Positions 1 to 64,000 of a DNA stretch of 64,000 bases are shown here, piece by piece. Source of the DNA: Xanthostigma xanthostigma (taxonomy: Eukaryota > Arthropoda > Insecta > Raphidioptera > Raphidiidae); NCBI GenBank assembly GCA_963575645.1, contig OY754468.1:48433665-48497664 (forward strand). The letters run 5' to 3'. The position numbers and the translations under genes were made by a program. Below the pieces are notes generated by a model. The model saw nothing but the letters and a program-made list of their open reading frames with translations. It searched no databases and was not told where the DNA came from. Positions within the stretch are counted from its first letter, which is position 1; every line of letters starts with the position of its first letter.

Positions 1-201
1 TACGCAAAAAAATAATTATTTTATTATATAAAAAAATCGTCCAATCGATCCATGATTGAATACCCCGTCGCGACGTATCGTCCTCGGATATATACTATAT
101 ATTATACCTATATAAGCAAAAACGAAAATGTTTAGTGGCTCTCTAAAAACTGGGAAATTTTGTAAATTGTAACTTTTGGCTCAAAAGGTTGCCGACCCCT
201 G
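1..201 (-). mobile_element. truncated hAT-type MITE, left window edge
   Basis: This is the same family as the complete copy at 4177-4499. The shared A/T-rich interior is followed by the terminal sequence GGTTGCCGACCCCTG at about 187-201. The other end lies before the window. No target duplication can be checked here. Confidence 0.7.
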
Positions 202-1040
202 GTATAGGCATGTGTAATTTTGATGACAATACAATGTTGTGATCTCTTGAATATAGCAAGTTAAAAAATGGAAATATAATATCCAAGTGGTGGGAGAGAC
301 GATATTGATGGTGGGAGAGACGGTATTGATGGTGGGAGAATGTGTTTCCAGTCATTTAAAATTCAAAATAATATAATATATAGTAAGCCACGTTGGTACT
401 AAAAAATTGTTTCCCCTCGAGACAGGTAATATGATTACTTAGTGAGGGGGAAAATATTTCAAAATTTATATTGTACTGATTTATATTGTATTGAAAACAA
501 AAGAAATAAAAAAAAATAAAATTTATACCTACCGACTAAAAAGAAAATAAAAACGTGGGATACATACATTTCATTTATTTATCGAGTGCCCCACACTTTT
601 AAACGTTATAGAATAGAAAGAAATGTATTTTCTTATTTTTAGTGTGATTTAGTGTTTTTTAGATTTTTTGAAACAATACAATCGTACTAAAAAAATAAAA
701 TAAATTTCATTCTCTTCTATTACGTTTGAAAGCATGGGGCACTCGATGAATTAAATGCAGTATATGTGTCCCACGTTTCTAAACGATATGTGAGCGTATT
801 TAAAAAAAATAATAATTGACACTAATTTTTTTTATCTATTTTCCAAGTCTTCTGTAAAAATGAGTTTGTTACTCATTTCATGTTTATCTATTTAAATGTG
901 TGATTCGTGGTAAACTCCTCAACTGTGAGGAAAACTTTTGCGTTTGAACTTTGATACTTTAGTACTTTTATAAATTAAACTACATAATCAAATTAGTTGT
1001 GTGGGTAAACAAAAAGGTTTGAGTACCGAGTTATATTCGC
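202..1040. other. AT-rich non-coding, no gene seen
   Basis: The stretch holds a short GGTGGGAGAGACGATATTGAT-type direct repeat near 290-340 and otherwise A/T-rich sequence. No coding exon with a conserved protein was found. It lies upstream of the first visible TPST exon and may be intron of that gene. Confidence 0.5.
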
Positions 1041-1049
1041 GGTTTGTAT

Positions 1050-1985
1050 CGCTTCACACTTCGCAGTGCAGTTAGAAATGCAAATATTTTATGTAATCTG
1101 TGTCGTTTTTATCCACACATTACTTGTATAATAATAAACTGTACTATGTCCAACTGGTCAAAAAAATTCCAGCCAATTCCAACTTCAAAAGTGTTGACAT
1201 TTGATTATAATAAAGAAAATAAAATATCTGATATCGCGTGAGGTGACGCGGGTAATGGCTAGTATTCAATATGATATTTGCTATTCGTTGTCATGGTTAC
1301 CTACATAATATGTTCCACGTCATGTAAAAATTAATCAAAGCATGCCTAACTAGTTTATTTCTGACAGATCCATAAAGCAAAAGAACGTGCGGCTGATTTT
1401 TTTTATTTTCAAAATATTTCCGAAACTATAAAGTTTAGAAAAAAAATTGTTTAACGAAACTTTCTTGAAAAAATAAACAGAATAATAAGTCGTTATGAAA
1501 AGTATGCCATTATTATATAAAAAACACCGTTATAGCATATATCTCTTCTGCGCATGCGCCGATTTTCCCCAAAAACAATAGGGCTCTTCAAATTTGCATA
1601 CCAAACATCCTCCTAAAATTTGGTTTCAATCCACTCATCCGTTTGACCTGTATCGTGTTCACAGACTAACAGACGCACAGAGTTTTTCCAAATAAAAAAT
1701 TGGTTGTCTGTAAAGTCGGTTTACGGACGATAGTTTTACGTGATAACGTATTCCGCTCGAATATATTTAATAATCACGCACAGGATCAGGCGGAACGTTA
1801 GGAACGTTACACTTTTTCGTGCATGCAGCCGGTGTTTCATCAATTTATAAGATTGGTGATTCATCAATTTATAAGACGTTATCACGTCAAAAATATATTT
1901 TTTGGATTCGGTGGACCTCAAAACGGAAAGATATTGTAAAATTTTTGAAAAGTGTTGTGGGTTGGAATGGTAAAAATCCGTCATC
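1050..1985 (+). repeat. dispersed repeat R1, interrupted copy
   Basis: It matches the reverse complement of 45245-45965 over most of its length. Shared segments include CGGGTAATGGCTAGTATTC and the CTGCGCATGCGCCGA block near 1549. A T-run MITE (1694-1893) interrupts it. On either side of the MITE the text rejoins into the uninterrupted order seen in the 45 kb copy (TTTTTCCAAA then TTTTTTGGATTCGG). The 65-codon reading frame inside shows no similarity to a known protein and is treated as chance. Confidence 0.75.
1694..1893 (-). mobile_element. T-run MITE, copy 1 (nested in R1)
   Basis: Shared family ends are AATTGGTTGTCTGTAAAG on one side and ACGTTATCACGTCAAAAA on the other. The core carries the inverted 12-mers ACGTGATAACGT and ACGTTATCACGT. 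It lies in an A/T run of repeat R1, and the 45 kb copy of R1 serves as the empty site. Confidence 0.8.
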
Positions 1986-4031
1986 TGGCAACCCTGGCGA
2001 GCCCTGCCTTAAAGCTTCACCAAGTCTATATCCGGCACCTTCTATAATATGTGTTTGTACACAATATTCTGTATATTAAAATTAAACTCTATAATAGCCA
2101 TCTATAGCATTCTCTCGGTACTTGTGTAGGCTGCATTACACATGCGTTATTATACACGATGTAACTTAGGTACATGTATATTATATGAATATTAATACGG
2201 TGGCTTAAAGGCTTTTAGTCCGGCGTAACTACAGCCATGTGCCAGCGATTCACAACAAGTTATTGCGAACTCTACACTTTGTTAATTTACAAATACACGA
2301 CTCTTGTCGCTTGAAGTGAAACTTCTTTACCCACTTTAGAGCGAGTTTGAGTCCTGCGATTGAAAACGTAACGAAACGCTGCATCGCCCGGCGCCCCCTT
2401 TACTACCGCATGGATAATAGAGTTTAAAAATATTTTTACCATGACTATCGCCTTTTTTTGATAAATAACCAATCAAATTAATAATTAATAAATACCTCAC
2501 ACACGGGGGCTATAGGAAAGTATCTTTGCGATCTTTGCGCCATCTCGTGTTTGATTTTTTAAAATCTGGTTCACTCAAATCTGTCATGGAAACTAGCTTT
2601 ATTCTTAACCATAAAAAAATATTTACGCACAATGTCAGTAAAAAAACTAACATTAATGATATACATTTTTTATTTCATAATTTTTTAAATCTTATTTTTG
2701 TTAACAAAATAACAATTATGATATTTTTCATGTATTTAATAATGTTTACAGACGTAAAATAAAATTTAATTACCCTTGACAACGTACTGCTGCAGTCGAT
2801 TTTTTTCCTCTCTAATTCATAAGAAAATCCAAGAAAACGGTGGAATTGTAATTCTGGATTTTTAGTTGGTGTATCTTTATAATCAACAACACAGCACTTC
2901 CGATTTGATAGATTTTTACCCATTTTATTCAACAATTAATCCTTATTAAAATGCACGTATAACATAATATAACACTCAGGTTTTGGCTGAACCAGAATTA
3001 AAAAAAAAAACACGAGTTTTTAATATCAATTATTATCGTTAACATGGGTGAGTGTTGCCAATTTTTTGGATGAATTGTGAAAATTTTTGGGTGAATTTTG
3101 ACCATTTTTTTACGAATTTTGACGATTTTTTGGAAGAATTTTGACTACATTTGCGATGAGTTTTGATAATTTTTTGAGCGAATTTTAGCAGATATTAAGA
3201 TGAATTTTGACAATTTTTTTAATTATTTTATAATATTATTTTTCTTTTGTCAGGTCACCAATTTTGAACTCTGATTTTGATAATATTTAAAATTACTTTT
3301 AAACCCCAATTTAAAGATTTTTAATCTAACAAAAAATGGGATTTCATTAAGCCCTAGGCCCCAAAAAACCTAGATGTTCATACATTCTTAATTCAATTTG
3401 ATGTAAATAATGTCGAACATCCATAATCTACCATAAATAAGTGAACAACCAACCTCGTTTGTGTTTTGGAAGCAGGCTGTATTTATATGATTCGATTTGA
3501 TTCCAAAGTCGGGGATAGCAAACAGCTTTTCACTGTCTGTTAGCTTTTCTCAGTGAAGCGTGAAGGTTTGATTGGATTGTCAATACCTATCGCAGTAATT
3601 GGGAAAGAAAGAAGAAAGCTGCTCTGTCTTCACTATGTAATTCACCAAGGATTTACTTTACGCAAATATGAAAAGAATAATCTCCGATATTCCGCTTGAA
3701 ATGGCATTATATACAAAGTACATCAATCAAGAAGAAAAAAAATTACCAGCTTATAAATTCAAATATGCTGTTCAAATAAAAGAAAAATTGTATTATCTTA
3801 TATACGAAAGAAAAATATAAAAATAATACTCGAACGATTATTTATAGCAGTTTTTCAATTTCAAATCGACAGCTGATGTTAATTTATTTTCAACCAGAAT
3901 AGCTGAACGAGTTTTTCATTTTTATTGGAAAGTCTAACATCGATTTATTTGCAATTTATTGTATTCACAATATCGAGAAATAATTAAAAATTGGAAGAGA
4001 TGATACATTCTTGCTTTTTTTTTGCTTTCAG
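1986..4031. other. non-coding, probably TPST intron
   Basis: No exon with recognisable protein was found. A 50-codon lysine- and tyrosine-rich frame at 3668-3820 (MKRIISDIP start) was noted but has no support. A degenerate minisatellite at 3056-3216 is listed separately. Confidence 0.4.
3056..3216. repeat. degenerate minisatellite, ~30 bp unit
   Basis: About five decayed units of the type GAATTTTGACxATTTTTTG follow one another. The units vary in length and sequence, so the array is old. No coding meaning is evident. Confidence 0.6.
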
Positions 4032-4162
4032 AAATTCATCGTCGGTGCAGACAAGAAAATATATGAATACAATCGAAACATGCCTTTGATATTCATTGGG
4101 GGTGTTCCAAGATCTGGGACAACGCTCATGAGGGCCATGTTAGATGCTCATCCGGATGTTAG
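4032..4162 (+). CDS. Tango13: TPST exon A (PAPS 5'-phosphosulfate loop)
   Basis: The acceptor is TTTGCTTTCAG and the donor AG|GTAACA. It encodes [16 protein letters not shown], then [16 protein letters not shown] and ends in LDAHPDV. It ends with two bases of an arginine codon completed by exon B. A hAT MITE starts 14 bp after the donor. Confidence 0.93.
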
Positions 4163-7100
4163 GTAACAGTATAGATCAGGGGTCGGTAACCTGCGGCTCT
4201 TTTGATGTAAAGTTGTGGCTCTCCAGTTCCATACGCAAAAAATAATTATTTTATTATATAAACTCTTAAAAATCGTCCAATCGATCCATGATTGAGTACC
4301 ATGTCTATCTCTCAGCCATTTCCACTCGCGTCTCACCCGCACCGCCCTCGTCGCTACGTGTTGTCCTCGGATATATACATTATATATATGTAAGCAAATA
4401 CTATAATACTGAAACGAAAATTTTTAGTGGATCTTTAAACACTGGGTTTTGTAAATTGTAACTTTTGGCTCTTCCGTCTCAAAAGGTTGCCGACCCCTGG
4501 TATAGATAGATGGATAGATATTTTTATTATGTAATACTGGAAACAGCTGAGAATATGTCAATACAATAGAATAGGTATAACACAATTAGTTTAAAAAGTC
4601 ATTAATTTTATAAAAACATTTTTCAATTAAAAATTTTTTAAGAGACTGTCTGAATCTGTCGTAATTGTTAATATTTTTTTATTTCTGCAGGCAATTTATT
4701 TTATAATTTTGTACAGGTACATAGTGGCCCCCCTTAATAGCCGCGACGCATAAATTTGAAGAATTCTTAATGTTGCAGATGAAATTCACAATCAAGGAAT
4801 GCCAACAAACTAATTCCAAAACATTTATTTAATAATTAATTTAACTATTGGAGAGTTTGGTTTGAATCATTGTATTTTAGACTAGCGGTCCCGCCCGGTT
4901 TCACCCGGGTGCAAAATAACGAATGGGGAAGGGACATGAGTACGCACATTCATCTTAGCTTACCGAGATTAATGTTGTGTTCATAATGATCGGAGTTACC
5001 ATTCAAAAGATTTTGTCGTTAAAAAGCAGTATTTATACTTTTTTAATATAATAAATATTTAAAGGAAAACACTGTAGGAAAATTATTTTTTATAGGTACC
5101 TATAGTTGTAACAGTTTTCAAATGAGCTATTTATTAGATTTATTTAATTTTAATTACTCGTAATAAAATTTTAAAAAATTGAAATGTAAACCTTAGAAGA
5201 AAGCAATGTAGAAAATAAAAATATATTCGCCGACGTAGGGCTTGACCCAAGTCTTACGCTCTACCGACTGAGCTACCCAGGCTTCTGAACGCGACACGCT
5301 AATATTGCAATATTTAGTTAAGGCATTTCACCTGATAATATTTGACGGACGGACTAATTTTGAGATACATCTTGCAACATTTTTCATTGATGTTCCGCTC
5401 CAATTGGTCGTAGCGTGATATTATATAGCCTATAGCCTTCCTCGATAAATGGGCTATCCAAAAAAAAATTTTTTTCAATTCGAACCAGTAGTTTCTGAGA
5501 TTAGCGCGTTCAACCAAACAAACAAACTCTTCAGCTTTTAGATAATTCCTCACTCTGCTGATGGCAAAGTTAATGCATTTTTGTTGTTATACAGGTGCGG
5601 TCAAGAAACGAGAGTAATTCCCCGTTTGCTGATGATTAGTCGTCACTGGGTGGCGTACGAGAAGGAATCGGTGCGTCTGGAACAAGCCGGCATTAGCAGA
5701 GACGTTCTCGATGAAGCCGTTGCATCGTTCTGCCTGGAGATCATAGCGCGTCATGGAGAACCGGCGCCGCGACTTTGTAACAAGGATCCGTTCACTTTGA
5801 ACGTCGGAACTTATTTGCTGGAACTATTTCCACAGTCTAAATTCATATTCATGGTCAGGGATGGACGAGCAACCGTCCATTCGATCATCTCGAGAAAGGT
5901 TCTCAATTTGTAATATAGTGACATTTAAATCTAAGTCGCAGCTAGAAACTAGGAATATGATTTTGGAAGTGAAAACTTCTTTAGCGGCGCTGTACACTTT
6001 TTTTGTAATGGGTAAAAAATGTTAAACTCGCGTCAAATCTGACGCATCAGGCGTCAGGGTAACGTGACCCTGACGAGTTGTTGAGACGGTCTACCGTACT
6101 TGCTTCGGCAGTACATATTATACTAAAATTCACTAGATGTCAGTAGCAATATAAGTTACATGCAGTGCAAAAAATTATAAGCTGTAACAAAACCTTAAGA
6201 GATGTCGCCATGTACTCAGTGACTGGCTGCAGGTAATTTTATAAATGTGTAGTTTTACGAAACCTGGATGCATAGCGACATCTCTGAATGTTGTGTCAAA
6301 GCTTATAGCTTATAATTTTTTGCACTGCATGTAACTTATATTGCTACTAGCGAAATTTAGTTTAAGTACATCTAGGTTTTCACTTCCGCCGGCACTCCCG
6401 GAGTTCAACCCGTCTTTTTTTTTAAGTGAAACTTCGAGGCATGATGACATATTTTGTAATCCCATTCTATAATTGTTAGAGCTGTAAAAGTAACGAGAAA
6501 TTGTGTGCCCGTATGTATTCGTTACTTAAAGAACCACATTACTTTCGTATCGTTACGTTACTCGTTACTTTTCATACGACATACAATCGTGTACTAACAG
6601 CATCAAGCATGTACCATCGCATCGAGGCGCGTCGCATACGTGATACGATATGACTTCATTCGTATAATATTATAACCGCATCAAACGTGTCGAACTGAAA
6701 TGGATGCGAAAGATGCGAGTAACGAAATGAATTTGTAAGTAACGATTCGTTACTTCGAGTCAGACGATGTACCCGTTACTCAGTAACGAATACATACGGT
6801 TTGTTACAGCTCTAATAATTGTAGGTAGACGTCTACTATTTCCGAAAAAAAAAACATTTCAGCAATAAATTAAATTTTAACAGCAAATTATTGTATTTTT
6901 ATCTTTCTATTTTGAATTAAGCGCGAAAACGCTTGTGATGTCACGCCTTAGTGACACCTGACATTAGATGTTGTATTTATGGGCATAGAACTGTGGTTCA
7001 GATGTATTTCTTAGAAAGGTATATAAATTTACTTAATGATATGATTTATATTAAGTATTTTCTTAAAAGTAGGTACTTAGTAATAATAATAGTACGGTTT

Positions 7101-9764
7101 TCTTTAATTGTAAGTTAACTAACCTCAAAAATAACATATGACATAAGTGTTATAAAATATCACAAGAAGTGAATAATCGCAACAAAAATTTAAGCGACAC
7201 GGTGATTATTTAATTCAAGTTTATATTCTCTTTGATTTAAGAAGACGTGACGTCATTTGGTGTTTCAGTCAACAAGGTCGATTGCAGTATTTTGTACTTT
7301 TATTAAAAATCTTATAAATCTCAATGTTTATATTAACACTGGATCATTTTTTAGAATCCTTTCAACATATATTTTTCAATAAATAAAATTATCGACCAAT
7401 TTTTCAGACAATAGATATATTAACAAAAAATATAATTAATACATTAACGTTTCGATCCGGATTTGGATCTTCTTCAGAACGGATCTAAAAATATAAAAAA
7501 ATAATTAATATTTAGTTTCTATTTATTTTTTGTTAATATATTGTCTGAAAAATTGGTCGATAATTTTATTTATTGAAGAGTTCTAATCAGACGTTAATCA
7601 AAGATTTGAACATATATTTTTCCCTAAAACTATTTACTATTTTATTCTTTTATACTGTCATCATGCCTATTGCTTATAAATTTTAAAAATACATTTTTTC
7701 ATAGAAATTAGAGATTGCATTATGCGGGTGAATGAGGAACAGCTGGTGAACAGTCACCTTGAGTACCTATTATACGTTATTAGTTTTGCAAAAACTGATA
7801 ATTCCCGTTTAAATTTTCAGGTCACTATAACCGGTTTCGATTTGAGCGACTATCGTCAGTGCATGGTGACGTGGAATCGAGCCGCTCAAAGGATGTACGC
7901 TCAGTGCGAAGTTTTGGGCGCGCACCGCTGTATGCGGGTGCCGTATGAACAATTGGTGCTGCATCCTCGTGCCTGGATGACCAGGATATTGCGTTTTCTG
8001 GACGTCGCATGGAACGAGAGCGTGTTGCATCACGAAGAGTTCGTCAATAAACCAAACGGAATACTTTTATCGAAGTTAGTTGATCGACTTAAGAGGGTAG
8101 TACAGTGTAGAGGGCAGTGGTGTTGTGCTAATTTTTTTTTTACCGGAACGCGTATATATAATTATATAGACAGGGCCGATCCTGGGTAGGCGGCCGCTCT
8201 GTGCGGTTTCATGTCCCAAATTTAACGACGGGGGGGGGGGGGGGGGGTGAAAAGAGGTAAAAAACTAACTGAAATACATTAACATTATTTTTTTCATTGT
8301 TTGGAATTTTTCTATTTGTTGGCACATTGTTACAAATTTTTTCAATTGTTATGTCGATTTGAGAAAAAAAAAACAAATTACAAAATCCTAAAGTAAGATT
8401 TACATTATTTTTTTCATTGTTTGGAATTCTCGTTATCAGAAATCATCTTTAGTTCCGGAACGCGTTTGTGTCCAAAAAGGAAGTACCGGAACGACGTTCC
8501 GTAGCGTTCCGGCTTGACAACACCACTGGTAGAGGGGTTAAAATGAAGGGTGTTTTTGAAAATTCATTGTGACTTAAATATAAAACTGAGAATTTTCATA
8601 TTAAGTGTTATTGTTAAGCTATGTTTCAGGTACAATTCCTTTTTTGAAAAAAATAATTTGCTCCACTAAGTGGCCCAGTACCGACAATCTTGTAACTTAA
8701 GCAAAAAAGGGATCGCGGAGGGCGGACACTCTAGTTGCTCTTCAACGGCTCTTAAAAAAAAAAAAAAAACGAGTGTGCTTTAGATCACACGACTGAAGTA
8801 AAACTTCTTCCTGCAATAATAATATTATTTTTCACCCGAAAATTCACAAAATTTTAACTTTAAAATGATTTTACAATTTTAGTCACTTTTAACGTAGAAT
8901 ATTTAATGTATTGAACAAAATATTAATTTATAAAATTGTTCAAGAACGAAATGAACAGTCTAATGTAAGAAGAAAGAAATATAAACATAAAGATAATGAA
9001 AACAAAAGTATTGCAATTACTTAGCTCTCGTTGGATTTTAAGCGTAAATCTTTATGAAATATTATTTAAAGTAGGTTTGCAAAACTTTTTTCTGTCACGC
9101 GATAGCGCCAAATAGCGCAAATAAAGTATGTGTCATTCTATTGTTAGTACTGCTTATATTTTCGGCCACCTAATGGCGCCACTAGCCAGTGAAGTATTTG
9201 TCATCCTCTTTCTATCTTCACTAACTTATATCTCCCTCTCAACGTCCGTTCGCCTCGCCCGATCACACTTCCGTAAATCTCTCGTCAGGCATTCCCCAGC
9301 TTACTCCCCAAGTCAAGCGTGCGTAAAGAAGTTTTACTTCAAAAAAATTACTAAAATTCTGCTTACATTATACTTGAATGCCCCCTCTGAAGTGATATTC
9401 AGTTATCTAATCTTTTGTTTTTGTAATCAGGGTAGAAAGATCATCGGATCAAGTGATCAAGCCAGTAAATTTGGAGGCTCTAAGCAAATGGGTCGGCCAA
9501 TTCCCCGAAAGCGTCGTCCACGACATGGCTAAACTGGCGCCAATGCTGCAAGTGTTGGGATACGACCCAAACGCCAATCCGCCCAATTACGGTTCCCCGG
9601 ATTCACAGGTTGTCGACAACACAAGACAAGTTAACGCCGAAAGCGACAAGTGGAAACAGCGCGCCAATCAACTATTGAGAAAAGACGCCACTGCATCCGA
9701 TTATCACGATCAACTTGACAAGATGTTTCTTGGTGACGTCACCGATACACCGGAAGTTGCGTGA
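4032..9764 (+). CDS. Tango13: tyrosylprotein sulfotransferase (TPST), last four coding exons
   Basis: Coding exons are 4032-4162, 5595-5898, 7821-8074 and 9431-9764. All junctions are GT-AG and the reading frame is continuous (340 residues visible). The enzyme transfers sulfate from PAPS to tyrosines of secreted and membrane proteins in the trans-Golgi. Visible motifs are the 5'-phosphosulfate loop PRSGTT (fragment residues 26-31), CGQETR with the glutamate equivalent to the catalytic base Glu99 of human TPST2 (fragment residue 48), CNKDPF, the 3'-phosphate loop [12 protein letters not shown], and [19 protein letters not shown] near the C-terminus. The catalytic region is very close to fly and human TPST. 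The N-terminal cytosolic tail and signal anchor are missing: no hydrophobic exon was found upstream, so that exon most likely precedes the window. The C-terminal tail is short compared with the glutamine-rich Drosophila tail. Confidence 0.95.
4177..4499. mobile_element. hAT-type MITE with 8-bp target duplication
   Basis: Terminal inverted repeats are CAGGGGTCGGTAACC and GGTTGCCGACCCCTG. The 8-bp duplication GTATAGAT lies at 4169-4176 and 4500-4507, the hAT hallmark. It sits in TPST intron 1, 14 bp past the donor. No transposase is present. Confidence 0.92.
4881..5545 (-). repeat. dispersed repeat with tRNA-like segment, copy 1
   Basis: Starts ACTAGCGGTCCCGCCCGG and ends near AACAAACTCTTCAGC. 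The second copy is at 15741-16334. On the minus strand about 5224-5290 reads GGGTAGCTCAGTCGGTAGAGC followed by a degenerate B-box-like GGGTCAAGCCC, so part is tRNA-derived; the anticodon arm is deleted. It lies 50 bp before TPST exon B. Confidence 0.7.
5595..5898 (+). CDS. Tango13: TPST exon B (catalytic Glu, 3'-phosphate loop)
   Basis: The acceptor is GTTGTTATACAG and the donor AAG|GTTCTC. It encodes [11 protein letters not shown] through CNKDPF and [17 protein letters not shown]. Its GC content is clearly above that of the flanking introns. Frame is phase 1 in, phase 0 out. Confidence 0.95.
5967..6437. mobile_element. GAAGTGAAAACTTC-end MITE with nested hairpin
   Basis: Ends are GAAGTGAAAACTTCTTTAG and AAGTGAAACTTC. 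The subterminal GGCACTCCCGGAGTTCAACC block is shared with 36683-36946 and 47638-48208. Inside, 6139-6358 forms an inverted repeat with arms of about 50 bp (GCAATATAAGTTACATGCAG and its complement). Confidence 0.75.
6477..6814. mobile_element. hAT-type MITE with 8-bp duplication
   Basis: Ends are TAGAGCTGTAA and TTACAGCTCTA. The 8-bp duplication ATAATTGT is at 6469-6476 and 6815-6822. The subterminal CGTATGTATTCGTTAC motif is also inverted. It lies in TPST intron 2. Confidence 0.88.
7378..7608 (-). mobile_element. short Penelope-like hairpin element, copy 1
   Basis: This 231-bp element is flanked by a 14-bp duplication, AACATATATTTTTC, at 7364-7377 and 7609-7622. Inverted arms of about 60 bp (ATTATCGACCAATTTTTCAG and complement) surround a hammerhead-like core. 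One end carries a unique 34-bp tail containing TCTAATCAGACGTTAATC, shared by the copies at 48888 and 63360. Long duplications suggest target-primed reverse transcription. The Penelope assignment is inferred from the core motif plus inverted arms. Confidence 0.8.
7449..7477 (-). ncRNA. hammerhead-ribozyme-like core
   Basis: Minus strand reads CTGAAGA, one unpaired A, GATCC, loop AAATCC, GGATC, then GAAAC. This matches the CUGANGA / stem II / GAAA order of hammerhead ribozymes known from Penelope-like elements. Stem III and the cleavage site are not obvious, and the extra base may reduce activity. Confidence 0.45.
7821..8074 (+). CDS. Tango13: TPST exon C
   Basis: The acceptor is TTTAAATTTTCAG and the donor AA|GTTAGT. 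It encodes [15 protein letters not shown], then [12 protein letters not shown], and ends [12 protein letters not shown] then ILLSK. All are strongly conserved in the family. Confidence 0.95.
8110..8530. repeat. CAGTGGTGTTG-end repeat, copy 1
   Basis: Shares the TACAAATTTTTTCAATTG unit and the CCGGAACGACGTTCCG end block with 25681-26140. An 18-base G run is at about 8230-8247. The ends carry GTGGTGTTGT and its complement ACAACACCAC. Confidence 0.7.
8794..9343. repeat. MITE with GAAGTAAAACTTC ends
   Basis: GAAGTAAAACTTCTT at the left and AAGAAGTTTTACTTC at the right are inverted. These ends resemble the family at 5967. The interior has no coding potential. It fills most of TPST intron 3, followed by a fragment (9345-9385, CTAAAATTCTGCTTAC) shared with 28.1 and 30.8 kb. 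Confidence 0.6.
9431..9764 (+). CDS. Tango13: TPST last exon
   Basis: The acceptor is TTTTTGTAATCAG. It encodes [20 protein letters not shown], then [13 protein letters not shown] and a variable charged tail ending TDTPEVA, with a TGA stop at 9762-9764. A long foldback repeat begins about 95 bp after the stop. Confidence 0.95.
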
Positions 9765-9857
9765 TGCTGACTTTCCGGCGGCTGCGCTGTTATAAAAAAA
9801 CTTTCGACTATTTTTACAGCAGCCAGGCATTTCTGAAATCAATTGAATTCGCAACCC

Positions 9858-10579
9858 AAAGGAATGGTGAGACCTCTGGTGAGAAATGCGCCGAACTGTC
9901 CTAAGAGGGGTTTTTGACAGATGAACATTGATTTAGAAAAGCATGATGGAGGCTAGCCTCCATCATGTTCATCATCAATGTTCACCTTATGCCTCCATAG
10001 TTTACCTGTCAAAAACATAGATATATATTTAATAGATTGCGGATACACTAGCGCCTCCTGTACCTTTTAGAAGCCATTTTGTACGTGGAAAACGCCGTAA
10101 AAAGCGCGCGAGATTCAAAAATATTAATTATTTTATAATATGATTTTATTGAGAAAAACGACAAAACTCACAGTAATGTAAAGCTTAGAACATTTTACAT
10201 TGTCAATTGGCATCAAGGTTGACAAGCATTGATGCCAATCTGACAATGTAAAATGTTCTAAGCTTTTATGTTTAGTTTCGTAATTTTTTAAACGTTTCAA
10301 TATAAAAATAGGTTTTGGAACGAAATATTACTGTTTACTGCGAGTTTTATTGTTTTTCCATTAACATCATATTATAGAATGTTTAATCTTTTTGAATCCC
10401 GCGCGCTTTTTACGGCGTTTTCCACGTATAAAATGGCTTGCAGATGGCTTCTAATTGGAACCATTCCTCACAATGCTCAAGGGTAGGCATCCGCTATCTA
10501 TTAATATATATCTATGGTCAAAAACCCCCCTTAGGACAGTTCAGTACATTTCTCACCAGAGGTCTCACCATTTCTTTGG
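9858..10579. repeat. nested foldback at the TPST 3' end
   Basis: The outer arms (9858-9922 and 10514-10579, GGTGAGACCTCTGGTGAGAA and complement) enclose an inner palindrome at 10018-10515. The inner arms include GGAAAACGCCGTAAAAAGCG and a central ACATTTTACATTGTCA pair. The inner element recurs at 21845-22440. A perfect 26-bp palindrome centred on GGCTAGCC lies near 9942-9967. The TPST 3'UTR probably runs into this structure. Confidence 0.8.
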
Positions 10580-10768
10580 GCTCCGAATAGTTAGGCATGG
10601 AAAGTCGGTGGTTTTTTTTTTTTTTTTTTGTAAATAATCAATACGATTTTTTAAAAATAAGGAAACTGTTGTTTATTACTTTATAATAATAAATGTTTAT
10701 AATTCTTTTCCACAAAACCATTTTCAACAATGAATTAGCTTTCATACAACTATGTTGCCATTGGGAAT

Positions 10769-10849
10769 GAAACCGTCACCCGCATGCGCAGTAGGTAAAA
10801 CGAAGCTTTAGAACACGTTTTAGCTACTGCGCATGCGGGTGACGGTTTC
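10769..10849. repeat. hairpin with paired NRF-1-like sites
   Basis: GAAACCGTCACCCGCATGCG continuing CAGTAG (10769-10794) is repeated inverted at 10824-10849, with a 29-bp loop. Each arm contains CGCATGCGCAGTA, close to the NRF-1 consensus GCGCATGCGC. Confidence 0.7.
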
Positions 10850-12039
10850 GAAATCGTTTGTTGGTTGCTTGGAACGAACCTATTGTTTCATGACTACAAT
10901 ATTAAAAAAAAAATTTAAACATCACTACCAGGACAATATTGGTCACTGAGTAGAGCGGCAAATATTGATGGACGGCAAAGTTTGGAAAGCCGGAAATTTT
11001 CTTTTCAATCGTAATTTTAATCCTACTGATAACTAATGTAAAATGAAAAGCTTTTATTAAAGTTTTTCTTGAAAATGAAATTTATGTGTAAAACATTGAA
11101 AATGGAAAAGTGCATTAAAAGTGTAAAGTTTTTTTTTTTTGCTGCATAAAAATAAAGATTTTTATAATCGTTCAAAAAACCGTCAACTTTCCGTCAGCCT
11201 TATGTATTCTGTTAGAAAAAAAAAACAGTTAAATACAGATTATAAAATTACATTTACAGTTAAATTTGGTTTATACGATATTATATTTGTACATTTTGCA
11301 TAATTATAAAAATACTTTAAAACATGGTGTGTTTGTTTTTTTATCTATGTACCCATATTTAGTTATTTGTCGTTTTTATTTATTTTCTTTTTCATTGTGT
11401 TTTTATTATCACCTGGATTATTGTTTAACCATTGTCGAATGTGAATTATTTGTGACCTTTCATGTATGAAATAAATTGTTACTTAATTAATAGGTATTAC
11501 GCAATCAAACATTGCAAGTACATTTATTAGCTAGCTCAGTTGTGTTTGAGATGTGAAATCGTTCAAAGTAAACCTTTTTTGTTCATTTATGAATTAGTGT
11601 ATTATTTGTGATATTAAATCGTTTGGAGTACACCCCAATTTTTTAAATACTATTCTCGAATCAGTTGCAAGGTACGCATAATAATAATAAACCCTTATCC
11701 CTGATAATAAGTGCATTCGTAATATGGAAACCTACCTAAATTTTATCTTACAAATCCTTTATCCACTATTGTATACGTGGAGGCGTTTAGAATGTCCGTG
11801 CACATAGTATAATTTTATGAATGAACTGTTGACAAGGATGCAAAAGTTACATATTAATTGTAGTTTGCAACAGTTTCAAAGTAATTTTCATCTTATATTA
11901 AATAGATTTTTAGTTTGTTTTAAATTGTAATTTGGTAAATTTCATATATTTAAACTAAATTATCATGTTACTTTTCCTAAAATTCATGATTTATGTTTTA
12001 TTATTCATTTTTAACATCCCTGGATGTACGGACTATGTA
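10850..12039. other. intergenic AT-rich sequence between TPST and DOLPP1
   Basis: No exon or clear repeat family is seen. AATAAA hexamers occur (for example near 10687, just before this stretch, and 11471) and one could end the TPST transcript. Small open frames here show no conserved protein. Confidence 0.5.
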
Positions 12040-12260
12040 CAGTGTACACGGACGCTATTGGTTGGCTTGATGGCGGCCATCGCTAATAGTTTATTGGTCA
12101 AGTCCAATATTTTGACATTTGTCAAGTGACATAAGTGATTCCGTTTTTTCTATTTGCTAAATTGAAAATAAAAAACGCAAAACGTGTAGGTGTGCTCTTT
12201 AAAAAGTGTCGTTTTTATCAGTGTCTTATCAGCAGTGATTCCAAAATAAGTAAACTATAA
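12040..12260 (+). promoter_or_regulatory. candidate DOLPP1 promoter
   Basis: The only locally GC-rich island before DOLPP1 contains CTATTGGTTGG (an inverted CCAAT box) and GATGGCGGCCATC, which holds a YY1/Pho-like ATGGCGGC in palindromic form. It lies 0.7-0.9 kb before the start codon. Position and motifs are the only evidence, and the start site is unknown. Confidence 0.4.
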
Positions 12261-12973
12261 AGTTGCATTAAAATCCGTCCGATGTCGACAGTATATTCCA
12301 CGAAACACTGACCTAATAGAAGCGTTAAATTATATCAAAAATAAAAACGTGTTAATTATTAATAAAATGCTTGAAATTCGTTTTTTCAAGACACCTTCAA
12401 AATGTCAAGAACAGTTTCTAAAATGCTACTTTTTCGATTATCAGTTTTATCATTAACGACATCTATATTATTATAACTTCATAAGCGTTTTAGCGCCGCT
12501 TGGCATGCTTTATCCAGAGTCTAAATTAAAATTACTATTGACGAAAAAGGAATAATCGCTTTATTAATTGTCCGTCGATTTTTCTGATAATATAAAAGTT
12601 GTAGTTAATATTTTAATTGAGCGGTATTTATTACTGTCCATACTTTTAAATGATCCTTGTATTGAATTTGCGTAATAATTTAGGATTTCTCACCAATTTG
12701 ATTTGAGGGTCATTGGCTTGTTTGGTATTTGCTCGATGGAATCGTAATTTAATTCTAAATTCAAGCTACTAAATCAGTTAGTTGTCCAGTCATATTTATA
12801 AATTTAAAGAATATGACCACTTATCTATCCACAATAAAACTTATCTTTATCACACTTTTAAGTGTAAAGATAACAATAATAAAAAGAAAACCCACGGACA
12901 GTTAGACAGGACTGGCCACGTACTGTCTACTGCACTTGCGTGGAAGCAATATAATAATCAGTGCAGCTCAAAA

Positions 12974-13082
12974 ATGGCAACGTTTGGTGGTTCTTCCGAA
13001 AATTTATTATCAAAAACATTCCGTGAAAATGACAGAACAGAATGGGTTCCTTTAACATTAACACTAGTAGAATATCCAAAAG
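12974..13082 (+). CDS. DOLPP1: DOLPP1 exon 1
   Basis: Encodes [10 protein letters not shown] through [13 protein letters not shown] and ends with the first base of a glycine codon at donor AAG|GTAAAA. The preceding in-frame codons are taken as 5'UTR. Confidence 0.88.
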
Positions 13083-16000
13083 GTAAAAATAATGTATATT
13101 TAGTTTCTGTTGATAATATGACTATTGAAAAAAGATCGATGCAGTTTTGACATTTAAACCTCGCTTTGTAAAACACGGGCTGTCACAAATTCAAAACATA
13201 CGTTTCCGACGCGCTAAAAGACGTCTGTGTATAGTGCTATCTCTTTCTCTTGCATGATTTCTATCGGTCATTACATGTATACGTATGCTGTGTTTATGCA
13301 TTTTTTAATAAATCTAATATCTTCCAACCATAATATGATTTCTTTATTTTTCTAGGTGATTTTTTAGGCAAAATATTCGCTATAGTTAGTTTAGCACCGT
13401 TTGGAATTGTAGCTGGGTTTATAACTCTAATTTTATTCCGCAGAGATCTACACACGGTACGTATTTCTGTTGTAGGTTTTCTTGTTCTGTAATTCTGTAT
13501 GCTCACTTGCGATTCAATTTTTAGATAACATTTTTTATCGGATCTCTGTTATGCGAAGCACTTAACTATAGCCTCAAACATACAATATGTGAGGCGCGTC
13601 CTTTGATTCGACAAGCCGTTTATAACGAGTACGGAATGCCCTCATCGCATGCCCAGTTCATGTGGTTTTTTGCATCGTACGTCGTTTATTTTGTACTCAT
13701 CAGGTTAGTACAAATTATTTCACAGAAACAATTTAGACTTTAAAAGCTCACCCCTGATTTTGTCAACGAATAATCGTAGACGATCGACATTTCATAAACA
13801 TAATCCTAATTTCAATATGTATCTAAACGGTTGTATTTGTTCGGAAGAAAGAACCAACGTCCTAATCAACTGAAACTTTGAATTTTCGTATACTTATAGA
13901 CTGTGTTTGTTATTTTATTGAACTCATGCGCGTTATTAATGTTTTATCATGCCTAAAAACCGAACCCTAAATAGCCATTTACCGACTGGTGACAATTACT
14001 TGTCATAACTCAATGAAGATTCCTACTAGCTCGGCCATTGTGGAGTAATGAAAATAAACGTAACTATTTTCTGAGTCGTGACGAAATAGTAGGTAACAAC
14101 AACTCCGTTGTTACCCATTGAGACTAAAATTGAGAGGCCGAATGTTTTCGACATGGAGTTTATTCATAACCGGCTAACCTCAAACCAAAACATTGAATCG
14201 TGCTGTTTGGTGCTGTTAGTATTGACAGTTTTTTTTATAAAGAAATAAATAGATATTTACAACATCTCATAATTACAACATGAATAACGCGCAATTGTTG
14301 AATAAAATTATGGGCGCAACTTGTAGGCTAAGTCATGACCTGTCAGCGCCATGAATGACTTAGACTACTAGTTACGCCAATAACTATTTTTCAATCGATA
14401 CATTAACAAATACTTTAATAGACATGGCAAAATATAACTGTAGTATTAGATTAGCTGAAGCTTGCACTGGTTGTAAATTTAACTGGATTTTTGACGTGAT
14501 AACGTCTTATAAATTGATGAAACACCGGCTGCATGCACGAAAAAGTGTAACGTTCCGCCTGAGCGTGCAAGCGAGAGCGCGATATAAGCGATAGAGAGGC
14601 ACGATCAGCAATGGCAATATGGCGCTAATAACAATTAATAAATGTCATTTTATTTTGTTAAAAATAACTGATCGCCGTCATTATGGATAAAATATGATAT
14701 TATTCACAACGAATGGAAATGTATTGATCAATTGATAGTTTGTACACAAACGCAGCTACATTTTGTATCACAAAACAAATCTTGGGAGATATCCGCATTT
14801 CATAACAGCAGATAAATTATACGGTTTGTTAACAAATATATAATATACATACATTCTTTTAAATGTCTTTTATAATTGCTTAAAAATATGTATTTTGCTT
14901 TGGTTGATCAAATTATTAGTCGGTAAAAATATAGTTTGACAGCTACTAAAATTTAGGTTATGTATTATTAAATATGATATTCGAGCGGAATACGTTATCA
15001 CGTAAAACTATCGTCCGTAAACCGACTTTACAGACAACCAATTTTTTTTGCAGATTACATCATTTGAACAACAATACAATAATTGAAAATGTATCAAAAT
15101 TAACGATAATATCGACGAGTGTCATGTCAGCTGTGATCGTTTGCATCGCAAGAATTTACTTGCAGTACCACACTATCGGGCAGGTGCTCTGTGGTGCCGT
15201 TGTTGGATTCCTTTTTGCCAGTGTTTGGTTTAGTCTTACCTACTTGGTGTTCACCCCCCTTTACCCTCAAATCGTGTCATGGTAAGTCATATACTCGCTA
15301 GTAACAAGCCCTAGATACCTCTTTATTTTAGCCGGTCACTGATCACAAGTTTTTATACATCGAAGCGTTTGATGTACAACATCTTCGATAGTGTGTTGTT
15401 TTTATTTGTGTATGACCTTGAATGAATAGGGAATATACTGAGATTTGACGTGAAGGTTATACTTCTATTTTCTGCCACCAGATGTCATAGTGTCAAATAT
15501 CAGATCAGAATAATGGAAAATTTCGATACTCTGCGAATATGGGGAACATTCGAAAAGGGATTTTCAATCGTTTTGTGCAAAGCCGTAAAAATATATTTCT
15601 TTAGTACCAAGTTTATATTTTTTATTAGATGACGCATTGTATGGTATAATATACAGGATGTTCTCTGCCCTACATTTAAAGGAAATCAAATTCATTTTTA
15701 TTAAACTCGAGAATAAGACACGGTATTTTGTTTATAATTAACTAGTGGTCCCGCCCGGTTTCACCCGGGTGTAAAAGAACGAATGGGGAAGGGAGGAACA
15801 TAAGTACACACATTCATCTTAGTTTACCGAGATGAATGTTGTGTCCAAATTTCATGATGATTTACCGTTCAAAAGCTTTGTCGATAAAAAGCAGTATTTA
15901 TACTTTTTTTAACTAATATATATTTTTTTTAATTAATTAAATAAAATTAAAGTAAATTTAAATGTAAGCCCTAGAAGAAAGCAATGTAGAAAAAAAAATA

Positions 16001-17064
16001 AAAATATATTCGCCCAACGTAGGGCTCAAACTCACGACCCTGATATTGCCAGTCGTGTGCTCTACCGATTGAGCTAGCCGGCGTTGTATTCTGGCAACGC
16101 TAATATGAGTATATTTAGTTAGTGCATTTCACCTGAATAGAAGCTTATTTTTGAGATACATTTTGCAACATTTTTCATTAATGCTCCGCTCCGAATGGTC
16201 GTAGCCTGATTTTATATAGCCTATAGCCTTCCTCGATAAATGGGCTATCCAACAAAAAAAATGTTTTTCAATTTGAACCAGTAGTTCCTGAGATTAGCGC
16301 GTTCAAACAAACAAACAAACTCTTCAGCTTTATATACAGTAAACCCTCGGTAACACGAACACGGTTAACACGAATTTCGGTTTAATGCGAACAAAAATTT
16401 GCTCTCGACAATGGTCACATAAGCTTTAATGTAATTATATTCGGTTAACACGAACCCTCGTTAATACGAACTTCTTACTACTTTTTCGTCCCTTCACGGT
16501 TAATTATCGGATAATACGAACTACAAAAATTCTCAAATCATATATTTTGATCATTTTGGTCAATGAATATACAATACAACTAAAAGAAAAGATTCGCTTA
16601 AGGGATTACAAAAGTAATTAACTCACATTCTAAAAATAGACAAAGGACTGAGAGATTAAAAATTCACTCGAAATCCTATAAATAAAAACAAACTTTCAAA
16701 CTCAGGTAATATTTCAGAACAATTAATGTTATTAGATAATTTATAATAAATAATTATTCAATGTTTACTTAAAATAAATCATGATTTGACACAAAAAATG
16801 ACTGTATTTTATGCCATACTCGGTTTACACGAACTCCCACATAACACGAACTTTTTGCCTGATTTTTACGAGTTCGTGTTAACGAGGTTTTACTGTATTA
16901 GTATGCATAATTAAGACTTTATACTTCGATACAGGAAAATATCCGAGTTCTTGCTATTACGAGACACGACGCTGATTCCGAACGTGTTGTGGTTCGAATA
17001 CACGAACACGCGACAGGAAGTGCGAGCGCGGAGTCGAAAACTGGTCAGCATGAAGTCTCAATGA
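12974..17064 (+). CDS. DOLPP1: dolichyldiphosphatase (DOLPP1)
   Basis: Five exons (12974-13082, 13356-13456, 13525-13703, 15054-15281, 16935-17064) join in one frame of 248 codons plus stop; the human protein has 238 aa. It removes a phosphate from dolichyl diphosphate at the luminal ER face so that dolichyl phosphate can be reused for N-glycosylation. The PAP2 phosphatase motifs are visible: KHTICEARP (88-96, K-x6-RP), PSSH (109-112), and ARIYLQYH (162-169) with the motif-3 arginine and histidine. Hydrophobic segments lie at about 41-64, 113-128, 147-163 and 172-198. The C-terminal [16 protein letters not shown] is nearly identical to the vertebrate form. The chosen ATG (context TCAAAAATGG) is followed by the family feature [13 protein letters not shown]; the open frame extends 64 codons upstream but without family similarity. 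Confidence 0.95.
13356..13456 (+). CDS. DOLPP1: DOLPP1 exon 2
   Basis: The acceptor is TTATTTTTCTAG and the donor ACG|GTACGT. It encodes [11 protein letters not shown] and the first membrane segment, ending FRRDLHT, matching vertebrate FKRELHT. Confidence 0.93.
13525..13703 (+). CDS. DOLPP1: DOLPP1 exon 3 (motifs 1 and 2)
   Basis: The acceptor is CAATTTTTAG and the donor AG|GTTAGT. It carries KHTICEARP and [14 protein letters not shown], the first two PAP2 catalytic motifs. Confidence 0.95.
13912..14391 (+). mobile_element. TAACTAG-family MITE, copy 1
   Basis: About 480 bp, repeated inverted at 34579-35062 and 40885-41365. One end has ACTCATGCGCGTTATT, the other TTACGCCAATAACTATT. Shared interior includes GGTTAGCCGG-type and GAAAACATTCGGC-type blocks. 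Non-coding, in DOLPP1 intron 3. Confidence 0.85.
14488..15049 (+). mobile_element. T-run MITE, long copy at a splice acceptor
   Basis: Begins TTTTTGACGTGATAACG and ends GACAACCAATTTTTTTT, immediately before GCAG of DOLPP1 exon 4. At 562 bp it is the longest copy and has an interior missing from the ~200-bp copies. Inferred empty site: the element entered the polypyrimidine tract of the exon 4 acceptor. Confidence 0.88.
15054..15281 (+). CDS. DOLPP1: DOLPP1 exon 4 (motif 3)
   Basis: The acceptor is TTTTTTTTGCAG and the donor TG|GTAAGT. It encodes [22 protein letters not shown] and [11 protein letters not shown]. The eight Ts before GCAG are also the right edge of a T-run MITE (14488-15049). 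Confidence 0.94.
15741..16334 (-). repeat. dispersed repeat with tRNA-like segment, copy 2
   Basis: Second copy of the family at 4881-5545. On the minus strand, 16082-16013 reads GCTAGCTCAATCGGTAGAGC, then a paired CACGA...TCGTG arm with an enlarged loop, then GAGTTTGAGCCCTACG. This looks like a decayed tRNA with A- and B-box-like parts. Confidence 0.72.
16337..16895. mobile_element. pogo-like MITE, copy 1 (TA duplication)
   Basis: Ends are CAGTAAACCCTCGG and CGAGGTTTTACTG with TA on both sides (16335-16336, 16896-16897). Subterminal GGTTAACACGAA motifs repeat. It inserted at the end of the tRNA-like repeat and lies 39 bp before DOLPP1 exon 5. A sister copy is at 62323-62942. Confidence 0.88.
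16935..17064 (+). CDS. DOLPP1: DOLPP1 exon 5
   Basis: The acceptor is CTTCGATACAG. It encodes [28 protein letters not shown], and ends VSMKSQ with TGA at 17062-17064. A pogo-like MITE ends 39 bp before it. Confidence 0.95.
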
Positions 17065-17934
17065 CATCTAGTCGGCCCTGCTGATGTGTGGGGACTCGTC
17101 GACGTGCGCGGCTTCCTGCACTGTGTGAGCACTTCCTTATATTGGCCGAGAAAACGATGAACATTTACACCGAACATGAACATTCTTACACCGTGTGTGA
17201 TAGGTTATAAAAAAAAGAATCGGACAATTTTCACGTTATAGATATTGTTGCAAGAATTTATCAGACCTGAATGTAACTGGCAGACAGCCGGACAAATGAC
17301 TGGGTCGCCAAAATAGAGAATATTTTGCGAAGGGTAGGTAATTTTTATAAAATAGGTCGTAATCAGCATCGATTTCAAGATCAGATGACTGATTAAATTC
17401 ACTAAGGTCAGCTGTACGTGGACTATTTCAAGCAGTCGAAACTGACTGAGTAGAATATTTTCTATGGAGGTTTGTAATCTCTGAAGAAAATATTCGACTC
17501 GACTGAAGCAGTCAGTACCTGGCTGAATATGACTAGAGAGGGAATAACTATCTAAATATGACTGAAAATCTGTTCTAGATGTTCAACACTAGATGGGATA
17601 GTACTCTCCCAAATATCAGCTATTTGTAGAATACCTACTCTTTGTTAAGTATAAAAATTGTATGTTTTCATTAAGTGTGTAAAAGTTTTCATTGTGAACT
17701 AGGGTTGGTCAAAAGAGCTGTCCGGTAACAAAAGTTGCCAGTTCGGGCCTGAAATTAATATTATATTTGAAGATTTAAAGCAAAGGTAATATTGATCGTA
17801 TTATTCCATCTCGAAATGTATTAACACATTCCAAAGGTAGCAAACAAAACAGTAAAATATTTTAAGTTTTAAATATCAAAAAATTAATAAATCAATCGAA
17901 TTGCCGTCTCTCGGCCATTAGAACTTTTTGACGT
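17065..17934 (+). other. probable DOLPP1 3'UTR and downstream sequence
   Basis: No repeat family was seen. A short inverted motif pair (AGAATATTTTCT and AGAAAATATTCG with GACTG blocks) is near 17450-17515. An AATAAA near 17888 could be the poly(A) signal. The transcript end is not determined. Confidence 0.45.
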
Positions 17935-18126
17935 GATAGCGTCTTATAAATTGATGAAACACCGGCTGCATGCACGAAAAAGTGTCACGTTCCGAAATGT
18001 GTCACGTTCCGCCTGACAGCTACTAAAATTTAGGTTATGTAATTATTAAATATGATATTCGAGCGGAATACGTTATCACGTAAAACTATCGTCCGTTAAC
18101 CAACTTTACAGACAACCAATTTTTTT
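17935..18126 (+). mobile_element. T-run MITE, copy 3
   Basis: Begins CTTTTTGACGTGATAGCG and ends CAACCAATTTTTTT. It carries an internal duplicated GTGTCACGTTCCG. The next copy begins 22 bp later in the same orientation. Confidence 0.85.
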
Positions 18127-18148
18127 GCGTTTATTTACAGATGCGTAA

Positions 18149-18350
18149 TTTTGACGTGATAACGTCTTATAAATTGATGAAACACCGGCTGTATGCACGA
18201 AAAAGTGTCACGTTCCGAAATGTGTCACGTTCCGCCTGACAGCTACTAAAATTTAGGTTATGTAATTATTAAATATGACATTCGAGCGGAATACGTTATC
18301 ACGTAAAACTATCGTCCGTAAACCGACTTTACAGACAACCAATTTTTTTT
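18149..18350 (+). mobile_element. T-run MITE, copy 4
   Basis: Nearly identical to the copy just before it. Together they form a direct pair separated by TTTATTTACAGATGCGTAA, suggesting local insertion or duplication. Confidence 0.85.
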
Positions 18351-18984
18351 AAATCGATATATTAAAACGAGCATCGATGTACGATTAATCGAATACTTTT
18401 GCTTTCGATCGTTCTTTTCAGACATTACTAATAAGAGAACAATGTAGTATATTTATGTTGTGAGATTTTCATTCTTATTTATTTTTACTATACTAGGTAA
18501 GAAACAAATGAAGTTTAATGTCATTTTGCAGTGTTTTTAATTGTGTGATACTTTTTCAATAAATATTCATTGACCATTCGTACGTAATAAATAGGATCTC
18601 TCGATTGTCATTTCCATAAAGGTTCTATTTCAAGGGTCTAGTTACCAAAAGATGGCATGGATTGTTTTTTTTGACATAAATGTAACATTGACTTAACAAC
18701 TAAGATTAATATTTATAAAACTTTGTAAGGACTGTTTTTCTATTGACGAAACTGCATATTGTTATACTTTCATTTTTTGTCACCAGATGTCATAGCGTCA
18801 AGTGTCAAATCCCTGTACACTGACACATAAATATCTCCAAAATTAGTTGCGAGGATCTGCACAGAATTTTTAATAAGAATCTGGACAGGAGATATTTTAG
18901 TTTTCATTTAATTTCGTAGATTAGAATAGGTCCGATCTTCGATTCGAGCTGTACATTACGCATAGAAGAGAAAATAAGAAGGAA

Positions 18985-19690
18985 AATACAGTCTAACCTC
19001 TTTATAATGAATCTCAAGGGACCGAGCATTTTTTTTTTGACGTGATAACGTCTTATAAATTGATGAAACACCGGCTGCATGCACGAAAAAGTGTCACGTT
19101 CCGAAATGTGTCACGTTCCGCGCACGATCGGCCCAAGTTTGACAGCTACTAAAATTTAGGTTATGTATTATTAAATATGATATTCGAGCGGAATACGTTA
19201 TCACGTAAAACTATCGTCCGTAAACCGACTTTACAGACAACCAATTTTTTCGTTATAAAGAGTTTTGGTTATATGGAGGGAAGAAAGAAAAATAACCAAA
19301 TTTCATCTAATTAATTTATTCCAAACGCATATAGTCTGTTAACTTTGCCTGACGTTTTTTTGCTATGCCAATATTTGTTTAGTATTTTATTAAGTATCTT
19401 AATGGTGGAATCATCTTCATTAAACAATAGGAATTTTTCGATAAGTTTGGCGGCATCAAGTGCTTGTTGAATAGTTGGTGATGGTTCAGAATCGTCCTCT
19501 TTACGTCTGTAAATATTTGCTGACGCTTAAATATGAACATATTTCTTCTTCGTAATAGAGAATGGCTATTGCGCTATAAAGAGGGTATTAATGTATGGGT
19601 TTTAAGGTAAACCAACCAAATTGTAAGAATTTCTACGTTATAGGGAGTTTTTCGTTATAACGAAGGACGTTATAAAGAGGTTACACTATT
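18985..19690. mobile_element. CTCTTTATAA-end element with nested MITE
   Basis: Ends are AACCTCTTTATAATGAATC and CGTTATAAAGAGGTT. Internal TTCGTTATA blocks repeat. The T-run MITE at 19029-19250 interrupts it. Ends of this kind are typical of Tc1/pogo-group elements; the assignment is by resemblance. Confidence 0.65.
19029..19250 (+). mobile_element. T-run MITE, copy 5 (nested)
   Basis: Begins TTTTTTTTGACGTGATAACG and ends ACCAATTTTTT inside the 18985-19690 element. Removing it restores a T-run between GAGCA and CGTTATAAAGAG. Confidence 0.85.
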
Positions 19691-20125
19691 TCTGTCTCTT
19701 CTCTGAAATTTTTAAAGAAAATGGCGACATCGGCCATGTCCAGATTTTTATTTACAGTCTTCAATAATTTAATTTTTTTTTTGCATTCAGTACCTCGTAT
19801 TCTATTTGTTAAATTTGATTGATATATTTTAATTAAAGAAAAATATAATTTTTTGTGTGGTTAATTTTATATATATATATTATATGTGTTATAGTTGTAT
19901 ATACCATTTTTTTATATTTTATAAATAGAATGAAGCTTTAAAAATTATAAAATAAGTAAACTTCTAATGATAGTTATTTAATTAATATAAAATAATTTTT
20001 TATGGATGCTTAGAAAATATTTAGTTTATGTTCGTAGTTTACTATATTATGACGTAATGTGACAATATCCAACGATTGAAAAATTGCTACTGGTGATTTT
20101 CTATATACTAGATATCGATATTATA
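19691..20125. other. AT-rich intergenic, nothing recognised
   Basis: Extremely A/T-rich, with a TA dinucleotide run near 19868. No gene or repeat family seen. Confidence 0.5.
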
Positions 20126-20790
20126 ATATACTAGTGTGACCTGTGCGAATTATTCGCACTAAATAAGTATAATAATTATCACTTTACAAAATTATTTTTT
20201 AAATATGATTGCAGGTATTCAATTCGTTTCTAATTTTGCACACTGCTTATAACGTTCTTCTTTTTGTTGTATTACAATATGAAGCTCAGATGACAGATCG
20301 AAGAAATATTTTACTAAAATTGTCATATAGAGGCGCAAGTAGCAAAAGCGTTGAGCTAACCCGTCAGATGGCATCATGCAGCATTGCTGTGACGTTGTTC
20401 AGCGTTACTCGCTGTTTCAAAATTAAAACCGTCAGATGGCAGTATGCAGTATTGTGTCTGTTGTATTACAATATGAAGGTCAGATGACAGATCGAAGTGT
20501 TGACGATGTTTCAAAATTAAAGCCGTTAGATGGCAGACGTTGTTCAGCGTTGCTGTATTTTAATTAATTTACAAAAACAAAAGCAATAATAAATTTTTTA
20601 GTTGTCAATGTCAGTAGAGCAAGCAATTATCTGTAAAATGATATATAATTTATGTGGAGAAATTGTGAGGTTTTTTCTAAAAAGGAAGGCAAACATCTTT
20701 AACCTTAGCGTATTAATATATTTGATAATTGTTGTTCATTCAAAAACTCCATTGCGTTGAAGTAGAGAAGTATTTTTTCATTTCTTGTTT
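20126..20790 (+). repeat. dispersed repeat R3, copy 1
   Basis: Repeated inverted at about 39725-40605 and nearly identical. A 92-codon frame (20209-20487) is shared by both copies, but it is full of tandem CGTCAGATGGCA-type sub-repeats and matches no family I know. It may only reflect recent duplication. Confidence 0.75.
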
Positions 20791-21205
20791 TTTTTTTAAT
20801 ATCCTTTGCAGAGTTCTGCGTGTGTTATTTAAATAAAATAATATCGCAAGCAATTATTCAGTAAATTCAACGTTCAGCTTCGACAAAACCTTCGGCCTGA
20901 TCTTCACCGAAGACAGATGTTTTGCCAAAGGTTTATTTTTTGACCGAAGACTAGATAAGTAGGTACAAATATGTCCTACAACACAATATCCTAGTACGGT
21001 ATTGTATTCATATCTGGTAAATAGAAAATTACTGGAAAAACTGCCCACGATCACCTGTAAAAACTTACATCGTAAAGAATATGAAACACGTAACTAATTG
21101 CTACGAAATGCTCGAACGATTACGATGTCGTTTATTGTTGAGTACACATAGCGCTGTCTAGAACTATTGAATCTGTCCAAAGACGATTTTAAATTGGAGT
21201 TGTAT

Positions 21206-21708
21206 TAGTCAGAGTGCCCGTCGGCAAAAATTTTATTGACACATACTCTCCCCAAACTTTGTATATGGCTTCATTAGGCCTAGTCTGACACCTATTTCCT
21301 CTATGACTTTTCTTGATTTTGGGGCGTTTTCCCTCTAAAGTTTCCGGAAGATGTCGTTTTGACGACATGTAAAAATTTATAGATACCTACTGAAAATGTC
21401 TGACACCTCGAATATGTTCGTCATATTCGAGGTGTCAGACATTTTAATTGGTTCGTGTTATTTGTCAGAGAACATTATTTTAGCGTTTTGGTTGAAGTTT
21501 TTAAGCTATGCAATTAAAAAAACAAACAGTATCTATAAATTTTTACGTGTCGTCAAAACGACATCGTTTGGAAAATTTAGAGGGAACACGCCCCAAAATC
21601 AAGAAAAGTCATAGAGGAAATAGGTGTCAGACTAGGCCTAATGAAGCCATATACAAAGTTTGGGTAGAGTATGTATCAATAAATTTTTGCCAACGGGCAC
21701 TCTGACTA
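21206..21708. mobile_element. foldback element, copy 1
   Basis: Arms of about 200 bp run from AGTCAGAGTGCCCG to the central CCTCGAATATGTTCG / CATATTCGAGG turn and back to CGGGCACTCTGACT. A second copy is at 47085-47585. Confidence 0.85.
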
Positions 21709-21844
21709 TATAGCAAAGTTGCTAAGGTGGTGTACAAATGTGGATTTTTGTTTTTTGTGTGTCTGTTTACAATTTTATAAATAAAATCACAATAAATAGA
21801 CTAAACAAAAATTAAATCGTTTAGATTGATATTACATGCTTCCA

Positions 21845-22440
21845 GCCATAGATATATATATTAATAGATAGCGGATGCCTATCCTTGAGCATTGTGCGGA
21901 ATGGTTCCAATTAGAAGCCATAGGGAAGCCATTTCGTACGTGGAAAACGCCGTAAAAAGCGCGCGGGATTCAAAAAGATTAAATATTCTATAAATATGAT
22001 GTTAATGGAAAAACAATAAAACTCGCAGTAAACAGTGATATTTCGCTCCAAAACCTATTTTTCTACTGAACCGTTTCAAAAATTACAAAATTGAGCATAA
22101 ATATAATATAAAAGCTTAAAACATTTTACATTGTCAGATTGGCATCAATGCTTGTCAACCTTGATGCCAAATTGACAATGTAAAATGTTCTAAGCTTTAC
22201 ATTATATTTATGCTCAATTGTGTAATTTTTGAAACGTTTCAGTATAAAAATAGGTTTTGGAGCGAAATATCACTGTTTACTGTGAGTTTTTTTGTTTTTC
22301 TCAATAAAATCATATTATAAAATAATTAATATTTTTGAATCTCGCGCGCGTTTTACGGCGTTTTCCACGTACAAAATGGCTTCTAAAAGGTACAGGAGGC
22401 GCTAGTGTATCCGCAATATATTAAATATGTATATATCTAT
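21845..22440. mobile_element. palindromic element, copy 2
   Basis: Same family as the inner palindrome at 10018-10515: ATAGATATATA ends, GGAAAACGCCGTAAAAAGCG in both arms, and the central ACATTTTACATTGTCA pair. Confidence 0.85.
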
Positions 22441-22996
22441 ACTTCCAGCCCAATTATTTCTTTGACACTGAAAATAAAGCAAAAACTAAAAGTAAATTTT
22501 GACCAGGCAGTGTATATATACAGATTGACAACTGTCGAACGAATGTTTACATTTTATCTGTTGTGAGCAGACACATGTTTTTGCTTTTTCTGGGACCCAC
22601 ACTCTTCAATCTCCATTTATTGTAATCAATTGATATCAGTAGTATATTTCATAGGTTTTTTGTGTACAAATGAATTTTTAGTGAGCTGTTTTCAATGTTT
22701 AAATATTAGACATAGACTGAACATAATGTTCACCGAACGCACAACATTATTTAATAGGATAAAGTAATAATATTAATATTGATTTTGTATAGATAATCTA
22801 CAATGCAATTTAAATGTAACGATATTAATAATACAACTGATTTGACTATTTAATTCTGTACAAAAAATTAATACAGTGTGATTATTTTTATTATATCAGA
22901 ATGACAATATTGAAACCTCGATCAAAGTAATGACAGCAAACCTCATTTGAATGTAATGATGACAAATCTGGCACAATAGTGAAATGAACATCCTAA
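22441..22996. other. AT-rich intergenic, nothing recognised
   Basis: No conserved reading frame and no repeat shared with the rest of the window was noticed. Confidence 0.4.
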
Positions 22997-23437
22997 AGGC
23001 CGCTGCACACGAGGCTAGAAACGCTGCTAAGAGTTCTGCTAGCCTGCAGGCTGGGTACGAAGCTAGAAATGCCGTAACTGCAGGCTGACCCGCTAGCTCA
23101 CAAGATAGGTTTTAAAAACAGGGGCTATTTTCCCTGCTAGATCTGCTGCAAGAACCAATCAGGAAGCCGTATCTTGTCACGTGGGCACTTGAACAAACGC
23201 CCGCATACCAACATGGCGTCATTCTGCTCAGAGTCAGACAGTAGACACGTTTTGCTCTGTGTATATATTCGAACTGTCACTGCGCGCGCACCAGATCTAT
23301 CCACAAAACAAACTTGAAAAATATAGTCTCGTGTGAAGCGAACACTTAACAGCAATCAAGAAAATCAGCGCTAGAAAACTAGTAGGCAAATCTAGCAAGG
23401 AATGTAGCAGCGTTTCTAGCCTCGTGTGCAGTGGCCT
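22997..23437. mobile_element. MITE with TAA duplication (PIF/Harbinger-like)
   Basis: Ends AGGCCGCTGCACACGAGGC and GCCTCGTGTGCAGTGGCCT lie inside TAA (22994-22996 and 23438-23440). A 3-bp TAA duplication points to PIF/Harbinger. The interior repeats GCTAGAAA/CTAGCAAG motifs. A decayed relative sits at about 35630-35720. Confidence 0.83.
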
Positions 23438-23804
23438 TAATGTATCTTAACCTATAATAAAAATGTTAAAATCTGTGTTACGTTTCTTACTGTCAACTTT
23501 TAACGGCGCCATGAAGTTGAATGAAATTTTGCATGCGAGTGATTTATGATCTGAATTCGACACACAGGATACTTTTAATTCCAGTCCGTCTAAAATTGTG
23601 TGGAGACGAAAAGTGAGTTTTTGGGAAATATCTAAAATCGACGTATTTTTACCTTAGCGTCTTTGATGTGTAGCGTCTATTGGCTCATTACAACGATTCG
23701 TTTGACGAGCGCTTTCATGCCGTCATGCCCCCTCCACGCCACCGCTTATACACGCAGTTGCTTCTCTGTCTGAGCTGTGTACTACGCGTGGGTAAATAAT
23801 AGAT

Positions 23805-24106
23805 ATAGTACGCGCCACGGATCTAAAAGGTTCAGAAGTTAGTCACAAACAGCGTCGCAAAGGCACATTTCAGAGCCTCCTACCACCTCCCAGCTACCTG
23901 CACGGAACGTGCGCTCGTCGGTGATTGGCCGTGATCGCTCGTTGCCTTTGTCACTTGTCGCTTTCCTGCTTTGAAGTACAGTCGAGTACGCTATTGTCAA
24001 GTTGTTAATGCTATGCTAGTTATGTTAAGTTGCGAGTTTGTAGTTTTTCAACAGACTGTACAAACGCATCTAACTTCCGAGCCTTTTATTCGTGGCGCGT
24101 ACTATA
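23805..24106 (+). mobile_element. TAGTACGCGCCACG-end MITE, copy 1
   Basis: Ends TATAGTACGCGCCACGG and CGTGGCGCGTACTATA, GC-rich interior. Repeated inverted at 41505-41836. Confidence 0.82.
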
Positions 24107-24478
24107 CTGTGCGTTGTTGTATATTGGTAAGTTGCATTACAGCAGGGTGAAATTTCGTTACAGGGGTAAGTTACATTGCAGGGTGAAATTTAGTTACTAG
24201 AATGTCGCTTAAATTTATGTTTCGCATATGACGGCTCCTTTTTTTTTGGACAATTTTGGAAAATCTCTCTGATCTGATACAACTTCGATAGGTTTATAGA
24301 AAATGACACATTGAAGTCACCAAGCCTATCCGTTGCGCTGTATCACTTACCGTTTCGAAGATAGATTCGTTCGAAGTGCTTTGCTGGAAACTCAAGAATA
24401 CGTTATTGGATACATTTCAAAATCGATATACGGATAGAAAACGACGTTCTAATTTCAATGAGCGCACCTGGATGTCTA

Positions 24479-25251
24479 CAGGGTGTCCCATTAAGAATGG
24501 GACATAGAACAACCGCAGATTCTCCAATTCAAAATAAAACGATTAAGCGAAATATGCTTAGATAAAATGTTACTCGCTCTACCAGTGGCGTACGGCAGGA
24601 GTAAGTAATGCTCGTACCCCTTCTAAATGTTACGCCGCTGTCTAAATTTTAATTTTGACTATAATTTTAATTTTTTTTATCTTTTCTAAGTCAATAATGT
24701 ACACTTGTTAGTTTGTTGTAAAGTCATTGGTTTTCGAGATATTCGCAGTTAAAGATAGATAGACATGTACTTTTTATTTGTATTACTATTAATAATATTC
24801 ATTTTTACAATTTTGTCTTAAAAAAACTGCGAATATCTCGAAAACCAATGACTTTACAACAAACTAACAAGTGTACATTATTGACTTAGAAAATATCAAA
24901 AAAAAATAAAATTATACTGAGTCAAAATAATTAAAATTTAGACAGCGGCGTAACATTTAGAAGGGGTAGAAGCATTACTTACTCCTGCCGTACGCCACTG
25001 GTAGAGCGTACTGAACTAATTTTTTTATTGTTAGGTGCATTTTATGATATTTAACAAGTGTGCCGATTTGAGTAAAATTATACGGTTTATTAAAAAAATT
25101 ATGAACATTAATAATTTTTCAGTTTTCAACTTCAACACCCCGTATTTCGGAAACGAGTAACATTTTATCTAAGCATATTTCGCTTAATCGTTTTATTTTG
25201 AATTGGAGAATCTGCGGTTGTTCTATGTCCCATTCTTAATGGGACACCCTG
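24479..25251. mobile_element. TA-duplicating palindromic element with nested foldback
   Basis: Ends CAGGGTGTCCCATTAAG and CTTAATGGGACACCCTG with TA at 24477-24478 and 25252-25253. The outer arms are about 95 bp. A second foldback (24575-25008, ends CGCTCTACCAGTGGCGTACG and complement, arms of about 190 bp) is nested in it. Confidence 0.87.
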
Positions 25252-25426
25252 TATATCGATTACCGTTTCTAATATAGAGCCACTCAAAAATGCATAAATT
25301 GAAAACATATTTTAAAAGCCACCGATCGCAAACTTGGGCTTATTTTTGGATTTGGTATGTCATTTCCTGGTATAAGTCGTGTGAATTAAAAAAATGACAA
25401 CTTTCCCATAGACACTGGCAATCTAT

Positions 25427-25570
25427 ATGTTACGGTTAATACAAGAAAGTAGTTTATTCGCGAATTAACCGGCTAATACCCGAATTAACCTACGTCAAGG
25501 ATTGGTTAATTCGGGTATTAGCCGATTAATTCGCGAATTAACTACTTTCTTGTATTAACCGTAACATATA
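25427..25570. mobile_element. 144-bp near-perfect palindrome
   Basis: Both arms read TATGTTACGGTTAATACAAG, then AAAGTAG, then TTAATTCG-type words, meeting around GTCAAGG. A second copy is nested at about 44357-44508. Confidence 0.85.
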
Positions 25571-25680
25571 TACTAATTATAAAGAGAGAGTGAAAAATTT
25601 TGTGAGTTTGAGTACATACGGGGGATAATCTCGAGAATTACTCACCCGATTTCAAAAATCTTTTCACCAGTATTTATTGT

Positions 25681-26140
25681 TACAAATTTTTTCAATTGTT
25701 ATGTCGATTTGAGAAAAAAAAACAAATTACGTTAATAAAATCCTAAAGTAAGATTTACATTATTTTTTTCATTGTTTGGAATTTTTCTATTTGTTGGCAC
25801 ATTGTTACAAATTTTTTCAATTGTTATGTCGATTTGAGAAAAAAAAAACAAATTACGTTAATAAAATCCTAAAGTAAGATTTACATTATTTTTTTCATTG
25901 TTTGGAATTTTTCTATTTGTTGGCACATTGTTACAAATTTTTTCAATTGTTATGTCGATTTGAGAAAAAAAAAACAAATTACGTTAATAAAATCCTAAAG
26001 TAAGATTTACATTATTTTTTTCATTGTTTGGAATTCTCGTTATCAGAAATCATCTTCAGAAATCATCTTTAGTTCCGGAACGCGTTCCTGTCCAAAAAGA
26101 AAGTACCGGAACGACGTTCCGGCTCGACAACACCACTGGA
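25681..26140. repeat. ~125-bp tandem array plus repeat end, copy 2
   Basis: TACAAATTTTTTCAATTG recurs at 25681, 25806 and 25932, giving three units of 125-126 bp. The array ends in CCGGAACGACGTTCCGG and ACAACACCACTGG, as at 8110-8530, which has a single unit. Confidence 0.88.
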
Positions 26141-26399
26141 ATAGACCTTCAGGATGAACATAGGCTATAGATTATCGCGTTATAATAAAAGTGCTTTTCG
26201 TGGAGACCAATTTTGCAACGGAAGTCGACGAAAAAAATGGAGGCAATCTATAAATACGGGCGAAGCCGTACTGGACCACTAGTGTTTTATAAATAAAAAT
26301 ATTTTTTTGGTTAATTTGAGTTTATTTTCTCACAATCCTTTTCCCTGGTTATTATTATTTAGTACACATATAAACAAAATAACAGTTTTTTTAAATGCA

Positions 26400-29300
26400 G
26401 ACGATAATCAACTTGATGCACGTAAGTTCCAACAATGGGGATTGGGGGTCGCCATTGGCGTAGCAAGAGGAGGGTCAGGATCATAATTTCATGCTTCTAG
26501 AGCCCCCTGGATTAGGCTGCGCGGGTCAGTCAATATTAGAGTTTTACGTAAGTATATTAACCCCCTTAGAGGATGAATTTTCAAAAATAATTTCTTAGTG
26601 CTCACTTACACCATATAGGGGACTTCTGTACAAAATTTCATGCTCTTAGATCCACCGGGCACCGGCTTAGGCTGTCTGTGCGTTGTACGTCAGTCCAGTG
26701 TTAAAGTTTTAACAAGTAGATTACCCCCGTAGGGGATGAATTATCAAAAATCTTGCAAAATTTCATGCATTTAAACCCACCGGTTTAGGCTGTGTCTTGT
26801 GACCTTGTCTGTGCTTTAAAAGGAACACTTTTTTTTATTAAGAAATAAAGTAAAAAGTAAATTTTTCAGACAAAAAGGTAAATATTAGAAATTTGCTATC
26901 CGGCACCCAGAACCAGTTAAGAGGTATTTATAGCGAGTAAAACAAGTCGACTATATTATACATATTATATAGTTGCATACGGCAAGTAATACAGAGCAAC
27001 GGATCTCAGCTATCGAGCGTCTATAATCTATCCTCTATATCTAGTGGATATAGATAGATCGATTGTAGGTTATAGACGCTCAACAACTGAGTAAGAGGGT
27101 ATATATTGTCTTTAAAATACATATTTTACATTCTGTCATGTGTAAATAATAAAAAATAATTGTATTAAGATAATATGTAGATTACAGACGCTCGACAACT
27201 TGAATTATTAACGTCTGCAGCAAAATTAATGGATAATATAAACATTATGACAATATTTATAACAAAATAAGAATATTACAAATCAACGATATAAAAGTGG
27301 ATAGATTACAGACGCTTGAAAACTTAGTTAATTATCGAAACGAAGGTAGGTACTACGTAAAAAGAATTTTATCTCTAACTAGCCGCTACCCGCGGCTCCA
27401 CACGCTATTGAGATGAAACAGGACGGCGACAACCGTTTTGCAGTACAACTTTTAAACACCTTGGATGTTTTTTTTTTGGGTCCTCTTTGGGGATGAATAT
27501 TCAAAAATCCTTTCTTAGTGCACACCTACTTTGTAGAAGGAAGTCCTGTGCACAACTTCATGCTTCTAGACACACAGGTTTAGGCTGTGCGTTGTACGTC
27601 AGTCCAGTGTTAAATTTTAAACTAAGTAGATTACCCCTCATAGGGGTGAATTTTTAAAAATCTTTTCTTAGTCCTCACCTACGTTATAAAAGGAACCCCT
27701 TTGCAAAATTTCATGGATTTAGACCCACCGGTTCAGGCTGTGCGTTGTCTGTTAGCCTTTAGAGAGACTTTTTTCATTAATAAAGTGAAAAAAGGTTAAA
27801 TTGACAAATATCAGAAATTTGCTATCCAGCTCCCAGAAACAGCAGGAGGTATTTATACCGAATAAAACGAGACGTCTGCCTGTTATCTAATTTTGTATAT
27901 TTTTAAAATTTAAACCCCTTCCACAGTCAGGGCCGGACTAACCCACAAGTCTTAAATTTTTGTAAAAATTAGTAAATAGTAAAAACCATACTATTAATAA
28001 ATAGTACATGAATTTGCTATGAAATATTAGTAAAAGTATCAGTATTGATACTACAATTCGTAGGGGACCATTCAAGCATTACGTAAGCAAAATTTTAGTA
28101 ATTTTTGACACCCCCTCCCAATTGTCAGCAAAAGTAAGCAAAATAAGCTAAGCAAAGACGCCCCCCTCTTTGGTGTTTACGTAGTACTTGAATGGCCCCT
28201 AGATCAGTTAACTATAAACTATAAAAAATTAATATTTTTATTAGTTGTCCTTTTTGAAATAAGAAAAATAGTTGAAAAAAAGTAAATTAAAATTTTTTTT
28301 TGAGTGTATAATAAGAATTCTAAATTAATCGGAAAAATTAGTTTTTAATAAAAAGAAACATAAGAACACATTATTATTAAATTTTAGAATAACCATATGA
28401 AAAGCAACACATTTTTGTTTATTTGTTTATTATGCACAGTATTTCAACAGAAAAGTAAACTATATTGTTTACAAATCTGTTCAAAATAGACAGTTTGACC
28501 GCGTCCGTTCTAAAAACCGGGCCCTAGACATTTGTCTCATTTGCCTATACAATAATCCCCGGCCCTGCCTACAGTATTGCAATTGCATAATTGTCTTAAA
28601 ATTCGTCTTTGACTCAAAGACGAATTTTAAGACTATTATACAATACCTATTGCAATACTATGGGCAGTGCCGGATTATTGTATAGGTAGACAAATGAGAC
28701 AAATGTTTAGGGCCCGGTTTTTAGAAAGGACCCGGTAGCCGGTCAAACTGTCTATTTTGAACAGATTTGTAAACAATATAGTTTACTTTTCTGTTGGGTA
28801 ACTGTGTATAACAAACAAATAAACAAAAATGTATTGCCTTTTATATGGATATTCTAAAATCTAAAGAAAACGTGTTCTTATGTTTCTTTTTGTTAAAAAC
28901 TAATTTTTCCTATAATTTAGAATTCTTTTTGTACACTTAAAAAAAACATATTTGAATGAACTTTTTTTTCAACTATTTTTCAGATTTCAAAAATGCCAAA
29001 GTGGGTTAGTCCGGCCCTGACTGTGGAAGGGGTTAAAATTTTAAAAATATACATAATTAGATAACAGACTGACGTCTTGTTTTATTCGCTATAAAAATAC
29101 CTCCTAACTGTTTCTGGGAGCTGGATAGCAAATTTCTGATATTTACGTTTTTTTCGAAATTTTATCGCTGTAATTTCTTAATAAAAAAAGTCTCTCTAAA
29201 GGCTGACAGAACCCGCATAGCCTAAATCGGTAGGTCTAGAGCAATGAAATTTTGCACATGAGTTCCTTATATAGGATGTGTACTAAAAAAGGATTTTTGA

Positions 29301-32300
29301 AAATTCATCCCCTAAGGGGGGTTTAATCTACTTAGTTAAAAGCTCTAACATTGACTGACCGTACAACGCACAGCCTAAGCCGGTGAGTCTAGAAGCATGC
29401 TATATTGCACATATCCCCTATATTCAGGGGTGTCAGACTGATTTTTCTAAAGAACCATTGAGTTATAAGATTAGGGTGTGTTAGCGGACCAGACTAAATT
29501 AAAAACTAAAACACATACTAAATTAAAATCTTTATTTATTTAGTTTAAATAAATTTTCATATGAAGGTAATAACAAGAGTAAATTATCTTGAGCTCCTTG
29601 AGCTTGAGGATCCAGATACCTGAGGTCTCTTGTTTTTGATAAGCTCATTGATGTCAGGTGTCATATTTGAGGTAGTTATTTTCAGAATTGATTCTGATCG
29701 CGGGCTGTATTGACAGGGCCGTCTTTAACCTATTGGAGGCCATGGGCACATTAGGATAATGGGGCCTCTATGACCTTTTTATATTATTAAAGAGAAAAAA
29801 AAAACTACAATCTTGAGATTATTGACAGGTGTTTGGGACAATTCTGCAAAACAAAACAAAAATATATCCAAACGGAAACACTGCAAATAGTATACATTCA
29901 AATATACCAAGCTTACAAGTATAAATTCTACGCGGACGAAGTCGTGGGTAAAAGCTAGTTTATGTATAAAATTATTATTTAGCTGAGCGCCTGATACTTT
30001 TGTGTTTATATTATTGACTGACGAATTTTTAAAGATTGCGTAATGTCGAATACCGCTTATACTGCAGTTCTAAATCAAAAGGTCATGTCTGTAATTTTAG
30101 TTTTGAAATGCTTATTTAGACTTGAAAAGCTGAAACATTAATTACTCTTTTGTTTACTGATGAAGCTTATTATGCATGCATAATATTTATGTAAATTATA
30201 TAGATTTAACACTGAAGTGATATATTATTTTGATGTTTAAATTTTTAATATCTACAAAAATACAAAAATAAAACCGTTTTGGTACCAAATTAATTAATAT
30301 TATACCTGCTTGTTTATATTTTGTCAGAGACGAATTTTTAGACTATTATGCAATAGGTACCTATTGCAATACTCTGGACAGGGCCGGGGATTATTGTATA
30401 GGTAAATGAGACAAAATCTAGGGCCCGGTTTTCAGAAAGGAGCCGGTCAAACTATCTATTTTGAACAGATTTGTAAGCAAGATAGTTTACTTTTCTGTTG
30501 GACAACTGTGTATAATAAACAAATAAACAAAAATGTGTTGCTTTTTATATGGTTTTTCTAAAATCTACGTAATGTATTCTTATGTTTCTTTTTATTAAAA
30601 ACTATTTTTCCGATAATTTAGAATTCTTTTTATACACTCAAAAAAATATATTTTGAATTTACTTTTTTTCAACTATTTTTCTTATTTCAAAAGGACAACT
30701 AATAAAAATATTAATTTTTTATAGCTTATAGTTAACTGATCTAGAGGGCATTCAAGTACTACGTAAGCACCAAAGAGGGGGGGGGGGGTCTTTGTTTAGC
30801 TTATTTTGCTTACTTTTGCTGACAATGGGGAGGGAGGGTCAAAAATTACTAAAATTCTGCTTACGTAATACTTGAATGGCCCCCTACGAATCGTAGTATC
30901 AATACTGATACTTTTACTAATATTTCATAACAAATTCAGGTACTATTTATTAATAGTATGGTTTTTACTATTTACTATTTTTTATCAAAAATTTAAGACT
31001 TGTGGGTTAGTCCGGCCCTGACTGTGGAAGGGGTTTAAATTTTAAAAATATACATAATTAGATAACAGGCAGACGTCTCGTTTTATTCGGTATAAATACC
31101 TCCTGCTGTTTCTGGGAGCTGGATAGCAAATTTCTGATATTTGTCAATTTAACCTTTTTTCACTTTATTAATGAAAAAAGTCTCTCTCTAAAGGCTAACA
31201 GACAACGCACAGCCTGAACCGGTGGGTCTAAATGCATGAAATTTTGCACAGGGGTTCCTTATGTAACGTAGGTGAGCGCTAAGAAAAGATTTTTAAAAAT
31301 TCACCCCTAAGAGGGGTAATCTACTTAGCTAAAACTTTAACACTGGACTGACGTACAACGCACAGCCTAAGCCGGTGTGTCTAGAAGCATGAAGTTGTGC
31401 ACAGGAGTTCCTTCTACAAAGTAGGTGTGCACTAAGAAAGGATTTTTGAATATTCATCCCCAAAGAGGACCCAAAAAAAAAACATCCAAGGTGTTTAAAA
31501 GTTGTACTGCAAAACGGTTGAGCAGGAGGCTGCACTACTGTTGTCGCCGTCCTGTTTCATCTCAATAGCGTGTGGAGCCGCGGGTAGCGGCTAGTTAGAG
31601 ATAAAATTCTTTTTACGTAGTACCTACCTTCGTTTCGATAATTAACTAAGTTTTCAAGCGTCTGTAATCTATCCACTTTTATATCGTTGATTTGTAATAT
31701 TCTTATTTTGTTATAAATATTGTCATAATGTTTATATTATCCATTAATTTTGCTGCAGACGTTAATAATTCAAGTTGTCGAGCGTCTGTAATCTACATAT
31801 TATCTTAATACAATTATTTTTTATTATTTACACATGACAGAATGTAAAATATGTATTTTAAAGACAACATATACCTACTCAGTTGTTGAGCGTCTATAAC
31901 CTACAATCGATCTATCTATATCCACTAGATATAGAGGATAGATTATAGACGCTCGACAGCTGAGATCCGTTGCTCTGTATTACTTGCCGTGTAACTACCT
32001 ATATAATATTATGTATTATAGTCGACTTGTTTTACTCGCTATAAACACCTCTTAACTGGTTCTGGGTGCCGGATAGCAAATTTCTGATATTTACGTTTTT
32101 GGCTGAAAAACTTACTTATTTCTTAATAAAAAAAGTGTTCCTTTTAAAGCACAGACAAGACACAGCCTAAACCGGTAGGTTTAAAATGCATGAAATTTTG
32201 CACAGGGGTTCCTTATATAGCGTAGGTGAGCACTAAGAAAAGATTTTTAAAAATTCACCCCTGAGAGGGGTAATCTACTTAGTTTAAAATTTAACACTGG

Positions 32301-32870
32301 ACTGACGTACAACGCAAGCCTAAGCCGGTGTGTCTAGAAGCATGAAGTTGTGCACAGGACTTCCTTCTACAAAGTAGGTGTGCACTAAGAAAGGATTTTT
32401 GAATATTCATCCCCAAAGAGGACCCAAAAAAAAACATCCAAGGTGTTTAAAAGTTGTACTGTAAAACGGTTGAGCAGGAGGCTGCACTACTGTTGTCGCC
32501 GTCCTGTTTCATCTCAATAGCGTGTGGAGCCGCGGGTAGCGGCTAGTTAGAGATAAAATTCTTTTTACGTAGTACCTACCTTTGTTTCGATAATTAACTA
32601 AGTTTTCAAGCGTCTGTAATCTATCCACTTTTATATCGTTGATTTGTAATATTCTTATTTTGTTATAAATATTGTCATAATGTTTATATTATCCATTAAT
32701 TTTGCTGCAGACGTTAATAATTCAAGTTGTCGAGCGTCTGTAATCTACATATTATCTTAATACAATTATTTTTTATTATTTACACATGACAGAATGTAAA
32801 ATATGTATTTTAAAGACAATATATACCCTCTTACTCAGTTGTTGAGCGTCTATAACCTACAATTGATCTA
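26400..32870. repeat. 6.5 kb inverted-repeat cluster
   Basis: The left block (about 26.4-28.6 kb) reappears reverse-complemented at about 28.6-29.4 and 30.3-32.9 kb. The inner hinge is a hairpin with arms 28595-28612 and 28614-28631 (TTAAAATTCGTCTTTGA and complement). Recurrent units contain CACCGGTTTAGGCTGTG, CATGAAATTTTGCAC and TAGCCGCTACCCGCGGCTCC. The spacer at about 29.4-30.3 kb holds other repeat ends (GCGGACGAAGTCGTGGG). No coding frame of note. The multi-unit 3' structure resembles ends of non-LTR-derived repeats, but I cannot assign a family. Confidence 0.85.
31190..32830. repeat. ~952-bp tandem duplication inside the cluster
   Basis: Matching points recur with a constant offset: CTAGAAGCATGAAG at 31381 and 32334, CTAGTTAGAGATAAAA at 31591 and 32543. 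The two units are very similar, so the duplication is recent. Confidence 0.85.
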
Positions 32871-33392
32871 CTGTGCGATCGGCGAAAGAAGACCGGTGGG
32901 GAAAGGGCAAGAAGTCGCCGATGTGTTCCCAAATTATCGGAATTCATAGGCGGCGCATAGCAAGGCATGCAAACAATGTATAGCTTTAAATTTTAAGGCA
33001 TTTTTTGAGCCTCTAACTCGCACATTTTAATTACATTCACTATGACCTCCCTAGCGCCACTTCTAACTGTTTTTCCCTTTTTACTTTCCATTTTGATGAT
33101 ATTCAGACAACACCTTTCAACTTAGTCCGTGGACGCACGCCTATGTACTGTCTGGTGTATGATTTTTTTGTACTGTTAGCCAGTGTCGCTGTATAGTCGT
33201 ACGGCTATAGCAATAGTACAATTATCGCGATAACACAATATTGTTATACGTTTGATCGACTGGACTCCCTTATTGCATAGAAGCGGTTCGAGGATCAGTA
33301 CCTTTTACTAATATAAAATACATGTGCGCTCTTCTGCAATAAGGTCATAGGACTACATTCCATAGACCGGTCTTCTTTTAAAAATCCAACAG
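32871..33392. mobile_element. CTGT-end element with TA duplication
   Basis: Begins CTGTGCGATCGGCGAAAG and ends TTTTTAAAAATCCAACAG-like sequence; AGAAGACCGGT is inverted near both ends. TA flanks both sides (32869-32870, 33393-33394). The related module at 31905-31930 is the uninterrupted site. Confidence 0.8.
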
Positions 33393-33416
33393 TATCTATA
33401 TCCACTAGATATAGAG

Positions 33417-33949
33417 CAGTGATTCCCAAAGTGGTCTATATCGATCCCCAGGGGTCGACGAAAACTTGAAAGGGGTCCATGTCAGCGGGAAAAAAAATTG
33501 GGGGTCCATGAAATAAAAATGGGAGTCAACAATAGTGAATCTTCTAACAAAAAAAGGAACAAACTGGACATCGTTAACCGAAGAGATTTAAAAATCTAAC
33601 TAAATTGATGCCAAATGTTGAAAATTTATTATTAAAGCATCAGGTTCATCCCTCACACTAAAAGCATTTATTTTTTGCTTAGTTATTTTATGTAACAGAA
33701 AGTAAATTTTAATTTGATTCGTTTAATTTGAATCTAATTAATAAATGTATAAAACTAAACATTTCACACTACATTTCACTACCGTTATAAATTTAAATCG
33801 TTCAAAGTGAGTAGCACTATACCGGTTGTCAAAAATACATTTGAAATTAATGAATTTGCAAAAAAACAACATCAGATAAGCAGGGGGTCTACCCAAAACC
33901 AAAAAACATGGCAAGTGGTCTACGAGACAAAAAAGTTTGGGAGCCTCTG
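33417..33949. mobile_element. hAT-type MITE with 8-bp duplication
   Basis: Ends CAGTGATTCCCAAAGTGG and AGTTTGGGAGCCTCTG. The duplication ATATAGAG lies at 33409-33416 and 33950-33957. The uninterrupted sequence CTAGATATAGAGGATAG is at about 31924-31940. Confidence 0.92.
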
Positions 33950-34327
33950 ATATAGAGGATAGATAACTGAGATGACCTATCCAGTGGAGAACACTAACAA
34001 AATAAAAAAAATTAACATTATCATCAATATGAACATTTTTATTAAAATGTAATCTACAAACAGTCAAAACAAAACAACAATAGAAAATTAAGAATTAGAA
34101 ATATAATTATATTTACGTAAATGTTTTTATTTTTGTTTAAAACACAAATGGGACACCGAACAGTACTGAATAAAAATGGTAAATGTTACAACCGATTGTT
34201 GTATATTATACAATTCTTATATTATTTCTAATTCTTATGTACAATAGTCAAAAAATAGTTCAATATATGTAATTAAGCCTAAAAAAAAATATAGATCAAA
34301 TTTACAACTAGAACAGAATAAGAATGC

Positions 34328-34477
34328 TTAGGTTTTCTCTCGTTTCTTGAAGTTGCGTTTACTGGCACATCTATTAATTATATCCGCAACGTGAACTTTG
34401 TGATCGAAAATTTTCATTACTTGCGTTTTGGCTTCGAGCAATCCTTCGTTGATGATTTTACTACGCTGCATGTTTCC
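34328..34477 (-). CDS. Sap130: SAP130 exon 14 (end)
   Basis: The acceptor is TTTATTTCAG. It encodes GNMQRSKIINEGLLEAKTQV, MKIFDHKVHV and a basic tail SKRNFKKREKT, with TAA at 34328-34330. Candidate AATAAA signals lie about 200-290 bp downstream. Confidence 0.94.
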   Translation of the reverse strand, partial: GNMQRSKIINEGLLEAKTQVMKIFDHKVHVADIINRCASKRNFKKREKT

Positions 34478-37400
34478 CTGAAATAAAATATAATCGTAAA
34501 ATCAAAGCCAATGACTTTTGTCACAGGGCAAATAAATCACTCCTTGCTATTTTGAATTCAAACGGGCTAACAACGAGAAATAGTTATTGGCGTAACTAGT
34601 AGTCTAAGTCATTCACATCGCAACTGACAGGTCATGACTTAGCCTACAAGTTGCGCCCATAATTTTATTCAACAAATGCGCGTTATTTATGTTTTTAACA
34701 CGATTATACGTTCATATAAGGTATGTATACAAATATCTATTTATTTTTTTATAAAAACATTGTCAATACTAACAGCACGATTTAATGTTTTGGTTTGAGG
34801 TTAGCCGGTTATGAATAAACTCTATGTCGAAAACATTTGGCATCTCAATTTAAGCATCAATGGATAACAAAAGAGAGTTGTTGTTACCTTCTATTTCGTT
34901 ACAACTCAGAAAATAGTTACGTTTATTTTCATTACTCCACAATGGCCGAGCTAGTAGGAATCTTCATTATGACAAGTAATTGTCACCAGTCGGTAAATGG
35001 CTATTTAGGTTCGGTTTTTAGGCATGATAAAACATGAATAGCGCGCATGAGTTGAATAAAAACAGTTGTGTGGTTTTAAGAAACCACGACGCAAGTGAAA
35101 CTTTTATTGGATTGTAGGCGTTGGATTGTAGACACTTATCCATCACGATTAATTATAAACAACAATATTCACATGAATACACGAATAAAAACATGTAAAC
35201 ACTGTACAGCACTTGCCCGCATGACAGACTGACTATGTGTCATACATACTACACGGTCAGCTGATGCTAACCATGGGCGCCGCCATATTGGCCTTGGCTG
35301 CTCTACCGAGCGCCTACTCCGAGCGCCTTTTACTTTACCCCTACTCCGCGGCCGCCTGTAATGCGACATGCAACAGACGGCCAGAAAAATTCGGGGCGAT
35401 AGAATAAAAGTTTCACTTTAATTCACTTTAATAAAAAACAAACACATACCTTAATTAGATCATTAATTCTGTCGAAATCCTTATCTTGTCCTGTACGATC
35501 TTTTGATTCCAATACTTTTAAGAAGCCAGATAACTTTTCATAAACTTGAGACTCGAGGTCGGACTAGAAATAAAAACAAATTATACGCACTGCATTTATT
35601 TCGCCCATTCTGAAATAGTGTAGAGTGTGAAGCGAACACATAAAAGCCACCGCGAAACCCAGCGTCAAAGCACGTCTGAAATCTAGCAAGAAAACCAGCC
35701 TCGTTTGCAGTTATACACCCGATAGAGCAATGTATAGATAATACGCTGAAATTTTAATATGTTAATTATGGATATCTCAGACATTCAACTGCATTTTATC
35801 AAAAACATTGACCGTCTAGTTTTCAAGTTATTAATTATTAAAAATGCGATTTTTAACACAATGATAAATGAGAAGACTGACCGGAAGTGTATATAAAAAT
35901 AAGATTAAACCAAATTGGCTATAGACAAATTTTAAAAAAACTGATTATTCGAAAATTTGACTCTTTTAGATAACGTAGAAATTAAAAAATCTAAACTTTC
36001 CCGTGCAGTTTTCGAGAAATATTAATTAAAAATTTTCGAAACAACTCTCAAAATGTCTATTTTCTAGATTTGAATTATATCACCATGAAAACCAGACTAC
36101 ACGAAAAGTTTTTCATAAATTTTGTTTTTATTAAATAATTCTTTTGACATTGCTAATAACTAAAACTTGAAAATTGGATATTATTTCATTAAAAACTGCA
36201 TTTTTAATATCCAATTACTCAAAAACTATACGTCTAACGGTTCAAAGGTTTATAAAAACAAAACGTAAGATAAAATCTTTCGTGTTCATTGGGCTTAATT
36301 GAATATACTGCTAAAGTCAAAACTTTATGATATTATGTCAAATTTTTAAATATTAATTTCAACATTGAAAAATAAAGCTATGATCGACAGGATATAATAT
36401 TTCCATAAGAAATAATAATTTACCAAGTCATATAACATTTTTTTATTACAACAAAATACGGACGCAGTTTTTACTAATACGGTCGTGGGTGTATAACCTT
36501 AAGTTAAAGTTTATAGGTTATTAAATCTTAATTTGAGAATGCTTTTAATGAAGGCTACGCACGTACTCTATGGTAACACTGTAATCTGTCAAAAACTTGA
36601 AACCAAAACGATTTATTACTACTCCCGGACGGATTATTATCAGCGATTTCTTAGGTCGGGTCTTCGGTTGTATGAAAATGAGAAAAAAAAACCCCTTTGC
36701 ACTCCGGGAGTGCCGGCAAAAGTGAAAATTTGAATATTAACGTCTTACGAATTTTCGATCAAAATGGTTTGTATCATAGATTGCATTTTTATGTACGATA
36801 TTTCAACGTTAGATGTCTAACATATAAATAAAAGTTTTCGTCTTACGCATTTTCGATCAGGACACGTGACCCTGACGCGAGTTTAACATTTTTTACCCAT
36901 TACAAAAAAAGTGCACAACGCCGCTAAAGAAGTTTTCACTTCAAAAAATAACAACTAACCAAATCTTCCATTTGTGTACTGAGATGATATATTTTCCAGC
37001 CGTTAATTTTTTGCAATACTCGATTTTGATTGGCGAGGTCCATAATGGAAGGTCGCCTATCTTCTTTCGGCTTGACATCGGTATACCGAAGAAAATGGTT
37101 GTGCGTAGACTTCCACGTTTGATGGTAGCTATGCAGAAGTGATACTGGAGTCGGTTTTCGAACTGTCACTTCAGTTTGTTCGGGCAGATGCTCAGGTACA
37201 GCTGTCGACAAAATACACTTACTTAAACATAACATTTTTACAATAGCCTACGATTCATTGACGTTAAGGAGGTTGATGCGTTACAGTCCCAATCAAAAGT
37301 AAGTCGAATTCTAAATGGGAACTTTTCCATAATACATTTTTACAAAAGGTTATAAGTCGATGATACCAATAAATTATTGTCATAAAGGCATAAATAAACA

Positions 37401-40400
37401 TTTTTTAAATATTAATTAATTATTTCAGTATTTTACTTAATGGACTAAGTTTTGAATTTTTTGTACAAAGTTAGGTTAGAAAAAATAAATTTATGTAAAA
37501 ATCTGTATTTTACATATTTTTTGCAGTAAATAATTAAAAAAAAATTGGTTGTCTGTAAAGTCGGTTTACGGACGATAGTTTTACGTGATAACGTATTCCG
37601 TAATACATAACCTAAATTTTAGTAGCTGTCAAACTTGGGCCGAAGTATACTGCGCTCTCGCTTGCACGCACAGGGTCAGGCGGAACGTTAGGAACGTTAC
37701 ACTTTTTCGTGCGTGCAGCTGGTGTTTCATCAATTTATAAGACGTTATCACGTCAAAAAGAAATTAGAAGTAATAAAAATTAAAATTAAATCATTAAAAG
37801 TTGAAAATTCAGTTAAAATTATTAAAATTGTCAAGAATAAAAGTCCATAATCAAAAAGTGCTAAGGTTTAACAATTTTTTTTATTGATTAAAAGTCTCCT
37901 AATTAAATTGGAAAAAATATTAGAATATGCGTAAGACATCGATGCTTTACATAGTTAGTTTTCGGAACTGCTGACATTATTTGGTTATTAAAAATTAAAA
38001 TGTACCGTTTGCATGCTAGGTTGACATATTTTCCATAAGACTACATGTAAAAGTTTTTTTTAATTTTTAACTTTATAAATCTCCTAATGATTTTGGATTT
38101 TTTACAGAAAATTTTGTCATAAAAAAACCTACTAAAAAAACTTTTTTTCAGATTTTTTTCATTATCTTCGTAAAACGGCTCAACCTCCTTATCAAGTGAA
38201 ATGTCAAATAGTCGTGAAAAATTTGAGTGCTGAAAATTAAGGCTATGTTATAATTTGTAGGACAAAAAATTCAGTGCAACAGAACAGAACAGATCTATAG
38301 TAATTATAATAGATTGCTCATCTAGGGCGTAACAAATATATTTTCGATGAGACGTGGAATCATATTGCGCGCTTTGCACTGAATTTTTTGTCATGACGGT
38401 GACGGTTCTGTTACCGTTCGCAGAGGGGTTGGAACAGAGCTTATTATTTGAAACTTACATTGCTGCATTGGCTCTTCCTTGATAACTGTAGTTTTGGCAT
38501 CACAGAGAAATTGCATATCTTCAATGTTGAATTTTGGTTCGTGAAGATCATTACCAGTTCTGCAAACATAAAAATATTTAAAAAACCTGGTTACAGTACT
38601 TAATATTACCGAAAAACGAACGCATTTTGTTTTATGCAAATTAGGATGTATTTAAATACCATATCATTTATATTGTTACACGCTCCCCCTTGCGACGACA
38701 AAGGATTTCGTGAGACAAATGGCTCGTCATTCTAGCAATGAACACAGATTGTTGTCTAACAACAAACGGCTCGTAATTCCAACAATGGTTAACAGATTGT
38801 TGCGAGGCAACAACAATCTACTTGTATTTCTAACAATATGCATAGGTAAAAGGGGCTTTGTTGCCAAATTCCAGACAACAAAGAATGTAAAAAAGGAAAG
38901 AAGAACCCAGCGCATATATAAACCTCAGAATAGCTCAGTGGAGGAGCAGTCATACATGGTATTTCATGGAGTGAACAATCGACATAAATTGACAGTTAGT
39001 ACAGTGAACAGTACTGAGGCAACTGCTGAAATAAATAAAATGAAGAAGAAAACATGTCAGTAGTCTAAAGAACTATTTTAACTTTTAAGCAAATTTGAAA
39101 GTCCGTTGTCGAAGCAAATAAACATGTGCTAAAACCATTGTTATGCCTCTAAAAACCGTTAAGGGAAGCCAGAACTTATCTCTTGCGCAATGATGACAGA
39201 TGCGCTCTTCTTTAATTGGGCTAATTATATTTGTATTCGATACACAACTTACAGTTGTTGTTTTCTTGGCTTTTTACGTGGACTCATTTCGAGAATAGGT
39301 CGTTCATCGTCTCGATCCATTTCATTTCTAGTCGAAAGCATCGACGCGGAGCTCACAATAGGCGGCGGCGACTCATCTGGACCCGGACTAGACGTAGCCG
39401 ATATCGTAGTGCTTCCGGCCGAACTCTGTCCCGTGCCCCTCGAGTCGGGTCTAGACGGAGGCGAGGGCGGACCGGGTAGAGTCGCGAGCATAGGCGTTAA
39501 ATTCTTCGCCGCTTTCAGTGGAGATCCTTCGCTGTCGCGTTTTCTGAGAATGCTTGGACGCGGCGACGAAGTCGATTTGCCCGTTGTCGATTGTACTGGA
39601 TTCAGCGTCGCGTTAGACTGGTCCGATTGGAGGATTGCACCTTCCGGTGTGAATCCCGATCGAGTTTGTTCAACGACCATCATTTGATTGAATCGGAACG
39701 GTTGACTGCCTACTGAAATCAGATTTTCAATAATACTAGGTGCAGTTCTGACGGTTTTGAATTAAAACCTGTTTTTGAAAGGTTGATGCTACAGAGAGGC
39801 ATAAAATCATATATATTAATACGCTAAGGTTTAAGATGTTTGCCTCCCTTTTTAGAAAAAGCCTCACAATTTCTCCACATAAATTATATATCATTTTACA
39901 GATAATTGCTTGCTCTACTGACATCGACAACTAAAAAATTCATTATTGCCTTTGTTTTTATAAATTAATTAAAATACAGCAACGCTGAACAACGTCTGCC
40001 ATCTGACGGCTTTAATTTTGACACAACGTCAACACTTCGATCTGTCATCTGACCTTCATATTGTAATACAACAGACACAATACTGCATACTGCCATCTGA
40101 CGGTTTTAATTTTGAAACAGCGAGCAACGCTGAACAACGTCACAGCAATGCTGCATGATTCTATCTGACGGCTTAGCTCAACGCTTTTGCTACTTGCGCC
40201 TCTATATGACAATTTTAGTAAAATATTTCTTCGATCTGTCATCTGAGCTTCATATTGTAATACAACAAAAAGAAGAACGTTATAAGCAGTGTGCAAAATT
40301 AGAAACGAATTGAATACCTGCAATCAAATAATTTTGTAAAATGATAATTATTATAAGTTAGAAGATTAAGAAGGACGAATCCTGGTGGCATAGGATCGAT

Positions 40401-43400
40401 GAATAAAGCAAATACTGAAGGTTTTTATTGCATTTTTATTATCTGACGTTTCGGCACACTTTATGCCATCTTCGGAGAATCAATGCTGTCAATTTTTTCA
40501 GTAGGATCATCATCTCTATAAATTATTAGAGTCTTTTTTTCACAATCATAATTATTATACTTATTTAGTGCGAATAATTCGCACAGGTCACTCTAGTTAG
40601 AAATAAAAAAATACCCAATTCCGCAAAAATAAAAAATTAAGTTACAGAGAATTCATTGCTATTTAATAATTTTTATACGTACTGTGAACTTGCTGAGTGG
40701 TCGTCCGTAGAGGTGCTTGTTGTTGCGCTTGCGCAGACACGTTCGAAGGAGCAAAAGATCGAGCTACTGTGTAGCCGGAACCGGCCTCATAATAATATGT
40801 CGCCGTTCCGCTCGGAATCGAGTAAGTCGTTACCGATGTTGAAACAGGTTGTACTTGTGAACTGTTCGGCCCTAAAAGCAACGCAATAGTTATTGGCGTA
40901 ACTAGTAGTCTAAGTCATTCATGGCGTGTCATGACTTAGCCTACAAGTTACGCCCATAATTTTATTCAACAATTGCGCGTTATTCATGTTTTATTTATTG
41001 TTATTAATGAGATGTTGTAAATATCTATTTATTTCTTTATAAAAAAAACTGTCATTACTAACAGCACCAAAAAGCACGATTCAATGTTTTGGTTTGAGGT
41101 TAGCTGGTTATGAATAAACTTCATGTCGAAAACATTCGGCCTCTCAATTTTAGCCTCAATGGGTAACAACGGAGTTGTTGTTACCGACTATTTCGTTACG
41201 ACTCAGAAAATAGTTACCGTTTATTTTCATTACTCCACAATGGTCGAGCTAGTAGGAATCTTCATTGAGTTATGACAAGTAATTGTCACCAGTCGGTAAA
41301 TGGCTATTTAGGGTTCGGTTTTTAGGCATGATAAAACATGAATAACGCGCATGAGTTGAATAAAGATTATATTCTCTACAGCCTCAATAAGTTATATAAA
41401 TTTCACAAATGAATATCCCTTATTAAAACAAAAGGGTGCGGGCTATCTTAGTAAAACATGCTAACAATACATATATTGTTAGGTTTACAAATTTTTTTAT
41501 ATGTATAGTACGCGCCACGAATCTAAAAGGCTCGAAAGTTAGATGCGTATGCGGGCTTGCGCTTGTACAGTCTGTTGAAAAACTACAAACTCGCAACTCA
41601 ACAAAACTAAAATAACAATAACAACTTGACAATAGCGTACTCGACTGTACTTTAAAGCAGGAAAGCGACAAGTGACAAAGGCGAAAGGCAACGAGCGATC
41701 ACGGCCAATCACCGACGAGCGCACGTTCCGTGCAGGTAGCTGGGGGGTGGTGGGAGTATCAACGGCTCTAAAATGTGCCTTTGCGACTCTGTTTGTGACT
41801 AACTTCCGAACCTTTTAGATCCGTGGCGCGTATTATATATTGCACAGATACAGACAAATAAACAGGCAAAAATTGACGAAAACTGGAAAATCGCTCTAGG
41901 AATCTCTAAAACCGTACATTATTACAAACTAAGTTACGTTTTTTTTTCTGTATCCAGCAAACTTTTGTATAATTCATTAAAAAAAATTGGTTGTCTGTAA
42001 AGTCGGTTTACGGACAATAGTTTTACGTGATAACGTATTCCGCTCGAATATCATATTTAATAATACATAACCTAAATTTTAGTAGCTGTCAAACTTGGGC
42101 CGATCGTGCGCGGAACGTGACACTTTTTCGTGCATGCAGCCGGTGTTTAATCAATTTATAAGACGTTATCACGTCAAAAAACAACAACTCTCGTAGTTTG
42201 TAGACTTTCTGTTACAACAGGTCCTCATTGAAATTAAAAAATGGCAGTTGACACGAAAAATTACCTGGAGAAGCTCGAGGTATATAAACATTTGCGGTTT
42301 GTTGCTGTTGCTGCACCTGCCCCCCCGTAGAAGACGGAACTTCACTGCTTTCGATCGAAGTGCGAGCTGTGCTTTGCGGAAACACTTTGGCGAGCGGTAC
42401 GGTCTGTTGGTTAGGTGCTACGCTGATGCTTCTTTGACCAATCACAGCGCCACTTGCAACTGTAACTAAGTCGCACGGTATTTGTGTTTACCAACATCGA
42501 ATTAACAAATGCACTAAAATTGAAAGGTAATACAATTTTTAAACGACTTGGGCATAGCCAATTTATGTCGAAATGTTTATATTTAATGATCTAGTATCCG
42601 ATTTTAAAGTCAGCTTTTTAAAAACAAAGTTCTGAAATAATTCCTAATATCTATTTAGTGTCATCAGTTGTTTTAATAACAAAACACGTAAAATTGCAGG
42701 AATTTGTTTTTCGGTAAGCTGTTTGATTTTTAACAAGTTTACCAAACACTTCCATGAATCGGTATTATTTGTAAATGTAATTGTTAGTTACGAAAAAACT
42801 TATTTAACCCTGTACTGACTTGCGATCAACGCCAAAGCGGCATATGATTTATGAAATGTTAACAATGACAGATGAGTGAGAGAGATGGAGCAATTCTGTC
42901 ACTCTTCCTTCATTGTTAATTTCAGATGGATGCCGAAAAACGTGGAATCCACAGATCGGGAAAAAGAGTCAAAAATATTTTAGTTGTATGTATAAAACTG
43001 TGAATTGGCTAAAGCATTACCCCCCCCCCCCCCCAAACCCCTTCCTAGGGCTTTGATTAGTTAGGAATAAATTAGATTATAAAATTGAGAAATCATGTAT
43101 GCAATTTGACAATCTTGAAGATTTAATTTCATATTATAATTTATTTAAACTGATTAAACTTTTATATAAAAAAAAAACCGCGACAATAAAATATTGTTGA
43201 CAATTTTAAAATAAAATTTATTGATTCCTAAACAATATTTTTACTATAAAGTACTTTGTACACAACTAAACAATTGTTAGAACAACGCATTGAAACTATG
43301 CCATACTATTATTATAATTCATCCATAACATCTTACAGTTATTCACTTGTTAACTGTACTGACCTATTAACATGGTTATTCGCTTGTTTTAAATTAATTA

Positions 43401-46400
43401 AACAATAATTAATTGATTCATCAAAATACCGACTGATTTAAAAACCATGCGTACACTAAAATAAAAACAATATCACTAATTCCTTGTATATTTTTGATGT
43501 TTTCTATTTAAATATACTAAAAAACAAAAAATGTAGTCGCAATGTTCAGTCGACAATAGAAATTTATTTCTGTACTAGCAGTTACACGCTGAAGCAAACA
43601 GACAAAACTTTTCAAAAGACGTTTTAATCCAATAAAAGACCATGAGTAGAAAACGAAATTATACCAGATATTCTGCTTGAATTTTATTTACTAACCTGTT
43701 CTATTAGCGCCAACTGCAACCGACACCGGTACTACAGTCGCCTGTTGCTGGGTGCCTATTTTACCGACAGTCGCAACCTGAGCAATCTGTATAGCGCCAT
43801 GAGCCGGTTGAGTAATAACCTAAACAAAAACGTGTCAATAACAGCCGGGAGATTGGTATTGGATAAGAGCTGGCTACGGAGAAAATAGGTGACTCGGTGC
43901 AGAGTTGAAAATTTGCAGAATAATAGGAGATAGTACAAGTAAGTAGGGAAAAAATTGCCAGAAGGCTAGGCGGAAGATAAAGAGCCGCCAGAAGGCGCTA
44001 ATGTTGCGAAAAATCAGTGCACTTCTGGCAATTTTTATACTTATTCTGTAATTCAAAACTAGATTATATATTATACATTATATAGTTATAAGGGCATACT
44101 GAAAATTCAAACATGACATAATAATTATTATATTCGACAAATATTCAAAATTATTAATGACATTTTGATAGAAATAAAATTAAATAAATTAATAAAATTA
44201 CGTTGTTATAACAACGTAATTTTATTAATGAAAATATATGTCGATTAATTTTATTTCTATCAAAATGTCATTAATAATTTTGAATATTTGTCGAATGTAA
44301 TTATTATATAATGTTTGAATTTTCAGTATGCCTTATAACTATATAATGTATAATATATATGTTACGGCTAATACAAGAAAGTAGTTAATTCGGGAATTAA
44401 TCGGCTAATTACCCGAATTAACCAATCCTTGACGTTGGTTAATTCGGGTATTAGCCAGTTAATTCGCGAATAAACTACTTTCTTGTATTAACCGTAACAT
44501 ATATTATAATATATAATCTAGTTTTGAATTACAGAATAAGTATAAAAATTGCCACAAGTGCACTGATTTTTCGCAACATTAGCGTCTTCTGGCGGCTCTT
44601 TATCTTCCGCCTAGCCTTCTGGCAATTTTTTCCCTACTTACTTATACTATATCCTATTATTCTGCAAATTATCAGCTCTGCACCGAGTCACCCATTTTCT
44701 CCGTAGCCAGCTCTCCGTCTATATGTAGCGACCAAGGTTACGGTTTCGGACATATAACGCAGAGTATTAAAGTTGTCATAAAAATATGTATCACTACCTT
44801 GGGACCTTGTCCTTGTAAAGCCCTCGTCTGAGTCAGATTCAGCTGAGGCTGCGACGTATTCGATACCATAACCGGATGCAGCGAGACCACGTTCGCCTGG
44901 ATTCTACCGGTCGGAGTTGTTAAAACGGTCGCACCGGTCTGTCCGGCAACGCTCTGACCGAGTCGAGCAGGCGTCGTTGTCAATATTGTTGCCTATATTA
45001 AAAAACTGATTTAAAACAGTACTGCGGGCTTAGTACGCGTAACGAATACAATTAGAACAAAAGAGAAGAATACATAAAAGAGACAGATGTTAAGCGAAAT
45101 TAAGGAACAGAATTATTAATTAGGCTGCAATGAAGCCTTTTAATCCCAAAAGCTCGGGATCGGGGTTACCTTTCTGTAATACAAAGACTCACATCGGCAC
45201 ACTATAATCAATTAATCATATTTGAATAGTCACTATTTTTAAAGAATAACTTTTTACCATTCCAACCCACAAGTGGGGAATGGTACTAGTTTAGGTCAAA
45301 TATCACTTTTCAAAAATTTTACAACATCTTTCCGTTTTGAGGTCCCCCGAATCCAAAAAACGCATTTTTGGAAAAACTCTGTGCGTCTGTTAGTCTGTGA
45401 ACACGATACAGGTCAAACAGATGAGCGGATTGAAACCAAAATTTGGGAGGATGTTTGGTATGCAAATATGAAGAGCCTTATTGTTTTTGGGGAAAATCGG
45501 CGCATGCGCAGAAGAGATATATGCTATAACGGTGTTTTTTATACAATAATGGTATACTTTTCATAACGGATTATTTACTATTAATTTTTTGAAGAAAGTT
45601 TCGTTAAAAAATTTTTTTTCTAAACTTTATAGTTTCGGAAATATTTTGAAAATAAAAAAAAAATCAGCCGCTCTTTTGTTTTATGGATCTGTCAGAAAAA
45701 AACTAGTTCGGCACGCTTTGATTAATTTTTACATGACGTGGAACATATTATGTAGGTAACCATGGCAACGAACAGCAAATACCATATTGAATACTAGCCA
45801 TTACCCGCGTTACCTCACGCGATATCAGAAATTTTATTTTCTTTATATTATAATAAAATGTCAACATTTTTGAAGTTGGAATGGTCCCGTCGCCCAATTG
45901 GCTGGAATTTTTTTATTTCATTACAAATTCGTTATAAATTTTAATCGATTTCGCTTCACGCCGTGGTCTACATGAAAACTCCAGACATGTAGTCTGAAGT
46001 TTGCTTCAATACCTACAATTTTAGGTTATGTTTCATATTATAAGTAGCTGTCACATTCTGCTAGTTTATAATTGATCTATGCGACGACATTTTCCTTATG
46101 TAGATGGCGATTAAGCGTCAATAGTGATTGACGATCTCCAAGCGAATTTATCGCAAAATCGTTCGACAAAAAGCAGCCTGCGTGCGTCGGTCCTGTGACC
46201 CAAGGTCAGGAAATTACAGGTTTAAATAATATCGATAAGAAAACATACTTGAGACGCTGTGGTCGTAATGGTAAGCCGGCCAATATTTGAGGGTTGAGTG
46301 ACCGTAATCCGTGCCGCTGAGCCGATAACGTTCGCCTGACCCGTCGGTATTGTCGAAATACGGGCGCCGGTAGCCAGTACAGTATTTTGGGCCACCGTCA

Positions 46401-49400
46401 ATCTTGCGGGACCTGTCAAGTGAACGGTTGCACCCGAAACTGGAGTCGCCAAGCGTGGACCGCTCAACTGGACCTGAAGATAATTAGCCAAGTTAAGCTG
46501 ACTACTTCCATACTTACATTTTTTTAAGACCGACCACTGATAGGATGGGTCCTTGTTCACATATTCTAATCCGCGAACTGGTGAAACTATCGACGGGTTT
46601 TTTTGATTCATCGTTAAAATATTTTTTTTGCACCGATGGATATTGTTTCGAAAGCGGAACGATCAAAATTTAACCTTGTAGACAGAAATTTTAGAATCCT
46701 ATCACTATACTTTGTTACCAAGCACGGAAGCAAAGATAATAAATTGGAAAAACGAATTAAGGGCGCAGGAAATTTTGAATCGTAGCATTCAAAAAAGCGT
46801 CTAAAACAATTTAAGTGAACTACTGAATGAGTGTCAATTATAGACGCTCGACAATTGAAATCATACGCGTTTATTTGATATACTGTATCATATTTCAGTA
46901 ATTTGTAGAAATACATTTTACACCTAAGAATTTATTTCATTGTTTTTGTATACAAAAATTTGATCACATATGCGAATTAAAATTACAAACATTAAAAAAA
47001 AGATGTTATCTTTAAACGCTTCCAAGAACGTTTAGTGGGAGCAATTTAGAACTGGACTGTGTAAAAATATTGTCCAAGCTGTACACTTAATAAATAATAT
47101 AATTTTGATAATGCTGATTAGATATCGCACTAAACAAAGACATACTATATTGTAATCTGACACTTTTTGTTATCTCGTAAATAATTACTATTAAAATCAG
47201 GTTCGTAACAAGTATGATAATAGTGTAGATTATAGACAAATAATTAATAGACAAATAACATGAACCATTTAAAATGTCTGACACCTCGAATATGTTCGCA
47301 TATTCGAGGTGTCAGACATTTTAAATGGTTCATGTTATTTGTCAGAGAACATTATTTTAGCGTTTTGGTTGGAGTTTTTAAGCTATCCAATTAAAAAACA
47401 AACAGTATCTATAAATTTTTTACATGTCGTCAAAACGACATCTTTCGGAAAATTTAGAGGGAAAACGCCCCGAAATCAAGAAAAATCATAGAGGAAATAG
47501 GTGTCAGACTAGGCCTAATGAAGCCATATACAAAGTTTGGGGAGAGTATGTATCAGTAAAATTTTTGCCGACGGGCACTGACTATAAGATCCCTATTCCC
47601 TAACTAATCTGAAGTGAAGTAAATGCCAAATTTGTAAAAAAAAGACGGGTTGCACTCCGGGAGTGCCGGCGGAAGTGAATATTAACGTCTTAATTTTTTG
47701 CATTTAGAAGCATTGTTTATTTATTGACAACACTTGTAAATAAAATGGCTTGTATCATAGATTGCATTTTTATGTACGATATTTTAACGCTAGATGTCTA
47801 ACGTTGTATAAAAAATAAAATGGTTTGTATCATAGATTGCATTTTTATCTACGATATTTCAACGCTAGATGTCTAACGTTGTATAAAAAGTATCTGGCAA
47901 TTACTATCACTTAGAGAGTCTCACCCAGTTCTTACTTTTCCTGACGCAAGTTTAACATTTTTTACCCATTACAAAAAAAGTGTACAACGCCGCTAAAGAA
48001 GTTTTGTAAATAAAATGGTTTGTATCATAGATTGCATTTTTATGTACGATATTTCAACGCTAGATGTCTAACGTTGTATAAAAAGTATCTGGCAATTACT
48101 ATCACTTAGAGAGTCTCACCCAGTTCTTACTTTTCCTGACGCGAGTTTAACATTTTTTACCCATTACAAAAAAAGTGTACAGCGCCGCTAAAGAAGTTTT
48201 CACTTCAAAAAAATCGATTGGGGGATCAGTTCTACGCGTTTCGCCTAGTAGGGCAAAACTATTATATCATTTGTAACAATAAATATTTACTAATTAAGCT
48301 ATCAATGCAACCCAATCAGATTTTCGTCTATAACCTCGAGAACATTTTTTTAAACCAATTTTGCTCTAAATATGTTAAATGTTGATAAATGCAACAAGAT
48401 CTATTAAAAGCTTGAAAACAGAATTGAACTGATTTCAATACTATCTTATGTACAAATATAGAATTGAAAATATTGTCGTCTTTTGGGGAAACTCATTGAC
48501 TTAGCTGTTTACTTCCGCTTAAAAAAAGACTTGTGCCACCTCTGGTCAATATGATTCATTATAATCGGTGGACGGTGACATACCTATAGTATTAATTCAT
48601 TTAAAAAATTACTTCAAAAGTGTGAATTGTAATTCCAACAATCTAATAATAGAATTAAATAAAATACAACATTTTCGTTTAAGATCTTTGTCTGCCAATT
48701 GCTATAAATTAAGTTCTTACAAAGTGTAACTAATACAGTCAAAACTATCTGTAATGAAACTCAAGAATCGAGGGATTGAGCAATTGTTTTCGTTATAAGG
48801 AGTAAGTATCGATTCATAAGAAAAATTAACACAGTTAAACTAGTATTTATTTTATAGAGTTTAGACTGTAATTAAAAACCTTTTATAAATAAAATTATCG
48901 ACCAATTTTTCAGACAATTATTAACAAAAAAATATATAATTAATACATTAACGTTTCGATCAAAACGTTAATGTATTAATTATATATTTTTTTGTTAATA
49001 TATTGTCTGAAAAATTGGTCGATAATTTTATTTATTGAAGAGTTATAATCAGACGTTAATGAAAGATTTGAAAAACCTTTTATATTCGCCATGGGAACTG
49101 ATTCGTGCTCTCTGGTGGCAGAAAATAAAAGCTGTATATGCTTTAATCACATTTATATATTTCATCTGACAGTTTATTGTAATGACTATGAGTGAACTAA
49201 AGAAAAAGAATTTATTCTTTTCTGAGATCTGTGCATCTAATGCATGTATATCATTGTTACAAATAAATTTTAAAAAAGGATAAGAATTTAGGATTTAGTT
49301 AGGTTAAAAAGGATTTCATAATGACAGTTAGCAAATTTTCATCATTATGGAATATGGAAAAAAAACTTTTTTATTTAATGAAAAAAATGAAAAAAAAAAT

Positions 49401-52400
49401 TGATGTAGGTATATAAACAGAAAAGAAAAGAACCAACCGATGAAGAAAAATCAAAGTTCCAAAAATGTACTTGCTCTCTGACTAAGTATAATGTGATTCG
49501 CTTTGAACACCTATTTCTCCTGCTATACTAGATGTCCTTTAGAATTACCCAAATACTTAATAATAGCAGTAATATTTATTTCGAATTTATTATCCATTAT
49601 AAATAAATTATGTGACGTTTACTTTAAATTTGATTAAAGCATATACAGCTTTTATTTTCTGCCACCAGGGAGCACTTGAATCAGTTCCCATGGCGAATAG
49701 TTTTAAAATGTTTTAAGGAAGTACCCTCGATAAATGAATTAACAAACAGAAAATTACGAAAATTTGCAAATATGTCAAAACCTTTTCAAAAATGACAGTT
49801 AAATTTTTGTGATTTTTGGTTGACTTTGAAAAAAGATATTGATAATTTTATTTTCATGCATTTAGCATGGAGTCTTACGGAAATCTGTGATTTTGACGCA
49901 CTCCATCATTTATTACGTTGGAATTGACAAACAGATTTTGATAAAATTTTCAGGAAATATAAACGAATATTCTATGAACATTTTTCTTTTTCCAAAACGT
50001 ATAAAGCTTCCTTATGTTAATAGAAATAACTAAAACAAAGCCGAGCTTTTTAGCAATTCATAAACATGGCAACACCGCAATATTATAGTTTGTGGCGCGT
50101 CATTCAAAGGTAAGTTACGAAACTGCAGCAGTTTTGATATCGTAAAAACATACGTAAATTGAGTAAATGCTAAAAGCATAGTATTCCAAAAAAATGATAG
50201 TATATTATTATTTCCGAAATGACAGGAATAAAGAAAAGCATTTTCATAAATTAATGCGAATTTGACACCGCGTGCAGACTTATGCTGCGTACATAAGCAC
50301 TTGTAACTATGGCAAGGCATGCGGTGTTGCCAAATTATATACTACGTTACTCAAGTAGAAGACTGAAATTCTTTGACTTACTGCGTACGGAGGGTACTTC
50401 CTAATTTATACCTAGTAACGACCGAATCTATTATACTATAAAATCACGAGACAAAAAATGATTTCCATTTTTTTTTTTGATAATGTGAATATCAATACAG
50501 AAAATTTCACTCAAGCAATAATTAAAAAAAAGTTAGACAGGAACTTTAATCAAGAACCAGAACAATTCCGACTTACCGATCTTCCGGTCGTAACTTGTCT
50601 TTGCTGGTTAACGTTGCTGGCAACAGCTAGCCTCGGAGCGGCTGTCAAATGTTGACCGCTTGATACTGAGCTGTAGACTAGAGTTTGTGTTCTCGAGGAT
50701 GGCACTACTTGGGCTAGAGTTACGGACGTTGGTAATGTTTGTACCGTACCGCCGGCAGACTTGAAAGTGTGTATCTGATTTATAAAAAAAGATTTACATG
50801 CATTTTTTAACCATAAATTAAATGTATCGGAACTTCTTCTTAGAGCTCTATATGCCAAACGAACTATTATTTTCACTGTCTATCGGCCTATCGCATTTAA
50901 AAAAAAAATGGTTGTCTGTAAAGTCGGTTTACAGCTCGAATATCATATTTAATAATACATAACCTAAATTTTAGTAGCTGTCAAACTATATTTTTACCGA
51001 CTCTCTATCTCTTATACTGCGTTCTCGCTTGCACGCACAGGGTCAGGCGGAACGTTACACTTTTTCGTGCGTGCAACTGGTGTTTCATCAATTTATAAGA
51101 CGTTATCAGGTCAAAATTTCGACTTTGAAATCTGAAATTTGAAATTTGGCAAATATGAAGGTACACCAATTCAACTAAATAAGTTTCGTGGTTTCTTGGA
51201 TAAATGCCTCAGAAAATCGTAAAATACAGTACGGAACGATTTGTATAAAAACAGAGTTGGGTAGTTGGTCGATAATTGGGGTTATTTCGCTTGTCAACAG
51301 TTTTCTTTTAAAAATGAACTTTACCTGAGTTCCAGGTTGATTTCCGACAACCGTGACGGCCGTGTGTAACAGTGTGGGTCTTGGTTGTCCCGATATGTTC
51401 GGCTGAGTTCTGCCAACCACTTGAGCTCTTCCTTGAACAATCGGAACAGCCGTACCGGAAGTTCTTTGCTGCGGGCTGAGCAAAGGACTGGTAACGGCTA
51501 CTTTGCCAGATGGTTGAGTCGATTGGACTTGAACAGTAGTACCGTGCCAGGATGCGCCTGCGCGTCATTTAAATTCAATTTTTATGTTACAGTAAATATT
51601 ACAGCTTCAATTGAAAATAATTTTTTTTTAAATAAGCTTAAAACAATAATGAATAAAAAATACAAGTATTATTGTGAAAAAAGCGTGGGGCGCTTTGTTC
51701 CACATTTTCGTACATCGAGCGCCCCACGCTTTTTTCACAATAATACTTGTATTTTTTATTCATTATTGTTTTAAGCTAATTTAAAAAAAAATATTTTTTA
51801 CTTTTTAGTTCGATATAAAGCGTGTTTTTTAGTTTTTTTAAACTATATTTATTTTCCACTTTTTAGTTCGATTTATTGTCGAAAATTTGCCGAAAAAAAA
51901 AACAATTTTTTTTTCGGCGTGGACGGGATTAGAACCCACGACCCGTGATTCCGAGAGCTGACGTCAGCGGAAACCCGTGCCTTAGACCGCACGGCTAGCC
52001 AGTGTACTTACAGTGCTGGCATATTATACCACTATATAAACTACTTGCTGTAGTCCAAACGAGTTTACAAACATACATACTTACATAAATACATACAAAC
52101 TTACAAGTGAAACTAATATAAAGCGTGTAATATCCAAAATATATTTAATGGATCTGATTTCAATTTACTGTACGACGCAAAGAAAAGTTTAAATAATAAC
52201 AGAAAGTAAGGAAAAAAAAATAATAATCTTATTTTAAAAATTACGTAAAAGCAAAGAAACTATTAATTCAATTTGTAACATAATTAATATCGACATTTTT
52301 CTACTAAGATTAGGTTCGAATATTGTGACTAAATATTTCTTTAATTGTTTGAGTGTACCTGACGGAATAACACTGATGGTAGAGCTCGGACTCGGCGTCC

Positions 52401-54390
52401 TCGGCGGAACGACTCCTCTTACGATAGCTCCGATCGGTTGAGGACTCACCGTAACACCTCTGACAGTGGTGGCGACGGCTGTACGGGGCGCAGCCATATT
52501 AGCGACAGCTGCAGGACCCCGCGGGACGTGATATGTACCGCCAGGACTTGCCGTTGCTAATGTGATTTGTGTCGGACGCGTCAAAGTAGCTGCCAACGAA
52601 GACTGCGATGAACTTGTCGCCAATGCTGCGATTTGAGTTCTTCCGCTTTCGACTAAGCAACATTCGAAAAAAAAATTGTCGTAGAACTGGTCTTTTCCCG
52701 AGGATTTTTTAACATAATGTTTACATTGACAAGATGGTAGCTCGATACAGACAGAGGTAATTATACACTTTCACGGTCACCTGGTTTTTTGGCTCTAGAA
52801 AATCGAAAAATAGATGGATTTCAATGATCTCGGTCTCAAAAAGTTCCATTTTACGGCGGATTTATGAAAAAAATTAGTTCACCCCGGAATTACAATTCGC
52901 ATACCCGTTTATCGTTCACCCCGGAATTGCTTTTTTAAAAACTCCACATTTGTCCCTTCCCGTTTCACTGCGAGACAATTCGCATACCCCTTTATCATTC
53001 ACTCCGGAATTACAATTCGCATACCCGTTTATCGTTCACCCCGAAATTACAATTCGCATACCCGTTTATCGTTCACCCCGGAATTGACGTTAGAAACAGT
53101 TATAAAGAATTATATGTAGAAAGTCAATTTTTTTTTGCATTTAAAGTCATGAAACTGTGAGAAATATTGATTTTTTCAATTTTCGTATTTTTTTCCATAA
53201 ATCCGCCATAAAAACGAAGATTTTAAAAAAAAATTCATCGAAATCGGATGATTTTTCGATTTTCTAGAGCCAAAAAACCAGGTGACCGCGAAAGTGTATA
53301 ATAACCCAGACAGACAAAAAAATCTTGTCATACAAAATACTCAAAATCCCACAAGAAAACAAAATTGCAGAAAGACCCGTTACTATTATTTTACAGGAGA
53401 GGTACTCAAAATTAGTGATGTGCCAGATATCCGTATCCGTGGATATCCGAGGGAGAAGAAAGATCCGTATCCGTTAGTTTTTGGCGGATCTTTTACCTTA
53501 TTAATTTTCAATTCATACATGAAATTTTATATATATAGGTGATTAGGTAATAATGAAAACCTGTTAAATTCCATTCAGATTATTTTTTTTTTTTAATCGT
53601 ATTTGGCATCTTTATATTGCAAACATTTATCGTAGTAAGTACCATACTAATAGTACATAACTCAAAGGTACTAAATCAACTATCTTTATAATGAAATATT
53701 GCACATCGATCTTTGGAAAGAGACAATCTGTTATGAGAGTTAACTCTTAAATAGGTCAATAAATTTTTCCCATAACAGATAGTCTCTTTTCAAAGGTTGA
53801 TGTGCAATATTTACCGGCGCGTACTCTAAGAAAGTTAAGATCCGTATCCGCGGATCTTGAAACCAAAAATCCGTATTCAGATCCGTATCCGCGGATATAC
53901 ATTTTTAACGATCCGGCACATCACTACTCAAAATATAAATACAGCCGAAAAATTGACAATTAAATCACTGATGACGTTTAGACATTTTTGTGGATGATTG
54001 CATCGCTATTGTTCTGCCAAAAAGTTGACATAATTCACTTTGGCTCTTGTCAAAGATTTGTCAATAAAAAACGAACTTGCTTTATTTCATTAAACATAAA
54101 ATAAACTGACCTTGTTTTAGCATTGCTTGTGGCACAATATGTGTTGATATGACAGTTGGCCCTCCAGTTGACGTAGTAATTGGATTTACTGATGAGGCGA
54201 CAGCTTGAGTTAAGACTCGCACTTGTTGTGGTTGTGTTATCGTTCGTAACTGTTGTGTCCCGCTGGCTGTCATAACCAGCGAAGGATTTTTAGAACTGTC
54301 TGGCGATTTCATTATAGCTACTTTAGCAGCCAAATCCATAGGAAATACTTTACCAGGTTCTCGTTTATCACCGTCACTTGTATTACTCAT
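34328..54390 (-). CDS. Sap130: SAP130, Sin3A-associated protein
   Basis: Fourteen coding exons (54390-54111, 52652-52359, 51557-51325, 50774-50577, 46473-46249, 44992-44798, 43819-43696, 42459-42265, 40871-40683, 39712-39253, 38559-38459, 37201-36960, 35563-35450, 34477-34328) total 3000 nt, 999 residues plus stop, and every phase fits. Human SAP130 has 1048 aa. SAP130 is a subunit of the Sin3A-HDAC corepressor in the nucleus; its C-terminal region is known to bind Sin3A. Residues 1 to about 750 are low-complexity, rich in T, V, Q, A, S and P. A basic SPRKKPRKQQ (about 788-797, candidate nuclear localisation signal) precedes the conserved C-terminal domain (about 832-999: LLHSYHQTWKSTHNHFLRYTD, split here as LLHSYHQ and HNHFLRYTD, then DRINDLIKGNMQRSKII). 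VIKEEP (823-828) is a SUMO-site-like motif. Identification rests on the C-terminal third and the PRKKPRKQQ signature. Confidence 0.94.
34579..35062 (-). mobile_element. TAACTAG-family MITE, copy 2
   Basis: Begins ATAGTTATTGGCGTAACTAG and ends GCGCGCATGAGTTGAATAAA. It lies in the last SAP130 intron. Confidence 0.85.
35093..35418. mobile_element. AAGTGAAACTTTTATT-end MITE
   Basis: AAGTGAAACTTTTATT and AATAAAAGTTTCACTT are inverted ends around a GC-richer interior. Its edge is about 31 bp from the donor of SAP130 exon 13. Confidence 0.7.
35450..35563 (-). CDS. Sap130: SAP130 exon 13
   Basis: The acceptor is TTATTTCTAG and the donor AAG|GTATGT. It encodes SDLESQVYEKLSGFLKVLES through DFDRINDLIK, matching vertebrate DLHRINELIQ. 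Confidence 0.94.
35564..36682. other. SAP130 intron sequence, old repeat fragments
   Basis: A decayed relative of the 22997 MITE (ATCTAGCAAGAAAACCAGCCTCG) is at about 35630-35720. The rest is A/T-rich with no recognised gene. Confidence 0.5.
36683..36946. mobile_element. GAAGTGAAAACTTC-end MITE, copy 2
   Basis: Carries GCACTCCGGGAGTGCCGGC, the GTTTAACATTTTTTACCC block and the AAGAAGTTTTCACTTC end. It stops 12 bp from the donor of SAP130 exon 12. Confidence 0.78.
36960..37201 (-). CDS. Sap130: SAP130 exon 12 (C-terminal domain)
   Basis: The acceptor is TTTGTCGACAG and the donor TTG|GTTAGT. It encodes VRKPTPVSLLHSYHQTWKS, HNHFLRYTDVKPKE and LANQNRVLQKINGWKIY, closely following vertebrate SAP130. 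A MITE edge lies about 12 bp past the donor. Confidence 0.95.
37535..37759 (-). mobile_element. T-run MITE, copy 6
   Basis: AAATTGGTTGTCTGTAAAG to ACGTTATCACGTCAAAAAG, flanked by A-runs in a SAP130 intron. Its ATACCTAAATTT-type interior matches the 14.9 kb copy. Confidence 0.85.
38262..38392. repeat. small inverted repeat
   Basis: GACAAAAAATTCAGTGCAA and TTGCACTGAATTTTTTGTC lie 92 bp apart. Probably a short MITE; no duplication identified. Confidence 0.55.
38459..38559 (-). CDS. Sap130: SAP130 exon 11
   Basis: The acceptor is ATGTTTGCAG and the donor T|GTAAGT. It encodes TGNDLHEPKFNIEDMQFLCD and VIKEEPMQQ. Confidence 0.9.
38674..39198 (+). mobile_element. candidate solo LTR
   Basis: Starts TGTTACACGCTCCCCCTTGC. 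It holds a TATA-like CATATATAAAC near 38911 and an AATAAA near 39117 in the order expected for an LTR. The right end is uncertain (a CA at 39197-39198 is one option) and no clean duplication was found. The 117-codon frame inside is probably chance. Confidence 0.45.
39253..39712 (-). CDS. Sap130: SAP130 exon 10 (basic signature)
   Basis: The acceptor is CTGATTTCAG and the donor CT|GTAAGT. The largest exon, encoding GSQPFRFNQMMVVEQTRSG, SSPRPSILRKRDSEGSP and SPRKKPRKQQ, the stretch shared with vertebrate SAP130. It is much more GC-rich than its surroundings. Confidence 0.93.
40355..40547 (-). mobile_element. short Penelope-like element with 11-bp duplication
   Basis: The 11-bp duplication ATAATTATTAT is at 40344-40354 and 40548-40558. 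The copy of R3 at 20 kb has a single ATAATAATTAT and no insert, confirming the empty site. It contains a hammerhead-like core related to that of the 7378 family, but the rest differs. Confidence 0.8.
40448..40475 (-). ncRNA. hammerhead-like core, degenerate
   Basis: Minus strand: CCGAAGA, one base, GGCA, loop, TGCC, GAAAC. The first segment is CCGAAGA rather than CTGAAGA, so the second core position is changed and activity is doubtful. Confidence 0.35.
40683..40871 (-). CDS. Sap130: SAP130 exon 9
   Basis: The acceptor is GCTTTTAG, with only 12 bp separating it from a MITE (40885-41365), and the donor CACA|GTACGT. It encodes GPNSSQVQPVSTS, a tyrosine patch ATYYYEAGSGY, and TTTQQVH. Donor choice is set by the phase of exon 10. 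Confidence 0.87.
40885..41365 (-). mobile_element. TAACTAG-family MITE, copy 3
   Basis: ATAGTTATTGGCGTAACTAG to GCGCGCATGAGTTGAATAAA. It ends 12 bp upstream of the acceptor AG of SAP130 exon 9, so the branch point must lie within or very near it. Confidence 0.85.
41505..41836 (-). mobile_element. TAGTACGCGCCACG-end MITE, copy 2
   Basis: Inverted relative of 23805-24106, sharing AAAGGCTCGAAAGTTAGATG-like and GATTGGCCGTGATCG-like interior blocks. Confidence 0.82.
41979..42181 (-). mobile_element. T-run MITE, copy 7
   Basis: AAAAAATTGGTTGTCTG to ACGTTATCACGTCAAAAAAC in the SAP130 intron, 85 bp from exon 8. Confidence 0.85.
42265..42459 (-). CDS. Sap130: SAP130 exon 8
   Basis: The acceptor is TTAGTTACAG and the donor CAG|GTAATT. 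It encodes VASGAVIGQRSISVA, a glutamine run QVQQQQQT, and IPRASP. Phase 1 at both ends. Confidence 0.9.
42460..43695. other. SAP130 intron, largely unique
   Basis: A 14-base C run lies at about 43020-43034. Otherwise A/T-rich, with no repeat family recognised. Confidence 0.5.
43696..43819 (-). CDS. Sap130: SAP130 exon 7
   Basis: The acceptor is TTTTGTTTAG and the donor CAG|GTTAGT. It encodes VITQPAHGAIQIAQVATVG through SVAVGANRT. Phase 0 in, phase 1 out. Confidence 0.9.
43868..44713. mobile_element. ~840-bp palindrome interrupted by a second palindrome
   Basis: Arms run from GAGCTGGCTACGGAGAAAAT, split by position 43869-43887, inward to a turn at ACGTTGTTATAACAACGT (about 44203-44220). The arms are nearly identical and give the same 40-residue frame on opposite strands. 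A copy of the 25427 palindrome (44357-44508) is nested in the right arm only. Confidence 0.87.
44357..44508. mobile_element. nested ~150-bp palindrome, copy 2
   Basis: Same TATGTTACGG...CCGTAACATA element as 25427-25570, slightly diverged (TTAATTCGGG in place of TTATTCGCG). Confidence 0.85.
44798..44992 (-). CDS. Sap130: SAP130 exon 6
   Basis: The acceptor is TTTTTTAATATAG and the donor AAG|GTAGTG. It encodes ATILTTTPARLGQ through RALQGQGPK. Phase 0 at both ends. Confidence 0.9.
45245..45965 (-). repeat. dispersed repeat R1, uninterrupted copy
   Basis: Matches 1050-1985 without the MITE. It includes GGTTGTGTT-less CATTCCAACCCACAAGTGG and CGGCGCATGCGCAGAAGAG. Lies in a SAP130 intron. Confidence 0.8.
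46249..46473 (-). CDS. Sap130: SAP130 exon 5
   Basis: The acceptor is ATTATCTTCAG and the donor CAA|GTATGT. It encodes VQLSGPRLATPV through LTITTTASQ. Phase 0 at both ends. Confidence 0.92.
47085..47585. mobile_element. foldback element, copy 2 (left arm diverged)
   Basis: The right arm, 47300-47585, matches 21420-21708. The centre CCTCGAATATGTTCGCATATTC is intact but the left arm is replaced or decayed beyond about 100 bp. Confidence 0.75.
47638..48208. mobile_element. GAAGTGAAAACTTC-end MITE, copy 3, internally duplicated
   Basis: GGTTTGTATCATAGATTGC recurs at about 47820 and 48016, with a decayed third at about 47743. Each full ~194-bp unit runs through GTCTCACCCAGTTC to CGCCGCTAAAGAAGTTTT. 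Confidence 0.82.
48888..49070. mobile_element. short Penelope-like hairpin element, copy 2
   Basis: 183 bp, flanked by the 14-bp duplication AAAAACCTTTTATA at 48874-48887 and 49071-49084. The arms meet directly at CGTTTCGATCAAAACG, so the hammerhead-like core has been lost. Confidence 0.85.
49082..49699. mobile_element. TIR element with ~65-bp ends
   Basis: TATTCGCCATGGGAACTGAT and ATCAGTTCCCATGGCGAATA are inverted and extend through GGTGGCAGAAAATAAAAGC. No transposase. Shorter relatives of the end occur near 15470, 18775 and 59935. Confidence 0.8.
50040..50340. repeat. possible MITE
   Basis: ATGGCAACACCGCA near 50066 and TGCGGTGTTGCCA near 50318 are inverted. The boundaries and duplication are unclear. 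Confidence 0.45.
50577..50774 (-). CDS. Sap130: SAP130 exon 4
   Basis: The acceptor is ATAAATCAG and the donor TCG|GTAAGT. It encodes IHTFKSAGGTVQTLP through QQRQVTTGRS. Phase 0 at both ends. Confidence 0.9.
50899..51117 (-). mobile_element. T-run MITE, copy 8
   Basis: AAAATGGTTGTCTGTAAAG to CGTTATCAGGTCAAAA. It lacks the TACGTTATCACGTAAAAC block found in other copies. Lies in a SAP130 intron. Confidence 0.83.
51325..51557 (-). CDS. Sap130: SAP130 exon 3
   Basis: The acceptor is GACGCGCAG, with a weak pyrimidine tract, and the donor CAG|GTAAAG. It encodes ASWHGTTVQVQSTQ through VTVVGNQPGTQ. Confidence 0.85.
51605..51785. repeat. palindrome with GCGCCCCACGC-type core
   Basis: AAAAAGCGTGGGGCGC and GCGCCCCACGCTTTTT flank TTTGTTCCACATTTTCGTAC. 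The related palindrome at 61780-62010 shares this loop and the TATAAAGCGTGTTTTTTAG flank. Confidence 0.8.
51905..52010 (-). repeat. tRNA-like SINE head
   Basis: Minus strand reads GGCTAGCCGTGCGGTCTAAG then a long arm and GTGGGTTCTAATCCCGTCC, matching A-box and B-box layout of a class II (Leu/Ser-type) tRNA. A tRNA-derived SINE is more likely than a working tRNA gene because it is embedded in repeat sequence. Confidence 0.6.
52359..52652 (-). CDS. Sap130: SAP130 exon 2
   Basis: The acceptor is TGTTGCTTAG and the donor CAG|GTACAC. It begins (V)ESGRTQIAALATSS and holds the proline-rich VVPPRTPSPSSTIS stretch. Phase 1 in, phase 1 out. Confidence 0.9.
52765..53303. mobile_element. foldback with internal 37-bp minisatellite
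   Basis: TATACACTTTCACGGTCACC and GGTGACCGCGAAAGTGTATA ends continue through TTTTGGCTCTAGAAAATCG. Between them, TTACAATTCGCATACCCG units of about 37 bp repeat at 52880-53090, two of them disrupted. Confidence 0.83.
53413..53926. mobile_element. hAT-type MITE with 8-bp duplication
   Basis: TAGTGATGTGCC and GGCACATCACTA ends, with CTCAAAAT at 53405-53412 and 53927-53934. Subterminal GATCCGTATCCG motifs repeat on both sides. A 120-bp inner hairpin lies at about 53693-53812. Confidence 0.92.
54111..54390 (-). CDS. Sap130: SAP130 exon 1 (start)
   Basis: Starts MSNTSDGDKREPG; the ATG follows GCATTTTAGAACA, so a 5'UTR intron acceptor may lie 5 bp upstream. An in-frame ATG 15 nt earlier is possible but would lie in that intron. 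The donor is CAAG|GTCAGT. Confidence 0.9.
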
Positions 54391-55119
54391 TGTTCTAAAA
54401 TGCAAATTTCAAAATAATATGTGCTTAAAACGATCGATTAGTATAATATATTATAATCGTTCAAAGACAAGCCAAAAGTTACACAATAAAAACATCGACA
54501 TAAGCGTACATAATAATAGTCACAATTATTTGTTCCAAAAATACGTACTTTTTTTATGAATACACGAACCATTAAATTGTTTTTTTAGAACTCATTAACA
54601 AAATGCTAGTTATAAAAGACGTTTTAACACTTTGAAAACTTGGCAGTTGTGAAGCATTTTGTAAACCAGCGTTGTCAAACGTAATGGGCGGAAGTAAATA
54701 CAAACAGCTGTTAATTATTACGACGAAAAATTCCCTACTAATTTATTTTTCTTTTCAATTTATTTATATGTTAATTTACTAATTTTATATATACATATTT
54801 TTAGAAAATTTGAAATGTTATTTATCATTAATGAGTTATTTTACTACACATATGTATTTAATTTTAGAATTATAACAGAACCTCTATTATTTACTCCTCG
54901 AAGATCGCAGATAAGGAGTATAGAAAAGAGTATTATATGGGCTATCTCTTTGATTATATGCAATGTTGCGTTGCCGGCAATATAAAGAACTATAAAACCC
55001 TGTAGGCCTGTACTATTTTTAAAATATATTTTTTTTAATATGTGTGATAATATGTGCAAATATTCTATCTGATACGCTATCAACCCCGCGAGTTGTAGGG
55101 TGCTTTTAAAGATAATGAA
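54391..55119 (-). promoter_or_regulatory. SAP130 5' region
   Basis: Contains the presumed 5'UTR and promoter of SAP130. GGGCGGAAGT (an ETS-like GGAAGT) is at about 54687. No TATA box can be singled out in such AT-rich DNA. The 79-codon frame at 54844-55083 shows no family. Confidence 0.35.
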
Positions 55120-55530
55120 TGCAAATCCCTATATTATTAAACGAGCTAATTTTGTATTTACCTATGTACCTACCTATGTCCCTCAACATTTTCTCGAAAA
55201 CGGCCCTAACGATTTGGATGAAATTTACTGAAAAGGGATTTTGGGGGGCAAAAAATGGTTTTAGCTAGGTCTCATCTCTCGAAAAAATCGTTTTCTTACA
55301 AATTTTATCATTATAAAAATCAATTTTTTGACGTAGGAAAATACTTAAATATTGTAAGTAGGTTTTGGAATTTTATACAAACAATGAAACAATTTATTGT
55401 TTTCAAAATATTATGACAGTTAATCTTTAAATTATTACTATCCAAGTGAGACTTAAAATAAATACGTATTTGAATATCAGTATTTTATTTAACTTTCCGA
55501 GCAAAGCTCGGTCACCCAGGTACTAATAAT
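55120..55530. repeat. dispersed repeat end
   Basis: AACGAGCTAATTTTGTATTT at the left and CCGAGCAAAGCTCGGTCACC at the right are ends I have seen in insect dispersed repeats. No second copy is in this window, so the call is by resemblance. Confidence 0.45.
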
Positions 55531-55719
55531 TTAAAAGAAACAACCTTTAATATATTGCTCAATTTATAATTCAAATATGAATCAACAACCTGATTAAAAA
55601 GTCAAGGAAAACGTTAGTCTGTATGCCGTTGGTGACGTGGTGCATAGGTCTACAAGTTGCTTGATTTCGTTGGGCGTTATTGTTAAAACTTTTTAGAAAA
55701 CACAACACTTTTTTGGTAA

Positions 55720-58700
55720 ATATATTTTATTCAATAATAAGATAAACGCTATGTGAGACAAATATATTTTACACAAATTTTTCTAATCATTCATAACAAA
55801 CCGAAACAATAACAGATACTTCTTATGAACATTGATAGCTTAAAATTAATATATAAGTAGTTAATAAAAGAACACTAGAAAAAAGTACGGGCACAACCTT
55901 TTGTGAATAACGACAAAGGGATCTGACGATTTTAAAAATAAATATTGTATTAATATTTTGTTTTCTTTAATAAATTACTGGTTAATATAACAATCAGTTA
56001 CGTTTTTCAATCATTTTTTTCTAATTGATGTTATCGGAAAGGTCTAAAATATAGCTCGGCTGATTTTCCGTGTTGCAAAGTTGAGAATTCTGGCGTAAAA
56101 TTCTGTAAAGGCATATTCGTAAGACACTGATTTGTGCTCAGGTCCAATGATCTAAAATTCCTTCAAATTATATAATATGGAGAAAGATGTTACAATCTTT
56201 GTTAACGTCTGATGTGTCGAATAATTGCTTATAGCAGCGAAGGCATAGTTTTAAGCTATTGTTTAGCGTCAATAATCAGAAAAAACAAAATGGCGGGGAG
56301 TGATTGTTATTTTGGCAGTTAACAGAAACCAAAATTTCAATACAATGTCGTAAACTATATTAACAATAACGTATTATTTGTTCGACTTTATTTTTTCAGT
56401 TCGTTTGTGGGAAAGTTTCATAATATAAAGACTTTAATTAAATATGTTGTCTTTTAAGAAAAAATCTAAATTGTCTTTTTTAAAAAATCAACTTAAAATA
56501 CTACTCAACAAGAAAATCTACTAACATTACTTACTAGATGAAGTATCTGATGTCGACAAACTATTTAAAAATAAAAAATATAAGCTAAAAAAATTCAAGA
56601 AAAAATCTTAAAACAACACATGTAATCTTTTTGATTTACATAAACTTTTCTTTAAAATATTATATATATTTAATAAACCATTATGTTGTGATTATTATAT
56701 TCAGTTAAATGAAATTTCTTAGAAGAAAATCAAATTTCTGTATTGTCAATTTACTTTATCACACGATAATGATATCTTTACATTTTTTTTAAACTGATTT
56801 TCGTATTAATTATTAATGCCAAAGATTTTTTGTTGAATTCATTATCACATGCTTTGAGGTGATTTTTTACAACTGTTATAAACTCGCTTAAATTAATTAT
56901 AATTATATAAGAAAACACGTTTCCAAAAAAACAGCGAAATTATTCTTTTACAAAAAAAGTCGTTAACGTTACAGTTAACGTATAAGCTAACGTAAAAGTT
57001 GTTAACGTATTTAAGCTCGATTTAGATTGTTTTTTGTCTTCTAATTAGTGACCATAAAAGTTTCCTTTATTTAATTATTTATGTAATTTTAAAATTATTC
57101 CATATATCTAAGATTTAAAGCATAAGTAACTGAATTATTTCTATTATTTTCTCTACTGTTTTCTAATTATTTGTTGGTAATAAAAAAACGTCTGAATTTT
57201 ATATTATACCATAAGGGAATGATTACATAGAATAATTTTAAAACTATTTCATCTTAAAAAGCTAGTAAATCTAAAATTAATACTTAGGTTAAAACTATAT
57301 GATGTTTTTAGCAATGGCACCAATATTACAAAAAGCTATTATTTTTAAATAGGTCCCCCAAAATTGTTCTTACAAATATAATATCTAAAGCCAATACAAA
57401 ACAAGACAATATAATTTGCAATATCTAGTATGTTTATCAAAAACTACATTTTATTTATTTTTAAACACATTTTTTATTCTTAGGACAGTGCTTTTTTTAA
57501 ATTTATATTTTACAAGCAAGTGATATGGGAAAGGGATTATTTAACAGTTTTCTTCACAACACACAGTTAAAGGCACAATATGTTATCCAGTGAGTTTTTT
57601 TTCGACATTTTATGCAGATTTCGTTTTTCGAACCATGATTATGTTAAAGGCAAAATATTATTTGATGTGTGCCTAAAAATATATTTTACATATCATTACT
57701 AAGTTATTTAAACTCGTATGAATATTATTCTAAAAAAATGTTCTTCGATTCTGCATCTCACTCACCTGGTTTTCTTTTTTATATGCAACTTATTTTTATG
57801 TAGGTATATCTTATTCAGGCTGTATTTTATTAAACAACGATAGATCATTATTCTGACACTACACAAAAGCACTGTACATATTATTTATAATTTATTACTA
57901 TTATTATAACTATAATAACATTTTTTTTTGGATATTAACTACTACAAGTTTCAAATTTTAATAATACAATTTGCATCGATTTTTTAAGACAAATTTTACT
58001 TTAAAATACAGTTACTATAAAGAACACAGTATTGATTTACTTGGATTATAACTAAAAAAAGAAAAGAAATATTCTTTAATCACATTTTGAAACAAATAAC
58101 ATAAATGAAAAATTAACAAAAATTCCTATAACAATAAAAACGTCTAATTAAACTAAACAACCGTTATTTTTTAAGTTTTAAAATAGAATAAAATCACGTC
58201 GAAACAACCCCTAACAAAACTAACACACAAATAAGGAATTATTCAATTATATTTATTCTTAACCGCTAAGGTGATGGCCATTTTGTCCAGGATTCCAATG
58301 TCACCTGAAGGTCAATTAACTAAAACTTGTATTCAGATATTTAAACACACTATTTATACACAATTATAAATAAATAAAATACTGAATAATGCCCTTGGAA
58401 GATCAATGATTGATACATATTTTACAATTATACGGAAAAGTTTGGTTTACATTGGATTACAAAATAATTTGTTTACCTACAGTTTAGTATTAATGTTAAA
58501 ACCAGCACCTTAATAGTTAAGGGGTAAAAACTATAGAATTTTATAAACTAGTAACTAGTTTTAACTATAGGTATAAGTCTTAAAAACTAGACTTACAAAT
58601 GTATTTAAAACATTTAAAATAAAACTGTCATTTTTATTTGCAAATTAAAATTAAAAAAAAATATTAGAAATAAAACAAAACTTAATCATTTCTAAGAAAA

Positions 58701-59712
58701 ATCTGATAACTTAATATATGGATAAACAGTGATATTATGGATGTTATATTTACGACTAAGAAAGTTTTTATTGGCTGACACGACAACAATATATCATCGC
58801 CAAAACCGATTTCAGGGAACTTAAAATTAAATGCTATTTCATTTGTCGATACAATTCCACTTTATCGGCGTAAATTTCGCATCGGCAAGTGAAATAACAT
58901 TCCGTAGATTTTTATGCAATGGAGGTGCTCCGATATTGGTATCGATGACAACAATATACCATTACCGTATGAAAAATGTTCTGAGGATTTTTTAAATGCC
59001 CAAACTTTACTTCTATTACATACACTTAATAGGTAACATTATGATGAAAAATGATTAGTCTTATTTTTTTTCTGTGACATTGATAAAAATATCAATTTTT
59101 CATAATCAAAATACATCAGTTTTAATATTAGACAGATGTTGGGTTCTTAAACATTTAGTAAAGTTAACTACTGTTGACAACGAGAATCTCTGTATGTAAT
59201 CCTGTTTTCTTGTGGACTTCGTGGATTTTTCGAGTAATTTGTATGTTACCTAAACGGGAGCACACGCTTCCAAACATTTTGCCTGGTGACCTGGTCGCAT
59301 TATTCCAAAGCTGATGGATAAATTTTGTAAAAAACCAGGAACAATAGTGTACACGGTAGCTTCAAGGACAATGTCGAAGTTTTTAGTTGACTGTGTGTTG
59401 AAATTGTTAAAATAATAATCCAATTTCTTCCATTTGATTGTTAACTTTCGAATAACAACCAAAATATCACTGTTGATTGTAGTTTTGGACCCTGCCTTGT
59501 TTAGTCACAAAACTAGGCGTCTGTTCATCTTACATAAATATAATAAAATACAACACACACATTACATAAAATGAAGAAAGACAGAGCGGATATAGAGATG
59601 TCAGCATCAAATAAAGATGCTTCAAGTTCTTACACGTATTTAGTCTATTTGTGATTTATTTATTGGAGTTTAATTAAATTAAAAATAATAATCCTTTTAA
59701 ACTGAGTCGTAT
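55720..59712 (-). other. possible long 3'UTR of the unknown gene
   Basis: A 4-kb tract of very low GC and almost free of the repeat families that fill the rest of the window. A minus-strand AATAAA lies near 55728 and another overlaps the stop codon itself. A long 3'UTR is an inference from position; transcripts are needed. Confidence 0.4.
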
Positions 59713-59784
59713 TTATTCAGTATCTTCAGTCCAGTCAACCTTTGCCCACTCGGGGAGTTCGGTTTCGTATTCCCAACCTGGGCC
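59713..59784 (-). CDS. unknown gene, last exon
   Basis: Encodes GPGWEYETELPEWAKVDW then TEDTE and TAA at 59713-59715. The sequence GAATAAATA puts an AATAAA hexamer across the stop. Confidence 0.78.
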   Translation of the reverse strand, partial: GPGWEYETELPEWAKVDWTEDTE

Positions 59785-62700
59785 CTGGAAAATTTAAATA
59801 TAAACAGATATTAAAAACTTGTCCTTTTATGAAAGTCGTTTTTCATTGAAATAAACACCAAATACCAATGTTTAGGGTATTCAATAATAATTAATTTAAA
59901 TTATTCGAGATTTGACTGATATGATATCTAGTGGCAGAAAATGAAAGTATAACAAATGTAATTGCCACGCCTTCTAACAAAATACGAGAATAGTATATTG
60001 TGCAACTAGTGCGACAATGCCGCACGAGTTGCACATACTATTTTTTATTACGAATTAAATTAAATTAAAATTTTATTACGAATTTAAAAATAAATTAGAA
60101 CTAATAAAAATTAAAATTAAATCATTAAAAAGTTGACAATTCAGTTAAAATTGTTATTGTATTGGTAACTATGGTAACTCTGAATTTGCGTGCGGCAAAC
60201 AATAATTTCAGTGCGACAAATAAAGTTTCCGTACGCAAATGAAAATAGCTACTTTTTAACCGTAACAGCGTGCGTAAACATACCCCTTTTCCCGCATGAG
60301 TAAAAAAAAGTTTTTTTTAACATTCATTTTTAGCAGCTTCTATTTTATTTAGATGTTCAGTTCAAAATAGCCATATCAAAGTTACAAACAAGAAGAATAT
60401 GTTGCAACATTAAGCATTTTTTATTGTTACCTCATTTGAAAATCAATGTAAATTCTTTCTTCAACTCAATGATGATATTTGGAGATTGGATAATTTTACA
60501 ATTTTAAGTTCCGTTCAACATTAAATAACGTCTTTATTTATAAAAAAATTGCATTTGAAGCGCACCTATGAAGGTTAAATTGACTGAACTAAAAGCTTCA
60601 CTTCAAATATCCCATCTGATGGGTTTGTTGAGTTCTTTATAAAAAACATTCTTTTAATTCATTAAAGTGATATTACTTTTGTTTAAGAGTATTCGTCCCT
60701 GCAAATACCCCCTGCACCCTTCATCTCAAATCTTTTCCCCTCGCCTAAAAACGGTTCGCGCTCTCCCGACGCTATTTTTAAAGCTAGAGGGTTCTGGTAA
60801 ACGCCAAATTAAAGACAAAGAATCAGACTACAGATCCTTCAGGCGAATTTTTTGAAAAAAAATTTCTGAAAAAACTTACAACCTTTTGAAAAAAATAATA
60901 AGTTACGTAATATTTCACACGTAGGAGAAACTGTTTTTCAAAAAATTCGGCTGAAGGATCTGTAGTCTGATTCTTTGTCTTTCATTTGGCGTTTACCAGA
61001 ACCCTCTAGCTTTAAAAATAGCGTCGGGAGAGCGCGAACCGTTTTTAGGCGAGGGGAAAAGATTTTAGATGAAGGGTGCAGGGGGTATTTGCAGGGACGA
61101 ATACTCTTAATTATTTAATCTATGGTATGTATAAAAAGATTAGAATTTGAGCTGCAACAATAAATAATGCTTCAAAACAATCAATAATCCAAAATTCATA
61201 GATTAATTACGCACTTACCTTATTAATTATGGAATGGTATGTGTTATATCAATGAAGTGTATTTTTAAACGCTTTATATTAGTTTGGGTTGTAAATATGT
61301 GTGTATGTGTGTATGTATGTATGTAACTAACTGTCCGTAACGGAATCTTTGAGCATAATTTTCACCAATTTCCCGAAGTCTGATTAATTTGAAACTTTGC
61401 ATACGTATCAAGGACCGATGACAATGCAATAATTTGATAACAGTTTCCCATTATCCTTATTAGGACCCCCAGGATTAATAAATTCTTTTATAGATCCTCT
61501 GTAGTAAACGCTTTATTTTCACCAATTTCCCGAAGTCTGATTAATTTGAAACTTTGCATACGTATCAAGGACCGATGACAATGCAATAATTTGATAACAG
61601 TTTCCCATTATCCTTATTAGGACCCCCAGGATTAATAAATTCTTTTCCCGAAGTCTGATTAATTTGAAACTTTGCATACGTATCAAGGACCGATGACAAT
61701 GCAATAATTTGATAACAGTTTCCCATTATCCTTATTAGGACCCCCAGGATTAATAAATTCTTTTATAGATCCTCAAACTAAAAAGTGAAAAATAAAATAT
61801 AGTTTAAAAAAAACTAAAAAACACGCTTTATATCGGACTAAAAAGTAAAAAATAATTGTTTTAAAATAAGCTTAAAAAGCGTTGGGCGCTCGATGTACGA
61901 AAATGTGGAACAAAGCGCCCAACGCTTTTTAAGCTTATTTTAAAACAATTATTTTTTACTTTTTAGTCCGATATAAAGCGTGTTTTTTAGTTTTTTTTAA
62001 ACTATATTTTTTATTTAGATAAACATTGTATTTAGTATAAATGATAGATGATGAAGCGAAAACTATTACTACTTTGCAAAACTACAGGCAAGCAAGCGAC
62101 AGTAATGTATAGAAAAAACAGTGCTTAAATAGTATTAGTGATAAAAACAAATTTAGTCGGTTAATCTATTTGCGATAGCTATTAATAATACGAAGTTGGA
62201 AGCAATTGTTTTGCACAGATGTGCAATTATTTTACATCCAAAAAGATTATATGTAAGCTTTTGTTAAAACAAATAGCGAATAGTCACATATAATCATACT
62301 TATTGGACAAATATAAGATATACAGTAAACCCTCGTTAACACGAACACGGTTAACACGAATTTCGGTTTAACGCGAACAAAAATTTGCTCTCGACAATGG
62401 TCACATAAGCTTTAATGTAATTATATTCGGTTAACACGAACCCTCGTTAATACGAACTTCGAACAACTTTTTCGTCCCTTCACGGTTAATTATCGGATAA
62501 TACGAACTACAAAAATTCTCAAGTCATATATTTTGATCATTTTGGTCAATGAATATACAATACAACTAAAAGAAAAGATTCGCTTAAGGGATTACAAAAG
62601 TAATTAACTCACATTCTAAAAATAGACAAAGGATTGAGAGATTAAAAATTCATTCGAAATCCTATAAATAGAAACATACCTCAAAATGTTTCCCCTCTTA

Positions 62701-64000
62701 TTTATTGAAATGTATTTTGTAAACAAATAAAAACAAACTTTCAAACTCAGATAATATTTAAGAACAATTAATGTTATTAGATAATTTATAATAAATAATT
62801 ATTCAATGTTTACTTAAAATAAATCATGATTTGACACTTAAAAAATGACTGTATTTTATGCCATACTCGGTTTACACGAACTCCCACATAACACGAACTT
62901 TTTGCCTGATTTTTACGAGTTCGTGTTAACGAGGTTTTACTGTAATAGAAATAAATGAACAATTTTTCAATAAAATAGTTTCTTTGTTTTATTGTGCCTT
63001 TCTGATTGCAGCGCCGCTATTATGAACTAAAATCGTAACTTCAATACCACCTGTGTTAATCATATTACAGTGGCGGCGGAATGACTTTAGGGCGGGGAGG
63101 AGCTTAAGCACGAAGTCTTTAATCAGGAGACCACTTGCTGTGTTTAGAGATGGAGCGTTTTCTGGGGCACGCGAGATGGCGCTGTTCTTTCCACCTGTTT
63201 TTGCCATAGTTACCAAAGTTGTTTTAATTCTCAGACACTACATACATGCAAATCATGAACGTGTGTGTTACCCAGTAGCTGACGCCATATTAGTTCATGC
63301 GACAGATATCGGTCCACCGTTATGCTCGAGCTGGTTCTCCTGGTTATGACTTCGTGGTAATAATAAATAAAATTATCGACCAATTTTTCAGACAATATAT
63401 TAACTAAAAAATATAATTTTTTTTTATATTTTTTTTTAATATTTTTTAGATCAGTTCTGAAGAAGTTCCAAATCCGGATTGAAACGTTAATGTATTAATT
63501 ATATTTTTTTGTTATATTGTCTGAAAAATTGGTTGATAATTTTATTTATAGAAGAGTTCTAATCAGACGTTAATCAAAGATTTGAATTCGTGGTATTAGG
63601 CTATAATTTTGGAGGGGATTTGACCGCAGTCAAGATCAAGTATGCATTGTGACGATTCGCTATTAGAATATGTTAGACGGAGAAGCGTGCAATTTCTAAG
63701 CGACTGAGAGTCGTGTTACGAAAGTACACCTACCCTGTATTTCCAGGCATGTAAATACATAACCAAGTCTTGTGGTTTTGGATCTCTATAGCGCACTTTG
63801 CACTCGTAACAGTGTTTGTCTACAGTCATTTTATCTGGATTGAATGCGAGGTCAGGCGCTTCGTGGCCCGTTTGTGTAGCTACCGTCACTTTAGCACTAC
63901 TTCTGCACGCAGGTAGTGTGGACATAGCCGATAAACCCATGTTCGCCCCTTCGCAAGCCACGTCGTCGCATGGAGACGGTTCACGTGATACGGGTTCCGC
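59713..64000 (-). CDS. unrecognised protein, C-terminal 112 residues
   Basis: Two exons, 64000-63734 (open at the window edge) and 59784-59713, join in phase 0 across a 3.95-kb intron. The donor is CAGG|GTAGGT and the acceptor TTTTCCAG. The C-terminus reads KHCYECKVRYRDPKPQDLVM, YLHAWKYRGPGWEYETELPE, WAKVDWTEDTE. The single C-x2-C pair, the many aromatic residues and the sharp rise in GC suggest a conserved C-terminal domain. The 40 residues before it are serine- and alanine-rich. I do not recognise the family. Confidence 0.8.
59785..60679. other. intron of the unknown gene, repeat fragments
   Basis: Contains AGTGGCAGAAAATGAAAG (end fragment of the 49082 family) at about 59931 and a AAATTAAAATTAAATCATTA segment also seen near 37780. 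No exon recognised. Confidence 0.5.
60680..61112. mobile_element. foldback element
   Basis: AAGAGTATTCGTCCCTGCAA to TTGCAGGGACGAATACTCTT with arms of about 175 bp and a loop of about 90 bp. Only one copy is in the window. Confidence 0.85.
61372..61770. repeat. tandem array, three units
   Basis: CCCGAAGTCTGATTAATTTG begins units at 61372, 61529 and 61647 (spacing 157 and 118 bp), each running to GGACCCCCAGGATTAATAAA. A GTGTGTATGTATGT microsatellite precedes it. Confidence 0.9.
61780..62010. repeat. palindrome, relative of 51605-51785
   Basis: Arms include TATAAAGCGTGTTTTTTAG and AAAAAGCGTTGGGCGC, with loop CGATGTACGAAAATGTGGAA. Joined to the tandem array on its left, so both may belong to one element. 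Confidence 0.82.
62323..62942. mobile_element. pogo-like MITE, copy 2
   Basis: CAGTAAACCCTCGTTAAC to GTTAACGAGGTTTTACTG with TA at 62321-62322 and 62943-62944. About 60 bp longer than 16337-16895 owing to an internal segment near 62680-62740. Confidence 0.9.
63360..63586 (+). mobile_element. short Penelope-like hairpin element, copy 3
   Basis: Flanked by TTCGTGGTA at 63351-63359 and 63587-63595 (9 bp). Arms and 3' tail match 7378-7608, in which the core lies on the opposite strand. Confidence 0.82.
63457..63485 (+). ncRNA. hammerhead-ribozyme-like core, copy 2
   Basis: CTGAAGA, one A, GTTCC, loop AAATCC, GGATT, GAAAC. Stem II is weaker than in the 7449 copy (one mismatch and a G-T pair), so it has decayed. 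Confidence 0.42.
63734..64000 (-). CDS. unknown gene, penultimate exon (partial)
   Basis: Eighty-nine codons remain open to the right edge, beginning AEPVSREPSPCDD and ending YLHAWKYR. The reading frame has no stop and continues beyond the window. Confidence 0.78.

What the first reader, a model, noticed from the sequence alone, without database searches (positions are those of the whole stretch)
7378..7608. Tiny retroelement: inverted arms around a hammerhead-ribozyme-like core, with 14-bp target duplication
Seen: 14-bp direct repeats flank a 231-bp element whose ~60-bp arms are inverted, and CTGAAGA-hairpin-GAAAC sits between the arms on the minus strand. Known: Penelope-like elements carry hammerhead motifs in their terminal repeats, which may be inverted, and make variable target duplications. 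Inference: this is a non-autonomous element made of little more than inverted terminal repeats and a ribozyme core. I do not know of it being described in this form.
Basis: partly seen in the sequence, partly recalled or inferred. Interest (0 to 1): 0.78.

Follow-up and report, generated by a model that had tools for sequence, protein, structure and literature searches.

The report
Mirror-image Penelope retroelement insertion
This 231-base insert is a short, non-coding copy of a Penelope-type jumping gene that seems to be copied from RNA into both cut ends of the target at once, leaving a mirror-image scar with a ribozyme motif; comparing copies turns a poorly understood way of jumping into something testable.

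Summary
In detail: 7378-7608 has 14-bp flanking repeats, inverted arms, and on the minus strand a minimal hammerhead core. Two more copies lie in the window (48888-49070, 63360-63586).

It is not a free-standing inverted-repeat element. It looks like a 5'-truncated insertion of a Penelope-like element (PLE) of this genome. Longer copies with the same ribozyme, arm and 34-bp "tail" carry a reverse-transcriptase/GIY-YIG reading frame. The genome holds 7,559 ribozyme cores and 15,886 tails (3 mismatches or fewer; control 0).

The copies read are mostly two cDNA-like arms of one RNA region meeting head to head. The junction differs in 59 of 59 scored copies, with more microhomology than shuffled pairings. 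Of 62 two-armed copies 57 have exactly one tail, 5 none, 0 two. Target duplications are mostly 13-14 bp.

Best reading: the PLE primes reverse transcription on both target strands, from two start sites 34 nt apart, and the two cDNAs are joined. PLE ribozymes, tails and inverted pseudo-LTRs are known; I did not find this dual-priming reading, or the one-tail rule measured, in what I read. RNA cleavage and the order of events were not tested.

The parts
7364..7377 (.). left copy of the target-site duplication AACATATATTTTTC
   Evidence: automatic search (14 of 14 identical)
7378..7530 (-). left cDNA arm (long, without tail), RNA sense on the minus strand, from the proximal RT start to the junction
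7436..7487 (-). minimal hammerhead motif with helices I and II; core CTGAAGA-A-GATCC-AAATCC-GGATC-GAAAC; predicted cleavage between minus-strand 7446 and 7445 (GAAACGUU/AAUG)
   Evidence: helix I pairing test; cleavage not tested
7524..7530 (.). junction microhomology TATTTTT, which fits both arms
7524..7608 (+). right cDNA arm (short), ending with the tail; RNA sense on the plus strand
7575..7608 (+). 34-bp tail GAAGAGTTC...AAAGATTTG, on one arm only; in a longer PLE copy (L086) the same 34 nt end 26 nt before an ATG
7609..7622 (.). right copy of the target-site duplication
48888..49070 (+). second copy in the window: near-perfect palindrome, tail on the right, 14-bp duplication AAAAACCTTTTATA at 48874-48887 and 49071-49084
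63360..63586 (+). third copy: long arm, ribozyme and tail all on the right-hand (plus) arm, so the ribozyme points the other way relative to the tail than in the first copy; duplication TTCGTGGTA (13 bp with 1 mismatch)

Best explanation
The insert is a 5'-truncated, non-coding insertion of a Penelope-like element (PLE). Shown: longer copies with the same ribozyme, arm and tail carry RT + GIY-YIG reading frames; most copies examined sit between duplications of about 13 bp; two-armed copies are two outward-pointing arms of the same RNA region; the junction is different each time; one arm, never both, carries the 34-bp tail. Inferred mechanism: the GIY-YIG nuclease cuts the two target strands about 13 bp apart, leaving 3' overhangs. 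Each 3' end primes reverse transcription inside the PLE RNA, one at the distal start (end of the tail) and the other at the proximal start about 34 nt upstream. Both cDNAs run towards the RNA's 5' end and often stop early. Their 3' ends are joined through short microhomology and filled in. That gives a mirror-image insert with one tail, a target duplication, and the ribozyme on whichever arm ran far enough. Both cDNAs probably come from one RNA or sister RNAs of one locus.
For: PLE identity: L084 (2.17 kb, 838-bp arms 100% complementary; same core, arm and tail) holds an open frame with RVT_1 (E 1.9e-5) and GIY-YIG (E 0.0012), both under Pfam's curated cut-offs. The genome gave 121 scored matches to this frame (119 of 3506 candidates scored), with open frames to 800+ aa. 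L086/L087: ORF end, ribozyme, arm, tail, 26 nt, ATG of the next ORF. Dual priming: of 81 loci with an arm match in sets 1 and 2, 62 have arms in the order minus-plus (outward) and none in any other two-arm order; of these 62, 57 have one tail, 5 none, 0 two; 59 of 59 junctions distinct among copies with alignment fit 0.7 or more; microhomology 2.07 nt against 1.13 (sd 0.25) when arm ends are shuffled, 0 of 2000 as high (30 of 32 copies); duplications in 53 of 58 against 32 of 3306 mismatched pairings, 40 of the 53 being 13 or 14 bp. Arms of one copy resemble each other more than arms of different copies (arms of 65 nt or more, n = 24, 0 of 5000 permutations; arms of 45 nt or more, n = 39, 19 of 5000). 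Among the 100 ribozyme places listed, 13 of 13 neighbours within 5 kb are head to head; among 121 ORF matches, 15 of 19 neighbours within 6 kb. A purified PLE cleaves and extends both target strands and starts RT at two internal sites that bound the tail (PMC11167929, parts 1-2 of 4 and passages).
Against: That same paper saw no start-site difference between top and bottom strands in vitro, so it does not predict the one-tail rule. Not all copies fit. C2:46845880 is a palindrome whose second arm ends inside the pLTR and could come from hairpin self-priming. Of 20 tail-selected copies, 11 have the usual outer arm, 4 have an inverted arm that lacks its outer part, and 5 show no inverted arm in 550 bp by my motif search; a duplication by the same score was found in 6 of the 11. 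So the regular tail-less end in sets 1 and 2 is partly a matter of how two-armed copies were picked. Junctions coincide within 1 nt on both arms in 2 of 1711 pairs (shuffled mean 0.92) and within 3 nt in 13 (8.15), a slight excess. L105 has a weak second arm of 21 nt in direct orientation. In copies whose tail is on the longer arm, self-priming is not excluded by arm lengths alone. Ribozyme activity was not tested; the 57-nt piece alone does not fold stably into helix I (z -0.42). 23 of the 35 C1 loci with an upstream match fit the L087 type best, at only 74-85% identity, so the exact source subfamily of many short copies is unsettled.
Confidence: 0.75

Rival explanations
1. Hairpin self-priming: one cDNA (or antisense template) folds back on itself and is copied into its own mirror image, as proposed for rotifer Penelope elements.
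For: Proposed in PMC3846280 (passages read) from palindromes at inverted junctions. By eye, C9:15660080 joins at a natural AAATT-CATT-AATTT hairpin, and C2:46845880 looks like a fold-back with an incomplete second arm. L135 and L140 are near-perfect palindromes.
Against: The tail sits on the shorter arm in 26 of 34 one-tailed copies of set 1 (chosen by similarity to a copy of that type) and in 11 of 23 of the C1 set. There neither arm can be a copy of the other: the short one has a tail the long one lacks, and the long one has inner sequence the short one lacks. Where the usual outer arm is present, its end lies directly next to the duplication.
Confidence: 0.15
2. A non-autonomous family with inherited inverted terminal repeats (a MITE-like or retrozyme-like unit) that moves as a whole.
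For: High copy number and a common size near 230 bp among the best matches; strong foldback; a slight excess of near-coincident junctions.
Against: 59 of 59 junctions distinct; ribozyme orientation relative to tail varies; 0 of 13 neighbouring ribozyme pairs among 100 listed places in direct tandem; relatives encode RT/GIY-YIG.
Confidence: 0.04
3. Dual priming as above, but from a short dedicated RNA (SINE-like) rather than from the full PLE RNA, so that the short copies have their own source genes.
For: Most copies read here are short. Only 4 of the 40 C1 loci show the ORF in the 586-701 bp read (L094, L116, L117, L131), and the upstream parts of the short copies form several types.
Against: Arm lengths vary with no common 5' end that I could see in the scored copies. 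L094, and in the tail-selected set L145 and L149, carry the ORF; in L149 it runs into an upstream stretch of the short-copy type (by eye).
Confidence: 0.1

Closest known systems
Penelope-like elements, EN-containing Penelope/Poseidon type (D. virilis Penelope, A. vaga Pen families, Anolis PAc)
   Same: RT + GIY-YIG frame, pLTR with a minimal hammerhead, optional 30-40 bp tail on one of the inverted pLTRs, AT-rich targets, partial tandems, target duplications (PMC3846280 passages; PMC11167929 parts 1-2 and passages; PMC6155905 passages)
   Different: Here many insertions are so short that only the mirror-image pLTR pieces remain; duplications are mostly 13-14 bp (8-10 bp cases are given for A. 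vaga); no two-armed copy has two tails; clade not determined by a tree
Retrozymes (plant LTR type; metazoan non-LTR type)
   Same: small non-coding retroelements with hammerhead motifs (PMC7229834, passages read)
   Different: metazoan retrozymes are direct tandem repeats that give circular RNAs; here neighbouring ribozymes are head to head, with no direct tandem among 13 neighbour pairs of the 100 listed places
L1 twin priming (recalled, not tested)
   Same: second target strand primes RT on the element RNA, giving an inverted segment
   Different: there the inverted part comes from a different stretch of the RNA; here both arms start at nearly the same place and overlap in sequence

Membership tests
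Penelope-like elements | one frame with telomerase-like RT and C-terminal GIY-YIG endonuclease in full copies | tested here: met
   the element in the window itself has no coding part; Pfam scores in L084 lie under the curated cut-offs (24.9 of 29.6 and 19.6 of 22.6 bits); the full frame was not read through
Penelope-like elements | pseudo-LTR / partial tandem arrangement | tested here: met
   L086/L087: ribozyme, arm and tail on both sides of an 835-aa open frame
Penelope-like elements | 30-40 bp tail on one of the inverted pLTRs | tested here: met
   34 bp; one tail in 57, none in 5, two in 0 of 62
Penelope-like elements | hammerhead motif in the pLTR | tested here: met
   architecture only; cleavage not tested
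Penelope-like elements | RT groups with PLE RTs in a tree | not tested
   no reference PLE proteins were fetched; domain and motif resemblance only
Hammerhead ribozyme | Rfam hammerhead model above gathering score | tested here: not met
   none
Hammerhead ribozyme | conserved core with helices I and II | tested here: met
   helix I pairs 27 of 32 over eight motifs, permutations as high 2 of 40320 (L058 and L060 are close relatives and the register of L061 was set by eye); helix II of 4-6 bp plus one extra base after CTGANGA in each hit (hits in 22 of 30 GIY-YIG loci), 0 hits in reversed loci
Hammerhead ribozyme | self-cleavage of the transcript | not testable with these tools
   needs a bench assay; the PAc motif cleaved only with its protein present (PMC11167929)
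MITE / terminal-inverted-repeat DNA transposon | shared interior and inherited terminal repeats | tested here: not met
   59 of 59 junctions distinct
Retrozyme | direct tandem ribozyme units | tested here: not met
   13 of 13 neighbours within 5 kb among 100 listed places are head to head

The most novel reading that the evidence does not exclude
PLEs integrate by symmetric two-ended target-primed reverse transcription: a paired complex makes two cDNAs from one RNA source, starting one at each of two fixed sites 34 nt apart in an obligatory asymmetric pair, and the insert's mirror form and single tail are the direct footprint. This would make the inverted pLTR with one tail a signature of mechanism and not an oddity of single copies.
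Probability: 0.6. Interest if true: 0.7.

Novelty: new member of a known kind. Interest (0 to 1): 0.55.

Why it matters
[quoted passage not shown] Inverted pseudo-LTRs and the one-sided tail were described at the latest in 2013 (PMC3846280), there with a self-priming proposal. A genome with 15,886 tail matches gives a large natural experiment: the junctions, the tail rule and the near-constant 13-bp duplication are quantitative constraints that any mechanism must meet. It also warns annotators that such inserts can pass for MITEs or for new non-autonomous ribozyme elements.

Tried and rejected
Rfam at gathering and relaxed thresholds gave no hammerhead. A first covariance model (R1) had helices one to two columns out of place; it was not used and was rebuilt as R2. 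An arm+tail match beside another PLE's frame in L076 looked like the source pLTR; L083 shows what looks like a separate short insertion there, though no duplication above chance was found for it (score 6). L081 and L082 were fetched on the wrong side and not used. L048-L050 around three longer-looking matches have no match to the L084 frame. MITE, retrozyme and self-priming were considered and set aside for the reasons given above. The idea that the tail-bearing arm is the trailing, shorter cDNA was not borne out in the C1 sample (11 shorter, 12 longer of 23). The idea that ribozyme cleavage sets the cDNA ends was looked at by eye only: I saw no heap of arm ends at the predicted cut. Papers: searches. 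I read parts 1-2 of 4 and passages of PMC11167929, and passages of PMC3846280, PMC6155905, PMC7229834, PMC8969392 and PMC12910113; other papers only as search listings. A main paper on PLE hammerheads (Cervera and De la Pena 2014) is not held.
Full report
WHAT IS THERE. The window lies on contig C5 of a 623-Mb genome in 28 contigs; from size and content I take it to be an animal, probably an insect (inference, not tested). The insert at 7378-7608 lies between two copies of AACATATATTTTTC. Its arms are inverted (73 nt at 82%), and its strand folds far better than shuffles. The minus strand carries CTGAAGAAGATCCAAATCCGGATCGAAACG at 7448-7477. Two further copies are at 48888-49070 and 63360-63586. 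In the third copy the ribozyme lies on the other strand relative to the 34-bp tail. In the second the whole insert is nearly one palindrome.

HOW MANY. The 36-nt ribozyme core with up to 3 mismatches occurs 3794 + 3765 times in the genome, and the 34-nt tail 7949 + 7937 times; the reversed-pattern controls give 0. Each call lists only the first 100 places.

THE RIBOZYME. No Rfam hammerhead is found. PLE hammerheads are described as usually minimal, lacking helix III (PMC6155905, passages), which is my explanation for the Rfam miss. Of 30 loci chosen only by the GIY-YIG domain, 22 contain motifs of the form CTGANGA, one extra base, a 4-6-bp helix II, GAAA; the same scan of the reversed loci gives 0. 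Over the eight motifs compared (this element, six motifs from the GIY-YIG loci, and one at 40434-40485 of the window), the first four positions of helix I pair in 27 of 32 cases. Of 40,320 re-pairings 2 do as well (the true one and presumably the swap of L058 with L060, which share a strand), with a mean of 14.1. The register of L061 was set by eye. A model of the other families' motifs (seven sequences, this family left out) ranks the element first in the window at a rough E of 1.1e-4 and the third copy at 0.096. The predicted cut is GAAACGUU/AAUG. Activity is untested, and the piece alone does not fold stably into helix I.

WHAT ENCODES IT. A longer copy, L084, has 838-bp arms that are 100% complementary. 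It holds a 353-aa open frame with RT and GIY-YIG similarity (scores under Pfam's cut-offs), which is followed by the same ribozyme, arm and tail and a 13-bp duplication. The frame has 121 scored matches in the genome, many at 97-100% identity, with open frames up to 800+ aa. In another copy, C6:37066116, the order is short inverted tail-less arm, ORF end, ribozyme, arm, tail, 26 nt, ATG of the ORF, and at the far end ribozyme, arm, tail and the duplication TAATAATGGTATA (the duplication by eye). This is the published PLE anatomy. Of the 40 C1 loci 4 show the ORF, and of the 20 tail-selected loci 2 (L145, L149).

SAMPLES. Set 1: 39 genome copies most like the window element plus the 3 window copies. 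Set 2: the first 40 clusters of exact ribozyme cores on C1, taken without regard to structure. Set 3: the first 20 exact tails on C1. The C1 sets are chosen for intact motifs and so lean to young copies.

JUNCTIONS AND TAILS. Sets 1 and 2 are 82 loci; 81 have an arm match, and 62 of these have two arms, each time in outward order. Of the 62, 57 have one tail, 5 none, 0 two; in set 2 alone it is 23, 2 and 0 of 25. With independent tails at this frequency about 13 two-tailed copies would be expected (my arithmetic). Three poor fits (L041, L104, L121) were dropped; the remaining 59 have 59 different pairs of arm ends. Within 1 nt on both arms 2 of 1711 pairs coincide (shuffled mean 0.92), within 3 nt 13 (8.15), a slight excess that preferred joining sites could give. 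Of 45 loci offered, 32 were simple copies and 30 passed its fit limit; all 30 pairs of arm ends differ, and mean microhomology is 2.07 nt against 1.13 (sd 0.25) with shuffled partners. In set 3 none of 20 has a tail at both ends of one insertion; L151 holds what I read as two separate insertions. One set 3 copy (L143) is little more than the tail between 13-bp repeats.

DUPLICATIONS. 53 of 58 one-tailed copies have a duplication scoring 9 or more, against 32 of 3306 mismatched pairings. Lengths are 13 (29 copies) or 14 (11) in 40 of the 53; the others are 9-12, 15, 16 and 18. The sequences are 82% A+T. RT starts scatter over about 10-15 nt at both ends, within the limits searched. In set 3 it is 6 of 11 with the same score, against 0 of 110 mismatched pairings, and 3 of the 9 other copies (L139, L143, L153) show an exact 13-bp repeat.

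WHERE THE TWO ARMS COME FROM. Arms of one copy resemble each other more than arms of different copies: 0.051 against 0.076 for arms of 65 nt or more, n = 24, 0 of 5000 permutations. With 45 nt the gap is small (0.049 against 0.054, 19 of 5000). So both arms probably come from one RNA or from RNAs of one locus.

MECHANISM. A purified PLE cuts and extends both target strands and starts RT at two internal sites that bound the tail (PMC11167929). If both strands prime, one at each site, the result is what is seen here: two arms of the same RNA region meeting head to head, one tail, duplications, variable junctions. The self-priming model (PMC3846280) fails for copies whose tail is on the shorter arm (26 of 34 in set 1, a set biased to that form; 11 of 23 in set 2). 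It may account for some palindromes such as C2:46845880. Why only one tail is used is not explained by the published assay, which saw no strand difference. My inference is an asymmetric pair of RT units on one RNA source.

OTHER PLE FAMILIES of the same genome behave alike: the loci with two motifs on opposite strands (L060/L062, L073, L074, L075, L077/L078, L080, six distinct places) all have them head to head.

NOVELTY. Ribozyme, tail, inverted pLTRs and palindromic junctions of PLEs are in print. In the passages I read, and in the search listings, I did not find the mirror-image form explained as two convergent primed cDNAs, nor the one-tail and 13-bp rules measured. The library lacks most subscription papers, so this is no proof of absence.

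Noticed in passing
window 40434-40485 (minus strand): Another PLE-type hammerhead motif (CCGAAGA-T-GGCA...TGCC-GAAACGTC, 23.4 bits, rough E = 0.0032) with a C where the core has U4; possibly a pLTR remnant of a different PLE family.
   Followed up: partly
window 7820-8100 (plus strand): The stretch just right of the insert reads like a coding exon (recalled resemblance to protein-tyrosine sulfotransferase, not tested), so the insert may lie in or near a gene.
   Followed up: no
window 14488-19250, 1694-1852, 37539-42163, 51023-51100: A dispersed repeat with TTTTTGACGTGATAACGTCTTATAAATTGATGAAACACCGGCTGCATGCACGAAAAAGTGT... in several partial, both-strand copies; kind unknown.
   Followed up: no
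window 26979-32870: A large nested inverted-repeat block (arms of 389, 346 and 345 bp, 95-99% complementary, 3-5 kb apart).
   Followed up: no
G000:C9:15659800-15664700: A near-perfect palindrome of about 5 kb with two head-to-head 728-aa open frames, tail on one end only and a 13-bp duplication; ends and centre were read, the rest not.
   Followed up: partly
L144, L148, L152, L153: Tail-selected copies whose inverted arm starts some 30-60 nt further in than usual (by eye); L153 still has a 13-bp repeat. Could be a third start site or later deletion.
   Followed up: partly
L063-L080 (genome): A second PLE family with tandem and head-to-head frames of up to 804 aa and a different ribozyme (CTGAAGA-T-GAGAGC-ATA-GCTCTC-GAAATGTA).
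   Followed up: partly
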